DNA from: an uncultured Thiotrichaceae bacterium
GTDB lineage: Bacteria; Pseudomonadota; Gammaproteobacteria; Thiotrichales; Thiotrichaceae
Reading direction: 5' to 3'
Length of the DNA stretch: 64,000 bases
Assembly (NCBI GenBank): GCA_937925855.1
Contig: CALAMO010000044.1
Span: 1 to 64,000 of the forward strand
Under the pieces are notes generated by a model, which was not told the DNA's origin, did no database searches, and saw only the letters and a program-made list of their open reading frames with translations. The position numbers and the translations under genes were made by a program. Of the stretch, positions 1-64,000 are shown piece after piece. Within the stretch, counting starts at the first letter, position 1. Every line of letters starts with the position of its first letter.

Positions 1-838
1 CAACTGGTCTAGCCAGATTGTTATGGCACACGTTATCGGCGGCATGTTTGAAAGCATGGGCAATAACGTTGAATATGTACCGGCGGATACGCAGGCTGTA
101 TACGAGTCTATCCGCAGCGGCGATGTGACGATTTCACACGAAGTCTGGCAGTCCACCTTCGGTAAGTCGTTCTACAATGCGATGGCTAAGGGCGGCGTAA
201 TCGACGCTGGCACACATGCCGCGACCACACTGGAAGAAATGGGTGTGCCTACCTGGGTTATCGACAAGGGTCTGTGTCCTGGCCTGCCTAACTGGGAAGC
301 GCTGAAATCTGATGAGTGTGTGAAAAACTTTGTTACCCCTGATTCTGATGGCAAAGGCCGTTGGTTAGAAGGCCCGCAAAGTTGGCACGGCAACCTGATG
401 CCTGAGCGTCTGGAAGCACTGGGTTTGGCTGATAAGTGGATGGTTAAGTTCGCCGGGGGTGCGGATGCACTATGGACTGAACTGGCCGCCGCTAAGAAAG
501 AAGGTCGCGGTACCATTGTGTTTAACTGGACGCCTAACTTTACCGATGCCGAAGGCTTTACCTTTATCGAGTTTCCTGAGTACACCGATGGCTGTCGTAA
601 AGAAGATGGCGGCGACGGTAAGTGTGGCTCACCGAAGGGCTGGCTGAAGAAAGCGGCGAACTACAAGTTCCCTAAGACCCATCCTGCGGCTTACACTGCG
701 TTCTCTAAGCTGTCGTTCACCACAAAGCAGGTCGGTGAAATGGCTGCTCTGGTTGATACCGATAAGATGGATCACAAAGACGCCGCGAAGAAGTGGCTGG
801 CGGACAATGAAGCTGTCTGGATGCCGTGGACTAAGTAA
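1..838 (+). CDS. proX: Glycine betaine/proline-type ABC transporter substrate-binding protein, 5' end cut by window
   Basis: This is the periplasmic receptor of an osmolyte importer of the OpuAC/ProX family. The frame is open from base 2, so the signal peptide and first lobe lie outside the window, and the ATG at base 23 is internal. About 278 codons remain. Tryptophan-rich segments such as SWHGN and NWTPNFTDAEGF are typical of the aromatic cage that holds quaternary ammonium groups in this family. The cysteines near the C-terminal end (GCRKEDGGDGKCG) could form a disulfide. It precedes proV and proW on the same strand with a 228-bp gap that holds an inverted-repeat element. The exact ligand (betaine, choline, proline or DMSP-like) cannot be read from the sequence. 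Confidence 0.9.
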   Translation, partial: NWSSQIVMAHVIGGMFESMGNNVEYVPADTQAVYESIRSGDVTISHEVWQSTFGKSFYNAMAKGGVIDAGTHAATTLEEMGVPTWVIDKGLCPGLPNWEALKSDECVKNFVTPDSDGKGRWLEGPQSWHGNLMPERLEALGLADKWMVKFAGGADALWTELAAAKKEGRGTIVFNWTPNFTDAEGFTFIEFPEYTDGCRKEDGGDGKCGSPKGWLKKAANYKFPKTHPAAYTAFSKLSFTTKQVGEMAALVDTDKMDHKDAAKKWLADNEAVWMPWTK

Positions 839-847
839 GGCAAAGAA

Positions 848-959
848 AAACCCCTCCCCAACCCTCCCCTTATCAGGGGAGGGAGCTTAACCTCGCTTCG
901 CACAATTCACAGCTAAGCGTCTTATTTCCTCCCTTGATAAGGGGAGGCCGGGAGGGGTT
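848..959. repeat. Paired-hairpin inverted repeat between proX and proV
   Basis: Two arms (848-883 and 928-959) are near-perfect reverse complements of each other. Each arm also folds on itself: the left arm has an 8-bp stem CCCTCCCC/GGGGAGGG around TTATCA. The whole element could form a long cruciform or two consecutive RNA hairpins. Its position after the receptor gene and before the ATPase gene suggests it stabilises proX mRNA or attenuates readthrough, as is common in binding-protein operons. It may equally be a copy of a dispersed CCTCCCC repeat family. Confidence 0.75.
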
Positions 960-1066
960 GCTTTTAGACTTTTCCTCACTATCAACAATTAAGCGGGTGG
1001 GGGAAATCTTTCTACAACAGCAGCCACAAGACACGCTAATCATCAAACTCGGGGCAAGAAAATCCT

Positions 1067-2137
1067 ATGTCAGTACAAGCTAAGACCTCCGCTAACCCGG
1101 TTATCCGTTGTGAATCCGTCTATAAAATCTTTGGCGATAATGCCGAAAGCATGATGAAAAGCTCGGGTGGCGTGGTGGATGCCGCTAAGTTTCAGGAAGC
1201 GGGTTGTATTGTCGGCGTCAATAATGCCTCGTTTGAAGTGCATGAGGGCGAACTGCTCATTATTATGGGTTTATCGGGTTCAGGTAAATCCACACTACTG
1301 CGCTGTATTTCTCGTCTTACTGACTCGACCGCCGGCAATATATTCATCGAAGGTGATGACATCACTAAGATGAAGAACAGGCAGCTGATCAAGCTGCGCC
1401 GCAATAAGATGGGCATGGTGTTTCAGAGTTTTGCCCTGTTACCACACAAAACGGTGTTAGAAAACATTGCCTTTCCGCTCCAGGTGAAAGGGATTAGTAC
1501 CCAAGACAGTATGCAGCGTGCGAAAGAAATGGTTGATCTGGTTAGCCTAAGCGGGCGCGAAAACTATTTCCCACGCGAGTTATCCGGCGGCCAGCAGCAG
1601 CGCGTGGGTATCGCCCGCTCGCTCGCGATTGAGCCGGACATTTGGTTTTTGGACGAGCCGTTTTCAGCGCTTGATCCCTTGATCCGTAAAGAAATGCAGG
1701 ATGAATTTCTGCGTTTACAGAATAGTCTGAATAAAACGATTTTGTTTGTTACCCACGATTTTGATGAGGCGCTGCGCCTGGCGGATCGCATCGCGATTAT
1801 GAAAGACGGCATTATTGAGCAATTGGATACGCCAGCGAATATCGTGCTCAATCCGGCCACCGAATACGTGCGCAAGTTCACGGAGGAAGTACCGCGTGAA
1901 AAGGTGTTGAAGATTGAGACGGTGATGGATGCCTACGACCCCAACGCCAGCATGAGCGACCTGCAAGTCTCGCAGGATGCCATTATCGAAACCGTGGCCG
2001 AAAGCGTGCTGAATGCGGGCAAGCCGGTCGCAGTCACCGATAACAGCGGGCAAATTGTCGGCGCGGTGCATGCACCCAGGCTCATCAAAATGCTGTTTGG
2101 CAACCATAAAGCAGCAGCGACGGAGCAGGCGGCATGA
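1067..2137 (+). CDS. proV: Glycine betaine/L-proline ABC transporter ATP-binding protein
   Basis: Cytoplasmic ATPase of the osmolyte importer, 356 aa. Walker A GLSGSGKS is at residues 68-75, the Q-loop near 120, the signature LSGGQQQRV at 172-180 and Walker B FLDEPFSALD at about 194-203. The first 60 residues match the ProV-type extension seen in the family. After the nucleotide-binding domain, residues from about 295 resemble one short CBS-like half rather than a full CBS pair (AVTDNSGQIVGAVHAPRLI), so ionic-strength sensing may be reduced. The stop overlaps the proW start (ATGA), indicating translational coupling. Confidence 0.93.
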   Translation: MSVQAKTSANPVIRCESVYKIFGDNAESMMKSSGGVVDAAKFQEAGCIVGVNNASFEVHEGELLIIMGLSGSGKSTLLRCISRLTDSTAGNIFIEGDDITKMKNRQLIKLRRNKMGMVFQSFALLPHKTVLENIAFPLQVKGISTQDSMQRAKEMVDLVSLSGRENYFPRELSGGQQQRVGIARSLAIEPDIWFLDEPFSALDPLIRKEMQDEFLRLQNSLNKTILFVTHDFDEALRLADRIAIMKDGIIEQLDTPANIVLNPATEYVRKFTEEVPREKVLKIETVMDAYDPNASMSDLQVSQDAIIETVAESVLNAGKPVAVTDNSGQIVGAVHAPRLIKMLFGNHKAAATEQAA

Positions 2138-4194
2138 TGGATAGGCTACGCGAACGTAAACCACTGCAGTTTCTGCTGCTGATTGTGGTTTTCCTGCTGA
2201 TGTATTTCCTGATTGGGCCATCAGAAAACAATTGGCTGTGGCGTCTGCCACCGCTGTTGAAAGAACTGCCCTCGATGATTAATAGCTGGGTGAACTATTT
2301 AATGTTCGACTGGTGGCCAATTGAGGTTTATGACCCGGATATTGAAGAATACGAAGAAAAACCCTTATTTGGACAAATAACCCGCAGCATCTCCGGCTTC
2401 ATCCTGTTTTTAATCGAATTTATTCGGGAGCTGCTGCTCGGCGGCGTTAAGACTATCGTCACCTTCACCAGCTGGGACTGGGCCACTGAAAATGAGTGGG
2501 CGCGCTGGCCTGCTCTACCCTGGACAGTCGTAGTCGGCGGTATGGCGCTGCTGGGCTATGCACTCAGCGGTATTCGGCTCGCTATCTTTGTCACTCTGGC
2601 CTTCACTTATATCGCAGTCTTCGGCCAGTGGGAACCGTCGATGAAGACCCTGTCATTCGTGCTGATTGCCGCGCCCGTGTCCGTGTTGCTGGGCTTATTT
2701 CTCGGCGTATGGGCTTACAAAAGCAAAACCGTTGAGGCCGTATTAAATCCGCTGTTGAACGTGGCGCAGATCATGCCGCACTTCGCCTACTTAATTCCGG
2801 TCATGGTATTTTTTGGGATTGGTGATCATGCTGGGGCGATTGCTACCGTTATCTTTGCGACACCGCCGATGGTGCGCCTCACCCTGTTAGGGCTAAAGAA
2901 AGTACCGCCCGAAGTAGGTGAAGCAGGTCGGATGAGCGGTTGTACTGACCGTCAGTTACTGTATAAGGTGTTAATTCCCTCCGCCCGGCGCGATATTCTG
3001 ATTGGCGTGAATCAGGTCATTATGCAATGTCTGGCGATGGTGGTTATCGCCTCGCTCATTGGCGCAAAAGGTTTGGGTAATGATCTATTAATTGCGCTGA
3101 ATCGCCTGCGTATCGGTACCGCGCTGGAAATTGGTATTTGTATTGTCTTGCTCGCCATCGTGCTGGACAGATTATCGTTGGCCTGGGCCAATAAACAGAC
3201 CGATTACTTTGCCGATCTGTCATTTAAGGAACGCCACAAACATTTCATCAGATTTCTGATGGTGTTCGCAGGCGGCGTTGTGCTGGCGATTATGGGTTCG
3301 TTTATCTTTAAAGAGGGTTTTAATTACCTCTACCTGATTCCACACAATAAGGGCATTACCACCGCAGACTTCTGGCAGGCCGGGGTCGACTGGGTCTGGG
3401 ATACCTTCTTCTACTCGCTTAAAGTCTTTAACGAATGGTTTATTGTGGACGTGTTGCTTCCGGTCAAAAAAGCCTTCCTGGGGATGCCGGTGATCGCCAC
3501 ATTCACACTGATGATGGGTATTGGCTATATTGTGGGCGGCATGCGCTCTGCGCTGATTGTGGGTGGCTTCCTGCTGTTTATTGCGCTGACTGAGTGGTGG
3601 GACAGGGCTTTAATCACCTGTTATCTAATGACAATGGCGGTATTAATTTCTGGCTCCATCGGTATTATCGTCGGCATTATCTGCGCGCAAAGTCAGGCGG
3701 CGTCACGCTTTATGCTCACCGTCTGCGACACCTTCCAAACCTTCCCCTCTTTCATTTACCTGATTCCGGTCATGATGCTGTTTGGGGTGACGGATACCTC
3801 GGTACTGATTGCGATTGTGGTCTACGCCACGATTCCGGCGGCGCGTTATACCATCGAGGGCTTACGCAGCGTGCCGGAGGCCCTACATGATGCCGGTTCG
3901 ATGTCCGGGGTTAATCGTTGGCAGCGTTTGTTTACCATTGAACTGCCGCTGTCCTTTCCGCACATGGCGCTGGGGATTAATCAGACCGTGGTATTTGCGC
4001 TGGCGATGGTGATTATTGGCGCGATGATTGGTACTGATGATCTGGGCCAGCTTATCCTTAAATCCCTGTCTGATAAGGAAGGTGTGGGTAATGGCTTGGT
4101 GCTGGGATTTTGTGTGGCGTTTATTGGGCTGGCGGTGGATCAGATTATTCGGACTTGGGCTAATCAGCGGAAGGCGGCGTTGGGGATGGCTTGA
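2134..4194 (+). CDS. proW: Glycine betaine/proline ABC permease with two permease domains in one chain
   Basis: Inner-membrane channel of the importer. At 686 aa it is about twice the usual ProW length (roughly 350 aa). Two binding-protein-dependent permease cores are visible. The first is at about residues 170-360, with an EAA loop near PPEVGEAGRMSGCTDRQLLYKVLIP. The second is at about 480-680, with the matching loop SVPEALHDAGSMSGVNRWQRLFTIELP. The repeated pattern shows internal duplication, so one polypeptide probably supplies both halves of the pore. Start ATG-ATG overlaps the proV stop. Fused two-domain permeases of this type occur in marine proteobacteria. Confidence 0.9.
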   Translation: MMDRLRERKPLQFLLLIVVFLLMYFLIGPSENNWLWRLPPLLKELPSMINSWVNYLMFDWWPIEVYDPDIEEYEEKPLFGQITRSISGFILFLIEFIRELLLGGVKTIVTFTSWDWATENEWARWPALPWTVVVGGMALLGYALSGIRLAIFVTLAFTYIAVFGQWEPSMKTLSFVLIAAPVSVLLGLFLGVWAYKSKTVEAVLNPLLNVAQIMPHFAYLIPVMVFFGIGDHAGAIATVIFATPPMVRLTLLGLKKVPPEVGEAGRMSGCTDRQLLYKVLIPSARRDILIGVNQVIMQCLAMVVIASLIGAKGLGNDLLIALNRLRIGTALEIGICIVLLAIVLDRLSLAWANKQTDYFADLSFKERHKHFIRFLMVFAGGVVLAIMGSFIFKEGFNYLYLIPHNKGITTADFWQAGVDWVWDTFFYSLKVFNEWFIVDVLLPVKKAFLGMPVIATFTLMMGIGYIVGGMRSALIVGGFLLFIALTEWWDRALITCYLMTMAVLISGSIGIIVGIICAQSQAASRFMLTVCDTFQTFPSFIYLIPVMMLFGVTDTSVLIAIVVYATIPAARYTIEGLRSVPEALHDAGSMSGVNRWQRLFTIELPLSFPHMALGINQTVVFALAMVIIGAMIGTDDLGQLILKSLSDKEGVGNGLVLGFCVAFIGLAVDQIIRTWANQRKAALGMA

Positions 4195-4275
4195 AGAAAA
4201 GCAGGTGCTGTGTTAACAAACTGAAACTACAAACTCACACGAACCTTATTATTATGCGTACAAAAGGTAAATAGT

Positions 4276-4737
4276 ATGATCCGTCAATGCTTACTCTGCG
4301 CCAGTATGCTAATACTAATAGGGTGCATGTCAACAACACCTCCAGCAAGCACCAGTACCACAGTGCACATCGAAACAGCAGAAACAGCAGAAACAGCAGA
4401 AACAGCAGAAACAGCAGAAACAGCAGAAACAGCAGTATCCCCCAAGAATGCCACCATTAAAGGGCGGCTTACCTTACTATCAGGTGAGCCCGTACCCAAT
4501 ATGCTGGTTGAATTATACCCGCATTGCTTTCAAGGGCCGGTCTTAGCCAAGACCACGACAAATACAGAAGGGGAATATGTTTTTGAAGATAGGCAGCCTC
4601 AAATGTACTCTGTTGCTTATAACAACTTCCGTGAATCGACCCGCTCACAACCAAAGCTAAGCTCCTCGTGCCGCGATCCTGTCTATTTTGAAGCAGGGAA
4701 AACTCAATACATCAATTTCAGCGTGAGCCAACAATAA
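4276..4737 (+). CDS. Repeat-containing lipoprotein with carboxypeptidase-regulatory-like domain
   Basis: A 153-aa predicted lipoprotein. The leader ends in a lipobox LIGC with the modified cysteine at residue 17. A linker follows with seven identical ETA triplets encoded by an exact 9-bp tandem repeat. The C-terminal half (about 60-150) reads like a small beta-sandwich: IKGRLTLLSGEPVPNMLVELYP, then NTEGEYVFED and YINFSVSQ, the pattern of CarboxypepD_reg/CNA-B-like domains. An AAAGG sequence about 10 bases upstream serves as ribosome site. I do not recognise a specific function. It stands alone, 81 bp after proW. Confidence 0.75.
   Translation: MIRQCLLCASMLILIGCMSTTPPASTSTTVHIETAETAETAETAETAETAETAVSPKNATIKGRLTLLSGEPVPNMLVELYPHCFQGPVLAKTTTNTEGEYVFEDRQPQMYSVAYNNFRESTRSQPKLSSSCRDPVYFEAGKTQYINFSVSQQ
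4372..4434 (+). repeat. Seven exact copies of a 9-bp tandem repeat inside the lipoprotein gene
   Basis: GAAACAGCA is repeated seven times without a mismatch and encodes Glu-Thr-Ala units. Because the unit is three codons, copy-number change would alter linker length without breaking the frame. Confidence 0.97.
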
Positions 4738-4819
4738 AATCACGCGGATTTGGGGCGTCCAAATCTATCCCCTGTCTCTAAATTGAAAGCACAGGCATGC
4801 ACTTTGACACCGCCCAAAG

Positions 4820-5026
4820 CTATCGACAGGAACACAATATAGAACTCCTAACCCAAACAGCATCAAGGCCGGATAAACCGGCCTTGATCTTCCTCATCAA
4901 TGATTTCACTTTCTGTTTCTCCCGCTGCCGCTCACCCGAACGACTCACAGTATGCGCCCCACCCTTGCGCAATATAGGCGCAGTAGCGATGGGATTAATG
5001 CGGCGCTGCCGCTGACGTTTAGCCAT
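4820..5026 (-). CDS. Small basic protein of 68 aa, unknown function
   Basis: The start is chosen because a consensus AGGAGG (5032-5037) lies 5 bases before the ATG at 5026; the longer in-frame version has no such site. The product starts MAKRQRQRRINP, is rich in Arg/Lys, and carries ILRKGGAH followed by a charged helix (SRSGERQREKQKVKSLMRK). A perfect 11-bp hairpin (4862-4888) lies inside the last third of the coding region. This arrangement is known from arfA, whose message is cleaved in a 3' hairpin to give a nonstop mRNA. The sequence does not clearly match ArfA, so the link is only by layout and basic character. It could also be an unrelated small RNA-binding protein. Confidence 0.55.
   Translation of the reverse strand: MAKRQRQRRINPIATAPILRKGGAHTVSRSGERQREKQKVKSLMRKIKAGLSGLDAVWVRSSILCSCR
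4862..4888. other. Perfect 11-bp hairpin inside the 3' end of the small gene
   Basis: ATCAAGGCCGG (4862-4872) pairs exactly with CCGGCCTTGAT (4878-4888) around a 5-base loop. On the minus strand it falls in codons before the stop at 4820 and is not followed by a T tract, so it is not a simple terminator for that gene. It could be an RNase III or termination site that truncates the message. Confidence 0.7.
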
Positions 5027-5140
5027 AAAAACCTCCTGTAGGTCCGTTGGCAAATACCCCGCACCACTCGTGCCAGGCAGTTTAAATGATTCCACATAAC
5101 GGGCGGCAGACGTTGTTCTCTACCAACCACCCAAAACGAA

Positions 5141-5174
5141 AAACCCCGAAGAGCGTCTAAGCCATCCGGGGTTT
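5141..5174 (-). terminator. Rho-independent terminator reading leftward
   Basis: On the minus strand AAACCCCG and CGGGGTTT form an 8-bp stem around an 18-base loop, followed by T-rich DNA (TTTTTCGTTTT counting the end of the stem). It would end a transcript coming from the tRNA-Met side. Confidence 0.65.
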
Positions 5175-5343
5175 CCTGACATGCAAAATCAGTGCGCTTT
5201 CACTACCACTACCGGATGATGATTTAACGTCTCCCAGTATCAGTACAGGGAGCGTAAATTAAGGGTCTAATGAAGTAACGCTGATTAGCATATAACCATC
5301 TCCTGTTGGTGCGCGTTGTGCACTCCCACTAGGCTATTACGAC
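5175..5343 (-). other. Unassigned region between tRNA-Met and a terminator, possible small RNA or leader
   Basis: No ORF of useful length is present. On the minus strand an AGGAG sequence precedes very short reading frames of 4 and 10 codons, and a GGGAG/CTCCC pair could form a secondary structure. The region ends in the terminator at 5141-5174, so it could be transcribed as a small RNA. I recognise no known RNA family. Confidence 0.3.
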
Positions 5344-5368
5344 AACAGGCCGCTTGTAGCGGCCTGTT
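5344..5368 (-). terminator. Strong hairpin just after tRNA-Met
   Basis: A 10-bp perfect stem AACAGGCCGC/GCGGCCTGTT with a 5-base loop begins 7 bases after the encoded CCA end. There is no T tract, so it may act as a 3' processing or protective hairpin rather than an efficient terminator. Confidence 0.55.
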
Positions 5369-5375
5369 AAATAAG

Positions 5376-5452
5376 TGGTGGCAACACCGGGATTCGAACC
5401 TGGGACCCCATCATTATGAGTGATGTGCTCTAACCAACTGAGCTATGTTGCC
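5376..5452 (-). tRNA. tRNA-Met (anticodon CAT), elongator type
   Basis: The minus strand gives a 77-nt cloverleaf beginning GGCAACATAGCTCAGTTGG, with anticodon stem-loop CATCACTCATAATGATG, a T-arm GGTTCGAATCC and acceptor TGTTGCC followed by A and an encoded CCA. The first acceptor pair G-C is closed, unlike initiator tRNA, so this is the elongator. It lies 70 bp downstream of ychF on the same strand. Confidence 0.93.
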
Positions 5453-5522
5453 GAGAGGGGTTGAATGTTAGCTTTACGCCCCGCCACTGTCAACCACAGG
5501 AACGTACAAATTTTGGCGCGGC

Positions 5523-6614
5523 CTACACGTTAAAACGGAAGTGCACCACATCACCTTCCTGTAGCAGATAATCCTTGCCTTCCAGCCGCCATTTTCCAGC
5601 ATCTTTTGCGCCCTGCTCGCCATTATACTCAATATAATCATTGTAGGCGGTGACTTCAGCCCGTATAAATCCGCGCTCAAAATCAGTGTGAATACGCCCC
5701 GCACCATTAGGTGCTGTAGCGCCCTGACGCACCGTCCAGGCCCGTACTTCCTTGACACCAGCGGTAAAGAAGGTCTGTAAGTCCAATAAGTCATACCCCG
5801 CACGAATCACCCGGTTTAGCCCAGGTTCTTCTAACCCGATACCTTCCAGAAATTCAGCCTGATCTTCCTCGTCCAACTGCGAAATTTCTGCTTCCAGCTC
5901 AGCACAAACCGGCACAACCTCAGCGCCTTCCTGTGCTGCAATTTCGCGCACTTCATCCAGATAAGGATTGCCCTCAAAACCCTCTTCATTGACATTAGCA
6001 ATAAACAGGATAGGCTTGATGGTAATCAGGTGAAACTCACGCACCACCTTCAGTTCAGCGGCGTCTAAAGCAAGCGAACGCGCACTATTGCCTTCCGCCA
6101 GGTGAGCCAATAAACGCTCGGCTATGGCCTTCTGCGCTAGCATTTCCTTGTTACCCGACTTCGACGCCTTACCTAAGCGCAGTACCGTTTTCTCCATCGT
6201 ATCGAGATCGGCCAGCACTAGCTCAGTATTAATAATATCGATGTCATACCCAGGATCAATTTTACCGGCGACATGCACGATGTCATCGTTATCAAAGCAG
6301 CGCACGACCTGCGCGATAGCATCGGTTTCGCGGATATGAGCCAGAAACTTATTGCCCAGCCCTTCCCCCTTCGAAGCGCCTTCCACCAAACCGGCAATAT
6401 CCACAAACTCCATGGTGGTCGGCAGTATCTTCTCAGGGCTAACAATCTGAGCCAGCGCAGCCAAGCGCGTATCAGGCACTGGCACAATGCCCACATTCGG
6501 CTCAATGGTACAAAACGGATAGTTCGCCGCCTCAATACCCGCTTTAGTCAACGCATTAAACAGCGTAGATTTACCTACATTAGGCAGACCGACAATACCG
6601 CACTTGAATCCCAT
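5523..6614 (-). CDS. ychF: Ribosome-associated Obg-family NTPase YchF
   Basis: Full-length YchF, 363 aa. The P-loop GLPNVGKST is at residues 9-17 and the switch [16 protein letters not shown] follows near 70. The usual guanine-specifying NKxD is replaced by NVNE, the known reason why YchF prefers ATP to GTP. The C-terminal TGS domain includes [31 protein letters not shown]. It acts on ribosomes and in the oxidative stress response. It follows pth by 43 bp on the same strand, the usual gammaproteobacterial pairing. Confidence 0.97.
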
Positions 6615-6657
6615 AATTATTCCCGTTCAGCGCACAGAGCCGAGCCATAAACCTACC

Positions 6658-7245
6658 CTAAGACGCCGGACGTTTACTGTGCAAGTCATTCATCGCTTTT
6701 TGTGTCTCACCGGCCACCACGCGCTCAATCTGATCTACCGCAGCGGCAATGCCCTGCTTGATAGCAGCCTCATCACTGCGCGACGGCGTGCCCAACACAT
6801 AATTCAGCACCAGATCACGCTCACCGGGATGATCAATCCCAATGCGTAAACGCCAGTAATCTTTGCCTATTTGCGCATGTAAGTCGCGCAAACCATTGTG
6901 CCCACCGTGACCACCACCTTGCTTCAGGCGCATCACACCCGCAGCCAAATCCATTTCATCATGAGCCACGAGCACCTGAGACGGTGCCAGTTTAAAGAAA
7001 GATGTGAGCTGATAGGCTGACAAACCACTGCGATTCATAAACGTCATTGGCTTTAGCAGCCAAAGGCTCTGCCCAGCAATATTCACCTTACAGGCATGGC
7101 CAGAAAACCGCTTTTCCGCCAGCCACTGGCCGCTATAGCGATTTGCCAGTTCATCAACAAACCAAAACCCAGCATTGTGCCGGGTTTTGTCATATTGGCT
7201 CCCCGGATTGCCCAGGCCAACAATTAAACGCAGGGAAGCAGTCAT
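6658..7245 (-). CDS. pth: Peptidyl-tRNA hydrolase
   Basis: Recycles peptidyl-tRNA released from stalled ribosomes. The ATG at 7245 is preferred over an in-frame TTG six bases upstream, giving 195 aa. Conserved elements are LIVGLGNPG, TRHNAGFWFVDELA with the catalytic His, KPMTFMNRSG, VAHDEMDL with the catalytic Asp, and GGGHGGHNGLRD. It sits between rplY and ychF on the same strand with short gaps, so the three are probably co-transcribed. Confidence 0.97.
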   Translation of the reverse strand: MTASLRLIVGLGNPGSQYDKTRHNAGFWFVDELANRYSGQWLAEKRFSGHACKVNIAGQSLWLLKPMTFMNRSGLSAYQLTSFFKLAPSQVLVAHDEMDLAAGVMRLKQGGGHGGHNGLRDLHAQIGKDYWRLRIGIDHPGERDLVLNYVLGTPSRSDEAAIKQGIAAAVDQIERVVAGETQKAMNDLHSKRPAS

Positions 7246-7298
7246 CAGCAAGTCGTACCCAGAAGCTTAACAGCGCCTGGGCATTTAATTCCTGTTCC

Positions 7299-7871
7299 TT
7301 AGTGAATCGAAGCCAGTGCCTGATCATGGTCTTCGCCCAGCGCTAACTGAGGCAACGTCACACCTTCCGGCATTTGCAGATCAGACATATGGACAATCTG
7401 GCCTTTCTCTACCGCAATCATATCGACTTCAATATAGCGCGGCAGGTCTTTTGGCAAACAGGATACTGTCACTTCATTCATAATGTGGCTGACTTTGCCA
7501 CCCATTGTCTTAACAGAAGGTGCAGCTGCCTCATTCACAAAGTGAAGCGGCACATTCACGGTTAATGCCTCATCTTCCTTGATGCGCTGCAAATCAGCAT
7601 GCAGCACAATCGGCTTAGCGGGATGACGCTGCAGGTCACGCAGGATAGCCAATTCCTTACTGTCGCCAAAATCGACAGTTAAAATCTGCGAGTAAAACGC
7701 TTCATCTTCCAGATTACGCACCAACTCGTTATGCTTAAGCGTGATCGACTGAGCCTCTTTACCCGCACCGTAAATAACCGCAGGTACACCATTTGCACGA
7801 CGCAGGCGGCGGCTCGCACCTTTTCCCTGCTCAGTACGGAGGCTGGCCTGCAATGAATATTCTTTTGCCAT
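7299..7871 (-). CDS. rplY: 50S ribosomal protein L25/Ctc-family, long form
   Basis: Binds 5S rRNA. The start is MAKEYSLQASLRTEQGKG at 7871, with TGGAG 8 bases upstream; an in-frame extension of nine codons lacks support. At 190 aa it has the L25 beta-barrel (about 1-95) plus the CTC/TL5-type C-terminal domain (about 100-185), so it is the long form rather than the short E. coli type. It follows prs by about 105 bp, as in many gammaproteobacteria. Confidence 0.95.
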   Translation of the reverse strand: MAKEYSLQASLRTEQGKGASRRLRRANGVPAVIYGAGKEAQSITLKHNELVRNLEDEAFYSQILTVDFGDSKELAILRDLQRHPAKPIVLHADLQRIKEDEALTVNVPLHFVNEAAAPSVKTMGGKVSHIMNEVTVSCLPKDLPRYIEVDMIAVEKGQIVHMSDLQMPEGVTLPQLALGEDHDQALASIH

Positions 7872-7976
7872 GATAATAACTCCAAAATATAAGACCACCG
7901 CCTTGCGACCAGGCCGATGGCTGATTAAAAATACCGTCGATAACGCTAGGCTATCTTCAGTAAAATAAGTTCTGTT

Positions 7977-8933
7977 TTAGGATTTCTCAAACAGTGAACT
8001 CACCGAATCATCCCGGTTAATGCGCAGAATCGTCTTCGCCAGAATACCCGCCACAGAAAGCTGGCGGATTCTATCACATTTTTGCGCCTTGTCACTCAAT
8101 GGAATGGTATCCGTAACCACTACCTCATCCAACAGCGAACCTTCGATGTTTTCCACCGCCTTACCGGAGAATACCGCGTGTGTTGCATAGGCGCAGACGC
8201 TCAGCGCACCGCGCTCTTTCAGCGCTGACGCGGCATTACACAGCGTGCCACCCGTATCGATCAAATCATCGATCAGCACACAGTGCCGTTCTTTGACCTC
8301 ACCGATGATGTTCATCACTTCAGCTTTATTCGCCTCAGGACGACGCTTATCGATAATCGCCAAATCGACATTACCCAGAGCTTTTGATAAGGCTCTAGCA
8401 CGCACCACGCCACCGACATCAGGAGAGACCACAATCAGATTATCAAGCTGCTTGGACAACACATCATTTTGCAGCACACCTGAGGCATAGATATTATCCA
8501 CCGGCACATCAAAATAACCCTGCACCTGATCCGCATGCAAGTCGATTGTCAGCACGCGATCAACATGACCGGCAGCAATCATATCGGCAACCAGCTTGGC
8601 CGAGATTGGCACCCGCTGTGAACGCACCCGCCGATCCTGACGCGCATAACCGTAATAAGGTATGACTGCGGTAATGCGCCCTGCTGATGCGCGATACAAG
8701 GCATCGCTCATAATCAGCATTTCCAACAAATTATCATTAGTGGGAGAACAGGTGGGCTGAACTATAAAAACATCACGACCACGGACATTTTCCAGGATCT
8801 CAACATGGACTTCACCATCGCTGAAACGTCCGGCCTTAACTTCGCCAAGGGAAATGCCAAGGTGATCGACGACTTTGCGGGCGAGTTCCGGGTTCGCATT
8901 ACCGGTAAACACCATCATTCTATCGTCAGACAT
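7977..8933 (-). CDS. prs: Ribose-phosphate pyrophosphokinase
   Basis: Makes PRPP from ribose 5-phosphate and ATP for purine, pyrimidine, His and Trp synthesis. 318 aa, family length. Seen are [37 protein letters not shown] (ATP contacts), the catalytic flexible loop around DKRRPEANK, and the PRPP-binding loop [14 protein letters not shown]. It is encoded between tRNA-Gln and rplY on the minus strand, the common order in this group. Confidence 0.97.
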
Positions 8934-8973
8934 GATTTGCTCACATTGTAAGCGGAATCAATGTTCCGCAGAC

Positions 8974-9002
8974 AAAATAAAAGACAAGCTTACGGCTTGT
9001 CT
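8974..9002 (-). terminator. Rho-independent terminator after tRNA-Gln
   Basis: On the minus strand AGACAAGC and GCTTGTCT form an 8-bp stem (8982-9002) with a 5-base loop, followed by TTTTATTTT. It would end the tRNA-Gln transcript before prs. A second small hairpin (GCGGAA/TTCCGC, 8952-8969) lies between it and prs. Confidence 0.8.
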
Positions 9003-9013
9003 GGGGGAGGAGA

Positions 9014-9088
9014 TGGCTGGGCCGGTAGGGATCGAACCTACGCATGTCGGGATCAAAACCCGATGCCTTACCGCTTGGCGACGGCCCA
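9014..9088 (-). tRNA. tRNA-Gln (anticodon TTG)
   Basis: 75-nt cloverleaf on the minus strand starting TGGGCCGTCGCCAAGCGG, anticodon loop TTTTGAT, T-arm GGTTCGATCC, acceptor CGGCCCA then G and an encoded CCA. The unusual U1-A72 pair is the normal glutamine identity feature. It sits between ispE and prs. Confidence 0.95.
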
Positions 9089-9119
9089 TTTATCTGATTG
9101 CTCACACAACAGTTTAAAT

Positions 9120-10019
9120 TCAAACGGCGATGCCTAGTGCCTTATGGAGCGGTGAAACGGAAGCGCTTCTCGCCACGAAACCAGACCACTGTTCAGGCAT
9201 TATGTTTAACACTTGCTGAGCCTGCATTTCGCTAGCAAACTCAGCAAATAAACAGGCACCTGAACCCGTCATTTTTACTGCTGCGTGCCCTGATAGCCAA
9301 TGATATGCATCATCAACCTCAGGAAACATTTTTCTGACAACTCGCTCAAACACGTTCTTAGTCTGGCTGTTGAAAGAGGTCGCTATTTTGATGGGTTGAC
9401 AGTGACGTGTCAAGCCCTCATTCGCGAAAATTTCAGCGGTAGAAACGTGTACATTTGGCTGCAAAATCAGGTACCAGTGCTCCGGCAAATCGAGAAACAC
9501 CAGCTGCTCACCCACACCCTCTGCCCAGGCCGCACGCCCATGCACAAAAACCGGCACATCCGCCCCCAGGCTTAGCCCAAGCCGGGCCAGCGCATCGAGA
9601 CTCAGCCCACAACCCCACAGCTGATTCAAACCCAACAAGACCGTCGCCGCATCTGAACTACCACCACCTAAACCACCACCCAGCGGTAGCCGCTTGTTAA
9701 CGCTAAGCGTGACGCCAAACGGCACACGGCTGTCTTGACGCAGCAGCTGCGCCGCTCGAATCACCAAGTCATCACATACCGGAATATCAGCATTGCCCCC
9801 ACGGCGTTCAATTAAACCGTCGGTGCGGAGTTGGAACTGAATTTGATCGCTGTAATCCAAAAATTGAAACGCCGTTTGTAACAGGTGATAACCATCTGCT
9901 CGGCGTCCGGTGATATGCAGGAAGTGATTGATCTTTGCTGGAGCCGGCAGTAGGAAATCCCCCCCCCCAGTCATCGCAGATGAAGCAGCAACCCGATGGG
10001 TTAGAAACGGGTCTGCCAT
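9120..10019 (-). CDS. ispE: 4-diphosphocytidyl-2-C-methyl-D-erythritol kinase
   Basis: GHMP kinase of the MEP isoprenoid pathway, 299 aa. The N-terminal PAPAKINHFLHITGRRADGYH and the glycine-rich ATP loop RLPLGGGLGGGSSDAA identify it; GSGACLFAEF is motif 3. The ATG at 10019 overlaps the end of lolB by 19 bp. A second ATG lies at 9974, directly before a run of ten G residues that encodes Gly-Gly-Gly. The first start is better supported by coupling to lolB, but the N-terminal 25 residues are not conserved, so either is possible. Confidence 0.95.
   Translation of the reverse strand: MADPFLTHRVAASSAMTGGGDFLLPAPAKINHFLHITGRRADGYHLLQTAFQFLDYSDQIQFQLRTDGLIERRGGNADIPVCDDLVIRAAQLLRQDSRVPFGVTLSVNKRLPLGGGLGGGSSDAATVLLGLNQLWGCGLSLDALARLGLSLGADVPVFVHGRAAWAEGVGEQLVFLDLPEHWYLILQPNVHVSTAEIFANEGLTRHCQPIKIATSFNSQTKNVFERVVRKMFPEVDDAYHWLSGHAAVKMTGSGACLFAEFASEMQAQQVLNIMPEQWSGFVARSASVSPLHKALGIAV
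9959..9968. repeat. Ten-base G/C homopolymer in the 5' coding part of ispE
   Basis: Ten consecutive C on the plus strand, G on the coding strand, just after the internal ATG at 9974. Such tracts are prone to slippage during replication, and also to sequencing error. Confidence 0.9.
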
Positions 10020-10630
10020 TGCTTAGCCACTACTTTCGCTTTCAGGCGCTCCGCCGCTTTTTCCAGACTAATTTTAGCAGGCAGCGCTTTGGCCTGATCG
10101 CTTTTATAACTCAGGTACGTCACCTGCCAACCCTTCTGCTGTAGCTTCAATGGCCGTCCCAAACGATCCAACTGGAGCGCTTCTACAGCACTATCCGGGG
10201 CGGGTATACCTCGCGCCCAGTAGCGCATGTCATTAATTGGAAACTTGAGCTTGAGCTGGCGTTCCAATAAGCGCTCCGCATCGGTGTCGCGGTATTGCTT
10301 GCCATCCGCTGCTTTCAACGTCACCTGCGTACCGGTCTCGCGGATATTCGCCATCACAGCCCCAGTCAGCGGATGCGTTATATCCATAACCGAAGCACTG
10401 CCAGCCTGCTGCCAATTCATACCAAATGACCAGCTCTGGCCGCGCAGCTGTAACCCTACCCGTCCATCCATGCTCCATGATTTCATGCGAGCAAACACCT
10501 GCTGGCGATTCTGCCAATAGGCTTCAGGCGTCGGCACTTTTTTAATCGCTGTGGTCTTAGGCTGCAAAGTTTTTTGCGTGCTACAGCCGAACATAGTCAC
10601 CAAGCACAGCAGTAAAATTCCGTTTTTCAT
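10001..10630 (-). CDS. lolB: Outer-membrane lipoprotein receptor LolB
   Basis: Accepts lipoproteins from LolA and inserts them into the outer membrane. 209 aa with a leader and lipobox MFGC (Cys16). The mature part shows the LolB pattern: SWSMDGRVGLQLRGQSWSFGMNWQQAG, then GAVMANIRETGTQVTLKAADGKQY and WARGIPAP. GGATGA precedes the ATG. It is coupled to ispE by a 19-bp overlap; the lolB-ispE order is typical of gammaproteobacteria. Its partner lolA is encoded at 44710-45429. Confidence 0.95.
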   Translation of the reverse strand: MKNGILLLCLVTMFGCSTQKTLQPKTTAIKKVPTPEAYWQNRQQVFARMKSWSMDGRVGLQLRGQSWSFGMNWQQAGSASVMDITHPLTGAVMANIRETGTQVTLKAADGKQYRDTDAERLLERQLKLKFPINDMRYWARGIPAPDSAVEALQLDRLGRPLKLQQKGWQVTYLSYKSDQAKALPAKISLEKAAERLKAKVVAKQWQTRF

Positions 10631-10672
10631 CGTGTCATCCTTAAGTCTTTATTGATCATTATAATGACGTAC

Positions 10673-12403
10673 TTAACTGCCAGAGAGTTCAGCCAAACGC
10701 TCCTTCACATCCACCAACATTTTATCATCGGGGTATTCAGTCAACATATCCTGTAATAATTTTTGCGCCTCCGCCAGCTTGCCTAGACGAGAGAGCACCT
10801 CAATCAAATGGCTAGCCACTTCCGGGTCACGCATTTTTCCAAACGCTTGGCGCAACTGTTTTTCAGCACCGTCGTAATCGCCCAGCTTATAAAGTACCCA
10901 GCCCATACTATCGAGAATCGCCGCACTATTGGGCATCAACGCCAAGGCCTTACTAATCAGCACTTTCGCCTCATCATAGCGGTCAGTGCTTACTGTCAGC
11001 ATGTAACCCAGCGCATTCAAGGCATCAGCATCATCAGGGTCATCACGAATAATGGCACGCAAATCCTTTTCAGCAGCAGCAACATCACCCATTTTATCGT
11101 AGGTTAAAGAACGCGAATACAGAATATCGCGCTTACTCGCTCCAAACTTTTCCGCCGCATTATAAGCTTCAATCGCAGCCTCATATTTCTCCACATCATG
11201 CAACAGCTGCGCCCGTGCCAGCGCTAGTGCTAATTTGCGCGCAGGCATAGAAGCGGACTCAATCTGCTGTTGTAGCCACTGCTCCGCCGCATCAAATCCC
11301 TTCTCGCGTTGTAATAGTAGCGTCTTGCGCCCAATCGATTCACGCGCAAAATCGCCGTCTAGCGCCGCATCATAGGCTATAAATGCCTCATCAAAGCGCT
11401 GCTGACCTTCATAAATCTGCGCCAGAAAATAGCTCGCTTCGTGCTTGCGCTCCGGTATTTTCATCAGTTTTTTCATCAGCGGCTCTGCAAACGCATACTC
11501 CTTCTGCTCCAGATAGAGTAGGCCAAGCGTGTATAGAATATCCGCATTATCTGGCTGATCGGCGTAGAGCTGCTTAAATACGGGCTGCGCTTCATCACGC
11601 CGATCCGCCATAATCAGCATGCGGCCATATTCCAACTTCAGTTCATTATCTTCACTGTTCTCAACGACCGGGGCTAGTTCCGCAACCGCATCATCAGTGC
11701 GCTGCAATGCGAGTAGCGCACGAGCGCGCAGGCGAGTGGCCTGCTCTTTTTGCGCCTCATTACCATTGGCTTTTACAATCTCAGCCGACTCTAGGGCAGC
11801 CGCATATTTTTGCGCGTTAACCGCCAGCGTGGTGATCACCAGCTGGGTTTTCGCTGAATTTTCGACTTTATCAACGTAGCGCCGGAAAATTTCATAAGCG
11901 TTACTGACACCCGCCTCCAACGCCAGCAAGGACACCACAAACTCAAAGCCATGCCCTTCTTTTTTCTCGATAAAATCGCGCAGCCAGACCACATCATCCA
12001 CCGCTGCATCATATTCTTCCAGACGTGAACGCAACAAAATACGATATTGGCGCACTTCCAACGAATCAGGCTCTAGCTTCATCCAATGACTGAGCAGTTT
12101 CTTCGCCAGATCCGACTCTTCCGCCTGAATCGCGGCCTCAGTAGCACGCCGGACAATAGCCGGGTTGCTGCTGCGCGTAGCGGCAGCGGCATAATGTTGG
12201 GCAGCGGGCTTTAGCTGACCCTCGCGCATCATCATCTCAGCGGCCATGGTGTGGTACATCTGATAACTCAGCTCAGAATTAAAGCTGGCGGGTGCGCTAG
12301 CAGCCGGTGGCTCCGCGAAGGTGTTGCCGCCCAGGGTGCAGCCCATAGCAAGCAAGGCCATGGACAGACTGGCAAAGCGAAACGAAATATTTTTTCGGAA
12401 CAT
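10673..12403 (-). CDS. Tetratricopeptide-repeat lipoprotein
   Basis: 576 aa. The leader ends with lipobox LAMGC (Cys22), then a low-complexity stretch and a long series of helical TPR repeats. The later ones are most regular, for example DILYTLGLLYLEQKEYAFAEPLMKKL and DALNALGYMLTVSTDRYDEAKVLISKALALMPNSAAILDSMGWVLYKLGDYDGAEKQLRQAF. This matches the conserved TPR protein found upstream of lolB in many gammaproteobacteria. CGGAGA stands before the ATG. It is likely a periplasmic, outer-membrane-anchored scaffold; no partner can be named. It diverges from hemA. Confidence 0.85.
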   Translation of the reverse strand: MFRKNISFRFASLSMALLAMGCTLGGNTFAEPPAASAPASFNSELSYQMYHTMAAEMMMREGQLKPAAQHYAAAATRSSNPAIVRRATEAAIQAEESDLAKKLLSHWMKLEPDSLEVRQYRILLRSRLEEYDAAVDDVVWLRDFIEKKEGHGFEFVVSLLALEAGVSNAYEIFRRYVDKVENSAKTQLVITTLAVNAQKYAAALESAEIVKANGNEAQKEQATRLRARALLALQRTDDAVAELAPVVENSEDNELKLEYGRMLIMADRRDEAQPVFKQLYADQPDNADILYTLGLLYLEQKEYAFAEPLMKKLMKIPERKHEASYFLAQIYEGQQRFDEAFIAYDAALDGDFARESIGRKTLLLQREKGFDAAEQWLQQQIESASMPARKLALALARAQLLHDVEKYEAAIEAYNAAEKFGASKRDILYSRSLTYDKMGDVAAAEKDLRAIIRDDPDDADALNALGYMLTVSTDRYDEAKVLISKALALMPNSAAILDSMGWVLYKLGDYDGAEKQLRQAFGKMRDPEVASHLIEVLSRLGKLAEAQKLLQDMLTEYPDDKMLVDVKERLAELSGS

Positions 12404-12704
12404 AACAATCTCCGGTATCAGCGGATACCCGTACGAATAACTGAATTATTTTTGTGCAAATCGCAGGCCCACATGCTTGGGAATGATTTTTTTTCATGTC
12501 CCCTGCGAAGTAAGTAAGCATGCCATGGTTATCAAGTATTTTATCGCCCAAACCTGCAACAAAGCAGGCTGAACCTGCTGAAATTTCCTAGCATGCCGTT
12601 TATTGAATCCGTATGCTGGCATTAATATACCTTGTAATCACTCATAACGTATCAGAAAATCCGACATTCTGAAAATTTATATCTGCTTGGTAAGCGCTTT
12701 TTTA
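12404..12704. other. Divergent promoter region between the TPR gene and hemA
   Basis: About 300 bp without a credible gene. It must hold the promoters for the leftward TPR-lolB-ispE operon and the rightward hemA-prfA-prmC operon. A short inverted repeat TCAGAA/TTCTGA (12652-12657 and 12667-12672) lies 33-53 bases before the hemA start. I see no convincing full promoter match. Confidence 0.4.
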
Positions 12705-14009
12705 ATGTCAATATTTGTTGTCGGCATCAATCACAAGACTGCACCGGTCGCTATCAGAGAACAGCTAGCCTTTGCGCCTGAGCAGATGTCTGCTGCACTC
12801 CAGTCCGCAACCGGCGTCATGGATGAAAATCTAATCCTCTCAACCTGTAATCGCACGGAATGGTATGCCGCCAGTCAAAAAGAACAGCCCGCAGTCGCCC
12901 AAATCACAGATACAATGATTCACTGGCTGGCCGATTTTCACCATTTTCCCGCAGAAAAACTCCGGTCTTACCTGTTTATTCATCATGCCGACAAAGCGGT
13001 GCAGCATGCCCTGCGCGTTGCCTGCGGCCTAGACTCCATGGTGCTTGGCGAACCACAAATTTTCGGCCAGCTGAAAACGGCACTGCGCGCTGCCGCCGAT
13101 GCGCGCACCTCCGGCAAACGCCTCAGCCGCCTGATGCAACATGCTTTTACCACCGCCAAAAGAGTGCGCACGCAAACCAGCATCGGCACGAACCCGGTCT
13201 CAGTAGCTTTTGCCGCAGTTAGCCTATCCAAACAAATATTCAGCCATTTAGAAGAACAAACCGCTTTATTAGTCGGGGCCGGTGAGACGATTGAACTGGT
13301 CGGGCGTCATCTAACCACACAAAATATTGGTCATATCATTGTGGCTAACCGTAGCGCAGATAAAGCCGTGCAGCTGGCCCAAACTTACCAAGGCACCGGC
13401 ATTGGCTTAACAGCACTGGCCGATTACCTCCCCCAAGCCGACATTATTATTGCCTCAACCGCATCCCCGCTTCCAGTTATCGCAAAAGGCATGGTGGAGC
13501 GCGCCTTGAAGGCGCGCAAACACCGTCCGGTATTTATGGTTGATATTGCGGTGCCACGCGATATTGAACCGGAGGTAGCTGAGTTAGACGACGTTTACCT
13601 GTATACCGTTGATGATCTGCAATCAGTCATTGCAGAAAACATCGCCTCACGCCAGCAGGCCGCCGCACAGGCTGAAGTCATGGTGCAACAAGAAACCCAA
13701 CAATTTATGGGCTGGCTGCGCGCGCAGGATCAGCAGAAATTAATTCGCCGCTATCGCGAAAGAAACGCTAACATTCGTGATGATGTTCTGCTGAAGGCAC
13801 AAAAAATACTACAGAATAAAACAGCAGAGGAAGCACTGACTTTCCTAGCAAACACGCTAACTAATAAGCTGACCCATGCCCCCACCTCTGCCCTCCATCA
13901 GGCCGCTAAAACCGGTGATGATCAGCTCTTACAAACGGCCCTGATGCTATTTGATCTTGATGATGGGCAAGAAAAAACCACACTCCCACGCACACCGGAA
14001 GATAAATAA
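12705..14009 (+). CDS. hemA: Glutamyl-tRNA reductase
   Basis: First committed step of tetrapyrrole synthesis by the C5 route: Glu-tRNA plus NADPH gives glutamate-1-semialdehyde. The start MSIFVVGINHKTAPV at 12705 aligns with family N-termini; an upstream in-frame TTG would add six residues without support. 434 aa. Catalytic Cys48 is in LSTCNRTEWY, followed by ARGLDSMVLGEPQI-type sequence (VACGLDSMVLGEPQIFGQ), the NADPH fold around LLVGAGETIELVG, and a C-terminal dimerisation helix. prfA starts three bases after the stop. Confidence 0.96.
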   Translation: MSIFVVGINHKTAPVAIREQLAFAPEQMSAALQSATGVMDENLILSTCNRTEWYAASQKEQPAVAQITDTMIHWLADFHHFPAEKLRSYLFIHHADKAVQHALRVACGLDSMVLGEPQIFGQLKTALRAAADARTSGKRLSRLMQHAFTTAKRVRTQTSIGTNPVSVAFAAVSLSKQIFSHLEEQTALLVGAGETIELVGRHLTTQNIGHIIVANRSADKAVQLAQTYQGTGIGLTALADYLPQADIIIASTASPLPVIAKGMVERALKARKHRPVFMVDIAVPRDIEPEVAELDDVYLYTVDDLQSVIAENIASRQQAAAQAEVMVQQETQQFMGWLRAQDQQKLIRRYRERNANIRDDVLLKAQKILQNKTAEEALTFLANTLTNKLTHAPTSALHQAAKTGDDQLLQTALMLFDLDDGQEKTTLPRTPEDK

Positions 14010-14012
14010 ACC

Positions 14013-15092
14013 GTGAAAACCTCTATTTTGAGCAAGCTGGAAAATCTGAATGAACGTTATGCTGAAATCGCCCACCTGCTAGGGGAAAGCGAGATTATTT
14101 CGGATCAGCAGCAGTTTCGCAAACTGTCCATTGAATACAGCCAGTTAGAACCGGTGGCGCTAAGCTTTCGCGAATACCAGCAAACACGGGACGACCTGGA
14201 AACCGCTCAGGAAATGCTGGCTGACCCAGAAATGAAAGCGATGGCAGAAGAAGAAATCCTACACGCTAAAGACAAAATGCTAGCCCAAGAACTGGAATTG
14301 CAAAAAGCCCTGCTGCCGAAAGATCCGCATGATGACAGCAATATCTTTCTGGAAATTCGTGCCGGTACCGGGGGGGACGAAGCGGCGATTTTTGCCGGTG
14401 ATTTGTTCCGCATGTATTCCCGCTATGCCGAACAACTGCGCTGGCAACTTGAAATCATTAGCCAAAATGAAGGCGAGCACGGTGGCTACCGTGAAATCAT
14501 TGCACGCATTATGGGAACGAATGTGTATTCACGCCTCAAATTTGAATCAGGCGCACACCGCGTGCAGCGGGTGCCCGAAACCGAGTCACAGGGGCGTATT
14601 CATACCTCAGCAGCTACGGTCGCTATCATGCCAGAAGTTAATGAAGTCGCCGCTCAAGACATTAACGCCGGCGACCTGCGGGTCGATACTTACCGCGCCT
14701 CTGGGGCGGGTGGACAACACGTTAATAAAACTGACTCAGCCATTCGCCTGACCCATTTACCTACAGGCATCGTGGTGGAATGCCAGGACGAACGCTCGCA
14801 GCATAAAAACCGCGCCCGCGCCATGGCCTTGTTACAGGCCAAACTGTTAGAGATGGAGCGGCAGCAGCAAGCTTCAGAACAAGCTGAAACTCGGCGCAAC
14901 CTCGTCGGCTCCGGTGACCGCTCAGAACGCATTCGAACCTACAACTTTCCACAGGGCCGGGTCACTGACCACCGCATTAATCTTACGCTGTACAAGCTGG
15001 ATGATATTGTGGCTGGACAGCTGGATCAGGTGATTGAACCCCTCATTAATGAATATCAAGCCGATCAGTTAACCGCACTAGCGGAAGATTAA
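14013..15092 (+). CDS. prfA: Peptide chain release factor 1
   Basis: Recognises UAA and UAG stop codons. 359 aa, GTG start three bases after hemA. The stop-codon-reading loop is near [17 protein letters not shown], and the catalytic GGQ is in [21 protein letters not shown] near residue 233; its glutamine is the target of PrmC, encoded directly downstream. The hemA-prfA-prmC order is conserved in gammaproteobacteria. Confidence 0.97.
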
Positions 15093-15131
15093 CCCAATAC
15101 CGCAGTCGCTGAACTGCATGAGCTCTAAAAC

Positions 15132-15998
15132 ATGGGTATACCAATCCGTGACCTGTTACAGCAGAGTGCACACCAACTTCGTCTAATATCTGACAGCCCA
15201 CGGCTGGACGCTGAAATCCTGCTGGCTCACTGTTTACAGAAAGCACGCAGCTATTTATACACTTGGCCTGAGCGCGTTCCCGAACCACCACAGCTCGTGG
15301 CATATTCTAAACTGCTACAACAGCGCCTCACCGGCCAGCCTATTGCCTACCTCATTGGCTATCGTGAGTTTTGGGGTATGCCGCTTAACGTCACACCGGA
15401 TACGCTAATTCCACGCCCGGAGACTGAACTGCTAATTGAAACCGTGTTACAACACACTACAAAACATGACCGTCTTAATATCCTCGACCTTGGCACTGGC
15501 AGCGGTGCGATTGCAATCGCACTAGGGAGCGAGTTGCCGCAGGCCACAATCACCGCAACCGACCGCTCAGCCGCCGCGTTAGCCGTAGCACGCGCTAATG
15601 CCCACCAACATCAACAGCACCGCATCCGCTTTCTGCTATCTGATTGGTTTTCCATGATCCCAACGGGAGAGCACTTTGACATAATTGTTTCCAACCCACC
15701 CTACATCGCCCTGGACGACATACACCTCACCCAAGGTGATGTGCGCTTCGAGCCCCCGTCCGCCCTTATCTCAGGAACAGATGGCCTGAACGACATCAGG
15801 CACATTATAAAATGTGCCCGTGTCTTTTTACATGAGAATGGCCTGCTGCTGCTTGAGCATGGTTACAATCAAGCAGCCGCCATCAGACAAATAATGCAGC
15901 AAAACCACTATAGGGATATACTTTGCATAGCAGATCTCGCAGGTAATGACCGCCTATCTGGCGGCCATTACCGTACTCCGCTTAGGGATCAACCGTAA
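15132..15998 (+). CDS. prmC: Release factor glutamine methyltransferase
   Basis: Methylates the glutamine of the GGQ motif in release factors. 288 aa. The N-terminal helical domain is followed by IPRPETELL, SAM-binding ILDLGTGSGAIAIAL (about 117-131) and the substrate-amide motif NPPY (188-191). It ends with a 17-bp tail-to-tail overlap with the pilY1 gene, so the two transcripts are antisense at their 3' ends. Confidence 0.96.
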   Translation: MGIPIRDLLQQSAHQLRLISDSPRLDAEILLAHCLQKARSYLYTWPERVPEPPQLVAYSKLLQQRLTGQPIAYLIGYREFWGMPLNVTPDTLIPRPETELLIETVLQHTTKHDRLNILDLGTGSGAIAIALGSELPQATITATDRSAAALAVARANAHQHQQHRIRFLLSDWFSMIPTGEHFDIIVSNPPYIALDDIHLTQGDVRFEPPSALISGTDGLNDIRHIIKCARVFLHENGLLLLEHGYNQAAAIRQIMQQNHYRDILCIADLAGNDRLSGGHYRTPLRDQP

Positions 15999-18900
15999 CC
16001 TCTTCATCCCGCCAGAACAAACGCGGCAGGAGTCTGGTTACATCGACCATTTCACCAAAACTTGAACTCGCACCATTGCTGGTGTTATTAGAGTCAAGCA
16101 GCGGCACTTTCAGCTTACCGACGCGAACACTAACATCCTGCTGACAGTTGCCTTCAGTACAAGCACCACCGCTGCCGTCCGTCGGCTTGCCGAAAATCAG
16201 CTGCGGCGTATCAAGGATCTCACCGACGCCTCCCGCCACAACAAACGGTTCATTAGTACCCGCACCGTCACGTTCCAAATCAGCCACTGCCTTAGCCGTC
16301 ATAATATCCAACACATAGGCTCGCGCACTGGTATCCAGTGGATCACAGGCTGCAATAGAACTGGGCACACCATTTTCATCAGCCATGGCAAAGGTGGTAA
16401 ACAAGACCTTATCTAAGAACGTAACAGAACTGGCCAGCACTTTTTCACTGTGGTGTGGTAGTGGCATATACCAGCCGTCTTTCCCTGGGTGATCTAAAAT
16501 ACTGCCGCCACCGCCCAAGCCGCTGCCATCAGACCTGGCTACTTTAAGAGCGCCGTGCTTAATGACCGCAGTCGGCGACTGATCACGTCCTCGGAAAACA
16601 TCCCGATCCAGCAACACATAGAAATTATCTTTATCACCATTATCCATGGGATTAGTGCGGTAACCACTACCCAAAGAAACAGTCAGCACCGCCTCACCAC
16701 CATTCATGCGCAGCGCAACATCAGGCTCATAAAAGAACTTCCGGTGATCACCATCACCACCGCTCACAGCACCTAATTGTGCCAACTTCGTCAAAGTCGT
16801 TTTATTACTTAACGATACCGAGGCGCTGCTGCTGCTAATTTCGACGCCCAAGTCAGCACGCCAGACATTTCCGCCCAAATCAGCAAAATACAGCCGATCA
16901 AGTTCACCGTTATTATCCATATCCAGTACGCGAATATCACCGGCGACGCTATGCTTCATATCATTGGCAGCCAGTCCACCATCATTTTTAGTCGACCACA
17001 ATAAGGCACCGGTTAGTGCATCTACAATATAGACACCCGCCCCCTTAGCTCTACCACCAGGACGTGCACCAGGGTTATCCTCGTCATACTTTGGATCATA
17101 ACCTCCGCCAAACACCAGTACATACTTGACTTGACTGCTGGAACCCCCGCCGCTGGCCACACGCATTTTTGATAAGGTCGGTTTAGACCACGTCTCTGCC
17201 AGCTGGTCAAAACCTGTCGTTACTGCTCCTGCCGTACTGGAATTTGGACTAATTTTCCATTCGATTTTCGGCATGGTAGGGTCAGTAACGTCCAGCGCAT
17301 AATACATGTTGCCACCGCGACGCATACCAAAGAACAGCAGGCGCTTATCAGATGAATGATTCATCAGGCCGTCATCATTCGCATCATAGTTCCACAACGT
17401 TAATTCGCCATCCAAACCGTATACATGACGGTATTTTTCATTGTCTTGCATAAACAGCAGTTGATTCTTTAATAAGCTTGACGGCATGAACGCCCATTCT
17501 TCTACCCCTGTATCAGCATCAAATGCGTGCAAATAACCCTCATTAGTTGAAACTAACACCAGTGATTTTGTAGCACTGTAATTCACCAATATCGGTTTAC
17601 TATTGATAATATCGCCGATATGTTGCCGATCAGTTGTGTAGTCTATCGTATTACCCGCGAGTGCGTGGCCCCGCGTGAAATCTAAGATCCTATTGCGCAA
17701 TGGCGTCCTGATCGGTCCAGTATAGCCGTCAGGCCGCAGCATATATTTCCGAATCACAGAACCCGCAGTCGATGAACTAATATCTACCAGAGCATTACCA
17801 TTGGGATCCGTTTTTCTGACTCTTGCAGCAGCGGGCGGCAGACGACTGGCGGCCCCGCCCTGCCCTGCATCAACACCATGCGGGGCAGATGACCACAGGT
17901 CCTGTGCGCTACTTTTAAATTGACCTTTATTATTCAGTACGGAACCGCCACCTGCTCCAACAATATGGCCGTTGGCAGATAATTTTAACTTACGCAAATT
18001 ACCCGACCACAAAGGCGTATTGCTGTAGCTAAACACGGGGACGTAAACATCATTACCGCTGGACAATACACTGTCTTTACTCAATGAATAGGTCGGCGAT
18101 GAAAAACTGAATGACTGACCATCCACATGGTTCAAAATCTTAGTCAACGCATTCACCAACTGAGTAGAATCATTCGCGGTATAGTGACCATTCGTCACTG
18201 TTGACAATGATTTTAGGTAGTCAGTACCTTGCGGTTCACCAGCCAAATCGTAAGCCACCGTAAATGTTTTTACAACTTGGTCACCCCCATAGGACGAAGA
18301 CTGATCTTCTGTCGCCAAAAACTCAGTTAATTCGGGCCCACAGGTGCCACTCGCCAAACCATTAGGTTTATCCGCACAGCTTGCACCAATCAATGTCGGA
18401 ATAGGCTCAGGTATTTGGCTACTACCTACTGGAGGGATGAGGTTTGGCACGAAAGGATTAGTATCGACATAATTAGGATAGGCCGATTTTGGGTATTGCC
18501 CTGATCTGTCACCGGTATAACCTGCGCGATAAGGGTAAGCGGGTCTACCGTCTGACATTACGACTAAGTAATTCTCTTGACAGGCATATTTAATCGGTGA
18601 TTTGTAGGTGATATCCCCACCGCCCGAACAGGTCTCGTGATTACAGGTAGAGACATTGACAGAACAGCTGAAATCACCATTTCTACAATATCCTGATGTA
18701 CAGCTGCCTGCACTCAGAGCATCACAAATATCGCCACCCCCAACCCAATCACAGCACTGGGGAAATGAACCGGAAACACAGGCAGTTTCAGAACCATTAC
18801 ATTCACCAAATTCAAACCGACACGATTCAGTCGCAGTGGGTGCGGCACAAGCAGCGGCACCCCTATAAGTAGAAGGGTGGGCTGCCCAGCGGTAATTCGC

Positions 18901-19455
18901 AGGATGACCGCCCCAAGCACTTTTCTCTCCGCGGAAATAACGGGCGGCTTCATAGATGGAGTCAACGATAGGGGTGTATCCCGCAGCCTTCCATGAATCA
19001 ACGATTTCAGGCAGGAAGGAGCGTACCGACATGCCGCTAGTAGGATCAGGCAAATTATCAGTGGCGGCAAAACTGCCAATAATACTGTCTGCATCTACAT
19101 CAATAGGTGAAACTGGGAAATTGACGCCCTTAATTGAACTCCAACTATAACTGCTAAAATTTTCAGAGTTAGCATAATGCATCAAGCCAATATTCAAATT
19201 AGCAGGTGCGTTATTCATAACTTCACGAAACGTTTTTTGTAGCACATCCATTCTGCTTTCAGTGGTTCCAGCCACCTTGACCCGCATACTTCTGGAGGCA
19301 TCTAATAGGAACAAAACATTTGAGTTGACCTTTGATTTTTCAAACTCATAAAAGATGTCTGTTTCATCAGCAATCACTGACAAAGGAATAAACAACGGCC
19401 AGCAAAGCAACAGTAAGTGCCGTACTGACGATAAGATCCAGCGTGGGAATTTCAT
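15982..19455 (-). CDS. pilY1: Type IV pilus tip-associated adhesin PilY1
   Basis: Large exported protein of 1157 aa that works with the minor pilins at the pilus tip. After a signal peptide (about 1-29) there is a von Willebrand A-like domain with the metal-site motif LLDASRSM (50-57). It is interrupted by an insert holding 13 cysteines between residues 203 and 292, then resumes at YLVVMSDGRPAY. The C-terminal half is the PilY1 beta-propeller (about 600-1050) with an EF-hand-like calcium loop DMDNNGELD at 845-853, the site that controls pilus retraction in Pseudomonas. It is last in the leftward pilin operon. Confidence 0.93.
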   Translation of the reverse strand: MKFPRWILSSVRHLLLLCWPLFIPLSVIADETDIFYEFEKSKVNSNVLFLLDASRSMRVKVAGTTESRMDVLQKTFREVMNNAPANLNIGLMHYANSENFSSYSWSSIKGVNFPVSPIDVDADSIIGSFAATDNLPDPTSGMSVRSFLPEIVDSWKAAGYTPIVDSIYEAARYFRGEKSAWGGHPANYRWAAHPSTYRGAAACAAPTATESCRFEFGECNGSETACVSGSFPQCCDWVGGGDICDALSAGSCTSGYCRNGDFSCSVNVSTCNHETCSGGGDITYKSPIKYACQENYLVVMSDGRPAYPYRAGYTGDRSGQYPKSAYPNYVDTNPFVPNLIPPVGSSQIPEPIPTLIGASCADKPNGLASGTCGPELTEFLATEDQSSSYGGDQVVKTFTVAYDLAGEPQGTDYLKSLSTVTNGHYTANDSTQLVNALTKILNHVDGQSFSFSSPTYSLSKDSVLSSGNDVYVPVFSYSNTPLWSGNLRKLKLSANGHIVGAGGGSVLNNKGQFKSSAQDLWSSAPHGVDAGQGGAASRLPPAAARVRKTDPNGNALVDISSSTAGSVIRKYMLRPDGYTGPIRTPLRNRILDFTRGHALAGNTIDYTTDRQHIGDIINSKPILVNYSATKSLVLVSTNEGYLHAFDADTGVEEWAFMPSSLLKNQLLFMQDNEKYRHVYGLDGELTLWNYDANDDGLMNHSSDKRLLFFGMRRGGNMYYALDVTDPTMPKIEWKISPNSSTAGAVTTGFDQLAETWSKPTLSKMRVASGGGSSSQVKYVLVFGGGYDPKYDEDNPGARPGGRAKGAGVYIVDALTGALLWSTKNDGGLAANDMKHSVAGDIRVLDMDNNGELDRLYFADLGGNVWRADLGVEISSSSASVSLSNKTTLTKLAQLGAVSGGDGDHRKFFYEPDVALRMNGGEAVLTVSLGSGYRTNPMDNGDKDNFYVLLDRDVFRGRDQSPTAVIKHGALKVARSDGSGLGGGGSILDHPGKDGWYMPLPHHSEKVLASSVTFLDKVLFTTFAMADENGVPSSIAACDPLDTSARAYVLDIMTAKAVADLERDGAGTNEPFVVAGGVGEILDTPQLIFGKPTDGSGGACTEGNCQQDVSVRVGKLKVPLLDSNNTSNGASSSFGEMVDVTRLLPRLFWRDEEVTVDP

Positions 19456-19576
19456 GAAGAAGTACCTTTTATTATTTTGCTTGGCGTTAAGACAAAAAAA
19501 CTTAAGCCTTATTAATGCACTAGCCCTATCAGGCTTATGCTTACGGGGTTAAATTTTCAGGATGGTGACGGTAAAC

Positions 19577-20053
19577 CTACCAACACTGAGACGTTGTATC
19601 TGTAGACGAACTATCACTGGCAGCTCTACGTCGCAAATTATCCAGCGTATACAGCGCACACGTTGTATCGCTAGTCTGGCTGGTGCCACTATTTGGCACG
19701 GCCTGTAAAGTATAAGCGGCACATGGACTGGCGCGCGTACCAGCACAGCCACCACCCGCTGCACTGCTTGCATTACTGACTGACAGCTGATAGAAAGCCT
19801 CATCACTGTCGATGGTGTTCAATGACCCACCCAATAATCCTGATAAGTCCCTGGCATAGGTCAAGTTTCTTGAGAAAAAACTCTCCTGTAACTGGGCTAA
19901 TTCCTGCAACTTAATTTGAGCATCAGCACGCCGACTCTTGCGTACCTGTTCGACGTAATTGGGGTAAGCAATTGCGCTGATCAGCCCAATAATAGCCACT
20001 ACAATCATGAGCTCAATCAGTGTGAAACCACTTTGACTGTTTTTTCTGTGCAT
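19577..20053 (-). CDS. pilE: Type IV pilin-like protein, PilE family
   Basis: 158 aa. Prepilin cleavage site [35 protein letters not shown], with mature Phe1 and the assembly Glu5 present. The C-terminal part has two cysteine pairs typical of PilE minor pilins ([15 protein letters not shown] and a late CALY/QCW pair). It lies between pilX and pilY1, with a 121-bp gap to pilY1. Context favours a minor pilin over the major pilin. Confidence 0.92.
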
Positions 20054-20097
20054 ACCTTTCTACCTTTAATTTTAGTTATTGAGGAAGTGCCAGCGTT

Positions 20098-20613
20098 TTA
20101 ATTAACCGTGCTGCCATCAGCGGGTACGTATTTCATGATGCCCTGTACATGTTCGCTGGATGCCCCGGTACCCGCAAGATTTGCGCGTGCCTCCACAATA
20201 AACAAGCGACATGTTATCCCCCCCAAATCAGGGGTCATCTCTACGGACATCGCATAGCCATTCTGTGCGACGCACATCATGGGTTCCCGCATGGTAATAA
20301 GCCCAGTTGAATTCAGTGACTGCACATTGTTGTTAACACTGTCAACATAACTCCTGGAAGCCGTGCGACTAGCCGCAGTAGCTGCCTGTTGAATATGAAA
20401 CAGCTGAGTCACTCGCTCTAAAGCTGATTCGGCTCCTTGATAAGTCATTACACTGAATATCTGGTTACTGGCAATACGTGTGTCGGTCACACCGACGCGC
20501 GCAGCAGTAACACCTACCACGGTCAGTGTTATCAGAATAATTAACCCCCACAGCAGCACGGATCCCTTCTGTTTGACTAACAAACGCTGTGAATTACGGC
20601 GACGATTTATCAT
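20098..20613 (-). CDS. pilX: Type IV pilus minor pilin PilX
   Basis: 171 aa. Short basic leader ending KQKG, then a hydrophobic helix SVLLWGLIILITLTVVGVTAA. Like other PilX/GspK-type subunits it lacks the Glu5 of normal pilins (Trp is at mature position 5), which fits a tip position where no subunit sits ahead of it. The segment ARVGVTDTRIASNQIFSVMTYQGAESAL is characteristic. Gap to pilW is 14 bp. Confidence 0.9.
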   Translation of the reverse strand: MINRRRNSQRLLVKQKGSVLLWGLIILITLTVVGVTAARVGVTDTRIASNQIFSVMTYQGAESALERVTQLFHIQQAATAASRTASRSYVDSVNNNVQSLNSTGLITMREPMMCVAQNGYAMSVEMTPDLGGITCRLFIVEARANLAGTGASSEHVQGIMKYVPADGSTVN

Positions 20614-20627
20614 AGTTTTTTTCCTTA

Positions 20628-21497
20628 TTAGATACGGCGCGCAACATTTTTAAGGCGGATTGTTGTGGTGTAGACACTTCTACGATAACGATCCGACGTA
20701 TTAATCACTTGATCCAACACCTGGAAATTTTCTGCCACTGCACGATCAAAAACGGGGTCAACCGTACGCACTAACAATCCAACCCGGACAGCAAGGATGT
20801 CATCCCACACGCCTGCGCCCTGCACCGCCGTTGCATTCCAGTAATTATCGACTGCACCATCAGCATTATTATCCACACCGTATTGGAACTGAATATTTTC
20901 TATTCCTTCCGCCCAAGGTTGAGTCATAATCGTCCGCGAACCGCCACAGCGTAATTCTGGAATCGCGTCGCCCATCGCGTTCGTGCGCGTACTGCCAACG
21001 GAGAATGAATTATAAATATAGCGTGATTCACGGACAACCGCGTCCGGTGGCAAACAGGCTGAAGTAGTGGCTGGAGGCTGAACAAGCCTTGAACCGCTAC
21101 AGTCTGAGTCCAGCTCAGCATCCGCCATATAAGTGAGTCCAATCGTATCACCCCAGACAGAAGCATTATCTGCGCTAGCACTAATGATGCCTGCATTTCT
21201 CACATTGGAGCTGCCATCGGCACACGTTGCCGCAATCACTGTATGACCGGTTGGCAAGATAAAGTTGGGTACCAAGATACCGGTTGTAGATGCATAACCG
21301 GCATGCTCAATATGCTGCTTAAGCGTACGCAGTGCCAACCGAGCATTTTCATCTAGCTCGGAGGTCTGATCACGGATATTGTAAGTTTTTTTACTGCTGA
21401 CATAGACAGTGCTAACACCAGCCAGCAAAAACAAACCCAGCGCCATAGCCAGCAGCAACTCGACTAAGGTAAAACCTTGATATTTATTATATTTCAT
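20628..21497 (-). CDS. pilW: Type IV pilus minor pilin PilW
   Basis: 289 aa. Leader MKYNKYQG is cut before FTLVELLLAMALGLFLLAGV, Glu5 present. The family-specific ISSKKTYNIRDQTSELDENARLALRTLKQHIEHAGY-like stretch (here VSSKKTYNIRDQ...) follows, and a long beta-rich C-terminal region is as expected for PilW. Co-directional with pilV (16-bp gap) and pilX. Confidence 0.92.
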   Translation of the reverse strand: MKYNKYQGFTLVELLLAMALGLFLLAGVSTVYVSSKKTYNIRDQTSELDENARLALRTLKQHIEHAGYASTTGILVPNFILPTGHTVIAATCADGSSNVRNAGIISASADNASVWGDTIGLTYMADAELDSDCSGSRLVQPPATTSACLPPDAVVRESRYIYNSFSVGSTRTNAMGDAIPELRCGGSRTIMTQPWAEGIENIQFQYGVDNNADGAVDNYWNATAVQGAGVWDDILAVRVGLLVRTVDPVFDRAVAENFQVLDQVINTSDRYRRSVYTTTIRLKNVARRI

Positions 21498-21513
21498 AGT
21501 TTCAACCTCTGAC

Positions 21514-22059
21514 TTAGATCACAGCGTCAATCGATAGTGAAAACGGTTGGGTATTTGATACCGGTGCACCGCCTGGTACCGCCACTACATCGTCGCTGGT
21601 CAGTAGCTCATTCCAACTAACAGTAACTCTGACCCCGTCACTACAGCCCGTGGGTAAGCATCTAACCGCCAGCTGGCCTGCAAGCAACTGATCATTGACG
21701 CCAGAACGACTGTTGGCAGCGCTGCCATCACCACATTGCAGAGTATAAAGGTCGTAGGTCGCCACCTGGGAGGATGCACAGGCCACACTAGCGGAGCAAT
21801 CCAGCGGCGGCGCGCCTGTACAAGAAACTGCTGTGTTGTAGTGACCGTCGAGCGCACCCTCACGGTTACTGCGCATGCGCTCTAGCAATTCATGCACAAT
21901 AAAGGAGGCCTGCTGTTTTTGCGTGGCATTTTGCACAGAACGCAGGCTTGCCACTTGCAAACCAGCCATGCTTAGCAGTCCGACGGAGAGAATGAGCGAG
22001 GCGACCAAAATTTCAATCAGATTAAAGCCAGACTGGCCCCGTAAATTATTTATTTTCAT
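21514..22059 (-). CDS. pilV: Type IV pilus minor pilin PilV
   Basis: 181 aa. Leader ends QSG before FNLIEILVASLILSVGLLSMAGLQ, Glu5 present. The sequence NATQKQQASFIVHELLERMRSNREGAL matches PilV. It is the first gene of the operon pilV-pilW-pilX-pilE-pilY1. The usual partner FimT/FimU is not found here and may lie elsewhere. Confidence 0.92.
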   Translation of the reverse strand: MKINNLRGQSGFNLIEILVASLILSVGLLSMAGLQVASLRSVQNATQKQQASFIVHELLERMRSNREGALDGHYNTAVSCTGAPPLDCSASVACASSQVATYDLYTLQCGDGSAANSRSGVNDQLLAGQLAVRCLPTGCSDGVRVTVSWNELLTSDDVVAVPGGAPVSNTQPFSLSIDAVI

Positions 22060-22371
22060 AGTATTTTTTTACTGCCTGTAATGACAATTTTATTATTCTT
22101 AGTCATCTAACGAACGATCTACTATTATAAATTAAATCTTGTCTTGCCCGATAAATTTTATTAAAAATAACGACAGGCTGTCATTTTTTAGCTATAAGCG
22201 GCAAAACGACAAATAGGGTTAACTTTTGCGCTACACCTACACTGTCACGACGCAGAGTCATCGCTCAGCGCTGGGCTAACGACAGACTGAACAACGAATG
22301 ATGCCCGTTAGATGATACCCGTTGGATTACAGCAAGGCCGTATACCTCGCAGCTGTCGTGTTGAGGTGGAC
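22060..22371. other. Intergenic region upstream of the pilin operon
   Basis: About 310 bp, AT-rich in its first 130 bases. On the minus strand TTTATAATAG lies about 60 bases before the pilV start and could be a -10 region. I see no sigma-54 consensus and no gene. Confidence 0.4.
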
Positions 22372-22402
22372 AAAAAAAAGGGATGCCCCCAAAGGACACC
22401 CC
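22372..22402 (-). terminator. Rho-independent terminator of mmsA
   Basis: The minus-strand RNA folds GGGGUGUCC against GGGCAUCCC (9 pairs, two of them G-U) around a 5-base loop and is followed by eight U. It starts about 40 bases after the mmsA stop. Confidence 0.85.
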
Positions 22403-22441
22403 CGCTAAAACTTACTGACACGCTCAGGCTAAACCACTACC

Positions 22442-23932
22442 TCATGATGGAAATGCAAACTGCACACCTTCCCGCACCCCTGCCGACGGCCAACGCTGCG
22501 TAATGGTTTTACGGCGCGTATAAAACCGCACGCTATCCGGCCCATACGCCGACAAGTCGCCAAATAATGACCGCTTCCAACCCCCAAAGCTGTGATAAGA
22601 CACGGGCACCGGCAGGGGTATATTAATGCCGACCATACCCACCTTAATGTTGTCCGAGAAATAACGCGCGGCCTCACCGTCACGGGTAAAAATACAGGTG
22701 CCATTGCCGTATTCATGCGCGTCGATTAAGTCCATTGCGGCCTGCATACTCTCAACCCGCACGACCTGTAATACCGGCCCAAAAATCTCCTGCTGATAGG
22801 ACGCCATCTGCGGAGTAACGTTATCCAATAAGGTGGCGCCGACGTAAAAGCCCCCCTCATACCCCGCCACACTAATACCGCGACCATCCACCACCACATG
22901 AGCACCATCGGCTTCTGCACTGCTGATATGCCCGAGTACTTTTTCCTGATGTGCCCGGGTAATCACCGGGCCAAAATCATTTGAACTATCGCTAAATGGC
23001 CCTGCTTTTAGCTGCTGCATTGCGCTGCTCAGTTTATCGACCAACGCATCAGCGGCGGCGTCACCTACCGCAACCGCGACCGACAGCGCCATACAACGCT
23101 CACCCGACGAACCAAAGGCCGCACCTAACAGCTGATTCACCGCGTTATCCATATCCGCATCCGGCAGCACGATGGCGTGATTCTTCGCCCCGCCCAGCGC
23201 CTGACAGCGCTTACCGTTTGCGCTCGCCGTCGCATAAATATATTCAGCAATGGGGGTCGAGCCAACAAAACTCACGGCCTGTACCCGCTCATCAGTGAGT
23301 AACGTATCCACGGCCTCTTTATCCCCATTCACCACATTGAGCACCCCCGCAGGCAAACCCGCCTGTTGTGCTAATTCAGCCACTAACAGGGTCGAACTCG
23401 GATCGCGCTCAGACGGCTTCAGCACAAAGGTATTACCACAGGCAATCGCTGATGGGTACATCCACAGGGGTACCATCACCGGGAAATTAAACGGCGTAAT
23501 CCCCGCGACGACACCCAGCGGCTGAAACTCACTCCAAGAATCTATGCCCGGGCCGGTGTTCTTACTGTGCTCACCCTTCAATAATTCCGGCGCGTAGCAG
23601 GCATATTCCACATTTTCGATGCCCCGTTGTAACTCGCCACCAGCGTCATGCGCAATCTTACCGTGCTCGGCACCGACTAGAGCGTTAATCTGCTCTGCAT
23701 GCTCCTCTAATAGCTGTTTGAAGCGAAACATAATGCGCGCCCGTTTTGCCGGAGCAGTATCACGCCAAGCCGGAAAAGCAGCCTGTGCCGCTGCAATGGC
23801 TTCTTCCACTGTTGCTGTAGAAGCCAGCGCCACCTGTTTTTGCACTTCACCGGTCGAAGGGTTAAAAACATCCTGCGTGCGGGCCGTATCGGCACGCATT
23901 TCACCATTAATAAGATGACCAATAACTTCCAT
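22442..23932 (-). CDS. mmsA: Methylmalonate-semialdehyde dehydrogenase (CoA-acylating)
   Basis: Converts methylmalonate or malonate semialdehyde with CoA and NAD to propionyl- or acetyl-CoA (valine, inositol and beta-alanine breakdown). The start MEVIGHLINGEM at 23932 is chosen because CGGAG lies 6 bases upstream; nine further in-frame codons lack a ribosome site. 496 aa. ITPFNFPVMVPLWMYPSAIA and catalytic Cys280 in GSSGERCMALS are diagnostic of the MmsA branch. It is a single-gene unit with its own terminator. A class III aminotransferase at 40449 could supply malonate semialdehyde, but this is inference. Confidence 0.95.
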   Translation of the reverse strand: MEVIGHLINGEMRADTARTQDVFNPSTGEVQKQVALASTATVEEAIAAAQAAFPAWRDTAPAKRARIMFRFKQLLEEHAEQINALVGAEHGKIAHDAGGELQRGIENVEYACYAPELLKGEHSKNTGPGIDSWSEFQPLGVVAGITPFNFPVMVPLWMYPSAIACGNTFVLKPSERDPSSTLLVAELAQQAGLPAGVLNVVNGDKEAVDTLLTDERVQAVSFVGSTPIAEYIYATASANGKRCQALGGAKNHAIVLPDADMDNAVNQLLGAAFGSSGERCMALSVAVAVGDAAADALVDKLSSAMQQLKAGPFSDSSNDFGPVITRAHQEKVLGHISSAEADGAHVVVDGRGISVAGYEGGFYVGATLLDNVTPQMASYQQEIFGPVLQVVRVESMQAAMDLIDAHEYGNGTCIFTRDGEAARYFSDNIKVGMVGINIPLPVPVSYHSFGGWKRSLFGDLSAYGPDSVRFYTRRKTITQRWPSAGVREGVQFAFPS

Positions 23933-24249
23933 TCTAGACTCCGAACTATATGTGTACAAAAAAGGATGAGCACTACTGATTGAGCGTCATTGTGCGGGGA
24001 AAGGGCAGGCACTGCCAACACTTTTTTTAGGCGCTATAGTGCTCATGAACTCACACTTAGCCCAGCGCTTTAACCTAGCCGGGGCACGAGACTCATTCTG
24101 CTGACAGCTTGTTTGCCCTGACACCAAATGATACATTCCAGTAGCGTGCTAGCGGACTGGACTGAGGCGTACACGATTATAACTGCATTGCCGCTCGCCG
24201 CACCAGCGCTCCCAAATAACAGACACAGTAACGAGCAAAGCATCAAAAC
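23933..24249. other. Divergent promoter region between mmsA and the TAXI receptor
   Basis: About 317 bp with no credible gene. I find no clear promoter or operator beyond the ribosome site of mmsA. Confidence 0.4.
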
Positions 24250-25218
24250 ATGTTGAATATTAAACGCTTCATCCTGAGCGCTATGCTCACGCTTAGTTTT
24301 ACCCCGCCAGCCGCTGCCCAGCAGTTTATTTCTATGGGTACAGGTAGCGTGAGCGGTGTTTATTACCCAACCGGGTTCGCTATCTGTCGGCTAGTCAATA
24401 AAGGTCGCGAAACGCATGGCATTCGCTGCTCTGCAAGGGCTACTAGCGGCTCGGTATTTAATATTAACGCCCTCAAAACAGGCCAGCTAAGCTTCGGCAT
24501 TGCTCAGTCTGACTGGCAATATCATGCGCTCAATGGTAGCTCCACCTTTAAAGACGCCGGTCAATTTACAAAACTGCGCGCGCTGTTCTCAGTGCACGCC
24601 GAGCCGTTTACCCTGATTGCCCGCGCGGACAGCGACATTAATGACTTTATGGATCTGCGAGGTAAGCGCGTGCATGTCGGCAATCCCGGCTCTGGCCAAC
24701 GCGCCACCATGGAAGTGGTGATGCAAGCGATGGGACTGGAGATGAATGACCTTGCGCTGGCCGCCGAGCTCAAAGACTCAGAAATGACGCGAGCTATTTG
24801 CAGCAACCAAATTGATGCGATGATTTACACCATTGGGCACCCCGCAGCCGCGATTACTGAAGTCGCGGATAGCTGCGCGGTAAAATTAGTGAAAATCTCG
24901 GGTGATGCCATTGATAAACTGGTAGCCGATAACGCATTCTACCGAGTCGCCACGATTCCAGGCGGCATGTATCGAGGTAACGATACTGCCGTCACCACCT
25001 TCGGCGTCGGTGCTACTGTCATCAGTACGAGCGATGTACCGAAAGCCGTCGCTTACAACGTGACCAAAGCTGTGTTTGATCAGCTCGACGCTTTCAAACA
25101 GCTGCACCCCGCCCTTGCTAATTTACAGGCCAACCAGATGATTAAAGACGGCCTGTCTGCACCCCTCCATGCGGGTGCAGCAGAGTACTATAAAGAACGT
25201 GGCTGGTCGCCTGATTGA
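24250..25218 (+). CDS. TAXI-family TRAP transporter solute receptor
   Basis: Periplasmic receptor of 322 aa. Signal peptide about 1-23 ends PAAAQ. The mature start FISMGTGSVSGVYYPTGFAICRLVNKGR is the TAXI signature, with GIAQSDWQYHALNG, LRGKRVHVGNPGSGQRATMEVVMQAMG and AVTTFGVGATVISTSDVP following. TAXI receptors usually pair with a fused DctQM membrane protein; none is encoded nearby, so it is an orphan here. Ligand unknown (glutamate and other organic acids are known for the family). Confidence 0.9.
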   Translation: MLNIKRFILSAMLTLSFTPPAAAQQFISMGTGSVSGVYYPTGFAICRLVNKGRETHGIRCSARATSGSVFNINALKTGQLSFGIAQSDWQYHALNGSSTFKDAGQFTKLRALFSVHAEPFTLIARADSDINDFMDLRGKRVHVGNPGSGQRATMEVVMQAMGLEMNDLALAAELKDSEMTRAICSNQIDAMIYTIGHPAAAITEVADSCAVKLVKISGDAIDKLVADNAFYRVATIPGGMYRGNDTAVTTFGVGATVISTSDVPKAVAYNVTKAVFDQLDAFKQLHPALANLQANQMIKDGLSAPLHAGAAEYYKERGWSPD

Positions 25219-25259
25219 GTGATGGTGTAAATGAGTGATTGACTCCAGAGCCCAGGCGC

Positions 25260-26387
25260 TTACGCCGCCGCCAGCCGCGCGCCTTCACTCAGCGCCGCCA
25301 GCTTGGCATAGGCAATATCAGGATCAACCGCCCCAAAGCCAGCGAAGGTACCAAAACCACAGTCTGTTCCAGCAATCACGCGCTCCACACCCGCAATATC
25401 GACAAAACGCCGGATGCGCTCGGCCACTAACTCAGGGTGCTCAACAAAGTTGGTCGTGGTATCCAGCACGCCCGGCACCAGCACCTTATCATCCGGTATA
25501 TCCGCCTTTCGATCGCGGAAGATCGTCCACTCATGTGCGTGGCGTGGATTGGACGTTTCAAACAGAACATAGCGTGCCTTAGTCCGCATTAGCGTATTAA
25601 ACACCTTACCCATACTGATATCGCAAATATGCGGCCCTTCATAATTGCCCCAGCAAATATGCACCCGTACCTTGTCCTGCGGCACGTTTTCCAGCGCGTG
25701 ATTGAGCGCAGCAACGTGCATATCTGCAATTTTCAGAAACTCATCATCGCTCAAATCCTGGAACAGCATATGGCGCGATAAGGCTAAGTCGGGGCAGTCC
25801 AGCTGCAGGTCTAAACCAGAGGCCACGATCGTCTCATACTCCGCTTTCATCACCTCAGACAGCGCCTCCAAGTATTGCTCCCGGCTGGCATAATGCGCAT
25901 TTTGCAGGAATAAAGCGATCACCCCCGGCGAGGCAGCATTCATAAAACCACGCGCAACGCCATGCTGCACCATACCCGCTTTGAGGTTAGCAATATCCGC
26001 CTGTAAATCGTCATCACCCTTGGCGGTAATTTCACCAGTACACATGGGACGTGAGTATTGTGGCGTGCCGCCATCATCGGCCAGTCGCTTCAAAAAGCCG
26101 GGAAACAGCTTAAGATCACCCGGTGCATTACGCTCGCTATCGCCACTGAAACCGGTATAACGATCTTTCACATAGGTGGCGTAAGAAATCTTCGAGGTCT
26201 CACCGTCGGAGACAATATCAACCCCCGCTTCAGCCTGACGGCCCACTGTTTCGGCGCAGGCAGCCGCCATACAGGCATCGAAGGCAGCCTGGTCGTAGTC
26301 TTCACCATGCTCACGCGCAAAAATGAAATCGACGACTTCCTGTTTACGCGGCAGTGAGCCGACGTGGGTGGTTAATATCTTTGACAT
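25260..26387 (-). CDS. MetE-type zinc methyltransferase barrel without the N-terminal MetE domain
   Basis: 375 aa, about half of a real MetE. The chain begins SKILTTHVGSLPR and folds as the catalytic UROD/MetE barrel. The zinc ligands of the MetE family can be traced as His243 and Cys245 (HICWGNY), Glu277 and Cys343 (GTDCGFG). Homologues are often labelled methionine synthase II. Core-MetE proteins and epoxyalkane:CoM transferases share this architecture and transfer methyl or alkyl groups to thiols. As last gene of the catabolic operon it more likely handles a methyl group or thiol adduct from the substrate than makes methionine. That role is inference. Confidence 0.8.
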   Translation of the reverse strand: MSKILTTHVGSLPRKQEVVDFIFAREHGEDYDQAAFDACMAAACAETVGRQAEAGVDIVSDGETSKISYATYVKDRYTGFSGDSERNAPGDLKLFPGFLKRLADDGGTPQYSRPMCTGEITAKGDDDLQADIANLKAGMVQHGVARGFMNAASPGVIALFLQNAHYASREQYLEALSEVMKAEYETIVASGLDLQLDCPDLALSRHMLFQDLSDDEFLKIADMHVAALNHALENVPQDKVRVHICWGNYEGPHICDISMGKVFNTLMRTKARYVLFETSNPRHAHEWTIFRDRKADIPDDKVLVPGVLDTTTNFVEHPELVAERIRRFVDIAGVERVIAGTDCGFGTFAGFGAVDPDIAYAKLAALSEGARLAAA

Positions 26388-26402
26388 ACATCATTCCTCC
26401 AG

Positions 26403-27365
26403 TTAATCCCAATGAGTCGCTCCGGCGGCGTCATCCGTATTGCGCACCCGGAACAGACTGGCTTCGCCTGTCATCGACGGCGAAAGACTGCGCGCTAAAC
26501 CGGTCGGCACCAAACAGGTATCCCCCGGAGCCAGCACAACCGCACCTCCGTCCCAGCTCAACTGCCAGTGCCCACGCAACACCATTAATACCTCATGGCG
26601 CTGCGTGTTGTACGGCGCCAATGGGGTATGTTGATTCACAAAGTCCACGCTAAAACCGGGCCGATCTTTAATCAAAGCCTGTGCGCCCAACACCGCTACC
26701 GGCTGCTGCTTGGCTAACGCCATCATATCCTGATAACGCGCCACAAAACGCGGCACTATGGCCGCCGTGGGCGCTTCACGAATCGTGGCGAGTTCTGCTG
26801 CCGTCATCAGCGGCATAGGCTTAACCCCCGATGGTAGGGTTTCGCCACGTTTACGATCATACAGCTTGCCCGTCTCCGCGAGCACTAAACCGTGCGCCTG
26901 CGCCTTTTCGATCACCTCTGGCGCCCAAATCACGCCACCACCGGCATCATCACCCCCCAGCATTGCCATAATCATGCCGTAATCAGTGCCGATATTCTCA
27001 AAGCCCCGAAACAGGTGCGTCGGGATATTGATAAAATCGCCTTCCTCCAACACCACGTCACCGGCATCCCCCTGCCGCCCCCAAAAAAAGCGCCAGCGTC
27101 CGCTGAGCACAAAAAACACTTCTGCTGTGCGGTGGGTGTGCAAGCTGTTGACACAATAAGGTGGCTGTCCTGCCGCACCGATATTAAAACCGGGAGTTTC
27201 TTTGATATGAACGTGCTGATCCGCACTTTCCGAGACGCCACCGCCAATAATTGTGAAGTTTTCCTTCTGATCCGAACCGGGCGTATGGGCATCGATAAAC
27301 GCCGTTTTACAGGGGATTAGCTCACCGTAACGTACGATGCGCGCGGCCATCGCCTGGGGTGTCAT
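26403..27365 (-). CDS. Bicupin protein, dioxygenase-like
   Basis: 320 aa with two cupin barrels. The first has a complete metal site: His76, His78, Glu82 (HTHRTAEVFFVLSG) and His117 (PTHLFRGFEN). The second (about 235-310, QRHEVLMVLRGHWQ) has lost most ligands, keeping only a His-Glu pair. Bicupins with one live site include gentisate- and quercetin-type dioxygenases and some isomerases or lyases. Start ATG overlaps the stop of the upstream SnoaL gene (ATGA). Substrate unknown. Confidence 0.82.
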   Translation of the reverse strand: MTPQAMAARIVRYGELIPCKTAFIDAHTPGSDQKENFTIIGGGVSESADQHVHIKETPGFNIGAAGQPPYCVNSLHTHRTAEVFFVLSGRWRFFWGRQGDAGDVVLEEGDFINIPTHLFRGFENIGTDYGMIMAMLGGDDAGGGVIWAPEVIEKAQAHGLVLAETGKLYDRKRGETLPSGVKPMPLMTAAELATIREAPTAAIVPRFVARYQDMMALAKQQPVAVLGAQALIKDRPGFSVDFVNQHTPLAPYNTQRHEVLMVLRGHWQLSWDGGAVVLAPGDTCLVPTGLARSLSPSMTGEASLFRVRNTDDAAGATHWD

Positions 27366-28351
27366 GCCGAAATACCCTCACCCGTTTGCAACACAATCTG
27401 CTTCCAAACCGCCGTTTCATCAAATAAAACATATTCACGGCGCAGCCCCCATGGCCCAAATTCAGCGTGACAGATTCCCATCACATAGACGTCTGCCCCA
27501 GTCGGCGTACCAAAGCGGCCCCAGCCATCATGCTTACCGCGCAGCGACCAGCGCAGCGCAGCACGCGGTGATAGCAGCGGGTCATCTCGTCCGATCTGAT
27601 GATGGATGGTGAACGTAGCCGATGGAAAGGCCGCGCGCAGCCCCATCCAAAACTCATCCACCGCACCCAACGAATGGCCAGTCTCACCGCCCGGATATTC
27701 CACCTGACAGCCCCGATCATACTCACGCACCACCGTCGCCATATCCGCCGTCATCAGGCCATTGAGAATAGCGGCATAGCGCTGACCCCATTCATTATCA
27801 TTGCCCTTACCTAGGTACGGCCCCGGCACATCAATCTCCGGGGTAAACGGCTGCACACAGTGCTTAGGCCCGCCCTCACGCTGAATCAGATCAATAGCAA
27901 ACGCCTTCGCCTCCCAGCCGAGCTGACGCACAATCGCCGCCTGATCCCGAATCAGCCATTCATCGTTAATTTGATTATTAATCGCGTGGCAGTCCGCAAT
28001 AATGCGATAGCTAAGCTTTTTACCAGTCGCCTTGCCGTATAGGCCATCATGCTGGTGAGTCGCCGTCGACAAAATGCGGTGCGAAGACAGCATGCCTTCC
28101 TCTGGCGTACCCGACCAAATAACATCCTCCCCCAACAGGGTGCGATCTGGAAATTCAGCCAGCGTCGCCATCGTCGCCGCGATCACCCCCTGATTGCCCA
28201 CCACCATCGAAGACGGCGAGCGCACCGGAATATCAGGGGCATAATAATGCTCTAGCGTCGCGATACCGCGCTCTTCCCAGATTTCTTTGGTAATCCCGAT
28301 GATGTAATCGGGGAAGTCCTGCCATTTAGGGTCAAAGCCTTGCATACTCAT
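27362..28351 (-). CDS. SnoaL/NTF2-like protein with two tandem domains (A)
   Basis: About 329 aa. The start ATG at 28351 overlaps the SDR stop (ATGA) and is preferred to an ATG four codons upstream. Two NTF2-fold segments can be seen: about 10-155 (YIIGITKEIWEERGIATLEHYYAPDI, then SHRILSTATHQHDG) and about 180-325 (QRYAAILNGLMTADMATVVREYDRGCQVEYPGG). SnoaL-like folds act as aldol cyclases, dehydratases, isomerases or hydrolases on small ring compounds. I cannot assign one of these. Confidence 0.78.
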   Translation of the reverse strand: MSMQGFDPKWQDFPDYIIGITKEIWEERGIATLEHYYAPDIPVRSPSSMVVGNQGVIAATMATLAEFPDRTLLGEDVIWSGTPEEGMLSSHRILSTATHQHDGLYGKATGKKLSYRIIADCHAINNQINDEWLIRDQAAIVRQLGWEAKAFAIDLIQREGGPKHCVQPFTPEIDVPGPYLGKGNDNEWGQRYAAILNGLMTADMATVVREYDRGCQVEYPGGETGHSLGAVDEFWMGLRAAFPSATFTIHHQIGRDDPLLSPRAALRWSLRGKHDGWGRFGTPTGADVYVMGICHAEFGPWGLRREYVLFDETAVWKQIVLQTGEGISA

Positions 28352-29112
28352 CCTGCTGTCCATCCACCGTCAATTAATAACGCAGTGCCCGTAATCAGCG
28401 CCGCTGCATCAGACGCCAAAAACACTGCCGCCCCCATCACATCCTCAATCTCACCGACGCGCCCCAGCTTGATCTTCTCCTCGATCCAAGCTCGGCGCTC
28501 AGGATTCTGCAAAGTCACCTCCGCCAGCGGTGTACGGATAAACGTCGGGCAAATAGTATTCACCCGAATTTGATCGGCAGCCCACTCAATCGCCATCGCC
28601 TTCGTCATGCCTTCAATCGCGTGCTTACTGGCGCAGTAGACCGAACGATCTACACCGCCCACATGCGCCATCTGGCTGGAGATATTAATAATGCTGCCAC
28701 CGTTACCGGCAGACTGCATACCCCGCGCCACCGCCGTCATCAAAAAAAAGGCGGCCCGCACATTCAAATCCATCACCACGTCATAATTATCCGGCGTGGT
28801 TTCTAACGCGGGCGCATGGCGTGCCATGCCTGCGCTGTTGATCATAATGCGGTATGGTTCGGTCGCGTTGAGCTGTGCCACCAGCGCATCCTGATCGGTG
28901 ACGTCAAGAGTCATCGCCTCAGCCTGATGTCCAGCAGCACGCAGCGCATCTACAATCTCAGACAGCGCATCCGCGCGCCGCGCCGCCAAGGTCACCTGCG
29001 CACCCGCCTCAGCTAGCGCCACCGCGCAGCCCATACCAATCCCCGACGAGGCACCGGCCACTATGGCCCGCCGCCCATCGAGACGAAATGACGGTGTTAG
29101 GGGTAAATGCAT
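28348..29112 (-). CDS. Short-chain dehydrogenase/reductase
   Basis: 254 aa classical SDR. Cofactor motif AGASSGIG at 19-26, with AARRAD after beta-2; NSAG near 92-95; catalytic Ser about 145-146, Tyr159 and Lys163 (YCASK); C-terminal TGTALLIDGGWTAG. It probably oxidises a secondary alcohol. It starts 3 bp before the upstream gene ends its stop region and is coupled to the downstream SnoaL gene by an ATGA overlap. Confidence 0.88.
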   Translation of the reverse strand: MHLPLTPSFRLDGRRAIVAGASSGIGMGCAVALAEAGAQVTLAARRADALSEIVDALRAAGHQAEAMTLDVTDQDALVAQLNATEPYRIMINSAGMARHAPALETTPDNYDVVMDLNVRAAFFLMTAVARGMQSAGNGGSIINISSQMAHVGGVDRSVYCASKHAIEGMTKAMAIEWAADQIRVNTICPTFIRTPLAEVTLQNPERRAWIEEKIKLGRVGEIEDVMGAAVFLASDAAALITGTALLIDGGWTAG

Positions 29113-29115
29113 ACG

Positions 29116-30174
29116 TTAATTCTCGACCTCTGGTATCGGAAAGGCAATGCCGCCCATATTACGGGCCTTATTAAATTCCCGCAGGCGCGCAAACACATCA
29201 ACGCCGAGCTGCGCATACATACTGAGTAAATCGACCAGTACCCAGTTCTCGCGAATCAGCCCGTACTCCAACCGCCAGAAATCCAGCGAGCGCATAGTGA
29301 TTTTTTTACCGGTGGGCGCAATGCCCAACCAGCCACCAGCCGTGATCGTCTGGATCATATTCGGCCAGCCGGTCACCGCGACATAATCGCCATCACCAAA
29401 GAAATGATAATCAATCTGATCAACGTACTGCCCCCGATCCGGCATCGCATTTAAAAAAGGAATCTGGTGCCAGTGACGAAACCCCGCAATACCCCGCCCA
29501 GTACCAATACCGGCTGGGCCATACCAATTCATCTTGGGGTGCCAAAAACGCGCCATCTCCATCACCTCTGGCCCACCCTGTGAGGGGTGTTTCTTCATAT
29601 AAGTCAGCATATCGATCACATGTTGACAGGATGCCGCCGACTGTTGCGCATGATACGGCCCTGGAATCATGCCGTCTTGCGTCGCCGGTGCTGGCACCTG
29701 CCACTCGCGCCCCAGTGAGGGAGCCAGCGGCCACGCATTAGCCTGTAGCATCACCTCCGGTATATCCCACAGCGCCTGCATCTCAACCACCTGATTATCG
29801 ACGATGCGGTAAAATTCATGGAAGCGCATGGCCACCTGCTGACCCGTAGGCGGAATACTCAGCCAGGGTTGAACTAAGGTTCCCGTATAATAACCGCCGC
29901 AGCCCACCCAATGCTGCCCGCGCTCACAGGTACCTGCCATCACGATATAGTCACGCCGCTCCAAGTCAGGTATCGCCTGCTTTAGAGGCTGATACGCCTG
30001 TTGATATAAGCCCTCTGCCCCCACCAGATCCTCAAACGGGTGGCAGAGTTTAACCTCGGCATCGTGCCGGAAAAGCCGACGCAATTCCGCCTGTACTCGT
30101 GCTGGCTCATAGTCATATTGCGCTCGCCGCAGCGGCGCTAACAGCGCTTTGTGTTGGGTATGCAGATCAGCCAT
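29116..30174 (-). CDS. SnoaL/NTF2-like protein with two tandem domains (B)
   Basis: 352 aa. The ATG at 30174 follows GAGGTG with proper spacing; a TTG one codon earlier is less likely. The two halves are paralogous: WLSIPPTGQQVAMRFHEFYRIVDNQVVE (about 105-135) in the first, and WLGIAPTGKKITMRSLDFWR with LIRENWVLVD (about 290-325) in the second. The latter is very close to the single-domain protein at 31555. Gap to the dehydrogenase gene upstream is 8 bp. Enzymatic role unknown. Confidence 0.78.
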   Translation of the reverse strand: MADLHTQHKALLAPLRRAQYDYEPARVQAELRRLFRHDAEVKLCHPFEDLVGAEGLYQQAYQPLKQAIPDLERRDYIVMAGTCERGQHWVGCGGYYTGTLVQPWLSIPPTGQQVAMRFHEFYRIVDNQVVEMQALWDIPEVMLQANAWPLAPSLGREWQVPAPATQDGMIPGPYHAQQSAASCQHVIDMLTYMKKHPSQGGPEVMEMARFWHPKMNWYGPAGIGTGRGIAGFRHWHQIPFLNAMPDRGQYVDQIDYHFFGDGDYVAVTGWPNMIQTITAGGWLGIAPTGKKITMRSLDFWRLEYGLIRENWVLVDLLSMYAQLGVDVFARLREFNKARNMGGIAFPIPEVEN

Positions 30175-30182
30175 CAAGCACC

Positions 30183-31493
30183 TCAGCCTTCAGCTACCCC
30201 AGCATACGGTACGTCTTTACCGCCGTAGCGCCGCACCCGGATATTGGCCTGCTCACCGTGCCCGGCGAAATGCTCCAGCGCGCACAACCGCGAACAATAC
30301 TCCCCGACCAAGGCCGATGCCTCATCAGTCGTCACTCGCTGGTAGGTATGCGTTTTAATAAATTTACCGACCCAAAGGCCACCGGTGTAACGCCCCGCCT
30401 TTTTTGTGGGCAGGGTATGATTCGTGCCGATGACTTTATCGCCGTAGGACACATTTGTGCGCGGCCCCAGGAACAACGCACCATAGCTGGTCATATTATC
30501 AAGAAACCAATCATCACGCTCCGTCATCACCTGCACATGCTCAGAGGCGTAGAAATTAGCCTGCTCCAACATCTCATCGTAGGTATCACACACAATCACT
30601 TCGCCATAGTCGGCCCACGACTTACCGGCTGTTTCCGCCGTTGGCAAGATTTTCAGCTGGCGCTCAATCTCAGCCAGAGTATCATGCGCCAGCTGCTCTG
30701 AATTAGTCAGCAGCACCGCAGGCGAGTTATAACCATGCTCCGCCTGCCCCAGTAAATCTGTCGCACAGAGCTCACCATCTACCGTATCATCCGCAATCAC
30801 CATCGTCTCTGTTGGCCCAGCAAACAGGTCAATCCCCACCCGGCCATACAGCTGGCGCTTGGCTTCAGCGACAAAGGCATTGCCCGGACCAACTAGCATA
30901 TCGACACCTTCAATCGACTCTGTACCTAAGGCCATCGCCCCCACGGCCTGCATACCACCCAGCACATAAATCTCATCGGCACCGGCTAAATGCATCGCCG
31001 TTACAATCGCCGGGTGCGGCTTTCCTTGATACGGCGGTGCTGAGGCGATAATACGCGGCACACCCGCCACCTTAGCTGTCAGTACACTCATATGCGCCGA
31101 CGCCACCATAGGAAACTTACCGCCGGGCACATAGCAACCGACCGAATTTACCGGTATATTTTTATGCCCCAAAATCACACCGGGCAGGGTTTCTACTTCA
31201 ATATCCTGCATGGAATTACGCTGATGCTGGGCAAAGTTACGGATTTGATCCTGCGCGAACTTGATATCAGCCAAATCACGTTCTGATACCTCAGACATAG
31301 CCTGTGCAATTTCTTCCGCACTCAGGCGATAGGATTCACGCGCTAACCCATCGAATTTTACCGACAGCTCACGCACCTTGGCGTCGCCCTGCGCTTCGAT
31401 TTCAGCCAGCGTGGTTTCAACAACGGTGCGCACCTTGGCATCATCTTCACTGCGTTCTGCGGCGCTCTTAGCCGTTTTTAAACGTCTGATCAT
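30183..31493 (-). CDS. Histidinol-dehydrogenase-family enzyme, HpsN-like
   Basis: 436 aa, zinc-dependent NAD alcohol/aldehyde dehydrogenase fold. Expected zinc and catalytic residues are present: Gln250 and His253 (GQAEHG), Glu318-His319 (ASEH), Asp352 ([11 protein letters not shown]) and His412. The wording [26 protein letters not shown] and the C-terminal [19 protein letters not shown] match the branch that contains HpsN, the sulfopropanediol dehydrogenase, rather than biosynthetic HisD. No his gene is near. It should perform a four-electron oxidation of a terminal CH2OH to a carboxylate; the actual substrate is not known. Confidence 0.85.
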
Positions 31494-31554
31494 CAGTCTT
31501 GCTCCAATCTATAAAATTTGGGGGTGACCGGCGGCGCACGCCCCGATCAATGCG

Positions 31555-32085
31555 CTAGCCTTGAGGTTGGGGTGCTACTTTTTCACCTCGATCAAATGCC
31601 TCCCAACCTTCGCCCGCAAAACAATCCTTACCCAACTGCGCCATCACATGCGGGAAATCCACCATCACCCAATTATCGACAATTTTACCCTCAACCACTT
31701 TCCAAAAATCCATATAGCGAATTTCTACCTTTTTGCCGCTGGGGGCAATGCCCATAAATTCACCGGAGTGAGTGGCCTCCTGACGCCCAAAGGCGGCGGC
31801 CCATTCGCCCATGTACAGGCGGGCTTCGTCAATGCACGTTTTATCAGAGAAAGCGGCCTGGAAGGGTTTTTGCCAATTGTCCTGAAATTCCTGTAGGCCT
31901 GTTTTGGTGCCGCAGCCCGCATTGCCCATCCAGCGAAAACCTTCGCTAAAAAATTCGCCGATGTCTGCAATGCGGTGGTCGTTGAGGCCATCGACCATAC
32001 TTTCAATAACGGCGCGAGTTTCTGCGGTTTTACTCATGTCGGTGTCGCGGCTAAGCACGGCCTGTTCGGGTCTAGAACCTTTCAT
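31555..32085 (-). CDS. SnoaL/NTF2-like protein, single domain
   Basis: 176 aa. ATG at 32085 is chosen: AGGAG (32091-32095) is 5 bases upstream, while the in-frame GTG overlaps that site. The NTF2 pattern GFRWMGNAGCGTKTGLQEFQDNW, GEFMGIAPSGKKVEIRYMDFWK and KIVDNWVMVDFPHVMAQLG is shared with the second half of the protein at 29116. It is the first gene of the seven-gene leftward operon, with the shared palindromic operator 47-62 bp upstream. Confidence 0.8.
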   Translation of the reverse strand: MKGSRPEQAVLSRDTDMSKTAETRAVIESMVDGLNDHRIADIGEFFSEGFRWMGNAGCGTKTGLQEFQDNWQKPFQAAFSDKTCIDEARLYMGEWAAAFGRQEATHSGEFMGIAPSGKKVEIRYMDFWKVVEGKIVDNWVMVDFPHVMAQLGKDCFAGEGWEAFDRGEKVAPQPQG

Positions 32086-32131
32086 TTTCACTCCTGCATT
32101 GCGCTAGCTGGGATACTCAATTTGTCATGTT

Positions 32132-32147
32132 TTGCATACGAATGCAA
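32132..32147. promoter_or_regulatory. Palindromic operator upstream of the catabolic operon
   Basis: TTGCATACGAATGCAA: 6-bp arms TTGCAT/ATGCAA with a centre C-G step, as in LacI/GalR-family operators. A close copy lies at 37907-37922 before the ABC importer. The surrounding 19 bases agree at 17 positions. Confidence 0.65.
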
Positions 32148-32240
32148 GAGCGATTTAGGCTAGGGCACAAAGCAGCAAGAGTTGACTTCCAGAAAGGCTT
32201 GCTACTATATTAATCTAGTCATAAACCTGTAAGGCATCGA

Positions 32241-32271
32241 CCTCACAAACATAGAAGTCTGCGACTTCCAC
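32241..32271 (+). repeat. Dispersed palindromic repeat, copy 1
   Basis: CCTCACAAACATA followed by palindrome GAAGTC-TGC-GACTTC. It resembles copies at 37766-37793, 37819-37850, 50779-50808 and, inverted, 48061-48085. It lies about 30 bases before the RDD gene. Confidence 0.6.
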
Positions 32272-32299
32272 TTCAATTTATTCAGCAGGATATAAACAT

Positions 32300-32785
32300 A
32301 TGAACAATAATATTTACGCAGCTCCCAATGCCGAGATTCAAGATCTTGAGCTCCAAAACCAGCAAAATTACGAATTAGCTGGATTCTGGCGCCGTTTTGC
32401 TGCCTCAATCGTTGACGGTATTTTGATTATTTTAGTGACGCTGCCACTATCCTACTTATTTTTTGGCGGAGCCTTTTTCGCTGACACCAAGCCTTTTATA
32501 TTAGGCCCCATGGATTTTGTGATTAACTATATCCTGCCGTTCGTTATTATTATCGCGTTTTGGAAAATGAAATCAGCCACACCAGGAAAAATGTTACTCG
32601 GCATTAAAATCATTAATGCAAATAACGATGGACAGCCATCAACCGGTCAATTTATTGGTCGCTATTTTGCTTATATTCTCTCAGCGGTCGTTTTAATGCT
32701 GGGCTATCTGTGGATGCTTTGGGACAAGAGAAAGCAAACTTGGCACGATAAGCTGGCTCGTACTTTAGTGGTACGCACTCGCTAA
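32300..32785 (+). CDS. RDD-family membrane protein
   Basis: 161 aa. A polar N-terminus is followed by the RDD signature AGFWRRFAASIVDGILI (Arg...Asp-Asp-like charged residues in helix 1), a second helix near 65-85, the conserved TPGKMLLGIKI, and a third helix LSAVVLMLGYLWMLWD ending KRKQTWHDKLARTLVV. RDD proteins are small inner-membrane proteins, some linked to ion transport. It is a single gene on the plus strand between two leftward operons; function unknown. Confidence 0.85.
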   Translation: MNNNIYAAPNAEIQDLELQNQQNYELAGFWRRFAASIVDGILIILVTLPLSYLFFGGAFFADTKPFILGPMDFVINYILPFVIIIAFWKMKSATPGKMLLGIKIINANNDGQPSTGQFIGRYFAYILSAVVLMLGYLWMLWDKRKQTWHDKLARTLVVRTR

Positions 32786-32880
32786 TATAAATCCACACCA
32801 TATCACCTCAGCTACAGGACTGAAGCGGTTACAAGCCGCTTCAGCTACCCATGTCTTCAGCCCAGCCTTTCGTCGCAGCA

Positions 32881-34047
32881 TCAGCCCTTAACCGCGCCCG
32901 CCGTTAAGCCACTGACGATCTGCTTCTGGAACACCATCACCAACAGTAACAGGGGCGCAGTAATCGACACCGCCGCCGCCACCGCTTCTACCTGATCCGT
33001 TGTACTAGTCTCACGATTAAAGTAGCCCGTAATCGCAGGCACCATCGTCTGATTTTGCGCATCCAGCAAGAGCGAAGTCACCAGAAAATCGTTATAAGCC
33101 AACAGAAAGCTAAATAAACCAGTGGTAATCACTCCCGGCCACATCACCGGCATAATCACTCGGCGGAAGGCTTCAAAATGCGTGCAGCCATCAACGCGCG
33201 CGGCCTCATCCAGTTCAGTCGGAATACTTTGGAAAAAACTACGCAGCATCCAGATCGTAAACGGCTGGTTAATCGCTACCAGTACGGCAATCACCGCCCA
33301 AGGCTGACCGTAGAGGGTGGGCGCACTCGCGCCAAAAACGTCAAACACCGGTTGCAACCATTCCGAAGAGGTAATAAACACCGGCAGGTACCCCGCCACT
33401 AAAACTGAATGCGGTAATGCCCGGAAAATCAGCGCCAGGATCAATAGCCAAAATGCCAGATTAGAACCAGAACGTGCCAGCCCATAACCCGCGAGTGTCC
33501 CCACAGTCAGCGACAGCAGCACAACTCCCGCCGTCACCAGCAGTGAATTAAGGAAATTGCGGTAGAACTCATTCTCTACCCATACGGCGTAATAATGCTC
33601 CGTGGTCAGTCCCAGTACTGGCTCACCGAGGCTCCCCAACAGGCCGTTAACGCCCTGCATCACTGGCGGCAACACACCAAAAAACAGCAATACAAAGGCC
33701 AAGCCCGTTAGAATAGCCGCCAAAATCCAGCCGAACCACAGCTGTCCTCCCGGCGCATACTGCTGTACTTTGGCGGGCAACCACCGCACGACCCCGCGCA
33801 TAAAAAAGAACAGCACAATCAGGCCAATTACGATATCCGGCACCGACAAACCCTGCCCTCCGGCCAAGGTTTCCGGGCCAAAAATGACCGAGGTTGGCTT
33901 ATCAGCAAAGGCATCCAGCGGCACCTTAAAACTCATCACCATGATCCAGAAGATCGGGAAGGCCGCAATCAGACACCAGAACGCAATAAACGCGCCCGAG
34001 CCAATGCGCAGCGCTAAAGGCTGACGTAACGCGCGTGGTGTACTCAT
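32881..34047 (-). CDS. CUT1-type ABC permease, MalG-like, enlarged
   Basis: 388 aa against about 280 for a normal MalG-type subunit. Helix 1 (IGSGAFIAFWCLIAAFPIFWIMVMSF) is followed by an insert of about 100 residues that contains two additional hydrophobic segments (DIVIGLIVLFFFMRG and GWILAAILTGLAFVLLFFGVL). The normal core then resumes at NFLNSLLVTAGVVLLSL, with the EAA loop DEAARVDGCTHFEAFRRVIMPVMWPG. ATG shares its A with the stop of the upstream permease (TGATG). Confidence 0.88.
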   Translation of the reverse strand: MSTPRALRQPLALRIGSGAFIAFWCLIAAFPIFWIMVMSFKVPLDAFADKPTSVIFGPETLAGGQGLSVPDIVIGLIVLFFFMRGVVRWLPAKVQQYAPGGQLWFGWILAAILTGLAFVLLFFGVLPPVMQGVNGLLGSLGEPVLGLTTEHYYAVWVENEFYRNFLNSLLVTAGVVLLSLTVGTLAGYGLARSGSNLAFWLLILALIFRALPHSVLVAGYLPVFITSSEWLQPVFDVFGASAPTLYGQPWAVIAVLVAINQPFTIWMLRSFFQSIPTELDEAARVDGCTHFEAFRRVIMPVMWPGVITTGLFSFLLAYNDFLVTSLLLDAQNQTMVPAITGYFNRETSTTDQVEAVAAAVSITAPLLLLVMVFQKQIVSGLTAGAVKG

Positions 34048-35072
34048 CAGTGCCCCCCCCGCTTATGGTCGCGCCAAGTACGGCGCAGTAGTGGAATCAA
34101 CAGCAGCACAATACCGATCATGGTGAGCATCGCACTGGCGGACGCGCGGGCAATCGAGCGGTTACCGGCATCATCTGGGGTGAGAAAATCATAGGTCAAC
34201 CATTGCAGCGAAATCACATGTGCCTGACTGGAGAACCCCACAATCTCTTCAAACACCCGATAGCAGTCCATCAGGTGAATCAGCGCCACAAAGATAATCA
34301 GCGGCATTAGGTGCGGCACTAAGACATAGCGCACTCGTTCCCAGCGGCTGGCCCCATCCACAATGGCGCTTTCCAAGGTGTCCTGATTCAGGGTTTGCAA
34401 ACCGGCATAAAAAATCACAAACGCGAAGGGCGCAACATGCCACACCCGGTAGAAATACATCAGCAGCTCGATCGTCCAGGCCTGCGCGAACATGGCAATA
34501 TCCTGTTGCAGCCACTGCTCCAGCATGGCCGTCATAATCCCATCGCCAATAAACAGCCAGCGAATGGATAAGGCGCCAATAACCGGGGTAATAATGAAAG
34601 GGAGTAGTGTAATAAAAATAATCGGCCCGCGGATCGACTTCAAGGCATTATTAATCGCCACCGCCAGCGCTAAGCCAACCAGCAATACCAGCGGCAGAGT
34701 CAACAGCGTAAAGGTGAGGGTAAAACGCAGCGCCTTCCAAAAATCAATGGTCAGGATTTCTGACCAGCGCCCCACGTCAATCGCCTGCCACACCCGATCC
34801 ATATCCAAGAGATCGCGGTAACTTTGCAAGCCGACATAATGCGTCTCAACCAGCGGCTTGCCGTCTGCACCTAAGACAGGCTGCGAGCTGGTTTCCTCCT
34901 GACAAATTTGTTTGATGAAACCCGGTGTACACACCTCACGGGTGACGGTTTCATAAACCGGTTGGGTGTGGTGGAAACTCTGGATAAAAACACTGACCAA
35001 AGGCGCAGCAATAAACAGCAGCATCATCAATATCGATGGCCCGACAAAGGCAACAAAGGTCTTAAACTTCAT
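34047..35072 (-). CDS. CUT1-type ABC permease, MalF-like
   Basis: 341 aa from the preferred ATG at 35072 (MKFKTFVAFVG); an in-frame ATG eight codons earlier is possible. Helix 1 is followed by a periplasmic loop with two cysteines (VCTPGFIKQICQEE), unusual for the family. The core carries the EAA loop LESAIVDGASRWERVRYVLVPHLMP. The gene ends in eight G residues on the coding strand (34053-34060) just before the TGATG junction with the next permease. Confidence 0.88.
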   Translation of the reverse strand: MKFKTFVAFVGPSILMMLLFIAAPLVSVFIQSFHHTQPVYETVTREVCTPGFIKQICQEETSSQPVLGADGKPLVETHYVGLQSYRDLLDMDRVWQAIDVGRWSEILTIDFWKALRFTLTFTLLTLPLVLLVGLALAVAINNALKSIRGPIIFITLLPFIITPVIGALSIRWLFIGDGIMTAMLEQWLQQDIAMFAQAWTIELLMYFYRVWHVAPFAFVIFYAGLQTLNQDTLESAIVDGASRWERVRYVLVPHLMPLIIFVALIHLMDCYRVFEEIVGFSSQAHVISLQWLTYDFLTPDDAGNRSIARASASAMLTMIGIVLLLIPLLRRTWRDHKRGGH

Positions 35073-35177
35073 TGGGCATAGGCTCCCGCGCTGCAAATCA
35101 TGGACATGATTAAATGTTGGAATAAAAAAGAGTGGTGGAGAAGCACCCCCGCTGTATTAGGCGGAGGCACTACAAAG

Positions 35178-35202
35178 GAAAACCCTCCCCGAATGAGGAG
35201 GA
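35178..35202 (-). terminator. Attenuator-like hairpin between receptor and permease genes
   Basis: On the minus strand CCTCCTC pairs with GGGGAGG (one G-U) around ATTC, followed by GTTTT. Lying after the receptor gene, it could lower permease expression relative to receptor, as in other binding-protein operons. Confidence 0.6.
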
Positions 35203-35216
35203 TTTAGCTTTTAAGC

Positions 35217-36440
35217 TTACTTAATCAAACCTGCCTCTTTAGCAGCCTTGGTATAATCCGCTTCCATATCCGCCAACGTAGTCGCGGCATCTTTCTTACC
35301 CGTCAAGTAATCCGCCAGATTAGAGCCCGCAACGGTGTGAATCATACCGTGAGCTTTAGAAGCGGGATAAGATGGCGCGCCCGCTGCTGCTGAATCGGCA
35401 GCACCTTTGGCGGCTGGGCCAGGGGTATAGCCTTTAATCAGCCAGACAGCGTCATCGTTGTTGGCCTTAACCATTTCCTCGTCCAGACCTTCCATCGCCA
35501 CTTTAAAGGCCGCTTCAGCTTGATCGTCAGGGATATTTGCCGCAATGGTGACACCGTCCCACCACAAGGTAGTGGCTGGCTTGCCCCCTTCCATCGCCAC
35601 AGGGGCCGCCGCCATCTTCACTTTGCCGACGACCTTAGACTCTTTTTCATCATCCATCGCACCGGCGCGTGAGGCCCACAGATTAGCCATGGCAATCTTG
35701 CCCTGCTGGAACTGCTGCTGCACATAAGTCGAATCAGAAGTCAGATACTCAGGGTCCATGTACTCAGTCATTGCTTTCAGCATTTCCAGCGCTTTAACAC
35801 CGGCTGCGTTATTCAGCGTAGCCGCATTGCCCTCGCCAAAGAACTCACCGCCAAAGCCCATGTACATATTGATGAACTCTTCACCCAGGTTCCAACCGGT
35901 CTTAAAGGTACCGCCGATAGGATAATCCACTTTGCCAGACGCTTTGATCTTGGCAGCGGCTTCCAACATGGCCGCATAAGATGTCGGTGGTTCAATACCC
36001 AGTTCGCCCAGGATGTCGCTGCGGTACATTAGGTGTTGCGCGTTAACCATCATCGCGATTGCCATGATTTTGCCATCAATTTTGATCAGCTGATTAGGCG
36101 ACAGGTGCTGACCATACTTAGCGACCAAATCATCCAATGGGCGCACCGAGTTATCACCCATCAGCGTAACCAAAGTAGAGTTAGACACACCGCCGATGTG
36201 ATACAGCGAAGGATTCGCCTTCATGGCTTCCGGCTGCTTCGTCTTGTACTCCTGATCCAGCTCACCCTCAAAGTTACCGCACTCAGACATGGCAGCAGCC
36301 ACGGCTTTCCATGCATCAAAACCCGCAGACAGTGACTTCAACGGCACTTCATTTTTAAACGCACAGGCCGCCATTACTGAACCTGACGCCATCATTCCAG
36401 CGCTTAACGCGACGGCTAAAAACAGTTTTTTCATTTGCAT
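35217..36440 (-). CDS. ABC transporter substrate-binding protein, family 1
   Basis: 407 aa from the ATG at 36440, which has GGAGGAG 5 bases upstream; an in-frame GTG two codons earlier overlaps that site. Signal peptide MQMKKLFLAVALSAGMMASGSVMAAC, cleavage after MA. The body resembles sugar or polyol receptors (LYHIGGVSNSTLVTLM, DGKIMAIAMMVNAQHLMYRSDILGELGIEPPTSYAAMLEAA). It shares its operon with an ATPase upstream and two permeases downstream. Ligand unknown; co-regulation suggests it imports the substrate of the operon at 25260-32085. Confidence 0.88.
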   Translation of the reverse strand: MQMKKLFLAVALSAGMMASGSVMAACAFKNEVPLKSLSAGFDAWKAVAAAMSECGNFEGELDQEYKTKQPEAMKANPSLYHIGGVSNSTLVTLMGDNSVRPLDDLVAKYGQHLSPNQLIKIDGKIMAIAMMVNAQHLMYRSDILGELGIEPPTSYAAMLEAAAKIKASGKVDYPIGGTFKTGWNLGEEFINMYMGFGGEFFGEGNAATLNNAAGVKALEMLKAMTEYMDPEYLTSDSTYVQQQFQQGKIAMANLWASRAGAMDDEKESKVVGKVKMAAAPVAMEGGKPATTLWWDGVTIAANIPDDQAEAAFKVAMEGLDEEMVKANNDDAVWLIKGYTPGPAAKGAADSAAAGAPSYPASKAHGMIHTVAGSNLADYLTGKKDAATTLADMEADYTKAAKEAGLIK

Positions 36441-36605
36441 GATCACTCCTCCGATTACATCATCAATAAATAAGTTAATTACAACACCAACTGTGAAAAA
36501 TTATACATTCTTAAATAAACGGGCATAATAATTCATCAGCTTTAATCAAATATCAAGCCCTGCTCGCGCAGCGTTTCCGTTTAGAACAAACCTTCAGGCC
36601 AAACC

Positions 36606-37664
36606 TCAAGCCTGGATTTTATCACCGCTAGCCCGATCAAACAGATGGCATTTATCAGCGCTAATACTGAAACCAACCGGCTCACCAATACCAATGCGGT
36701 AATCCTTATCGGCTTTTACCGAGACCAGCGCCTCCGCAACACGCACCGTTACCATAGTCGCATCACCCAACAGTTCCATACTATAAACCGGCGCGCTGAT
36801 TGCGGCCTCTGGCCCCGGTGTGCTCACCGCCGCATCCTCGGCCCGAAAGCCCAGCGTCACGCTAGCGGATAAGCCACTCGCTAAGCCAGTGATCTGCATG
36901 CCGGGCGCGCTAAACACGCCGTCAGCGATCTCACCGTTGACTAGGTTCATCGCAGGCGAGCCAATAAAACCAGCGACGAAGGTATTAGTGGGATGATTAT
37001 AAATATCGGTCGGGGTGCCAACCTGTTGAATCTCCCCGGCTTGCATCACCACCACTCGATCAGCCAGCGTCATGGCTTCAATCTGATCATGGGTGACATA
37101 AATAGTGGTGACCTGTAATTCATGCTGTAGGTTTTTCAGCTGCGCCCGCGTCGAGACGCGCAGTTTCGCATCCAGATTAGACAGCGGCTCATCCATTAGG
37201 AAAACCGTCGGCTGGCGCACCACGGCCCGCGCTAAGGCAACGCGCTGGCGTTGGCCGCCGGACAACTCACGCGGCAGTCGTTCTAGTAAATCACCCAGCT
37301 CCACCATATTCGCTGCCCGCTTGACCCGCTCATCGTGGGTCGCCGGATCGACTTTACGCACCTTCAGCGGAAAGCGAATATTTTCGTATACGGTTAAATT
37401 GGGGTATAAGCCGTAGCTTTGGAACACCATCGCCACATCGCGATCTTTCGGATCAAGTCGATTCACCACACGCTCGCCGATATGGATTTCGCCGGTCGAA
37501 GGATCTTCTAGCCCGGCAATCATGCGCATAGTCGTGGTTTTTCCACAGCCCGATGGACCAAGAAAAACAATAAACTCACGGTCAGCAATTTCCAAATTAA
37601 TATCTTTGGCACCATAAACCTTGCCCCAGCGTTTGGACAGATTCGATAGAGTGATGCTTGCCAT
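36606..37664 (-). CDS. ABC transporter ATP-binding protein, MalK/UgpC type
   Basis: 352 aa from ATG 37664 (MASITLSNLSKRWG), with GGAGG 11 bases upstream; the longer frame back to 37775 covers a repeat element and is unlikely coding. Walker A FLGPSGCGKTT, Q-loop MVFQSYGLYPNLTVYEN, signature LSGGQRQRVALARA, Walker B VFLMDEPLSNLDAKLR, and the C-terminal TOBE/OB domain from about 240. It is unusual in coming first in its operon, 165 bp before the receptor gene. Confidence 0.92.
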   Translation of the reverse strand: MASITLSNLSKRWGKVYGAKDINLEIADREFIVFLGPSGCGKTTTMRMIAGLEDPSTGEIHIGERVVNRLDPKDRDVAMVFQSYGLYPNLTVYENIRFPLKVRKVDPATHDERVKRAANMVELGDLLERLPRELSGGQRQRVALARAVVRQPTVFLMDEPLSNLDAKLRVSTRAQLKNLQHELQVTTIYVTHDQIEAMTLADRVVVMQAGEIQQVGTPTDIYNHPTNTFVAGFIGSPAMNLVNGEIADGVFSAPGMQITGLASGLSASVTLGFRAEDAAVSTPGPEAAISAPVYSMELLGDATMVTVRVAEALVSVKADKDYRIGIGEPVGFSISADKCHLFDRASGDKIQA

Positions 37665-37765
37665 GTAGCGTCTGACCTCCAAATAGTTTGGTGCGCTTAA
37701 GCCCATATAGTTATGGCACAGGTTATCACACCGAATAACCTGTAACGAGTCATGAGAAAATTTTA

Positions 37766-37850
37766 CCCTCGGCATGAAAATCTGCGATTTCCACGGTCAC
37801 GAGCACAAAAAAACCTTCACCCTCAAGCCATGGAAAACTACGGTTTTCAC
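37766..37850 (+). repeat. Dispersed palindromic repeat, copies 2 and 3 in tandem
   Basis: Two neighbouring copies: CCTCGGCATG with AAATC-TGC-GATTT (37778-37790), and CCTCAAGCCATG with GAAAAC-TACG-GTTTTC (37833-37848). Both are in the same orientation as copy 1. Confidence 0.6.
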
Positions 37851-37906
37851 AATAGGCTCAACAATATTCACCAAACCCATGTGCGTCATAATCAATTTGG
37901 CACACT

Positions 37907-37922
37907 ATGCATACGCATGCAA
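37907..37922. promoter_or_regulatory. Second copy of the shared palindromic operator
   Basis: ATGCATACGCATGCAA, closely matching 32132-32147. It lies 243 bp upstream of the ABC ATPase start (minus) and 100 bp upstream of the small ORF at 38022 (plus). Confidence 0.6.
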
Positions 37923-38021
37923 GATTTTTCTTTACTGCCATCCTGCAAAAATTCTGCAAATCTAAGGGCTACACTCAGCGCTATAAAGCCTAACCGCAAT
38001 TAATGATACGAAGAGAAAATA

Positions 38022-38201
38022 ATGATGAAATCTAACGCCCCTTACATCAAGCAGGCCCACACTAAACTGCCGCCCTTCCCCGGCACCCCCCGCGCTAAGC
38101 GGCCGGGTCAGCCGCACAAATCCCACCCCGCCAACCGCAATGAACGCCTCGCCAGCTGGCACCAGCGCATGCACTCCCTGTTTACACGCCAGACATATTG
38201 A
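38022..38201 (+). CDS. Possible 59-aa basic protein
   Basis: ATG-ATG start preceded by GAAGAGAAA. The product begins MMKSNAPYIKQAHTKLPP, is rich in Pro, His, Arg and Lys, and contains PGTPRAKRPGQPHKSHPANR. It ends 38 bp before the deaminase start. I recognise no family. Its position just after the operator and its unusual composition make it plausible, but it is short and unproved. Confidence 0.35.
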   Translation: MMKSNAPYIKQAHTKLPPFPGTPRAKRPGQPHKSHPANRNERLASWHQRMHSLFTRQTY

Positions 38202-38239
38202 TTTACAAAGGGCACTCTTTAACCACAGGGCGACGTAAC

Positions 38240-39643
38240 ATGACTTCAATCCTGCTGCAAAACGCAACGCTGCTCGCGACATTTGACGATCAAAATACTG
38301 AAATAGCGGATGGCGGCGTTTATATTGAAGATCATGTCATACAACAGGTCGGCACCTCAGCCGAGCTGCCCGCAACGGCAGACCAAGTGTTCGACCTTAG
38401 CGACCACCTCATTTTACCGGGCTTGGTGAATACCCATCACCATATGTACCAAACTTTGACGCGCTGTGTCGCACAGGATGCTGATCTGTTTACCTGGCTA
38501 AAAACGCTGTATCCGATTTGGGCAAAGCTGACGGATGAGGGGGTATACATCAGTAGCTTAACCGCCATGGCCGAGCTATTACTCTCCGGCTGTACGACCA
38601 GCAGTGATCACCTGTACATCTATCCCAACGACTGCACGCTAGATAGCCAAATTCGGGCTGCCCAGGAAATAGGCATACGCTTTCATGCCGCCCGTGGCTC
38701 GATGTCGCTGGGTGCAAGCCAGGGCGGACTGCCACCAGACAACTGCACTGAGGATGAGGCCGCTATTCTGGCGGACTGTCAGCGCCTGATTGAGACCTAC
38801 CACGACCCCGCGCCCTACTCGATGCTGCGTATGGTACTGGCGCCCTGCTCACCGTTTTCAGTCACCGGAGAACTAATGCGCAAAACCGCCGCCCTGGCGC
38901 GACAATATGCAAACGTCACCCTCCATACCCATCTCGCAGAAACGCTGGATGAGGAGCAGTTTTGCCTAGAGAAATTTGGCATGCGCCCGGTGGAATATGC
39001 CGCATCGCTGGGCTGGACAGGGGACGATGTCTGGCACGCACACTGCGTGCATATGGATGACACCGAGATCAGTACCTTTGCCGCCAGCGGCACCGGCGTC
39101 GCGCACTGCCCGACCAGCAATATGCGCCTCGCCAGCGGCATCGCACCAGTGCCTAAAATGACGCAGGCCGGGGTTAAGGTCGGCCTGGGAGTGGATGGCT
39201 CCGCCTCGAATGATGGCAGTAATATGCTGGCTGAAGCGCGCCAGGCCATGCTCATCCAACGCATCGCCCCCCATGAGTATGCCGCCAACGTACCCGCAGG
39301 CAGTCGCGCAGGGTTCGCGGGTAACCCGGCAGCGATGTCAGCGCGCGCCGCATTACGTCTGGCTACTCGCGGTGGGGCCGCCACGCTGGGACGTGATGAC
39401 ATTGGCTCGCTGGCGGCTGGCAAAGCGGCGGATGTCATCGCGGTTAACCTGAACCAGCTCCAGTACGCGGGTGCCGGGCATGACCCGCTAGCCGCAGTGG
39501 TATTCTGCCAGCCGTTTAACGTCGATCTATCGATTATCAACGGTCAGGTCGTAGTCGCTAACGGTGCCTTACAAACCGTCGACATGCAGCAGCCGCTCCA
39601 GCGGCATCGCGAACTGTCGCAGCAGATGCTGGGTGCAGATTAA
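38240..39643 (+). CDS. 8-oxoguanine deaminase-type amidohydrolase
   Basis: 467 aa from MTSILLQNATLLATF at 38240; an in-frame TTG at 38198 lies inside the preceding small ORF. Metal site NTHHHMYQT (His66 and His68), further HTHLAET and HCVHMDD, and the metal Asp in GLGVDGSASNDGSN. This wording fits the branch with 8-oxoguanine deaminase and hydroxyatrazine hydrolases. It likely deaminates a purine or s-triazine-like ring. The phosphoribosyltransferase that follows supports purine salvage. Confidence 0.85.
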   Translation: MTSILLQNATLLATFDDQNTEIADGGVYIEDHVIQQVGTSAELPATADQVFDLSDHLILPGLVNTHHHMYQTLTRCVAQDADLFTWLKTLYPIWAKLTDEGVYISSLTAMAELLLSGCTTSSDHLYIYPNDCTLDSQIRAAQEIGIRFHAARGSMSLGASQGGLPPDNCTEDEAAILADCQRLIETYHDPAPYSMLRMVLAPCSPFSVTGELMRKTAALARQYANVTLHTHLAETLDEEQFCLEKFGMRPVEYAASLGWTGDDVWHAHCVHMDDTEISTFAASGTGVAHCPTSNMRLASGIAPVPKMTQAGVKVGLGVDGSASNDGSNMLAEARQAMLIQRIAPHEYAANVPAGSRAGFAGNPAAMSARAALRLATRGGAATLGRDDIGSLAAGKAADVIAVNLNQLQYAGAGHDPLAAVVFCQPFNVDLSIINGQVVVANGALQTVDMQQPLQRHRELSQQMLGAD

Positions 39644-39759
39644 GCACTGTTGATTTTTCAGGTGTGGCCGGGAATAATCGCACCTTCTTTTAAGTCTGAT
39701 ACGGCAACGCTCAGTACCCTGTCAGTCAACACAAGCGACTTATTCACAGGGGTAAACCG

Positions 39760-40326
39760 GTGTCAGATATTGTAAAAACCTTCCTGAGTCCACAGGATTT
39801 AATGGACAGCTCACTACTCTTGGCAGAAAAAATCTTCGATAGCGGCTTTAAACCCGATTTTATCGTTGCCATCTGGCGCGGCGGCACCCCGGTCGGCATT
39901 GTGATTCAGGAGCTGTATGAATATTTCGGTATCAGCACCGACCATATCGCCATTCGCACCTCCTATTACAGCGGACTGAACGAAGTACGCAACGAGGTCA
40001 GGGTGCACGGACTGGAATATCTAATCAAGAATATTAATGCCGGCGACTCGCTGCTGATTGTGGATGATGTGTTTGACTCCGGTAACAGCATCAAAGCAGC
40101 GCTGGAAAAGATTCATGGCTACGCCCGCCTGAACACACCGAAAGATATTCGCGTCGCTACACCCTATTACAAGCCCAGCAAGAATAAAACCACCCTCACA
40201 CCAGACTATTTTGTGTACGAGACCGATGACTGGCTGGTGTTCCCACATGAACTCAAGGGGCTGAGCCTGGCAGAAATCCGCCAGCACAAACCCTGGGTGA
40301 CAGATTGGATTGAGAAGCATACCTGA
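39760..40326 (+). CDS. Phosphoribosyltransferase, purine-salvage type
   Basis: 188 aa. GTG start with AGGGG 7 bases upstream. The PRPP loop LLIVDDVFDSGNSI (98-111) and the early IWRGGTPVGIVIQELY (39-54) place it in the type I PRTase fold close to xanthine/hypoxanthine enzymes. It lies 116 bp after the deaminase on the same strand. Base specificity cannot be read. Confidence 0.82.
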   Translation: MSDIVKTFLSPQDLMDSSLLLAEKIFDSGFKPDFIVAIWRGGTPVGIVIQELYEYFGISTDHIAIRTSYYSGLNEVRNEVRVHGLEYLIKNINAGDSLLIVDDVFDSGNSIKAALEKIHGYARLNTPKDIRVATPYYKPSKNKTTLTPDYFVYETDDWLVFPHELKGLSLAEIRQHKPWVTDWIEKHT

Positions 40327-40448
40327 CTAAGCCCGCATTTAGCTATCAGCGCAGCAAACCGCCCGCTGCCGCTGAATAGGCCATGACTTGCGCGCCGATA
40401 AATGCTATACGGTGTTATCGCCCATAAGCACGCAAAGAGGAAATTTCG

Positions 40449-41828
40449 ATGACGCTGGCCTCCCACTCGACCACAGCGGCCATTACCGCTGATGTTAACC
40501 ACTACATTCACCCCGCCAGCTCGATTGATGCTGTACAGCTGCATGGCCCTAAAATGGTGGCAGGTGCCCACGGCAACTACATCAGCGACGCGCAGGGGCG
40601 TCAGGTTTTAGACGGCACTGCTGGACTGTGGTGTGTCAATATCGGCCATGGGCGCGAAGAGATTTCTGAAACCCTAGCGCAGGCCGCGCGCGAGCTAGAT
40701 TACTTCCATTCGTTCTCCGGCATGAGCAATGCCAAATCGGCTATGCTGGCGCAGAAGCTGAGCGAGCTATCCCCTGACCACCTGACCCGCGTGTACTTTG
40801 GCTCCTCCGGCTCCGATGCGAATGACACCATCCTAAAAATGGTCTGGCATTACAATAATATCTTGGGGCGGCCGCAGAAAAAGAAAATTCTATCCCGCTG
40901 GCAGGCCTATCACGGCACCTCAATTACCGCTGCCAGCCTGACCGGCCTGCCCGCGTTTCATGAGTGGTTTGACCTGCCACTGGGGCCAATCCATCACTTA
41001 TCTTCACCGCACTATTACCTACAGGCGCAGGAGGGTGAAAGCGAGGCAGCTTTTGTCGATCGCCTAGTGGCGGAAGCAGCGCAGTACATCGAACAGGAAG
41101 GTGCCGATACCATCGCGGCCTTTATTGGGGAGCCTATTATGGGCGCAGGTGGCGTGATTATGCCACCCGAGGGCTACTGGCCAAAGATGCAGGCGCTGAT
41201 GCGGGACAATGATATTCTCGTGATTGCCGACGAAGTGATTAGCGGCTATGGCCGTACCGGCGACTGGTTCGCGAGTCCGGCAATGGGCATTAAACCGGAC
41301 TTTATGGCGACGGCTAAAGGCCTGACCTCCGGCATTTTTCCGATGTCGGCGGTCTTCACCACTGAAGAGGTGTTTGCCGTGCTGCGTGAGGGTAGCCGTA
41401 AGCTGGGTAACTTCGCCCATGGCTATACCTACAGCGGCCATCCGCTTGGGGCGGCGGTTGCACTCACTAATCTGGCGATTATGGAACGAGAAAACTTATG
41501 CGCCCAGGCGGCTGAGGTCGGCGCCTACCTTCAGCAGCAGCTAGCCGAGCGCCTGCTACCACATCCCAATGTGGGTGAGATTCGCGGCACCGGCATGGTT
41601 GCCGCTGTCCAGTTGATGGAAGATGCCGCCGCCAAGCGTCCCTACGCTCTGAGTAAGAAAATCGCGATTGCCGTATCGGAAAAAGCCTGGGAAGAAGGTG
41701 TCACGCTGCGTCCACTGGCGGGCGTTAATGCCATTGCGATTTCGCCACCGCTCACCCTGACTAAACCGGAAGTGGATACAATGATCAGTATGTTACAGCG
41801 CGCAATTGTCGCTGTGGTCGACGCTTAG
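40449..41828 (+). CDS. Class III aminotransferase (omega-amino acid:pyruvate type)
   Basis: 459 aa, PLP-dependent. AGAGGAAA precedes the ATG. Key residues: GSSGSDAND (phosphate contacts, about 118-126), Asp261 in IADEVISGYGRTG and the PLP lysine Lys290 in ATAKGLTSG. It matches the beta-alanine/taurine/putrescine:pyruvate group more than acetylornithine enzymes. With mmsA at 22442 it could form a route from beta-alanine through malonate semialdehyde to acetyl-CoA; this is inference because the genes are not adjacent. Confidence 0.87.
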   Translation: MTLASHSTTAAITADVNHYIHPASSIDAVQLHGPKMVAGAHGNYISDAQGRQVLDGTAGLWCVNIGHGREEISETLAQAARELDYFHSFSGMSNAKSAMLAQKLSELSPDHLTRVYFGSSGSDANDTILKMVWHYNNILGRPQKKKILSRWQAYHGTSITAASLTGLPAFHEWFDLPLGPIHHLSSPHYYLQAQEGESEAAFVDRLVAEAAQYIEQEGADTIAAFIGEPIMGAGGVIMPPEGYWPKMQALMRDNDILVIADEVISGYGRTGDWFASPAMGIKPDFMATAKGLTSGIFPMSAVFTTEEVFAVLREGSRKLGNFAHGYTYSGHPLGAAVALTNLAIMERENLCAQAAEVGAYLQQQLAERLLPHPNVGEIRGTGMVAAVQLMEDAAAKRPYALSKKIAIAVSEKAWEEGVTLRPLAGVNAIAISPPLTLTKPEVDTMISMLQRAIVAVVDA

Positions 41829-41859
41829 CAGCGCGCTCAGCACGAGCCTCACACCTCAA

Positions 41860-42783
41860 ATGCCAACGACTCACCCAGAACACCGGCAATTTCTGGCCGC
41901 GCTCAGTCAAGCACAGCGGCAGGCCCTAACGGCAAAGTCTGACCGCGTCGGACTGACGCGGCTAGCGCAGCATTGGGGCGTGATTGCGCTGTTATTCAGC
42001 CTGATTACGCTTAAGGTGACTTACTGGCCGCTTTTAATATGGCCGCTCGGGGTGCTGCTGGTCTTTCAATTCACCCTGCTGCATGAAACGGTGCATTACA
42101 CCCCATTCGCCACACGCCACCTCAATGAGTTCGTGGCTTACTGCTGCGGCTTCATCCTCTGCATTCCACCCCTGTGGTTCCGCTATTTTCACCTCGAACA
42201 TCACCGATATACCCAGATACCCGGCAAAGACCCGGAGCTAGCAACGCCTAAACCACAGACGCCACGCGCTTACCTACTGCATATTTCGGGGCTGCCCCTG
42301 TGGTGGAATGCACTGCAACTGCTGTTTACCCATGCGCGCGGACAGCTGGATGCTCCCTATGTCCCCGTCGCTAAACATGCGGCGCTAGTGAGAGAGGCGA
42401 GCCTCATGCTGGCGGGCTATCTGTGCCTACTGCTGCTTGCGCTCGTGCTCTCATCTGCGATCTTGCTTTATGGCTGGCTGCTGCCGCTGCTGTTAGGACA
42501 GCCGTTGCTACGTCTGTATTTAATGGCTGAACATACGGACTGCGCGCATACGAACAATATGCTGGCCAACACACGCACCACCCACACCAACGCCGCCGTA
42601 CGCTGGCTGGCTTGGAATATGCCCTATCACACCGAACACCACAGCTATCCGGCGGTGCCGTTTTTCCGCTTGCCGCAGCTGCATGAGCTGCTACATCAGC
42701 ACTTACAGGTCACAGCACAAGGTTATCGCCGCTGCCAGCTGGGTTTTATCAAGCGTTTACGTCGCCTGCACGCGACGGCTTGA
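41860..42783 (+). CDS. Fatty-acid-desaturase-family membrane protein
   Basis: 307 aa from MPTTHPEHRQF at 41860; an in-frame TTG at 41806 lies inside the aminotransferase gene. Three histidine boxes bind the diiron centre: HETVH (75-79), HLEHH (111-115) and HTEHH (257-261), with hydrophobic spans about 42-70, 90-107 and 175-215. The family covers acyl desaturases and hydroxylases, including those using non-lipid substrates. 31 bp after the aminotransferase. Confidence 0.85.
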   Translation: MPTTHPEHRQFLAALSQAQRQALTAKSDRVGLTRLAQHWGVIALLFSLITLKVTYWPLLIWPLGVLLVFQFTLLHETVHYTPFATRHLNEFVAYCCGFILCIPPLWFRYFHLEHHRYTQIPGKDPELATPKPQTPRAYLLHISGLPLWWNALQLLFTHARGQLDAPYVPVAKHAALVREASLMLAGYLCLLLLALVLSSAILLYGWLLPLLLGQPLLRLYLMAEHTDCAHTNNMLANTRTTHTNAAVRWLAWNMPYHTEHHSYPAVPFFRLPQLHELLHQHLQVTAQGYRRCQLGFIKRLRRLHATA

Positions 42784-42786
42784 GCG

Positions 42787-43275
42787 CTAGAAACGTGCCG
42801 CAAATTCGGCTAGATACACGCGCTTTGTTTGCGCCAGCGCTAAGCGCAGGGTGAATGTCGGCTGGCGTAATAGCGCACGCGGAAACTCCACGAACCAGCG
42901 CTGAGTTTGCGGCGTGCGCTGAGCCACCAGCCGGGCCTCATGCTCCCCCTGCACTAAGGCAAGCTGCAAACCACGCACATGCCCGCTGGCGCTAATATCA
43001 ATGCGCAGCAGTTCACTGCGCTGCGTCGGCGCGGACTGCAACATCAGCTGCATGTCACCCGCACTCAGCACGCAGCGCGCCGCATCCAATCTGCACGGTT
43101 CATTGAGCGTGAATTCATGCATCGCAACGGGCGGCTGTGCTACCTTAGGGGCAGGTTTTTGCGGCTCCTGACTCAGCCAAAGATCCGCCAAACCAAAACC
43201 CAGCAGCCCCAGAAAGGGCGCTAAAACAATTGCCAGACGCAAGTGTGGGCTAAGCTGTAGAAACCAGCGAATCAT
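42787..43275 (-). CDS. Membrane-anchored protein of unknown function
   Basis: 162 aa from ATG 43275, whose A is shared with the stop of a tiny upstream frame (TAATG). One membrane span (LRLAIVLAPFLGLLGFGLADLWL, about 12-34) is followed by a proline-rich linker and a compact beta-rich domain with one cysteine pair (EPCRLDAARCVL). Topology suggests a periplasmic domain. I do not recognise the family. It follows rarA on the same strand. Confidence 0.6.
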   Translation of the reverse strand: MIRWFLQLSPHLRLAIVLAPFLGLLGFGLADLWLSQEPQKPAPKVAQPPVAMHEFTLNEPCRLDAARCVLSAGDMQLMLQSAPTQRSELLRIDISASGHVRGLQLALVQGEHEARLVAQRTPQTQRWFVEFPRALLRQPTFTLRLALAQTKRVYLAEFAARF

Positions 43276-43388
43276 TAAAGCGCCACCGCTGCTAAACCTA
43301 TCCATGCGCGACCAGCAACACTGCAACGCCGCCAGGACAGTACGCGCCAAGGCACAGCCCTTTGGCCGAGCATCGCCAGCGTCACCAC
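43275..43388 (-). CDS. Possible 37-aa reading frame between rarA and the membrane protein
   Basis: A GTG at 43388 or 43385 follows GAGGG near the rarA stop, and the frame ends in TAATG, coupling to the next gene. The product is hydrophobic and arginine-rich (WRVLSWRRCSVAGRAW). It may be a real small protein or only a translational-coupling leader. Confidence 0.2.
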   Translation of the reverse strand: MVTLAMLGQRAVPWRVLSWRRCSVAGRAWIGLAAVAL

Positions 43389-43395
43389 CACACCC

Positions 43396-44700
43396 TCACT
43401 TTTCCTGGCGCAGGTGACGCAGCTTGGCTGCAATCTTAATTTCCAGCCCGCGCTCCACTGGCTCATAGTACGTCCGCCCCTGTAGCGATTCTGGGAAATA
43501 ATTTTCCCCCGTGGCGTAGGCATCCTGCTCATCATGCGCATAGCGATAGCCCTTCCCGTAATCCAGCCCTTTCATAAACTTAGTCGGCGCATTCCGTAGG
43601 TGCATCGGCACCTCCAGCGAACCCGACTGCCGCACATCCGCCATGGCCTGTTTGTACGCTTTATAAGTCGCGTTACTCTTGGGCGCACAGGCCAGATAAA
43701 CCACGGCCTGCGCCAGCCCCAGCTCACCCTCAGGGCTGCCGAGTCGCTCGTAAGTATCCCAGGCATTTAACGCGAGCGACAAACCACGCGGATCGGCATT
43801 ACCAATATCCTCCGTCGCCATGCGCACAAGACGGCGCGCAACATACAAAGGATCACAGCCCCCATCTAACATACGGCACATCCAGTATAGCGCCGCATCG
43901 GGATCGGTACCACGCACCGCTTTGTGCAGGGCAGAGATCTGTTCGTAAAACACATCGCCGCCTTTATCAAAGCGGCGCGGCACCTCGCTCGCCACTTCCT
44001 GTACCACCCGCTCAGTAATCTGTGGCCGCTCAAGCGGTACACCGTCAACCGCTGTTTCTGCCAGATCAGATGCACTCTCCAGCCAGTTCAGCGCCCGCCG
44101 GGCATCACCATCCGCCGCCGCCACTAATTGCGCCAGCACAGCATCATCCAACTGGAGCTGACGCGCCCCCAGACCGCGCTCCTCATCCCGCAGCGCCTGC
44201 TGCAAAATGGCTTTAATATCTTCAGGCGTGAGCGCACGCAGCACATAAGTCCGCACCCGCGACAGCAAAGCGTTATTCAATTCAAAGGAGGGATTTTCCG
44301 TAGTGGCACCAATAAATATCAGCACACCGGATTCAACGAAAGGCAGAAAAGCATCCTGCTGCGCCTTATTAAAGCGATGGACCTCATCCACAAACAGCAC
44401 GGTGGCCTTGCCGCTGTTCGCTCGATTTTGTCGCGCCACCTCAACGGCAGCACGAATATCTTTAACTCCGGCCAATACCGCAGACAGCGTGAGAAATTCT
44501 GCGCCCCAGTAATTAGCAATTAAACGAGAAAGTGTGGTTTTGCCGGTACCAGGTGGCCCCCAAAACAGCATGGAGTGGAGGTGTTCTTCCTCAATAGCTC
44601 GCCGCAGCGGCTTACCCACCGCCAGTAGATGCGCCTGTCCCGCGTAGTCATCGAGCATACGCGGGCGCATGCGCTCAGCCAGAGGTACGAATACCGGCAT
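43396..44700 (-). CDS. rarA: Replication-associated recombination protein A
   Basis: AAA+ ATPase acting at stalled replication forks. 434 aa. Walker [11 protein letters not shown] (47-56), Walker [15 protein letters not shown], sensor 1 [12 protein letters not shown], and the C-terminal tetramerisation domain ending [18 protein letters not shown]. Lies 9 bp after lolA on the same strand, a common gammaproteobacterial pair. Confidence 0.96.
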
Positions 44701-44709
44701 TGAGCTTAT

Positions 44710-45429
44710 CTATTGCACATTACCGATAATATCGGCATTCGCAGGTGGAACAAACTTAAACCGATCCGGCGCGATATTAATGTCGAGGCTCATCCCCTGA
44801 AAATGGATATAAGTCTGCTGCCCAAATTTATCTTCCAGCACCATCTCCTGAATCCCATTAGCGCTCATGCCTAAATCCATGCTGGTAAAGTCGGAATCCT
44901 TCTTGTGCGGCACCAGATGAAACCACTCCAGCTTGCTGTTGGCGGCGTTCATTTCAGTGACTTTAAACTGCGTTTCTACGGGCTGTTTATTTAACAGCAT
45001 ACCGACCGGAGCTGCCGATAATGCGCGCCGCGTAGGCTTTACCGTCACCTGATCCAACTCAACATCATGCGTCCAAACGTTGCGCCCATCGGCCACAATA
45101 ACGTGCGCATCCGGTGCGGCATACTGCCAACGAAAGCGCCCCGGACGCTGTAGGAAAACCATACCGCGTGATTTTTGTTTCAGCTGGCCTTTATCATCGA
45201 ATACTTCCTGAATAAAGCCAGACTGCATACTGTTAACGGTAGTGAAAAATTCATTCAATTTTGCACGCCCTTCACTCGCCCAGGCAGGCTGCATCATCCC
45301 CAAACTCAGTAACAGCGTCGCGGCAACAGACGCACGTCTACCGGCGGAGGCTAAGCCTGCGGCAGGTTTCAGCCGTGGGTTTTGTCTGTTAAAAACGCTT
45401 ATTAGGCTACTTATTGTTTTACTCTTCAT
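44710..45429 (-). CDS. lolA: Outer-membrane lipoprotein carrier protein LolA
   Basis: Periplasmic chaperone that moves lipoproteins from LolCDE to LolB. 239 aa with an unusually long N-terminal leader (about 50 residues before AWASEG). The mature part shows MQSGFIQEVFDDKGQLKQKSRGMVFLQRPGRFRWQY and IQEMVLEDKFGQQTYIHFQG, typical LolA. Gap to ftsK is 30 bp. The long leader may mean that the true start is downstream. Confidence 0.94.
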   Translation of the reverse strand: MKSKTISSLISVFNRQNPRLKPAAGLASAGRRASVAATLLLSLGMMQPAWASEGRAKLNEFFTTVNSMQSGFIQEVFDDKGQLKQKSRGMVFLQRPGRFRWQYAAPDAHVIVADGRNVWTHDVELDQVTVKPTRRALSAAPVGMLLNKQPVETQFKVTEMNAANSKLEWFHLVPHKKDSDFTSMDLGMSANGIQEMVLEDKFGQQTYIHFQGMSLDINIAPDRFKFVPPANADIIGNVQ

Positions 45430-45459
45430 GTTGTTTTTCCTTAAAGAAGTCTGCTTAAT

Positions 45460-47973
45460 CTACATTTCAACCGGTGGCGGTGCTAACACCTCACGCGCGC
45501 CGTTGGCCTGTACTGCACTCACTACGCCCGCGATTTCCATATCTTCTATCATGCGAGCGGCGCGATTATAACCCACCTTCAAGCGGCGTTGCAGGTACGA
45601 AATCGAGGCGCGGCGTGACTCGGTCACCACCTTCACCGCTTCATCATAGAGCGGATCAGCCTCTTCGCCGCCTTCCAGCGGCTCCAGCCCCGGAATAGCG
45701 TCTAAACCACCGTCTGCTTCTGCTAGGACACCGCTAATATAATCGGGTTCCCTTTGCTGTTTCAGATAAGTCGCGACATCTTCCACTTCCTGATCGGTCA
45801 CCAGCGGGCCATGAATACGCTGCGGCATCGAGGTACCAGGCGGCATATACAGCATGTCACCATAGCCTAGCAACTGCTCGGCCCCACCCTGATCAAGAAT
45901 CGTGCGTGAATCTATTTTTGTTGAGACCTGAAAGGCCACGCGAGTCGGGATATTCGCTTTAATCAGACCGGTAATCACATCGACTGAAGGCCGCTGCGTT
46001 GCCAGCACCAGATGCACTCCGGCGGCCCGCGCCTTCTGGGCGAGGCGCGCAATCAACTCTTCTACTTTCTTGCCCACAATCATCATCATGTCAGCAAACT
46101 CATCGATCACAATCACGATATAAGGCAGGGGCTGTAAGGCTTCGGGCTGCATCGTCAGCGACTTCATCGGATCAAACAGCGGATCAGGAATTTCCTCACC
46201 CCGATCCTGAGCATCGCGTACCTTACCGTTAAAGCCCGCGATATTACGCACCTTCAGCTTTGACATCAGCAGATAGCGCCGCTCCATCTCAGCCACACAC
46301 CAGCGCAGCGCGTTCGCAGCCTCTTTCATGTCGGTAACCACCGGCGTCAACAGATGGGGAATCCCCTCGTAGCTGCTTAATTCCAACATCTTCGGGTCAA
46401 TCAAAATCAAGCGTACTTCTTCCGGTGTGGCTTTATACAGCAGGCTCAGCAGCATGGCATTCACCGCCACTGACTTACCGGATCCGGTCGTACCCGCCAC
46501 TAACAAGTGCGGCATGCGTGCCAAATCCGCAATGACTGGATTACCAGCAATATCCTTACCCATGGCCAGCGTGAGGGGAGACGGGTTGTTTTTGAACACG
46601 CGCGCTTCCAACATCTCACTAATCGTCACAATATCGCGCTTTTCATTCGGAATTTCGATACCGATGGTTGGCCGTCCCGGAATAACCTCAACCACGCGCA
46701 CGCTGGAGACGCACATATTGCGGGCTAAATCGTTAGCCAACCCAGAGATTTTACTCGCCTTAGTCCCATCCGGCAGCTGTAGCTCAAAGCGTGTAATCAC
46801 TGGCCCGGGGGCACGCGCGACTACTTCAGCGCCTTTCACGCCGTAATGCCCCAGCGACTGAATCAGGACTTCTGCCAGCTGATTGAGGGATTCTTTAGTC
46901 TGAGTCACTCGTTCCCGCGCCGGGGGCGGTGGATCTAACAGCGATAAGCGTGGCAGCGTAATCATACTGCCTGCCGCCGCTGGCACAAAAGCATCATCAA
47001 CCACGCTGCTGCTTCTAACGGGGTGTTTTGGGGCCGCCGCACCGGCCACAGGCGCGCCGTCTTCAGCCACTGAATCACGGTATTCTTGCTCAGTACGCAC
47101 TGGCTCCGGTTCATCGGCTAAATAGCGGTTAGGCGGCGTGTCAAACAAGGGATCGGAGTCATCATCATAAATATCCTGATCCAGCGGACTCTTTTTGCGG
47201 CGCAGCAAGTCTGGCGCACTAGGAGCGAGTGCGGCAACTTTGCCTAATAAGCCTCCCATTTTACTGCTAACAGAGCTGCCACCTGACTTGAGCAGGTCTT
47301 TACTCACCGATAGAGCCGCCCCCGCCACCTCCGGTGTTTTGCTGTCGGCCACGCGCTCGCGAACGCCCTGCACTTTATCAAAGATTTTCAGGATAAGATC
47401 GCCGACTTTCTCCGCCACGTCTCCCCAGGAAATATCAGCCACCAAGGTAATCCCACCCAGAAACAATGAGAGCAGCAGTAGCAGCGAACCAAACTGCCCC
47501 AGAAAGGTTTTAATGAGCACCTCGGCCACCAGCTTGCCTAATACACCGCCGCCAATACCCTCAGGAAAAGGCACAAACAGCATATGGGCCAAACCGCTGC
47601 CCGCTAGCAAGGTAAACAGGGCCCCGGTGATGGTGATCACGGTGTTAATGCCGCCAATCGGATTGGCCGGTGAACGCAGGTGTTTAGGATAGCGAAATGC
47701 CGTTAAGCCCAGCACCACCAAAACGACAGGCACAGCGAAAGCCAAATAGCCCAACAGGCCAAACAGAAAATCGGCCAGCCAAGCCCCTTTACAACCCGCC
47801 ATATTGACACAGCCACCGCTGTGATTATTATTGCGATGAAACAGGCCGGGATCATTGCTATCAAACGTCAGGAGAGCCAGCATAATCACTGCGGCGATGC
47901 CCATAAAGATAATAACGGTGGCCTGTTGGAGGCTCGCTCGTTTGCGCTGGTTTAGTCTGATGTCCTTACTCAA
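45460..47973 (-). CDS. ftsK: DNA translocase FtsK
   Basis: 837 aa, TTG start with AAGGGA about 9 bases upstream. Four N-terminal membrane helices (about 20-185) anchor it at the septum. A variable linker follows, then the RecA-like motor with Walker [14 protein letters not shown] and Walker [13 protein letters not shown], and the C-terminal gamma winged helix (about 765-830, [24 protein letters not shown]) that reads KOPS sequences. Shorter than E. coli FtsK because the linker is short. ftsK-lolA-rarA is the usual order. Confidence 0.96.
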
Positions 47974-49302
<1,329 letters not shown>

Positions 49303-49327
49303 GCGGCGCACTTTATCCTAGCTAATC

Positions 49328-50077
49328 ATGACGCGCTCACTCAGCCTGCACCTGCTTAATCCTAATCGACCGGATGAATCCTTTCCTCCGGTCGAAACCG
49401 CCTGGGATGAACCTAATGGCTTGTTGGCGGTGGGCGGTGATCTCAGCGTTGCACGACTCGTGAAAGCCTACCGCTCCGGCATTTTCCCCTGGTTTGGCCC
49501 CCAGGAACCGATCTACTGGTGGAGTCCAAACCCAAGAGCAGTATTATTCCCGCGCCAGATCCGTATCACCCGTAGCCTACGTAAAAGTATGCGCAATAAG
49601 GGTTATACCCTGGCCTTCGACCGCAACTTCCCCGCCGTGGTGCGCGCCTGTGCCGCCCCGCGTAACTACACCTCCGGCACCTGGATTACCGAAGACATGT
49701 TCCGTGCCTACCACCGCCTGCATACAGCGGGACATGCGCATTCGGTTGAGGTTTATAACGCTGATAATACGCTGGTGGGCGGTCTGTATGGCGTGGTCGC
49801 CGGGGGAGTATTCTGTGGCGAATCGATGTTCAGCAGCGAACCTGATACGTCTAAAATAGCCTTTGTCGCGCTAGCCTGGCACCTCGCCCGCTGGGGCTTT
49901 GCTCTGATCGACTGCCAGATTAGCAATCCGCACCTCAGCAGTCTAGGTGCCGAAGAAATCAGCCGCCAACAATTTCTGGCAGCACTCCGCGCCTTTCCAG
50001 AAACACCGCCAGCCGCCAACTGGGTGTTTAATCAGACCGTGGATTTGTCGCGCTGGCAGCCCACGCCCAACCGTTAA
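49328..50077 (+). CDS. aat: Leucyl/phenylalanyl-tRNA-protein transferase
   Basis: 249 aa. Adds Leu or Phe to N-terminal Arg/Lys of proteins for ClpAPS degradation. Characteristic AYRSGIFPWFGPQEPIYWWSPNPR, SGTWITEDMFRAYHRLH, GGLYGVVAGGVFCGESMFS and DCQISNPHLSSLGAEEISR. It shares the plus strand with trxB, a frequent neighbour. Confidence 0.96.
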   Translation: MTRSLSLHLLNPNRPDESFPPVETAWDEPNGLLAVGGDLSVARLVKAYRSGIFPWFGPQEPIYWWSPNPRAVLFPRQIRITRSLRKSMRNKGYTLAFDRNFPAVVRACAAPRNYTSGTWITEDMFRAYHRLHTAGHAHSVEVYNADNTLVGGLYGVVAGGVFCGESMFSSEPDTSKIAFVALAWHLARWGFALIDCQISNPHLSSLGAEEISRQQFLAALRAFPETPPAANWVFNQTVDLSRWQPTPNR

Positions 50078-50167
50078 ACTAAGTAACGCTGGTCGCCCAC
50101 CGGCAATATTTTTAGCGCCGGTCGGCTATACAGGTCGGCCTTACAGCCAAAAGGATGAGCTACCGCC

Positions 50168-50740
50168 GTGATTACCCTGCACTACCAAACCCCTGCGGCC
50201 TGGACAGAAACAGTGCTGCATGATTTTGATCGTTTTCTGCTTGATCACGCTGCCGCCGAGAAAAAGGCTTCGGGGATGGCGATGTCAATGGTCTCCCACT
50301 ACCCGGACAAAGCCGCTATCGTTGAGGCAATGACAGATCTAGCGGTGGAAGAGCTGGTGCATTTTAAGCAGGTCGTTAAACTAATTCTTGCACGCGGTCT
50401 CACCCTAGGCAGCGATGAGAAAGACCCCTACATCAATGCTTTACGCAAGCTATTTCGCCAGGGCACCACGTTTTTTCTGCTGGATCGCCTACTTATTGCC
50501 GGTATTATTGAGGCGCGCGGCCATGAGCGTTTTAGTCTAGTGGCGGAGGCCCTGCCTGCGGGTGCAGATAAGCGTTTTTACCGCGCGATTACTCGCTCTG
50601 AGGCGAAACACAGCGAACTGTTTATTGACTTGGCGCAGCATTATTTTGACGCTGATATCATTGCCGAGCGCCTGAGTGAACTACTGATACTGGAAAGTGA
50701 CATCTGCGCCCAGCTACCGCTGCGGGCCACGCTGCATTAA
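50168..50740 (+). CDS. miaE: tRNA-(ms2io6A37) hydroxylase
   Basis: 190 aa, GTG start with AGGATGAG upstream. A diiron helical protein that hydroxylates the isopentenyl group of modified A37 in tRNA. Iron-ligand patterns include DHAAAEKKASGMAMS, TDLAVEELVHFKQV, ARGHERF and ITRSEAKHSELF. MiaE is largely confined to certain proteobacteria and uses oxygen, so aerobic life is suggested. Confidence 0.92.
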   Translation: MITLHYQTPAAWTETVLHDFDRFLLDHAAAEKKASGMAMSMVSHYPDKAAIVEAMTDLAVEELVHFKQVVKLILARGLTLGSDEKDPYINALRKLFRQGTTFFLLDRLLIAGIIEARGHERFSLVAEALPAGADKRFYRAITRSEAKHSELFIDLAQHYFDADIIAERLSELLILESDICAQLPLRATLH

Positions 50741-50778
50741 GCGCTAACTCCAGCCGTAACTCATATGCGAAACTTCAC

Positions 50779-50808
50779 CTCACAAGCATGGAAATCTATG
50801 ATTTTCTT
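50779..50808 (+). repeat. Dispersed palindromic repeat, copy 5
   Basis: CCTCACAAGCATG then AAATC-TAT-GATTT. The first 13 bases differ from copy 1 at only two positions. It lies between miaE and the glycosyltransferase. Confidence 0.6.
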
Positions 50809-50833
50809 AGTAAGCAGCCTCGCATGAATCCAG

Positions 50834-52120
50834 ATGAATGATAAAGCTATTCGGCAGTATTTACAGCACTATGCCGCAGCAGAAACCGCTGCCTTAACCC
50901 GCTGGCCCACTGCCTGCCGCTATCACTATAGCGTGCTCATTCCAGCCTACCAGGAAGCGACCGGTTTACTGCACACCATCCTACAAGCGCCATGGTTTCG
51001 CCCAGATGTACTGCTGATACTGGTCATTAACCAGCCAGAGCACGCCGCAGAGACCAGCGCTCAACACGCATTGCACCGGGCGGTACAGCAATCCGGCACA
51101 ATATGCTGGCAGGCCAATAACCTGATGCTGATTGCCCCACAGCGTCCAGCCAAGAACGCATGCGGCCACATCCTGCTGGTGGATCGTTTTACGCATCCTC
51201 TACCAGACAAACAGGGGGTGGGACTAGCACGAAAAATTGGCGCAGATCTCGCACTGGCATTGATTGAACAAACCTTCATCCAGGTGCCTTGGATTTGCTC
51301 CACCGATGCAGACGCGCATTTACCTGCGGATTACTTTACCGTGTTGGCTACGCTGCCCAACGATGCGGTCGCGGCTTGTTATGACTTTACTCATGTCGCA
51401 CCCTCAGAGCATGCAGCTGATCAAGCCATCGCTCAGGCAACCCGGACCTACGAACAGGCACTGCGCTATTATAACGCAGGTCTGCACTATGCCGGTTCGC
51501 CCTACGCCCATTTCAGTCTTGGCAGCCTAATAGCCTGCACAGCCAAAGCCTACGCCCAGGTACGCGGCTTTCCCAAGCGTGCTGCCGGAGAAGATTTCTA
51601 TCTGTTGAATAAACTGGCGAAACTAGGCAAAATCGCGCGGGCAGAAACCTGTATTCACTTGCAGGCCCGTCTTTCCACACGAGTGCCCTTTGGCACCGGG
51701 GTTTCCGCTGCATATATTATGCAATTAAACCGTGCGGGCACCGCCTTTGACTATTACCACCCACAGGTGTTTGAGGCTTTACGGAGTGTACTGCTGCACT
51801 GCCAGCAGCTGTGGGCGCAGCGCGCCGTTATCGACCAATGGTTTAATGCACTCCCTCCCGCCAGCGCACAGGCTCTGCGCGAACTGGGACTAGCAGAGGC
51901 CGTGTACAAATGGCGGCGACAGAGTCGGAACACACCTGAGCCTGCACCCCGCAGCCTGCAGACCCAAAAGGCTAAACAGCAGTTTGAGCGTCAGTTCGTC
52001 AGTTGGTTTGATGGCTTAAAGACACTACGCTTTATCCATCTATTGCGTGCTAACGCTTATCCTAACTTGCCCCTGAGTCAGGCTATCCAACAAGCGCCCT
52101 TCAACGTAGCCTTAACGTAG
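50834..52120 (+). CDS. Family 2-like glycosyltransferase
   Basis: 428 aa, no signal or membrane span. The N-terminal YHYSVLIPAYQEATGLLHTIL is a GT-A nucleotide-sugar fold; a DxD motif is in STDADAHLP (Asp158, Asp160) and the catalytic-region ED in AGEDFYLLNKL (253-254). A long C-terminal helical part follows. The start lacks a strong ribosome site. It converges with galE, whose product could supply UDP-galactose. Acceptor unknown. Confidence 0.75.
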   Translation: MNDKAIRQYLQHYAAAETAALTRWPTACRYHYSVLIPAYQEATGLLHTILQAPWFRPDVLLILVINQPEHAAETSAQHALHRAVQQSGTICWQANNLMLIAPQRPAKNACGHILLVDRFTHPLPDKQGVGLARKIGADLALALIEQTFIQVPWICSTDADAHLPADYFTVLATLPNDAVAACYDFTHVAPSEHAADQAIAQATRTYEQALRYYNAGLHYAGSPYAHFSLGSLIACTAKAYAQVRGFPKRAAGEDFYLLNKLAKLGKIARAETCIHLQARLSTRVPFGTGVSAAYIMQLNRAGTAFDYYHPQVFEALRSVLLHCQQLWAQRAVIDQWFNALPPASAQALRELGLAEAVYKWRRQSRNTPEPAPRSLQTQKAKQQFERQFVSWFDGLKTLRFIHLLRANAYPNLPLSQAIQQAPFNVALT

Positions 52121-52125
52121 TTAAC

Positions 52126-53154
52126 TTAGCTATAGCCTTTAGGATTTTGGCTTTGCCAGCGCCAGGTATCCGCGCACATATCCGCCAGTGACTTCTCTGC
52201 CGACCAGCCCAGTGCATCAGCCGCATAGCCGGGGTCTGCATAACAGCGCGCCACGTCACCCTCACGCCGTGCAACGATCTCATAGGGTATTTCACGCCCG
52301 CTGGCGGCAGCAAAGGCCGCCACCATCTCTAATACCGAATAGCCACGCCCCGTACCTAGATTAGTGATCAGTAAATTCGCCACATCACCGCGCTGGAAGG
52401 CAGCCAGCGCTTTAACATGCCCCTTAGCCAAGTCAACCACATGAATATAATCACGCACCCCAGTTCCGTCCGGCGTAGGATAATCATCGCCAAACACCGC
52501 AAGCTGGGGATAAGCCCCAACCGCCACTTGGGCAACGTACGGCATTAGATTATTGGGCTTACCCCGTGGGTCTTCGCCGATACGTCCGCTGGCGTGTGCG
52601 CCTACCGGATTAAAGTAGCGCAGCAGTGCAATCTGCCAACTTGCATCCGCCCGGTATACATCCATCATCATGTCTTCCAGCATCAGCTTAGAAGCCCCAT
52701 AAGGATTGGTCGCGGAACGCGGGAAATCTTCGGTAATCGGCGTCGTTGCCGGATCACCGTACACCGTTGCGGAAGAGCTGAATACGATGCGTTTAACCGC
52801 ATGCTGCTGCATCACCTGCAACAGCGTGACCGTGCCACAGACATTATTCTCATAATAACTTAACGGCTGCTCCACAGACTCACCCACCGCTTTGAGACCC
52901 GCAAAGTGGATGACACTCCCGACAGTATGTTCAGAAAATACCCGACTTAGCAAGGCTGAATCTCGAATATCCCCAACATACAGCGGAAGCGGAGCACTAC
53001 CGGTTAATTCAGCGACCCGCTGGAGTGACTCCGCAGAACTATTACATAGATTATCCAGTACCACGACCTTGTAACCGGCGTTAATCAGCTCAAGACAGGT
53101 ATGTGAACCGATATACCCAGCACCTCCAGTCACCAGAACTGTGTTGTTGTGCAT
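52126..53154 (-). CDS. galE: UDP-glucose 4-epimerase
   Basis: 342 aa from [20 protein letters not shown] at 53154; GAGGAA lies 6 bases upstream, inside a longer frame that is less likely. NAD motif GGAGYIG (10-16), Ser-Ser-x and YGASK catalytic region, [17 protein letters not shown] and [10 protein letters not shown]. Interconverts UDP-glucose and UDP-galactose for surface polysaccharides. Confidence 0.95.
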
Positions 53155-53238
53155 ACGCATTTCCTCAATCATTTGTTTAGCTCGGATACAGACTATATGT
53201 CATATGCCGGTACCCGTGCTAGATTGATTTAGCGTTGC

Positions 53239-53718
53239 TCAGGACTTTCCTGCTTTATCTTCCGGCTTAACCTTGTCTTGCTTGTCACTTGATTTCTTAG
53301 CTGATTTCTTAGCTGGCTTTTTGGCTGGCTTTTTGGCCGACTTTTTGGCTGATTTTGCTTTACTGTCTGACTGCACCACCTTGCTTTTCTTGGCCGTCTC
53401 TTGCTTAACCGACTTCTTCTTGACCAGCTGTTTTTCAACCAAATCAGTAATGCCTTTATCTAGCGCAATATCTGCTTTAATCTTTTTGAAGATACCTTCA
53501 CCAATGCCCTTCACTTCCATGATCTCGTCCAGCGTTTTAAACGCACCGAACGCCTTACGGTACTCGACTATAGCCTGTGCCTTTTTCTCACCGATACCCG
53601 GTAAATTTTCTTGCAGTGCCGCCGCAGTAGCTTTATTGATATTAACCACATCAGCCAGCAGCGCAGGCGTCATTAGCAAAGAAAACGACAAAAGCAGGGC
53701 CTTGAGCAAATTTTTCAT
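53239..53718 (-). CDS. Exported ComEA-like helix-hairpin-helix protein with lysine-rich tail
   Basis: 159 aa. Signal peptide to about residue 22 (LLADVVNINKAT). A ComEA-type double HhH DNA-binding domain covers about 23-90: NLPGIGEKKAQAIVEYRKAFGAFKTLDEIMEVKGIGEG. The rest is a highly basic tail with KKSAKKPAKKPAKKSAKK-like repeats similar to histone H1. ComEA normally ends after the HhH domain, so the tail is an addition. It may bind incoming DNA in the periplasm during uptake through the type IV pilus, whose parts are encoded at 15982-22059. Confidence 0.82.
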   Translation of the reverse strand: MKNLLKALLLSFSLLMTPALLADVVNINKATAAALQENLPGIGEKKAQAIVEYRKAFGAFKTLDEIMEVKGIGEGIFKKIKADIALDKGITDLVEKQLVKKKSVKQETAKKSKVVQSDSKAKSAKKSAKKPAKKPAKKSAKKSSDKQDKVKPEDKAGKS

Positions 53719-53858
53719 AGCAGAATTCCTTTATTTTTATATATTTTTTTAAAAACTGACAGTTGATTATGGCGGTATTGGCCCGATAAATGCGAGGTAG
53801 CACAGGCCTAATCAAGCTGTGGGGTTACTCTGAATTCGATCAGAAGGCATAATTTACA

Positions 53859-53874
53859 AAAGAAACGTTTCTTT
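53859..53874. promoter_or_regulatory. Perfect 16-bp palindrome between comEA-like gene and ogt
   Basis: AAAGAAACGTTTCTTT, perfectly symmetrical around a central C-G step. The core AAACGTTT is that of PurR/LacI-family operators. It lies 141 bp upstream of comEA-like and 119 bp upstream of ogt. Confidence 0.5.
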
Positions 53875-53950
53875 AGCCAGCGGGTACTGATAACCGGCTG
53901 ATACTAACTAGCAATCACTGCTTCTCGCCCACACCGCCATTAAATACCGT

Positions 53951-53956
53951 TATAAT
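53951..53956 (+). promoter_or_regulatory. Probable -10 box of ogt
   Basis: Consensus TATAAT 36 bases before the ogt ATG. No good -35 was found at standard spacing. Confidence 0.35.
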
Positions 53957-53992
53957 GGCCTGATCTACTCATCACCTTGCTGGAACAGCGCC

Positions 53993-54496
53993 ATGTACGT
54001 TGATTATCTAAACAGTCCAATCGGCTTAGTGGAAATTGAAGCCTCCGTCCAGGGCATCACCCGCGTTGATTTTGTGGATACCATCACCCATGAAACCAAT
54101 CTCAACGAACACACCCGAGCCGCCAAACAGCAACTCGACAACTACTTTGCGGGCGACCTGGAGACATTTGAACTATCTCTCACACCCAAAGGCACTGACT
54201 TCCAGCAGCGTGTCTGGCAACAGTTACTGAAAATTCCTTATGGACAAAGCTTGTCTTATCAGGATATAGCAAACGCGCTGGATAATCCGAAGGCGGTGCG
54301 GGCGGTGGGTGCGGCGAATGGGCGCAATCCGATTGGGATTATTGTGCCGTGCCATCGGGTTATTGGAAGTAACCGGACGTTAACGGGTTATGCGGGCGGG
54401 CTGGAACGGAAGGCGTGGTTACTGGAACATGAGGGACAGAGTTTCAGGGCTGAGACGAATGAGATGAATGCGTCGCAGTTAACGTTCAACTTATAA
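53993..54496 (+). CDS. ogt: Methylated-DNA-protein cysteine methyltransferase
   Basis: 167 aa. Suicide repair protein that takes O6-alkyl groups from guanine. Active Cys120 in IIVPCHRVIG, helix-turn-helix around YGQSLSYQDIANALDNPKAVRAVGAANGRNP, C-terminal LTGYAGGLERKAWLLEHE. No Ada regulatory domain, so the Ogt type. Confidence 0.95.
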   Translation: MYVDYLNSPIGLVEIEASVQGITRVDFVDTITHETNLNEHTRAAKQQLDNYFAGDLETFELSLTPKGTDFQQRVWQQLLKIPYGQSLSYQDIANALDNPKAVRAVGAANGRNPIGIIVPCHRVIGSNRTLTGYAGGLERKAWLLEHEGQSFRAETNEMNASQLTFNL

Positions 54497-54542
54497 CGTT
54501 ACAATAATTGCAAACCATCACTTTATACTTTATGGTTTTAGC

Positions 54543-55526
54543 ATGTATAAAGCATTAAGTGATAAAAAAGCAGAGCTGGATCAGTTCCGGCCTTTACCAC
54601 CGGAACTGGTCACAAACCTTGATGACTGGTTCAGGATTGAACTGACTTATACCTCTAATGCGATTGAGGGCAATACGCTTACGCGCCAGGAAACTGCGCT
54701 GGTGGTTGAGAAAGGCCTGACCGTTAGCGGTAAAAGTCTGAGCGAACACCTGGAAGCCCATAATCATGCGAAGGCGTTAGATTATGTGCATCAGCTTGTA
54801 CACAAGGCCAGTTCAGGCATTACCGAAAGCGATATTTTAGAAATACACCACCTTATTCTGCGCAGTATTGATGATGCCAATGCGGGGCGTTATCGCTCGG
54901 TTCCGGTGAGGATTTCCGGTTCGTTGATGGCACTGCCTAATCACATGAAAGTCGCACGGCTTATGGGTGAGTTTATACAGGCCATCAGGGCAAAAGCCGA
55001 TAGTTTACACCCCGTGGAATTAGCTATATTTGCGCATTATGAGTTAGTGACTATTCACCCTTTTGCCGATGGTAATGGCAGAACGGCACGGTTATTAATG
55101 AACCTGATTTTGATGCAGAACGGTTATCCGCCTGCGATTATTAGTAAGCGACAGCGGGCGCGTTATATTAAATCGCTGGAGCAGGCGCAGCTTGGTGGGA
55201 GTCGGGCGGAATTTGATAAGTTGATTGCGAGGACGGTTGACCGGTCGCTGGATATTTATCTGACGGCGGCCAGAGGGGAAGATGCGCCGCAGCCGGTGCA
55301 TGCGAGTCAGCTGTTGAAGATTGGGGAGCTGGCGAAGTTGACCTCGCAGTCAGTGCCTACTATTCGTTATTGGACGGAGCGAGGGTTGCTGGTTGTGGCT
55401 GAGCGGACGGATAAGGGGTATGCGCTTTATGGGCGGGATCAGGTCGAGCGGGTTAGGGAGATTCTGGATTTGAAGGCTGAGCGGTATAGTTTGGAGGAGA
55501 TTTTGGGGCGATTGGGGTTAGAGTGA
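54543..55526 (+). CDS. Fic-domain protein fused to a MerR-type DNA-binding domain
   Basis: 327 aa. N-terminal inhibitory-helix motif TSNAIEGN (37-44) marks a class II Fic enzyme. The catalytic loop HPFADGNGRTAR (172-183) is intact, so AMP transfer to a target is expected. The C-terminal 70 residues (about 257-327) form a MerR-like winged helix, ELAKLTSQSVPTIRYWTERGLL, in place of the more usual C-terminal helix-turn-helix. It may regulate its own transcription. 46 bp after ogt, 127 bp before a toxin-antitoxin pair. Confidence 0.88.
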   Translation: MYKALSDKKAELDQFRPLPPELVTNLDDWFRIELTYTSNAIEGNTLTRQETALVVEKGLTVSGKSLSEHLEAHNHAKALDYVHQLVHKASSGITESDILEIHHLILRSIDDANAGRYRSVPVRISGSLMALPNHMKVARLMGEFIQAIRAKADSLHPVELAIFAHYELVTIHPFADGNGRTARLLMNLILMQNGYPPAIISKRQRARYIKSLEQAQLGGSRAEFDKLIARTVDRSLDIYLTAARGEDAPQPVHASQLLKIGELAKLTSQSVPTIRYWTERGLLVVAERTDKGYALYGRDQVERVREILDLKAERYSLEEILGRLGLE

Positions 55527-55590
55527 TTTTAGCTTGTGATGGGTTTTACTGTGTATTCCTTCATACGTTAGGGTACTTTTGTATCCAAAA

Positions 55591-55626
55591 TTGACGAAAC
55601 CTAAATTGTAGGTACAATACCTACAA
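55591..55626 (+). promoter_or_regulatory. Promoter with overlapping operator for the toxin-antitoxin pair
   Basis: -35 TTGACG (55591-55596), 16-bp spacer, -10 TACAAT (55613-55618). The -10 lies inside a perfect 9-bp inverted repeat TTGTAGGTA/TACCTACAA (55606-55626). A repressor bound there would block the promoter, as in Phd/YefM autoregulation. Confidence 0.8.
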
Positions 55627-55653
55627 GAACTTTTCATATGGACTATAGCGACT

Positions 55654-55944
55654 ATGCAAATCATCGGCTCACGACAAGCGAGTAATCGCTTTGGTAGCTT
55701 GCTCAACACAGTACAGACAGGTGAAGCTATCACCATCACAAGGAATGATAGAGAAACAGCCGTTATCCTATCAGCTAAAGATTTCAAACTATTAGGGGGT
55801 GAAAAAGTACTGTTGGAAAGACAATCAAAGTATTTAGAACAAAAGCGCAGAAGACTAGGCAAACTCATGGACAAAATCGCGGATGATGCAGAGAAAAACG
55901 GCATGACGGAAGAAATACTTAACGATATTTTGCGAAATGAATAA
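55654..55944 (+). CDS. Phd/YefM-family antitoxin
   Basis: 96 aa. N-terminal DNA-binding fold typical of the family: MQIIGSRQASNRFGSLLNTVQTGEAITITRNDRETAVILS. The C-terminal half is a charged helix that should wrap the toxin. Overlaps the toxin start by 8 bp and is preceded by its own autoregulatory promoter. Confidence 0.88.
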   Translation: MQIIGSRQASNRFGSLLNTVQTGEAITITRNDRETAVILSAKDFKLLGGEKVLLERQSKYLEQKRRRLGKLMDKIADDAEKNGMTEEILNDILRNE

Positions 55945-56353
55945 TGTCTTTATTTGTGACACCAACGTATTAGTAAGCAGCCTATTTAATCGACAATCCC
56001 CTCCAAGAAAAGCCGTTGATTTCATCAGAAACAATGGTTTTTTTGCCTTTTCTGAAGAAACCTTTACAGAATTATTAACCGTGCTGAAAAGAGACAAGTT
56101 CGATAAATTTTCCCTGAGAGAAGAACGGCTAGAATTTGCAGAAAGTATCAAACTGCTCTCTCATCCTTTCCAGATAAAGCATCAGATAAATATTTGCCGT
56201 GATCCCAAAGACAACAAATTCTTAGATGTTGCCATTGCCAGCTATGCGGAATACCTCATAACAGGTGATGAGGATTTATTAGTTCTGGAAAGCATAGGCA
56301 ATACTTCCATCATCACACCACGGGAATTTATTAGCGTTCAAAACATTAGCTAA
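55937..56353 (+). CDS. PIN-domain toxin
   Basis: 138 aa, putative ribonuclease of the PIN toxin family. Acidic residues expected for metal binding: Asp8 (ICDTNVLVSSLF), Glu45, Asp92/Asp97 region (DPKDNKFLDVAIA) and Asp111/Asp113 (TGDEDLL). Translation is coupled to the antitoxin by an 8-bp overlap. The AT-richer base composition than in neighbours suggests the pair was acquired. Confidence 0.87.
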   Translation: MNNVFICDTNVLVSSLFNRQSPPRKAVDFIRNNGFFAFSEETFTELLTVLKRDKFDKFSLREERLEFAESIKLLSHPFQIKHQINICRDPKDNKFLDVAIASYAEYLITGDEDLLVLESIGNTSIITPREFISVQNIS

Positions 56354-56472
56354 ATACAGACAAGTAACCATAAATGACCGTAAACCAGAAAAAATAATCC
56401 CACAAAAAGCAATATGCCCCTTAGAAAAGGGGCACGAAGTAAATATGACCAAACAACCTAAGACCCAACCGC

Positions 56473-57840
56473 TTAAGTCTTAGCCGTAAAATTAATCTTA
56501 TCCTTCAAAAACCACAGCAAAATCAACGAAGGAATAACCATTAGCGCAGTGATAATAAAGAACGTACCCCAATCACCATCCAGCCAGTCCACCATCGCGC
56601 CAGAGGACGAGGCCAGCAATGTTCGTCCCAGCGTCCCAATCGACGCCAGCAGCGCATACTGCGTCGCCGTATAAGTCCGATCCACCAGCCGCGAGATAAA
56701 CGCCACAAACGCCACCGTCGCAAACGCTGCCGCAATATCATCCATCACTACCGACAGCGCAAACAACCACTCCGATTTACCCGTCCAAGCCAAAATACTA
56801 AACATCACATTAGTCGCCGCCATCGCGATACCCGCTATTAACAGCGCCTTGAGCGAACCAGAGCGCATCGCGAACCAACCCCCAATCAAGGTGAAGACAA
56901 CAGTAGTAACCCAGCCCAGTGTCTTAGAGTAAAGCGCAATATCCGACTTACTAAAGCCAATCTCTTTGTAAAAGATGATCGACATCTTGCCCATAAAGGC
57001 TTCGCCAATCTTAAACAGGAAGATGAACGACAGAATACCAATACCGATAGCCATACCGTTCTTACGTAAGAAGCTAGTCAGCGGGCTAAGAATCGTACTG
57101 GCAAACCAACTCACAGGTGTTGGCAATGCCACTTTACTACCGAGTTTTTGCTGATCCTCTAACTGACGCCGCTGCCGCTCAGCCGAAGACACCTCAGGAA
57201 TCAACATCAGCAAAATATTAAACAGAACCACCAGCCCAAAGATAAACAGGAAGGTCAGCTGCCAATAGTTATCATGGCCCTGTGCCTGTAAATATTCAGC
57301 TACATAAAGTGCAATCGCACCACCAAACTTATAGCCCGTCCACCAGCCTGCTACCGCTATCGCAGCGCCTGCTGCCATCGACGAAGACTCATGCTCCCCC
57401 ACCTGTTCAATCCGCAGCGCATCAATGGTTATATCCTGCGTCGCCGAAGAAATCGCAATCACCAAACCGATCCCTATCACCACCGCCAGATTATCGACCG
57501 GATTCACCACACTCCATGCAGCGAGGCACAGCAGAATAATGATCTGCATCGTCAGAATCCACGACTTACGATGCCCGATTTTATCGGTCAGAAACGGTAT
57601 CCGAATGCGATCTACCAGCGGCGCCCACATCCAGTTCAATGCGTAAACACCAAAAATCAGTCCGGCCCAGCCTATCGCACTCCGACTCAGCCCTTCTTCT
57701 TTTAGCCATAATGACAGCGCCGTCGCAATCAACACCCAGGGGAAACCACTAATGATTCCCAGCATTAAAATGCGCAGCATCCTCCTATCAAGATAGGCAC
57801 TAAAGCCTGTCTTCTCCTCTACCACTGCAGTTTCGCTCAT
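56473..57840 (-). CDS. ampG: AmpG-type MFS permease
   Basis: 455 aa with about 12 membrane helices. Starts with the AmpG pattern RRMLRILMLGIISGFPWVLIATALSLWLKEEGLSRSAIG and carries SATQDITIDALRIE, diagnostic of the family that imports anhydro-muropeptides for wall recycling. Mpl, another recycling enzyme, is encoded at the right edge. ATG overlaps the xthA stop (ATGA). Confidence 0.85.
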   Translation of the reverse strand: MSETAVVEEKTGFSAYLDRRMLRILMLGIISGFPWVLIATALSLWLKEEGLSRSAIGWAGLIFGVYALNWMWAPLVDRIRIPFLTDKIGHRKSWILTMQIIILLCLAAWSVVNPVDNLAVVIGIGLVIAISSATQDITIDALRIEQVGEHESSSMAAGAAIAVAGWWTGYKFGGAIALYVAEYLQAQGHDNYWQLTFLFIFGLVVLFNILLMLIPEVSSAERQRRQLEDQQKLGSKVALPTPVSWFASTILSPLTSFLRKNGMAIGIGILSFIFLFKIGEAFMGKMSIIFYKEIGFSKSDIALYSKTLGWVTTVVFTLIGGWFAMRSGSLKALLIAGIAMAATNVMFSILAWTGKSEWLFALSVVMDDIAAAFATVAFVAFISRLVDRTYTATQYALLASIGTLGRTLLASSSGAMVDWLDGDWGTFFIITALMVIPSLILLWFLKDKINFTAKT

Positions 57841-58625
57841 GATTTAGCTATCTCGTAATTATAGTCGATGGATAACGGAGCATGATCCGAAAAGCGCTCA
57901 TCTTTATAAACCGAAGTGGCGGTTACGGCACCCTTGAGTGACGGCGTCAGAATCTGATAGTCGATCCGCCATCCCGTATTATTTGCCCAAGCCTGACCAC
58001 GGTTTGACCACCAGGTATACGCATGCTCTTCCTGCTCAATCTCACGGAAAGCATCAACAAAACCCATCTCGTCAAACAGCTTATCTAACCAGGCCCGCTC
58101 CTCCGGCAGGAAGCCTGAATTATTCTGGTTTCCTTTCCAGTTACGAATATCTTCGTTCTTGTGCGCAATGTTCCAATCACCACAGATCACCGCGTCGCGG
58201 CCCTCTGCTTTAAATTGCTCCATGAAGCCCTCAAAATACTCCATACAACGATACTTCACAAGCTGACGTTCGTCTTTCGCTGAGCCGGACGGCATATACA
58301 GCGAAGCCACACTCAAATTACCAAAGCGCGCCTCTAAATAACGTCCTTCAGCATCCGCCTCCTCATAGCCCATACCCACAATGACCTCATCCGGCTCATG
58401 CTTACAGTACAGCGCCACCCCGCTATAGCCCTTCTTCTCCGCGTCGTGGTAATAACAGTGATAACCCGCTGGAAAAAACAGCTCGCGATGTTCTTCTAAC
58501 TGATGGATCTGCGCCTTGGTTTCCTGAATACAAACCACGTCCGCGTCCTGCTGCTGCATCCAATCGAAGAACCCTTTACGCGCCGCCGCTCGAATGCCAT
58601 TGGTATTAGCACTAATAATTCTCAT
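57837..58625 (-). CDS. xthA: Exodeoxyribonuclease III
   Basis: 262 aa AP endonuclease/3' exonuclease. Glu35 in QETKA, Tyr/Asp in [15 protein letters not shown], and the terminal [10 protein letters not shown] motif are the metal and catalytic residues. Overlaps argF upstream and ampG downstream by ATGA. Confidence 0.94.
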
Positions 58626-59560
58626 GCTGCTGCTTCCACCTGATGAGTTGCAAACCCCAGCATCAAACCTTCGACCAGTGCTTTCTGAGCATGCAGGCGG
58701 TTTTCCGCCTCATCCCAGACCACACTCTGTGGGCCTTCAATGACTTCATTCGCCACTTCCATACCCCGATAGGCGGGTAAACAATGCATAAACAGTGCAT
58801 GCTGTTTTGCCAGCGCCATGACATCCTCTGTGACCTGATAATCGGCGAAGGCTTGCAAGCGCGCCTGCTTTTCATCTTCCTGCCCCATACTGGCCCAGGT
58901 ATCAGTAATCACCACATCCGCATTTTTCACTGCCTCCGTCGGATCACGGAACATAGTGACGTGGTTGTTATTCTGTGTCAGCACATCAGCATCCGGGTCG
59001 TAACCTTCCGGGCAAGCGGCATTCAAATGAAAACCAAACAAACGCGCCGCATTCATCCAAGAATGACACACATTATTGCCATCCCCTACCCAGGCAGCCG
59101 TTTTTCCCACCGGATTACCGCGCTGTTCAATCCAGGTCATCATATCCGCCAACAGCTGACAGGGATGAAACTTATCCGTCAGCGCATTAATCACCGGCAC
59201 GCGCGAATATTCCGCGAATTTCTCTACCATACTATGTTCAAAGGTACGGATCATCACCACGTCAACCATACGCGAGATCACCCGCGCCGAGTCTTCCACC
59301 GGCTCACCGCGTCCAAGCTGCGTATCATGTGGTGACAGGAACATCGCATGCCCACCTAACTGAGTCATACCGGTTTCAAAGGAAACACGGGTGCGGGTAG
59401 ACGCTTTCTCAAAAATCATTGCCAGCGTACAGTTCTTCAGCGGTTGATAAATATCACCGCGCTTCACCATCGCCTTCAGCTCAAGCGCACGATCAATTAC
59501 CGCGTATAATTCTTCCGCACTCAGGTCGTTAAGTGATAGAAAATGCCTTACCTCATTCAT
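58622..59560 (-). CDS. argF: Ornithine carbamoyltransferase
   Basis: 312 aa. Makes citrulline from ornithine and carbamoyl phosphate. Carbamoyl-phosphate site STRTR (54-58), HPCQLLADM, ornithine-loop [11 protein letters not shown]. Directly coupled to argD by an ATGA overlap. Confidence 0.95.
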
Positions 59561-60759
59561 GCTGCTTCTCCAACAAGCTTATTCACCAGTGTCGTTACCG
59601 CTTCAATGATCTGATCAGCTTCAGCTATCGTCAGCACTAATGGCGGCAGCAAGCGTATAACATTACCCGCCGTTACATTAATCAACACCCCATGTTCCAG
59701 CGCCTGAGCTACCAAAGCGGAACAATCTCTATCCAACTGCACGGCAACCATCAATCCCTTAGCGCGAATATCGGTCACGACACCTTTAGCCTGCAAATGC
59801 GCCAGCTGCTGACTAAACTGAGTCATAAAATACTCGCCCATATCTGCCGCCGCTTGCGCCAGATTCTCCTTCTCCATCACATCGACTACCGCCAGCGCGG
59901 CGCGACAGGACAAAGGATTACCACCAAAGGTGGAACCATGGTTACCGGGGCCAAATACATCCGCCGCCTTACCTCCCGCGAGACAGGCGCCAATCGGCAC
60001 ACCATTACCCAATGCTTTAGCCAGCGTCATGACATCCGGCTGGATATTACTATGCTGAAAGCCAAACCACTGACCGGTACGGCACATACCGGTCTGAATT
60101 TCATCGACCATTAACAAACAGTCATACTGATCACACAAAGCACGCAACGTTGACAGATAATCAGCGGATGGAATGTTTACCCCGCCCTCACCCTGTACCG
60201 GCTCGACCAGTATCGCCACCACATTAGGATTTTCAGCGAGCACTTTTTCAGCAGCTGCGCTATTACCATAGGCCACGCGCTCAAAACCTGCCAATAACGG
60301 GCCAAAACCCTGCTGGACTTTTACATTCCCCGTCGCACTTAGCGTCGCCATAGTGCGGCCATGAAAAGAATGCTCCATCACCAATACTACCGGGGCTTCT
60401 ATACCCTTATTGTGCCCATAAAGACGTGCCACTTTGATAGCTGCTTCATTCGCTTCCGCACCAGAGTTAGCGAAGAACACTTTTTCCATACCGGATAGCT
60501 GACATAATTTGTTGCTTAGCGCCTGCTGGTGTTCGATCTGGTAGAGGTTAGAGGTATGCACCAGCGATAGCGCCTGTTCAGCAAGCGCTTCCGCGACTTC
60601 ACGACGCGCATGACCAAGACTACACACGGCGATACCCGACACGGCATCCAGATAGCGTCGCCCATCGGTGTCCCAGAGGCTACAGCCTTCACCATGCGTA
60701 AAGGTCACCGGTAAACGTGCGTAGGTTGGCATCAATGTGCCCTGATCAGCGTGTGCCAC
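59557..60759 (-). CDS. argD: Acetylornithine aminotransferase
   Basis: 400 aa. GTG start 7 bases after GAGGAG. Features: [35 protein letters not shown] and the PLP lysine in [16 protein letters not shown]. Fourth step of arginine synthesis. First gene of argD-argF-xthA-ampG. A half-site TGAAT is seen upstream but no full ARG box. Confidence 0.94.
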
Positions 60760-60843
60760 AGCAAACTCCTCTGCACCGACCCGGGAAACTATTCAGGAAC
60801 TGCGCCCTGGATCAGGTTAAAACGTGGTCTAAAAAAACAAAAA

Positions 60844-60873
60844 GGCAGTCCGTAGAAGGACTGCCCTTTTTTT
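60844..60873. terminator. Rho-independent terminator, usable in both directions
   Basis: Stem GGCAGTCC/GGACTGCC with a 6-base loop, seven T after it on the plus strand and TTTTTGTTTTTTT on the minus strand. It ends the leftward methyltransferase transcript ahead of argD. Confidence 0.85.
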
Positions 60874-60959
60874 GAAGCAAGTAATTATGGAGAAACCATC
60901 AGATTTTGTCAAACATTAGCGTAGGAATTTGTCAAGCGCAAATCCACAGGCTGACCGGC

Positions 60960-61532
60960 TCACCGCTTATAAATATGATACACGTAGGCAGGTGGAAAAT
61001 TATTCAGCACAAAGTTCTCGCGCCGCGCCATCAAACCATGTTTTAACATCAAGGCTGGTTTAACTGGACACTTATAACCATAGGTGAATTGCACTAGGGC
61101 CGCCCCCGGTTTCATCACGCTAAAGGCAGCGCCCAAAATGGCATCCACATCAACGTCCCGAATCGACAGCAACGGCAAGCCGCTAATCACTCTGTCTGCT
61201 TTACCTAGTCCAAAATGTGCTAAGGATTCGGCAGAACCATTAATCACCGTTGCCTGCGGGTATTTATGCTGTAACTGCGTCGCGAATTTGGCGTTCAGCT
61301 CAACCAGTACCAGAGCTGCTTCACTCACACCCGCTGCCAGAATGGCGTTGGTGAACACGCCAGTACCTGGCCCCAACTCAATCACCTGCTCGACAGAGGC
61401 GTCTAGCCCTACCACCATCTTTTTAGCCAGACGTTGGCTAGAGGGAATGACCGAAGCGGTTACCAAAGGTGCTTTCAGCCACTCGACTACAAAGGATGAT
61501 GTTTCCCGCAACTTAAGCGCTTTCGCCTGCAT
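60960..61532 (-). CDS. Class I SAM methyltransferase, phospholipid N-methyltransferase-like
   Basis: 190 aa. SAM motif VIELGPGTGVFT (50-61), followed by LVLVELNAKFATQL and SGLPLLS in place of the NPPY-type motif. The N-terminal FVVEWLKAPLVTASVIPSSQRLAKKM is shared with PmtA-type phosphatidylethanolamine N-methyltransferases and some rRNA-methylase relatives. Phospholipid methylation is likely but not proven. Confidence 0.78.
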   Translation of the reverse strand: MQAKALKLRETSSFVVEWLKAPLVTASVIPSSQRLAKKMVVGLDASVEQVIELGPGTGVFTNAILAAGVSEAALVLVELNAKFATQLQHKYPQATVINGSAESLAHFGLGKADRVISGLPLLSIRDVDVDAILGAAFSVMKPGAALVQFTYGYKCPVKPALMLKHGLMARRENFVLNNFPPAYVYHIYKR

Positions 61533-61794
61533 AGCTCTTCCTATCTCAACAGTACTGTTATTTTTTCGCTGCGGTCGATTATACCCATTTTCAACCTAAC
61601 GGCTACCTAAGCCAAGCCACACTCAGGGCGACCACATATAAATTTGCGAAAAAATAACGCTTCTAGCACTGCTTCGATTTTATTTCCAGCGTCAGCGAAC
61701 GAGTAATCTGACAAGCGTTTTCCAACACATTTTCAGGAAGAATGAACAACCCACAGAAAAACGAACCGGTACGATAAAGCAAAAAACAGGCGCG

Positions 61795-62163
61795 CTAAGA
61801 CTCGCCCGCCTGCTGAGCAACTTCGGCATGCACTTCAGCCATATCAAGCGCTTTAATCTTACCAATGACCTCTTCCAGCTGCGCCTCACTTAACATACCC
61901 GGCTGAGCAAACAGCATAACTTCCTCACGGAACACCATCAGCGTAGGGATTGAACGAATCTGGAAATGCGCCGCCAGCTCCTGCTCCTGTTCTGTGTTGA
62001 CTTTAGCAAATACAATATCAGCGTGCTGTTCAGACACCTTCTCGTAGGTTGGCGCAAATGACTTGCATGGCCCACACCATTCGGCCCAGAAATCGATAAT
62101 AACCATATCGTTACTGCTGATCACTTCGTTAAACTGTGCAGAGGTAATATCTTGTGTAGCCAT
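61795..62163 (-). CDS. Thioredoxin-family protein
   Basis: 122 aa. Active site WCGPC with Cys30 and Cys33, cis-Pro in IRSIPTLMVF. A 15-residue C-terminal tail beyond the usual fold (AEVHAEVAQQAGES) is an addition. No signal peptide, so cytoplasmic. A substrate of TrxB (48349) is plausible. Confidence 0.9.
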   Translation of the reverse strand: MATQDITSAQFNEVISSNDMVIIDFWAEWCGPCKSFAPTYEKVSEQHADIVFAKVNTEQEQELAAHFQIRSIPTLMVFREEVMLFAQPGMLSEAQLEEVIGKIKALDMAEVHAEVAQQAGES

Positions 62164-62258
62164 TCATAAACTCCCGTAAAACGCACAAACATTGGAAAAC
62201 GCATAAGCCGCAACAAGACAGCACGCACATGCACGGCGCTAGTAAAAGGGCGATTCTA

Positions 62259-62879
62259 TCAGATTATGGACGCTGTTGATCCCCAACGCAGGGTAAGTTG
62301 ATGTGAAATGTGCAAGTGATCAAGAATGCGGGCAACAATAAAGTCGACTAGATCAGCCACGGACTGCGGCTGGTTGTAAAACCCAGGGTTCGCCGGCAGA
62401 ATAATGCTCCCCATCCGCGCCAGCTTAAGCATATTTTCCAGATGAATTTCAGAAAATGGAGTTTCACGCACCACCAAAATTAATGGTTTCTTCTCTTTCA
62501 GTGTGACATCCGCAGCGCGTTCTAATAGGTTACGGCTACTGCCACAGGCAATCGCAGATAGGGTGCCGGTTGTGCAGGGACACACCACCGTAGCGTCCGA
62601 CACACTGCTGCCGCTAGCGATAGGTGCCATCCATTGTTCGCGCTCAAACACGCGCAGCTGATCGGGATCAGCCTGATACAACGCGGTGAAATAAGCTTGT
62701 ATCGCCTGCGCACGCCCCGGTAGCTTGAGCGCTGTTTCCGTATTGATGACCAGCTGAGCTGGACGTGATAAGAGCAAATAGACCCGATGTTGCCCGGCTA
62801 AAAGCTGCTCCAATAAACGCAAGCCATACTGCGCGCCAGAGGCGCCAGTCATAATCAGGGTGATCGTTTTCTGGCTCAT
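62259..62879 (-). CDS. ubiX: Flavin prenyltransferase UbiX
   Basis: 206 aa. Makes prenyl-FMN for the UbiD decarboxylase of ubiquinone synthesis. FMN-binding MTGASGAQYGLRLLEQLL, phosphate-binding ASGSSVSDATVVCPCTTGTLSAIACG, and LVVRETPFSEIHLENMLKLA. The stop of mpl lies just upstream (3 bp), the usual mpl-ubiX pair. Confidence 0.95.
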   Translation of the reverse strand: MSQKTITLIMTGASGAQYGLRLLEQLLAGQHRVYLLLSRPAQLVINTETALKLPGRAQAIQAYFTALYQADPDQLRVFEREQWMAPIASGSSVSDATVVCPCTTGTLSAIACGSSRNLLERAADVTLKEKKPLILVVRETPFSEIHLENMLKLARMGSIILPANPGFYNQPQSVADLVDFIVARILDHLHISHQLTLRWGSTASII

Positions 62880-62882
62880 AAA

Positions 62883-64000
62883 CTATGCACTGTCTTTGGC
62901 TGATAACTGAGCGATTAGCTTCTCATGAATACCCCCAAAACCACCATTACTCATGATCAGCACATGGTCTCCTGGCACCAGCATACCCAGCAACGCCGCC
63001 ACCAAACGATCAATGTTTGTTTCAACCCGCGCCTTATTACCCAACGTGCGCGCCACGCGCCCTAAATCACAGCTCAACTCCGGTGGCTGAAACAAGTAAA
63101 CCTGATCAGCACACCGCAGGGAGTCCGCTAACTGTGCGGTATGCTCGCCCATGCGCATGGTGTTAGAACGCGGCTCCAACAGCGCGATAATTCTTTTGTG
63201 GCCCACATTAGCGCGCAACCCAGCCAACGTGGTAGCAATCGCCGTAGGATGATGGGCGAAATCATCATAAACACAAACCCCTCGCACCTGTGCCCGCAGC
63301 TGCATACGCCGCTTAACACCCTTAAATGACGCCAGTGCGTCAATAGCATGCTGCACTGGCACTCCAACATGACGAGCGGCGGCGATAGCCGCCAACGCAT
63401 TGTTCACATTATGCTCACCCCAACAATCCCAGGCCACCACACCTTGTCCCTGACCCGCAAGCAAAACCTGAAATTCACTGCCATCGGCCTGCAAATAAGT
63501 CGCTTCCCATGTCCCCTTCGCAAAACGCTCAACCGGTGTCCAGCAGCCCATGGACAACATCGCCTCAACATTTGCATCCGCCCCATTCGCGATCGCCAAA
63601 CCATTACCCGGCACCATACGCATCAGGTGATGAAACTGCGTCTGAATTGCGGCTAGGTCAGGAAATATGTCAGCATGATCATATTCAAGATTATTCAGAA
63701 TCAGGGTGCGGGGATGATAGTGTACAAATTTAGAGCGCTTATCAAAGAATGCGGTGTCGTACTCATCGGCCTCAATCACAAAAAACGGCCCGGCACCCAA
63801 ACGCGCGGAAAGGCCAAAATTTTCTGGCACTCCCCCAATCAAAAAGCCGGGCTGCAAACCCGCATAATCTAATATCCACGCTAACATGCTGGCGGTCGTA
63901 GTTTTACCGTGCGTACCTGCCACCGCTAACACCCAGCGCTCACGTAACACATGCTCATAGAGCCACTGCGGACCAGACTGATAAGGCAAATTATTCGCCA
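62883..64000 (-). CDS. mpl: UDP-N-acetylmuramate:L-Ala-gamma-D-Glu-meso-DAP ligase, 5' end cut by window
   Basis: Murein-recycling ligase that reattaches the imported tripeptide to UDP-MurNAc. About 372 residues are visible; the frame runs open through the right edge, so a TTG near 63989 is internal. ATP loop AVAGTHGKTTTASM, then FVIEADEYDTAFFDKRSKFVHYHPRTLILNNLEYDHADIF (Mpl-specific), VYDDFAHHPTAI and LEPRSNTMRMGEH. It complements AmpG at 56473. Confidence 0.95.
   Translation of the reverse strand, partial: ANNLPYQSGPQWLYEHVLRERWVLAVAGTHGKTTTASMLAWILDYAGLQPGFLIGGVPENFGLSARLGAGPFFVIEADEYDTAFFDKRSKFVHYHPRTLILNNLEYDHADIFPDLAAIQTQFHHLMRMVPGNGLAIANGADANVEAMLSMGCWTPVERFAKGTWEATYLQADGSEFQVLLAGQGQGVVAWDCWGEHNVNNALAAIAAARHVGVPVQHAIDALASFKGVKRRMQLRAQVRGVCVYDDFAHHPTAIATTLAGLRANVGHKRIIALLEPRSNTMRMGEHTAQLADSLRCADQVYLFQPPELSCDLGRVARTLGNKARVETNIDRLVAALLGMLVPGDHVLIMSNGGFGGIHEKLIAQLSAKDSA

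Follow-up and report, generated by a model that had tools for sequence, protein, structure and literature searches.

Several described systems resemble parts of the locus examined here. In marine bacteria, both our locus and the DHPS catabolism genes of Roseobacteraceae place a four-electron alcohol-to-acid dehydrogenase of the histidinol-dehydrogenase (HDH) fold, HpsN in the DHPS case, next to an SDR and importer genes. Non-phosphorylating sugar-acid pathways, including those of the L-fucose type and sulfo-ED, have in common with the locus and its relatives an SDR, a fuconolactonase-like or SMP-30 lactonase, an HpcH/HpaI or RraA aldolase, a sugar ABC importer and a LacI regulator. Single proteins also have recognized counterparts: the SnoaL/AknH polyketide ester cyclases share an NTF2 fold and a conserved W...D motif with our SnoaL proteins, the quercetinase/gentisate bicupins share a whole-length bicupin fold, and Core MetE and the MetE-like alkyl transferases share a barrel with an HxC...C zinc site.

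We analyzed a stretch of 64,000 nucleotides from an uncultured Thiotrichaceae bacterium (the window), in which the preliminary description had pointed out a catabolic-looking run of seven leftward genes. All seven open reading frames were confirmed on the minus strand at 25260-32085, in the order given there. The run starts with a single SnoaL (NTF2-fold) protein (SnA, 31555-32085), whose ATG at 32085 is preceded by GGAGTG, the ORF list giving a longer GTG start at 32091. It continues with the HDH (30183-31493; Pfam Histidinol_dh), a first double SnoaL protein (SnB, 29116-30177), an SDR (28348-29112; adh_short_C2), a second double SnoaL protein (SnC, 27362-28363; two SnoaL stretches and SnoaL_2), a bicupin (26403-27365; Cupin_2 in two stretches) and a MetE-like barrel (25260-26387; Meth_synt_2). 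The intergenic gaps are 61 bp (SnA-HDH), 5 bp (HDH-SnB), 3 bp (SnB-SDR) and 15 bp (bicupin-MetE-like), within the 3-61 bp reported earlier, while the overlaps, all described as ATGA, comprise one such overlap of 4 bp (SnC-bicupin) and another of 16 bp (SDR-SnC). The five NTF2-type domains proposed for the three SnoaL proteins were recovered by Pfam (1+2+2; 59.9-76.6 bits, SnA scoring highest, against a cut-off of 28.4), and the AlphaFold model of SnB (pLDDT 89.8) was found to contain two NTF2 domains, with AclR as its best PDB match (Z 17.5, 147 residues, 5.0 A). The SDR is KduD- or gluconate-5-dehydrogenase-like, scoring 201.8 bits against NCBIfam KduD, below the cut-off of 338.85.

The seven-gene run was confirmed, but the boundary had been drawn too narrowly, since an upstream ABC importer falls in the same predicted regulon. 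This four-gene, carbohydrate-type importer (32881-37775, minus strand) comprises permease B (32881-34047; BPD_transp_1), permease A (34047-35096; BPD_transp_1), to which 38-82% identical genes occupy the same position in relatives, a solute-binding protein (35217-36446; SBP_bac_1) and an ATPase of the UgpC/MalK type (36606-37775; ABC_tran; NCBIfam UgpC 434.4 bits, cut-off 432). The PDB matches of the solute-binding protein, namely the sugar ABC protein 5iai, the sulfoquinovosyl-glycerol binder SmoF and a sorbitol binder, all score at most 51.5 bits. An RDD gene on the plus strand (32300-32785) stands between the seven-gene half and the importer half.

On sequence grounds the importer belongs to the same unit as the seven genes because the same predicted LacI-type operator, TTGCATnCGnATGCAA, a palindrome with a central CG found before transcription units, precedes both halves: an exact match lies at 32132-32147, some 47 bp upstream of the SnA start codon, and a match with one mismatch at 37907-37922, about 132 bp before the UgpC gene. 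These two are the only sites with at most one mismatch in the 3.57 Mb genome. In 34 genomes that carry the HDH or the whole cluster, 50 operator sites were detected at this threshold, of which 42 were located at the cluster (reversed control, 0), and four of the 34 genomes lacked any such site. Across 213 loci, 111 operator matches were counted, compared to 0-9 for each of 11 permuted palindromes. Within the family of the window, four loci were found; the operon is split by other genes in two, and only in those two does the operator precede SnA. It was noted that the LacI orthologue of the window's genome (56%) lies unlinked to the cluster, on contig C53, and that the genome's lactonase-SnoaL pair, on contig C7, has no operator match at three or fewer mismatches. 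Divergent from the UgpC gene across the operator is an Amidohydro_1 gene (38198-39643, plus strand; Pfam), possibly a further regulon member, with a 54% homologue adjoining the cluster in one other locus (L062).

We sought this gene set in other genomes, a check that the preliminary description had called for. The seven-gene set stays together, and the attempt to refute it on this point failed. Among 248 sampled Rhodobacteraceae genomes, 102 carried the bicupin, 123 the HDH clade and 98 both (51 expected), the two genes lying within 12 kb in 86 genomes and farther apart in 12, with 25 genomes having the HDH without the bicupin. Searching with SnB gave 42 loci spanning 19 kb or more; 31 of them contain the six core genes (SnA, HDH, SnB, SDR, SnC and bicupin), in identical order in 31 of 31, so that the arrangement exceeds what chance would give. 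The order UgpC-SBP-perm-perm-SnA-HDH-SnB-SDR-(LacI)-SnC-CUP-(MT)-MetE-abh-RraA is conserved in Ruegeria, Shimia, SAR116 and others, and the cluster was also encountered in SUP05, SAR324 and Leucothrix. In 60 loci surrounding a bicupin gene we counted HDH in 54, LacI in 54, SnoaL in 51, SDR in 49, MetE in 45 (absent from the stretch read in the other 15), permeases in 44, alpha/beta hydrolase (abh) in 37 and RraA in 28. In 12 stretches with an HDH-clade gene and no bicupin, an SDR adjoined in six, LacI was nearby in five and neither was seen in four. According to their automatic annotations, the relatives' clusters add LacI, a lactonase, an alpha/beta hydrolase and an RraA or HpaI aldolase. Unrelated families with a similar role take the place of these lactonases and aldolases at some loci, with an SMP-30 lactonase and an HpcH/HpaI aldolase at one locus (L101) and an HpcH/HpaI aldolase at another (L084), and in three loci an amidase is present and SnoaL absent. 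The window's genome yielded no RraA at E<=1e-6, and its one HpcH/HpaI gene lies elsewhere in an apparently unrelated operon.

The bicupin and MetE-like proteins both depart from their described counterparts. The bicupin model (pLDDT 83.8) has the quercetinase/gentisate-type fold over its whole length (Z 19-20, 230 residues, 3.2 A), although such fold searches name families only, leaving room for an unlisted one. H76, H78 and E82 are present in 52 of 52 sequences; however, the metal-binding His of motif 2 is replaced by Arg (Arg120) in all 52, making the usual metal site incomplete, and the second cupin is poorly conserved. At least 97% of 54 sequences keep the zinc ligands of the MetE-like protein (H243, C245 and C343), so that methyl or alkyl transfer may be retained, whereas the protein's best score against NCBIfam methionine synthases is 83.6 bits versus 406, under every listed cut-off.

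Taken together, we consider it moderately probable that the seven genes and the importer form one LacI-type regulon for the uptake and oxidative breakdown of a small, sugar- or cyclitol-like marine metabolite bearing a CH2OH group, in keeping with the catabolic character first ascribed to the operon. The sequences themselves give the gene content, its conservation, the common operator and the catalytic residues retained in the HDH and MetE-like proteins, whereas the substrate, all reactions and pyruvate as the end product are inferred. The UgpC-type importer would take the metabolite in, and the SnoaL enzymes would convert several related precursors to one common intermediate by elimination, cyclisation or hydrolysis of C-N/C-O bonds, a task that the amidase may perform in some relatives. 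The HDH could then oxidise the CH2OH of the intermediate to COOH and the SDR a ring or chain carbinol, with the relatives' lactonase opening a lactone. The MetE-like zinc protein may pass a methyl or alkyl group to a thiol, the bicupin may rearrange or cleave the carbon skeleton, and in relatives the alpha/beta hydrolase and the RraA or HpcH/HpaI aldolase would release pyruvate. A sugar- or cyclitol-like substrate is suggested by the regulator and importer classes together with the relatives' fuconolactonase-like or SMP-30 lactonases and sugar-acid-type aldolases; the MetE-like gene, having no usual role in sugar breakdown, counts against it. Also weighing against the overall reading are the lack of an IlvD-type dehydratase and an RraA gene, the distant HpcH/HpaI gene, the lactonase-SnoaL pair lacking an operator match, the altered bicupin metal site, the unlinked LacI orthologue, and the genomes or stretches in which HDH and bicupin are apart, the HDH lacks its usual neighbours or the operator is missing. 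Compared to the non-phosphorylating sugar-acid pathways, the window supplies the dehydrogenase, with lactonase and aldolase seen in relatives only; no IlvD-type sugar-acid dehydratase was detected by Pfam among the window operon genes, and SnoaL, HDH, bicupin and MetE-like proteins are additional.

Another explanation is that the substrate is an ordinary sugar or polyol with an already published pathway. Because about 40% of the sampled Rhodobacteraceae genomes carry the bicupin, an earlier characterisation may exist. Our literature searches by gene combination, which left most subscription journals and preprints outside their coverage, found no description of the cluster, in line with the absence of a known pathway match noted at the outset, and no ordinary sugar is known to require a MetE-like protein and a bicupin in combination with more than one SnoaL protein. 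We regard this explanation as unlikely.

A bold candidate, built on our own chemical reasoning, is that bacteria would use the cluster to degrade gadusol and mycosporine-like amino acids, which serve marine algae as sunscreens; we hold it to be quite improbable. The SnoaL enzymes, or the variant amidase acting on the vinylogous amide, would release amino acids. The HDH would turn the cyclohexenone core's CH2OH into COOH, and water loss would leave a trihydroxybenzoate-like ring with a methoxy group. Removal of the O-methyl group could fall to the MetE-like protein and opening of the enol/diketone ring to the bicupin, with lactonase, hydrolase and a CHA-type aldolase completing the route to pyruvate. 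This scheme gives a role to nearly all genes, that of the SDR being least clear. Hosts such as the coral isolate Ruegeria SCSIO 43209 and surface plankton are consistent with it; red algae are a habitat of Leucothrix, and sea ice is one of Octadecabacter.

It was further considered whether the operon degrades a C3 sulfonate or another small organosulfur compound resembling DHPS, in which case the HDH would play the part of HpsN and the SDR that of HpsO. HpsN is the closest solved structure to the HDH (8v35, E 3.6e-113), the SDR class suits HpsO, and the binding protein weakly matches SmoF. However, in a tree of 24 sequences the HDH belongs to a clade apart from both HisD and HpsN. It is 46-48% identical to HpsN and reads GKFPM (clade GK[FY]P) where nine HpsN-clade members have GRY, lacking the Arg-Tyr-Ser triplet named in the HpsN paper, while at least 97% of 63 sequences keep the HDH-fold metal and catalytic residues (Q250, H253, D352, H412, E318 and H319). 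An HpsN-clade gene is additionally present in seven of seven sampled genomes. The window's genome has a separate HpsN-type gene and also a separate HisD-clade gene on another contig (C6), 34% identical to the HDH, which does not group with biosynthetic HisD. The label "HpsN-like" is only partly right, the HDH forming a sister clade. Neither a sulfite-releasing lyase nor the MDR dehydrogenase HpsP was found among the window operon genes, which have SnoaL, bicupin and MetE-like proteins in addition, and a sulfonate route is at odds with the LacI regulator, lactonase and KDG-type aldolase seen in relatives. We consider a sulfonate substrate very unlikely; the earlier emphasis on sulfur is unsupported, as the regulator, importer class, lactonases and aldolases fit a sugar- or cyclitol-like one. 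Members of the HDH clade can readily be mistaken for HpsN, since they score 347-380 bits against an HpsN-clade protein, above the 167 bits that one ocean survey stated as its cut-off, a value also passed by seven of seven HisD-clade proteins tested.

Very unlikely as well is a role in making or detoxifying a polyketide-like or secondary metabolite, as the likeness of the SnoaL proteins to polyketide cyclases, the potential methyl transfer, the SDR and a SAM methyltransferase gene in the Ruegeria cluster might suggest. Polyketide synthase or other assembly genes are absent from the window operon and the Ruegeria cluster, uptake and breakdown are typically marked by an importer and its binding protein together with LacI control, a lactonase and an aldolase, and small genomes (SUP05, 1.1 Mb; SAR116, 2.2 Mb) carry the cluster. 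Two of the three SnoaL proteins differ from the SnoaL/AknH cyclases in being fused double domains in a catabolic context, and SnA reaches only 38.7 bits against NCBIfam SnoaL_meth_ester (cut-off 200).

Several potential partners were rejected. The SUP05 locus (L060) is flanked by carnitine dehydrogenase and BKACE genes, the latter named by eye, yet a carnitine/betaine link was not general: of 36 genomes carrying the cluster, only the one with that locus (G080) has a close match (>=46%) to this dehydrogenase within 10 kb of SnB. Matches farther along the same contig were seen at about 22 and 33 kb (G089), 23 kb (G072), 57 kb (G070) and over 100 kb (G060, G085 and G091); G070 also has a weak homologue (34%) 6 kb from SnB, and some match at E<=1e-30 occurs in 30 of the 36 genomes. 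Methanethiol oxidase (SBP56) adjoins the cluster at two loci only, in Marinovum and Phaeobacter piscinae, and sarcosine oxidase at one, in Vibrio pelagius. The neighbouring MMSDH (22442-23959) and TAXI-type binding protein (24250-25218) were excluded as pathway parts, as the relatives met show only 22-33% homologues at few loci. Literature searches yielded nothing linking homarine, considered as a substrate, to the cluster and nothing useful on PDB entries 8ysb and 8kaa.

The literature searched holds no substrate assignment for the cluster. The presence of the bicupin in some two-fifths of the sampled Rhodobacteraceae genomes, together with the wide range of hosts, indicates that the substrate must be common in the sea. 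The operator allows the regulon to be defined in any genome and a reporter to be built that would name the inducer. The cluster probably allows many marine bacteria to consume a common sugar-like compound.

Seven ORFs were found on the minus strand at 25260-32085, as the preliminary description had claimed, and its count of five NTF2-type domains was borne out by Pfam SnoaL matches in three of the proteins. The genes encode a single SnoaL protein (SnA), a histidinol-dehydrogenase-fold enzyme (HDH), a double SnoaL (SnB), an SDR, a second double SnoaL (SnC), a bicupin, and a MetE-like protein, with intergenic intervals of 61, 5, 3, -16, -4, and 15 bp, in order. The remaining Pfam families were Histidinol_dh, SDR, Cupin_2, and Meth_synt_2, and the preferred start codon of SnA is the ATG at 32085. 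On the same strand lies an ABC importer of the carbohydrate type (32881-37775), with an RDD gene (32300-32785, plus strand) between it and SnA. An Amidohydro_1 gene (38198-39643) was also noted, divergent from the importer ATPase gene UgpC across an operator; its 54% homologue is the last gene of the L062 cluster.

We scanned genome contigs with SnB as query, which gave 83 loci encoding a relative, of which 80 were kept; gene order was counted in the 42 loci with a length of at least 19 kb. SnA, HDH, SnB, SDR, SnC, and bicupin were all present in 31 of these 42, in identical order in 31/31. Further genes among the 42 were those of the importer (40), LacI (38), MetE-like (35), hydrolase (31), RraA (31), and amidohydrolase (24). 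Ruegeria sp. AD91A carries an amidohydrolase and a SnoaL gene divergent from UgpC, the solute-binding protein (SBP), two permeases, SnA, HDH, SnB, and SDR, followed by LacI, SnC, bicupin, a SAM methyltransferase, MetE-like, an alpha/beta hydrolase, and RraA. The window cluster has no LacI, hydrolase, or RraA in place. Its own genome holds a lone LacI orthologue (56%) on another contig and a SnoaL-amidohydrolase pair (44%, 42%) on a third, and no RraA was found there at E<=1e-6. A separate inositol-type locus with its own LacI and, by eye, IolE- and IolC-like genes was observed on contig C10 of this genome (30000-48000, L124).

Co-occurrence was also assessed independently of SnoaL in 248 genomes from the family of a Ruegeria, searched with bicupin (E<=1e-60) and HDH (E<=1e-150). 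Bicupin was found in 102 and HDH in 123; both occurred in 98 versus 51 expected (Fisher p 2e-39, which is not a true probability as the genomes are related). The two lay within 12 kb in 86 of the 98 (median 5.0 kb) but not in the other 12. HDH without bicupin was recorded in 25 genomes. In the four bicupin-only genomes, bicupin lies 1.4-5.1 kb from a contig start, which in the one inspected falls just before SnB. There were 105 bicupin matches, 89 of them with sufficient sequence upstream, and 60 of the 89 were fetched. Within about 10 kb, these 60 loci held HDH (at least 54), LacI (at least 54), one or more SnoaL (at least 51), two or more SnoaL (at least 50), SDR (at least 49), MetE-like (at least 45), permeases (at least 44), hydrolase (at least 37), RraA (at least 28), UgpC (at least 26), amidase (at least 5), and GMC oxidoreductase (at least 4), all lower bounds because some stretches were cut and the ORF caller was simple. 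The genes therefore stay together in the co-occurrence check put forward in the preliminary description.

A shared operator was then considered. The palindrome TTGCATACGAATGCAA lies at 32132-32147, with a one-mismatch copy at 37907-37922. At up to three mismatches, the 64-kb window has three sites, within chance (mean 5.4). At up to one mismatch, these two are the only sites in the whole genome; nine sites at two mismatches are background-like (control, 5 at up to two). Across 213 loci, some overlapping, 111 matches were found at up to one mismatch; each of 11 permuted palindromes with the same structure gave 0-9. Searching 34 whole genomes, three of which have HDH without bicupin, gave 50 sites in 30 genomes and none in four; from their coordinates, 42 were sorted as at the cluster (up to 11 kb from SnB, HDH, or bicupin or, in L261, next to RraA/SBP) and eight elsewhere. 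The reversed palindrome gave 0 sites in all 34. In roseobacters, the SnoaL/UgpC divergent promoter often has two copies, 54-56 bp apart. Both split operons, that of the window (by the RDD gene) and that of Leucothrix pacifica (by about 8 kb), have an operator before SnA, and none was found there in the unsplit L028 and L111, even at three mismatches. Its occurrence before SnA in split operons only, in this small number of cases, is what would be predicted of a functional operator. The permease B-SnA junction (window 32148-32880; L109 3150-11600) itself looks like an insertion point, occupied by the RDD gene in the window and by other genes in L. pacifica, one of them PIN-toxin-like by eye; an inverted repeat was observed at this junction in L028.

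The 80 SnB loci come for the most part from marine Rhodobacterales, with others from Leucothrix, SAR324, SUP05, SAR116, Thioalkalivibrio, and a Desulfobacterales bin that has little of the cluster besides SnB. Near the window, 4 of 57 genomes carry the cluster, its own included. The window and L. pacifica appear to belong to one family, because G026, of the same family as the window in the relatives search, has its SnB in the same place as the L. pacifica genome G057. Among plasmid records, Ensifer adhaerens and Paracoccus alcaliphilus were further carriers, and Vibrio pelagius and the haloarchaeon Halobellus limi showed incomplete or cousin sets. The H. limi plasmid set (L094 8614-13683), a cousin of the window system, has five consecutive SnoaL genes followed by a MetE-like gene, with a sugar-type ABC importer nearby and no HDH or bicupin matches in the stretch. 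A related system was seen in L099 and L091 (Phaeobacter piscinae, uncultured Roseobacter): SnoaL genes accompany LacI and an ABC importer, with no HDH, bicupin, or MetE matches in the stretch read. The minimal set of Vibrio europaeus (L100 8474-13408) consists of an MFS transporter, one double SnoaL, a porin, and LacI, which suggests that a double SnoaL by itself can yield a usable product.

When 24 HDH-fold proteins, the sulfopropanediol dehydrogenase HpsN and 23 others drawn from seven genomes, were placed in a tree, three clades emerged, each represented in 7/7 genomes: histidine-synthesis HisD, an HpsN clade marked by GRY, and the operon clade, marked by GK[FY]P. The zinc ligands and Glu-His pair are conserved in the operon HDH, with roles that we take to carry over from HisD and partly from HpsN work. 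Against a Ruegeria HpsN-clade protein, seven HisD-clade proteins scored 207-251 bits and eight of the operon clade 347-380. PMC11131964 describes Arg124, Tyr125, and Ser126 of HpsN as substitutions around the active site and gives a 167-bit hpsN cut-off. Because the proteins scored from both other clades exceed this value, hpsN survey counts may take in both, depending on the further filters of that study. Twelve bicupin-free stretches around operon-clade HDH (L149-L160, with L152 a carrier's second HDH) had an adjoining SDR in six, LacI nearby in five, and neither in four. TRAP transporter genes and a BKACE-like gene were also present, and by eye one KDG-kinase-like gene, one AGE-type epimerase, and sugar ABC genes in several; these neighborhoods lean toward sugar chemistry, short of proof.

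Nine of the 60 bicupin loci were SnoaL-free. In three (L184, L185, L190), an amidase and the same LacI (63-66%) adjoin HDH-SDR-bicupin, with operators at 1-2 mismatches; the exchange of amidase for SnoaL is not strict, since L180 and L200 have both. The other six (L176, L178, L179, L194, L198, L202) have little or nothing else of the cluster. One of them, L179, has bicupin together with a GMC-type oxidoreductase and an aldehyde dehydrogenase; the latter two could jointly do the job of HDH alone, and HDH is present elsewhere in that genome. A GMC oxidoreductase also lies within the operon in L034, L035, and L108. Ruegeria SCSIO 43209 has an SMP-30 lactonase and an aldolase/citrate-lyase-family (HpcH/HpaI) gene, with neither amidohydrolase nor RraA among its listed cluster genes, and L084 has an HpcH/HpaI aldolase without RraA (garL-type model, 128.1 bits; cut-off 393). 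From these variants, the common core would comprise CH2OH oxidation, bicupin, hydrolase, and aldolase, fed by exchangeable front-end enzymes.

The nearest families of the Ruegeria proteins all scored below cut-off: L-fuconolactonase for the lactonase (108.9/400 bits), PcaDC (93.1/390) and PcaD (71.1/255.85) for the hydrolase, and PRK08245 for RraA (52.1/208), with CHA aldolases weaker. The SnB model (pLDDT 89.8) matched AclR, SnoaL2, IdmH, PhzA/B, and others. For the bicupin model (pLDDT 83.8), quercetinase, gentisate-type, and oxalate-decarboxylase folds tied at Z 19-20. H76, H78, and E82 were present in 52/52 rows, and the protein departs from the classical site because Arg stands for the motif-2 His, likewise in 52/52. 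The MetE-like protein keeps H243, C245, and C343.

The earlier claim of no known pathway match held in full-text searches, where no such cluster was found among the listed titles and abstract starts (preprints and most subscription journals, which may hold an earlier description, lay outside this coverage); the titles listed for mycosporine and gadusol breakdown held nothing relevant. As far as was searched, the parts belong to known families, and their combination and control are undescribed. The gene set is real, conserved, and compact, and is predicted to form one regulon; its function is best read as breaking down a metabolite that resembles a sugar or a cyclitol.
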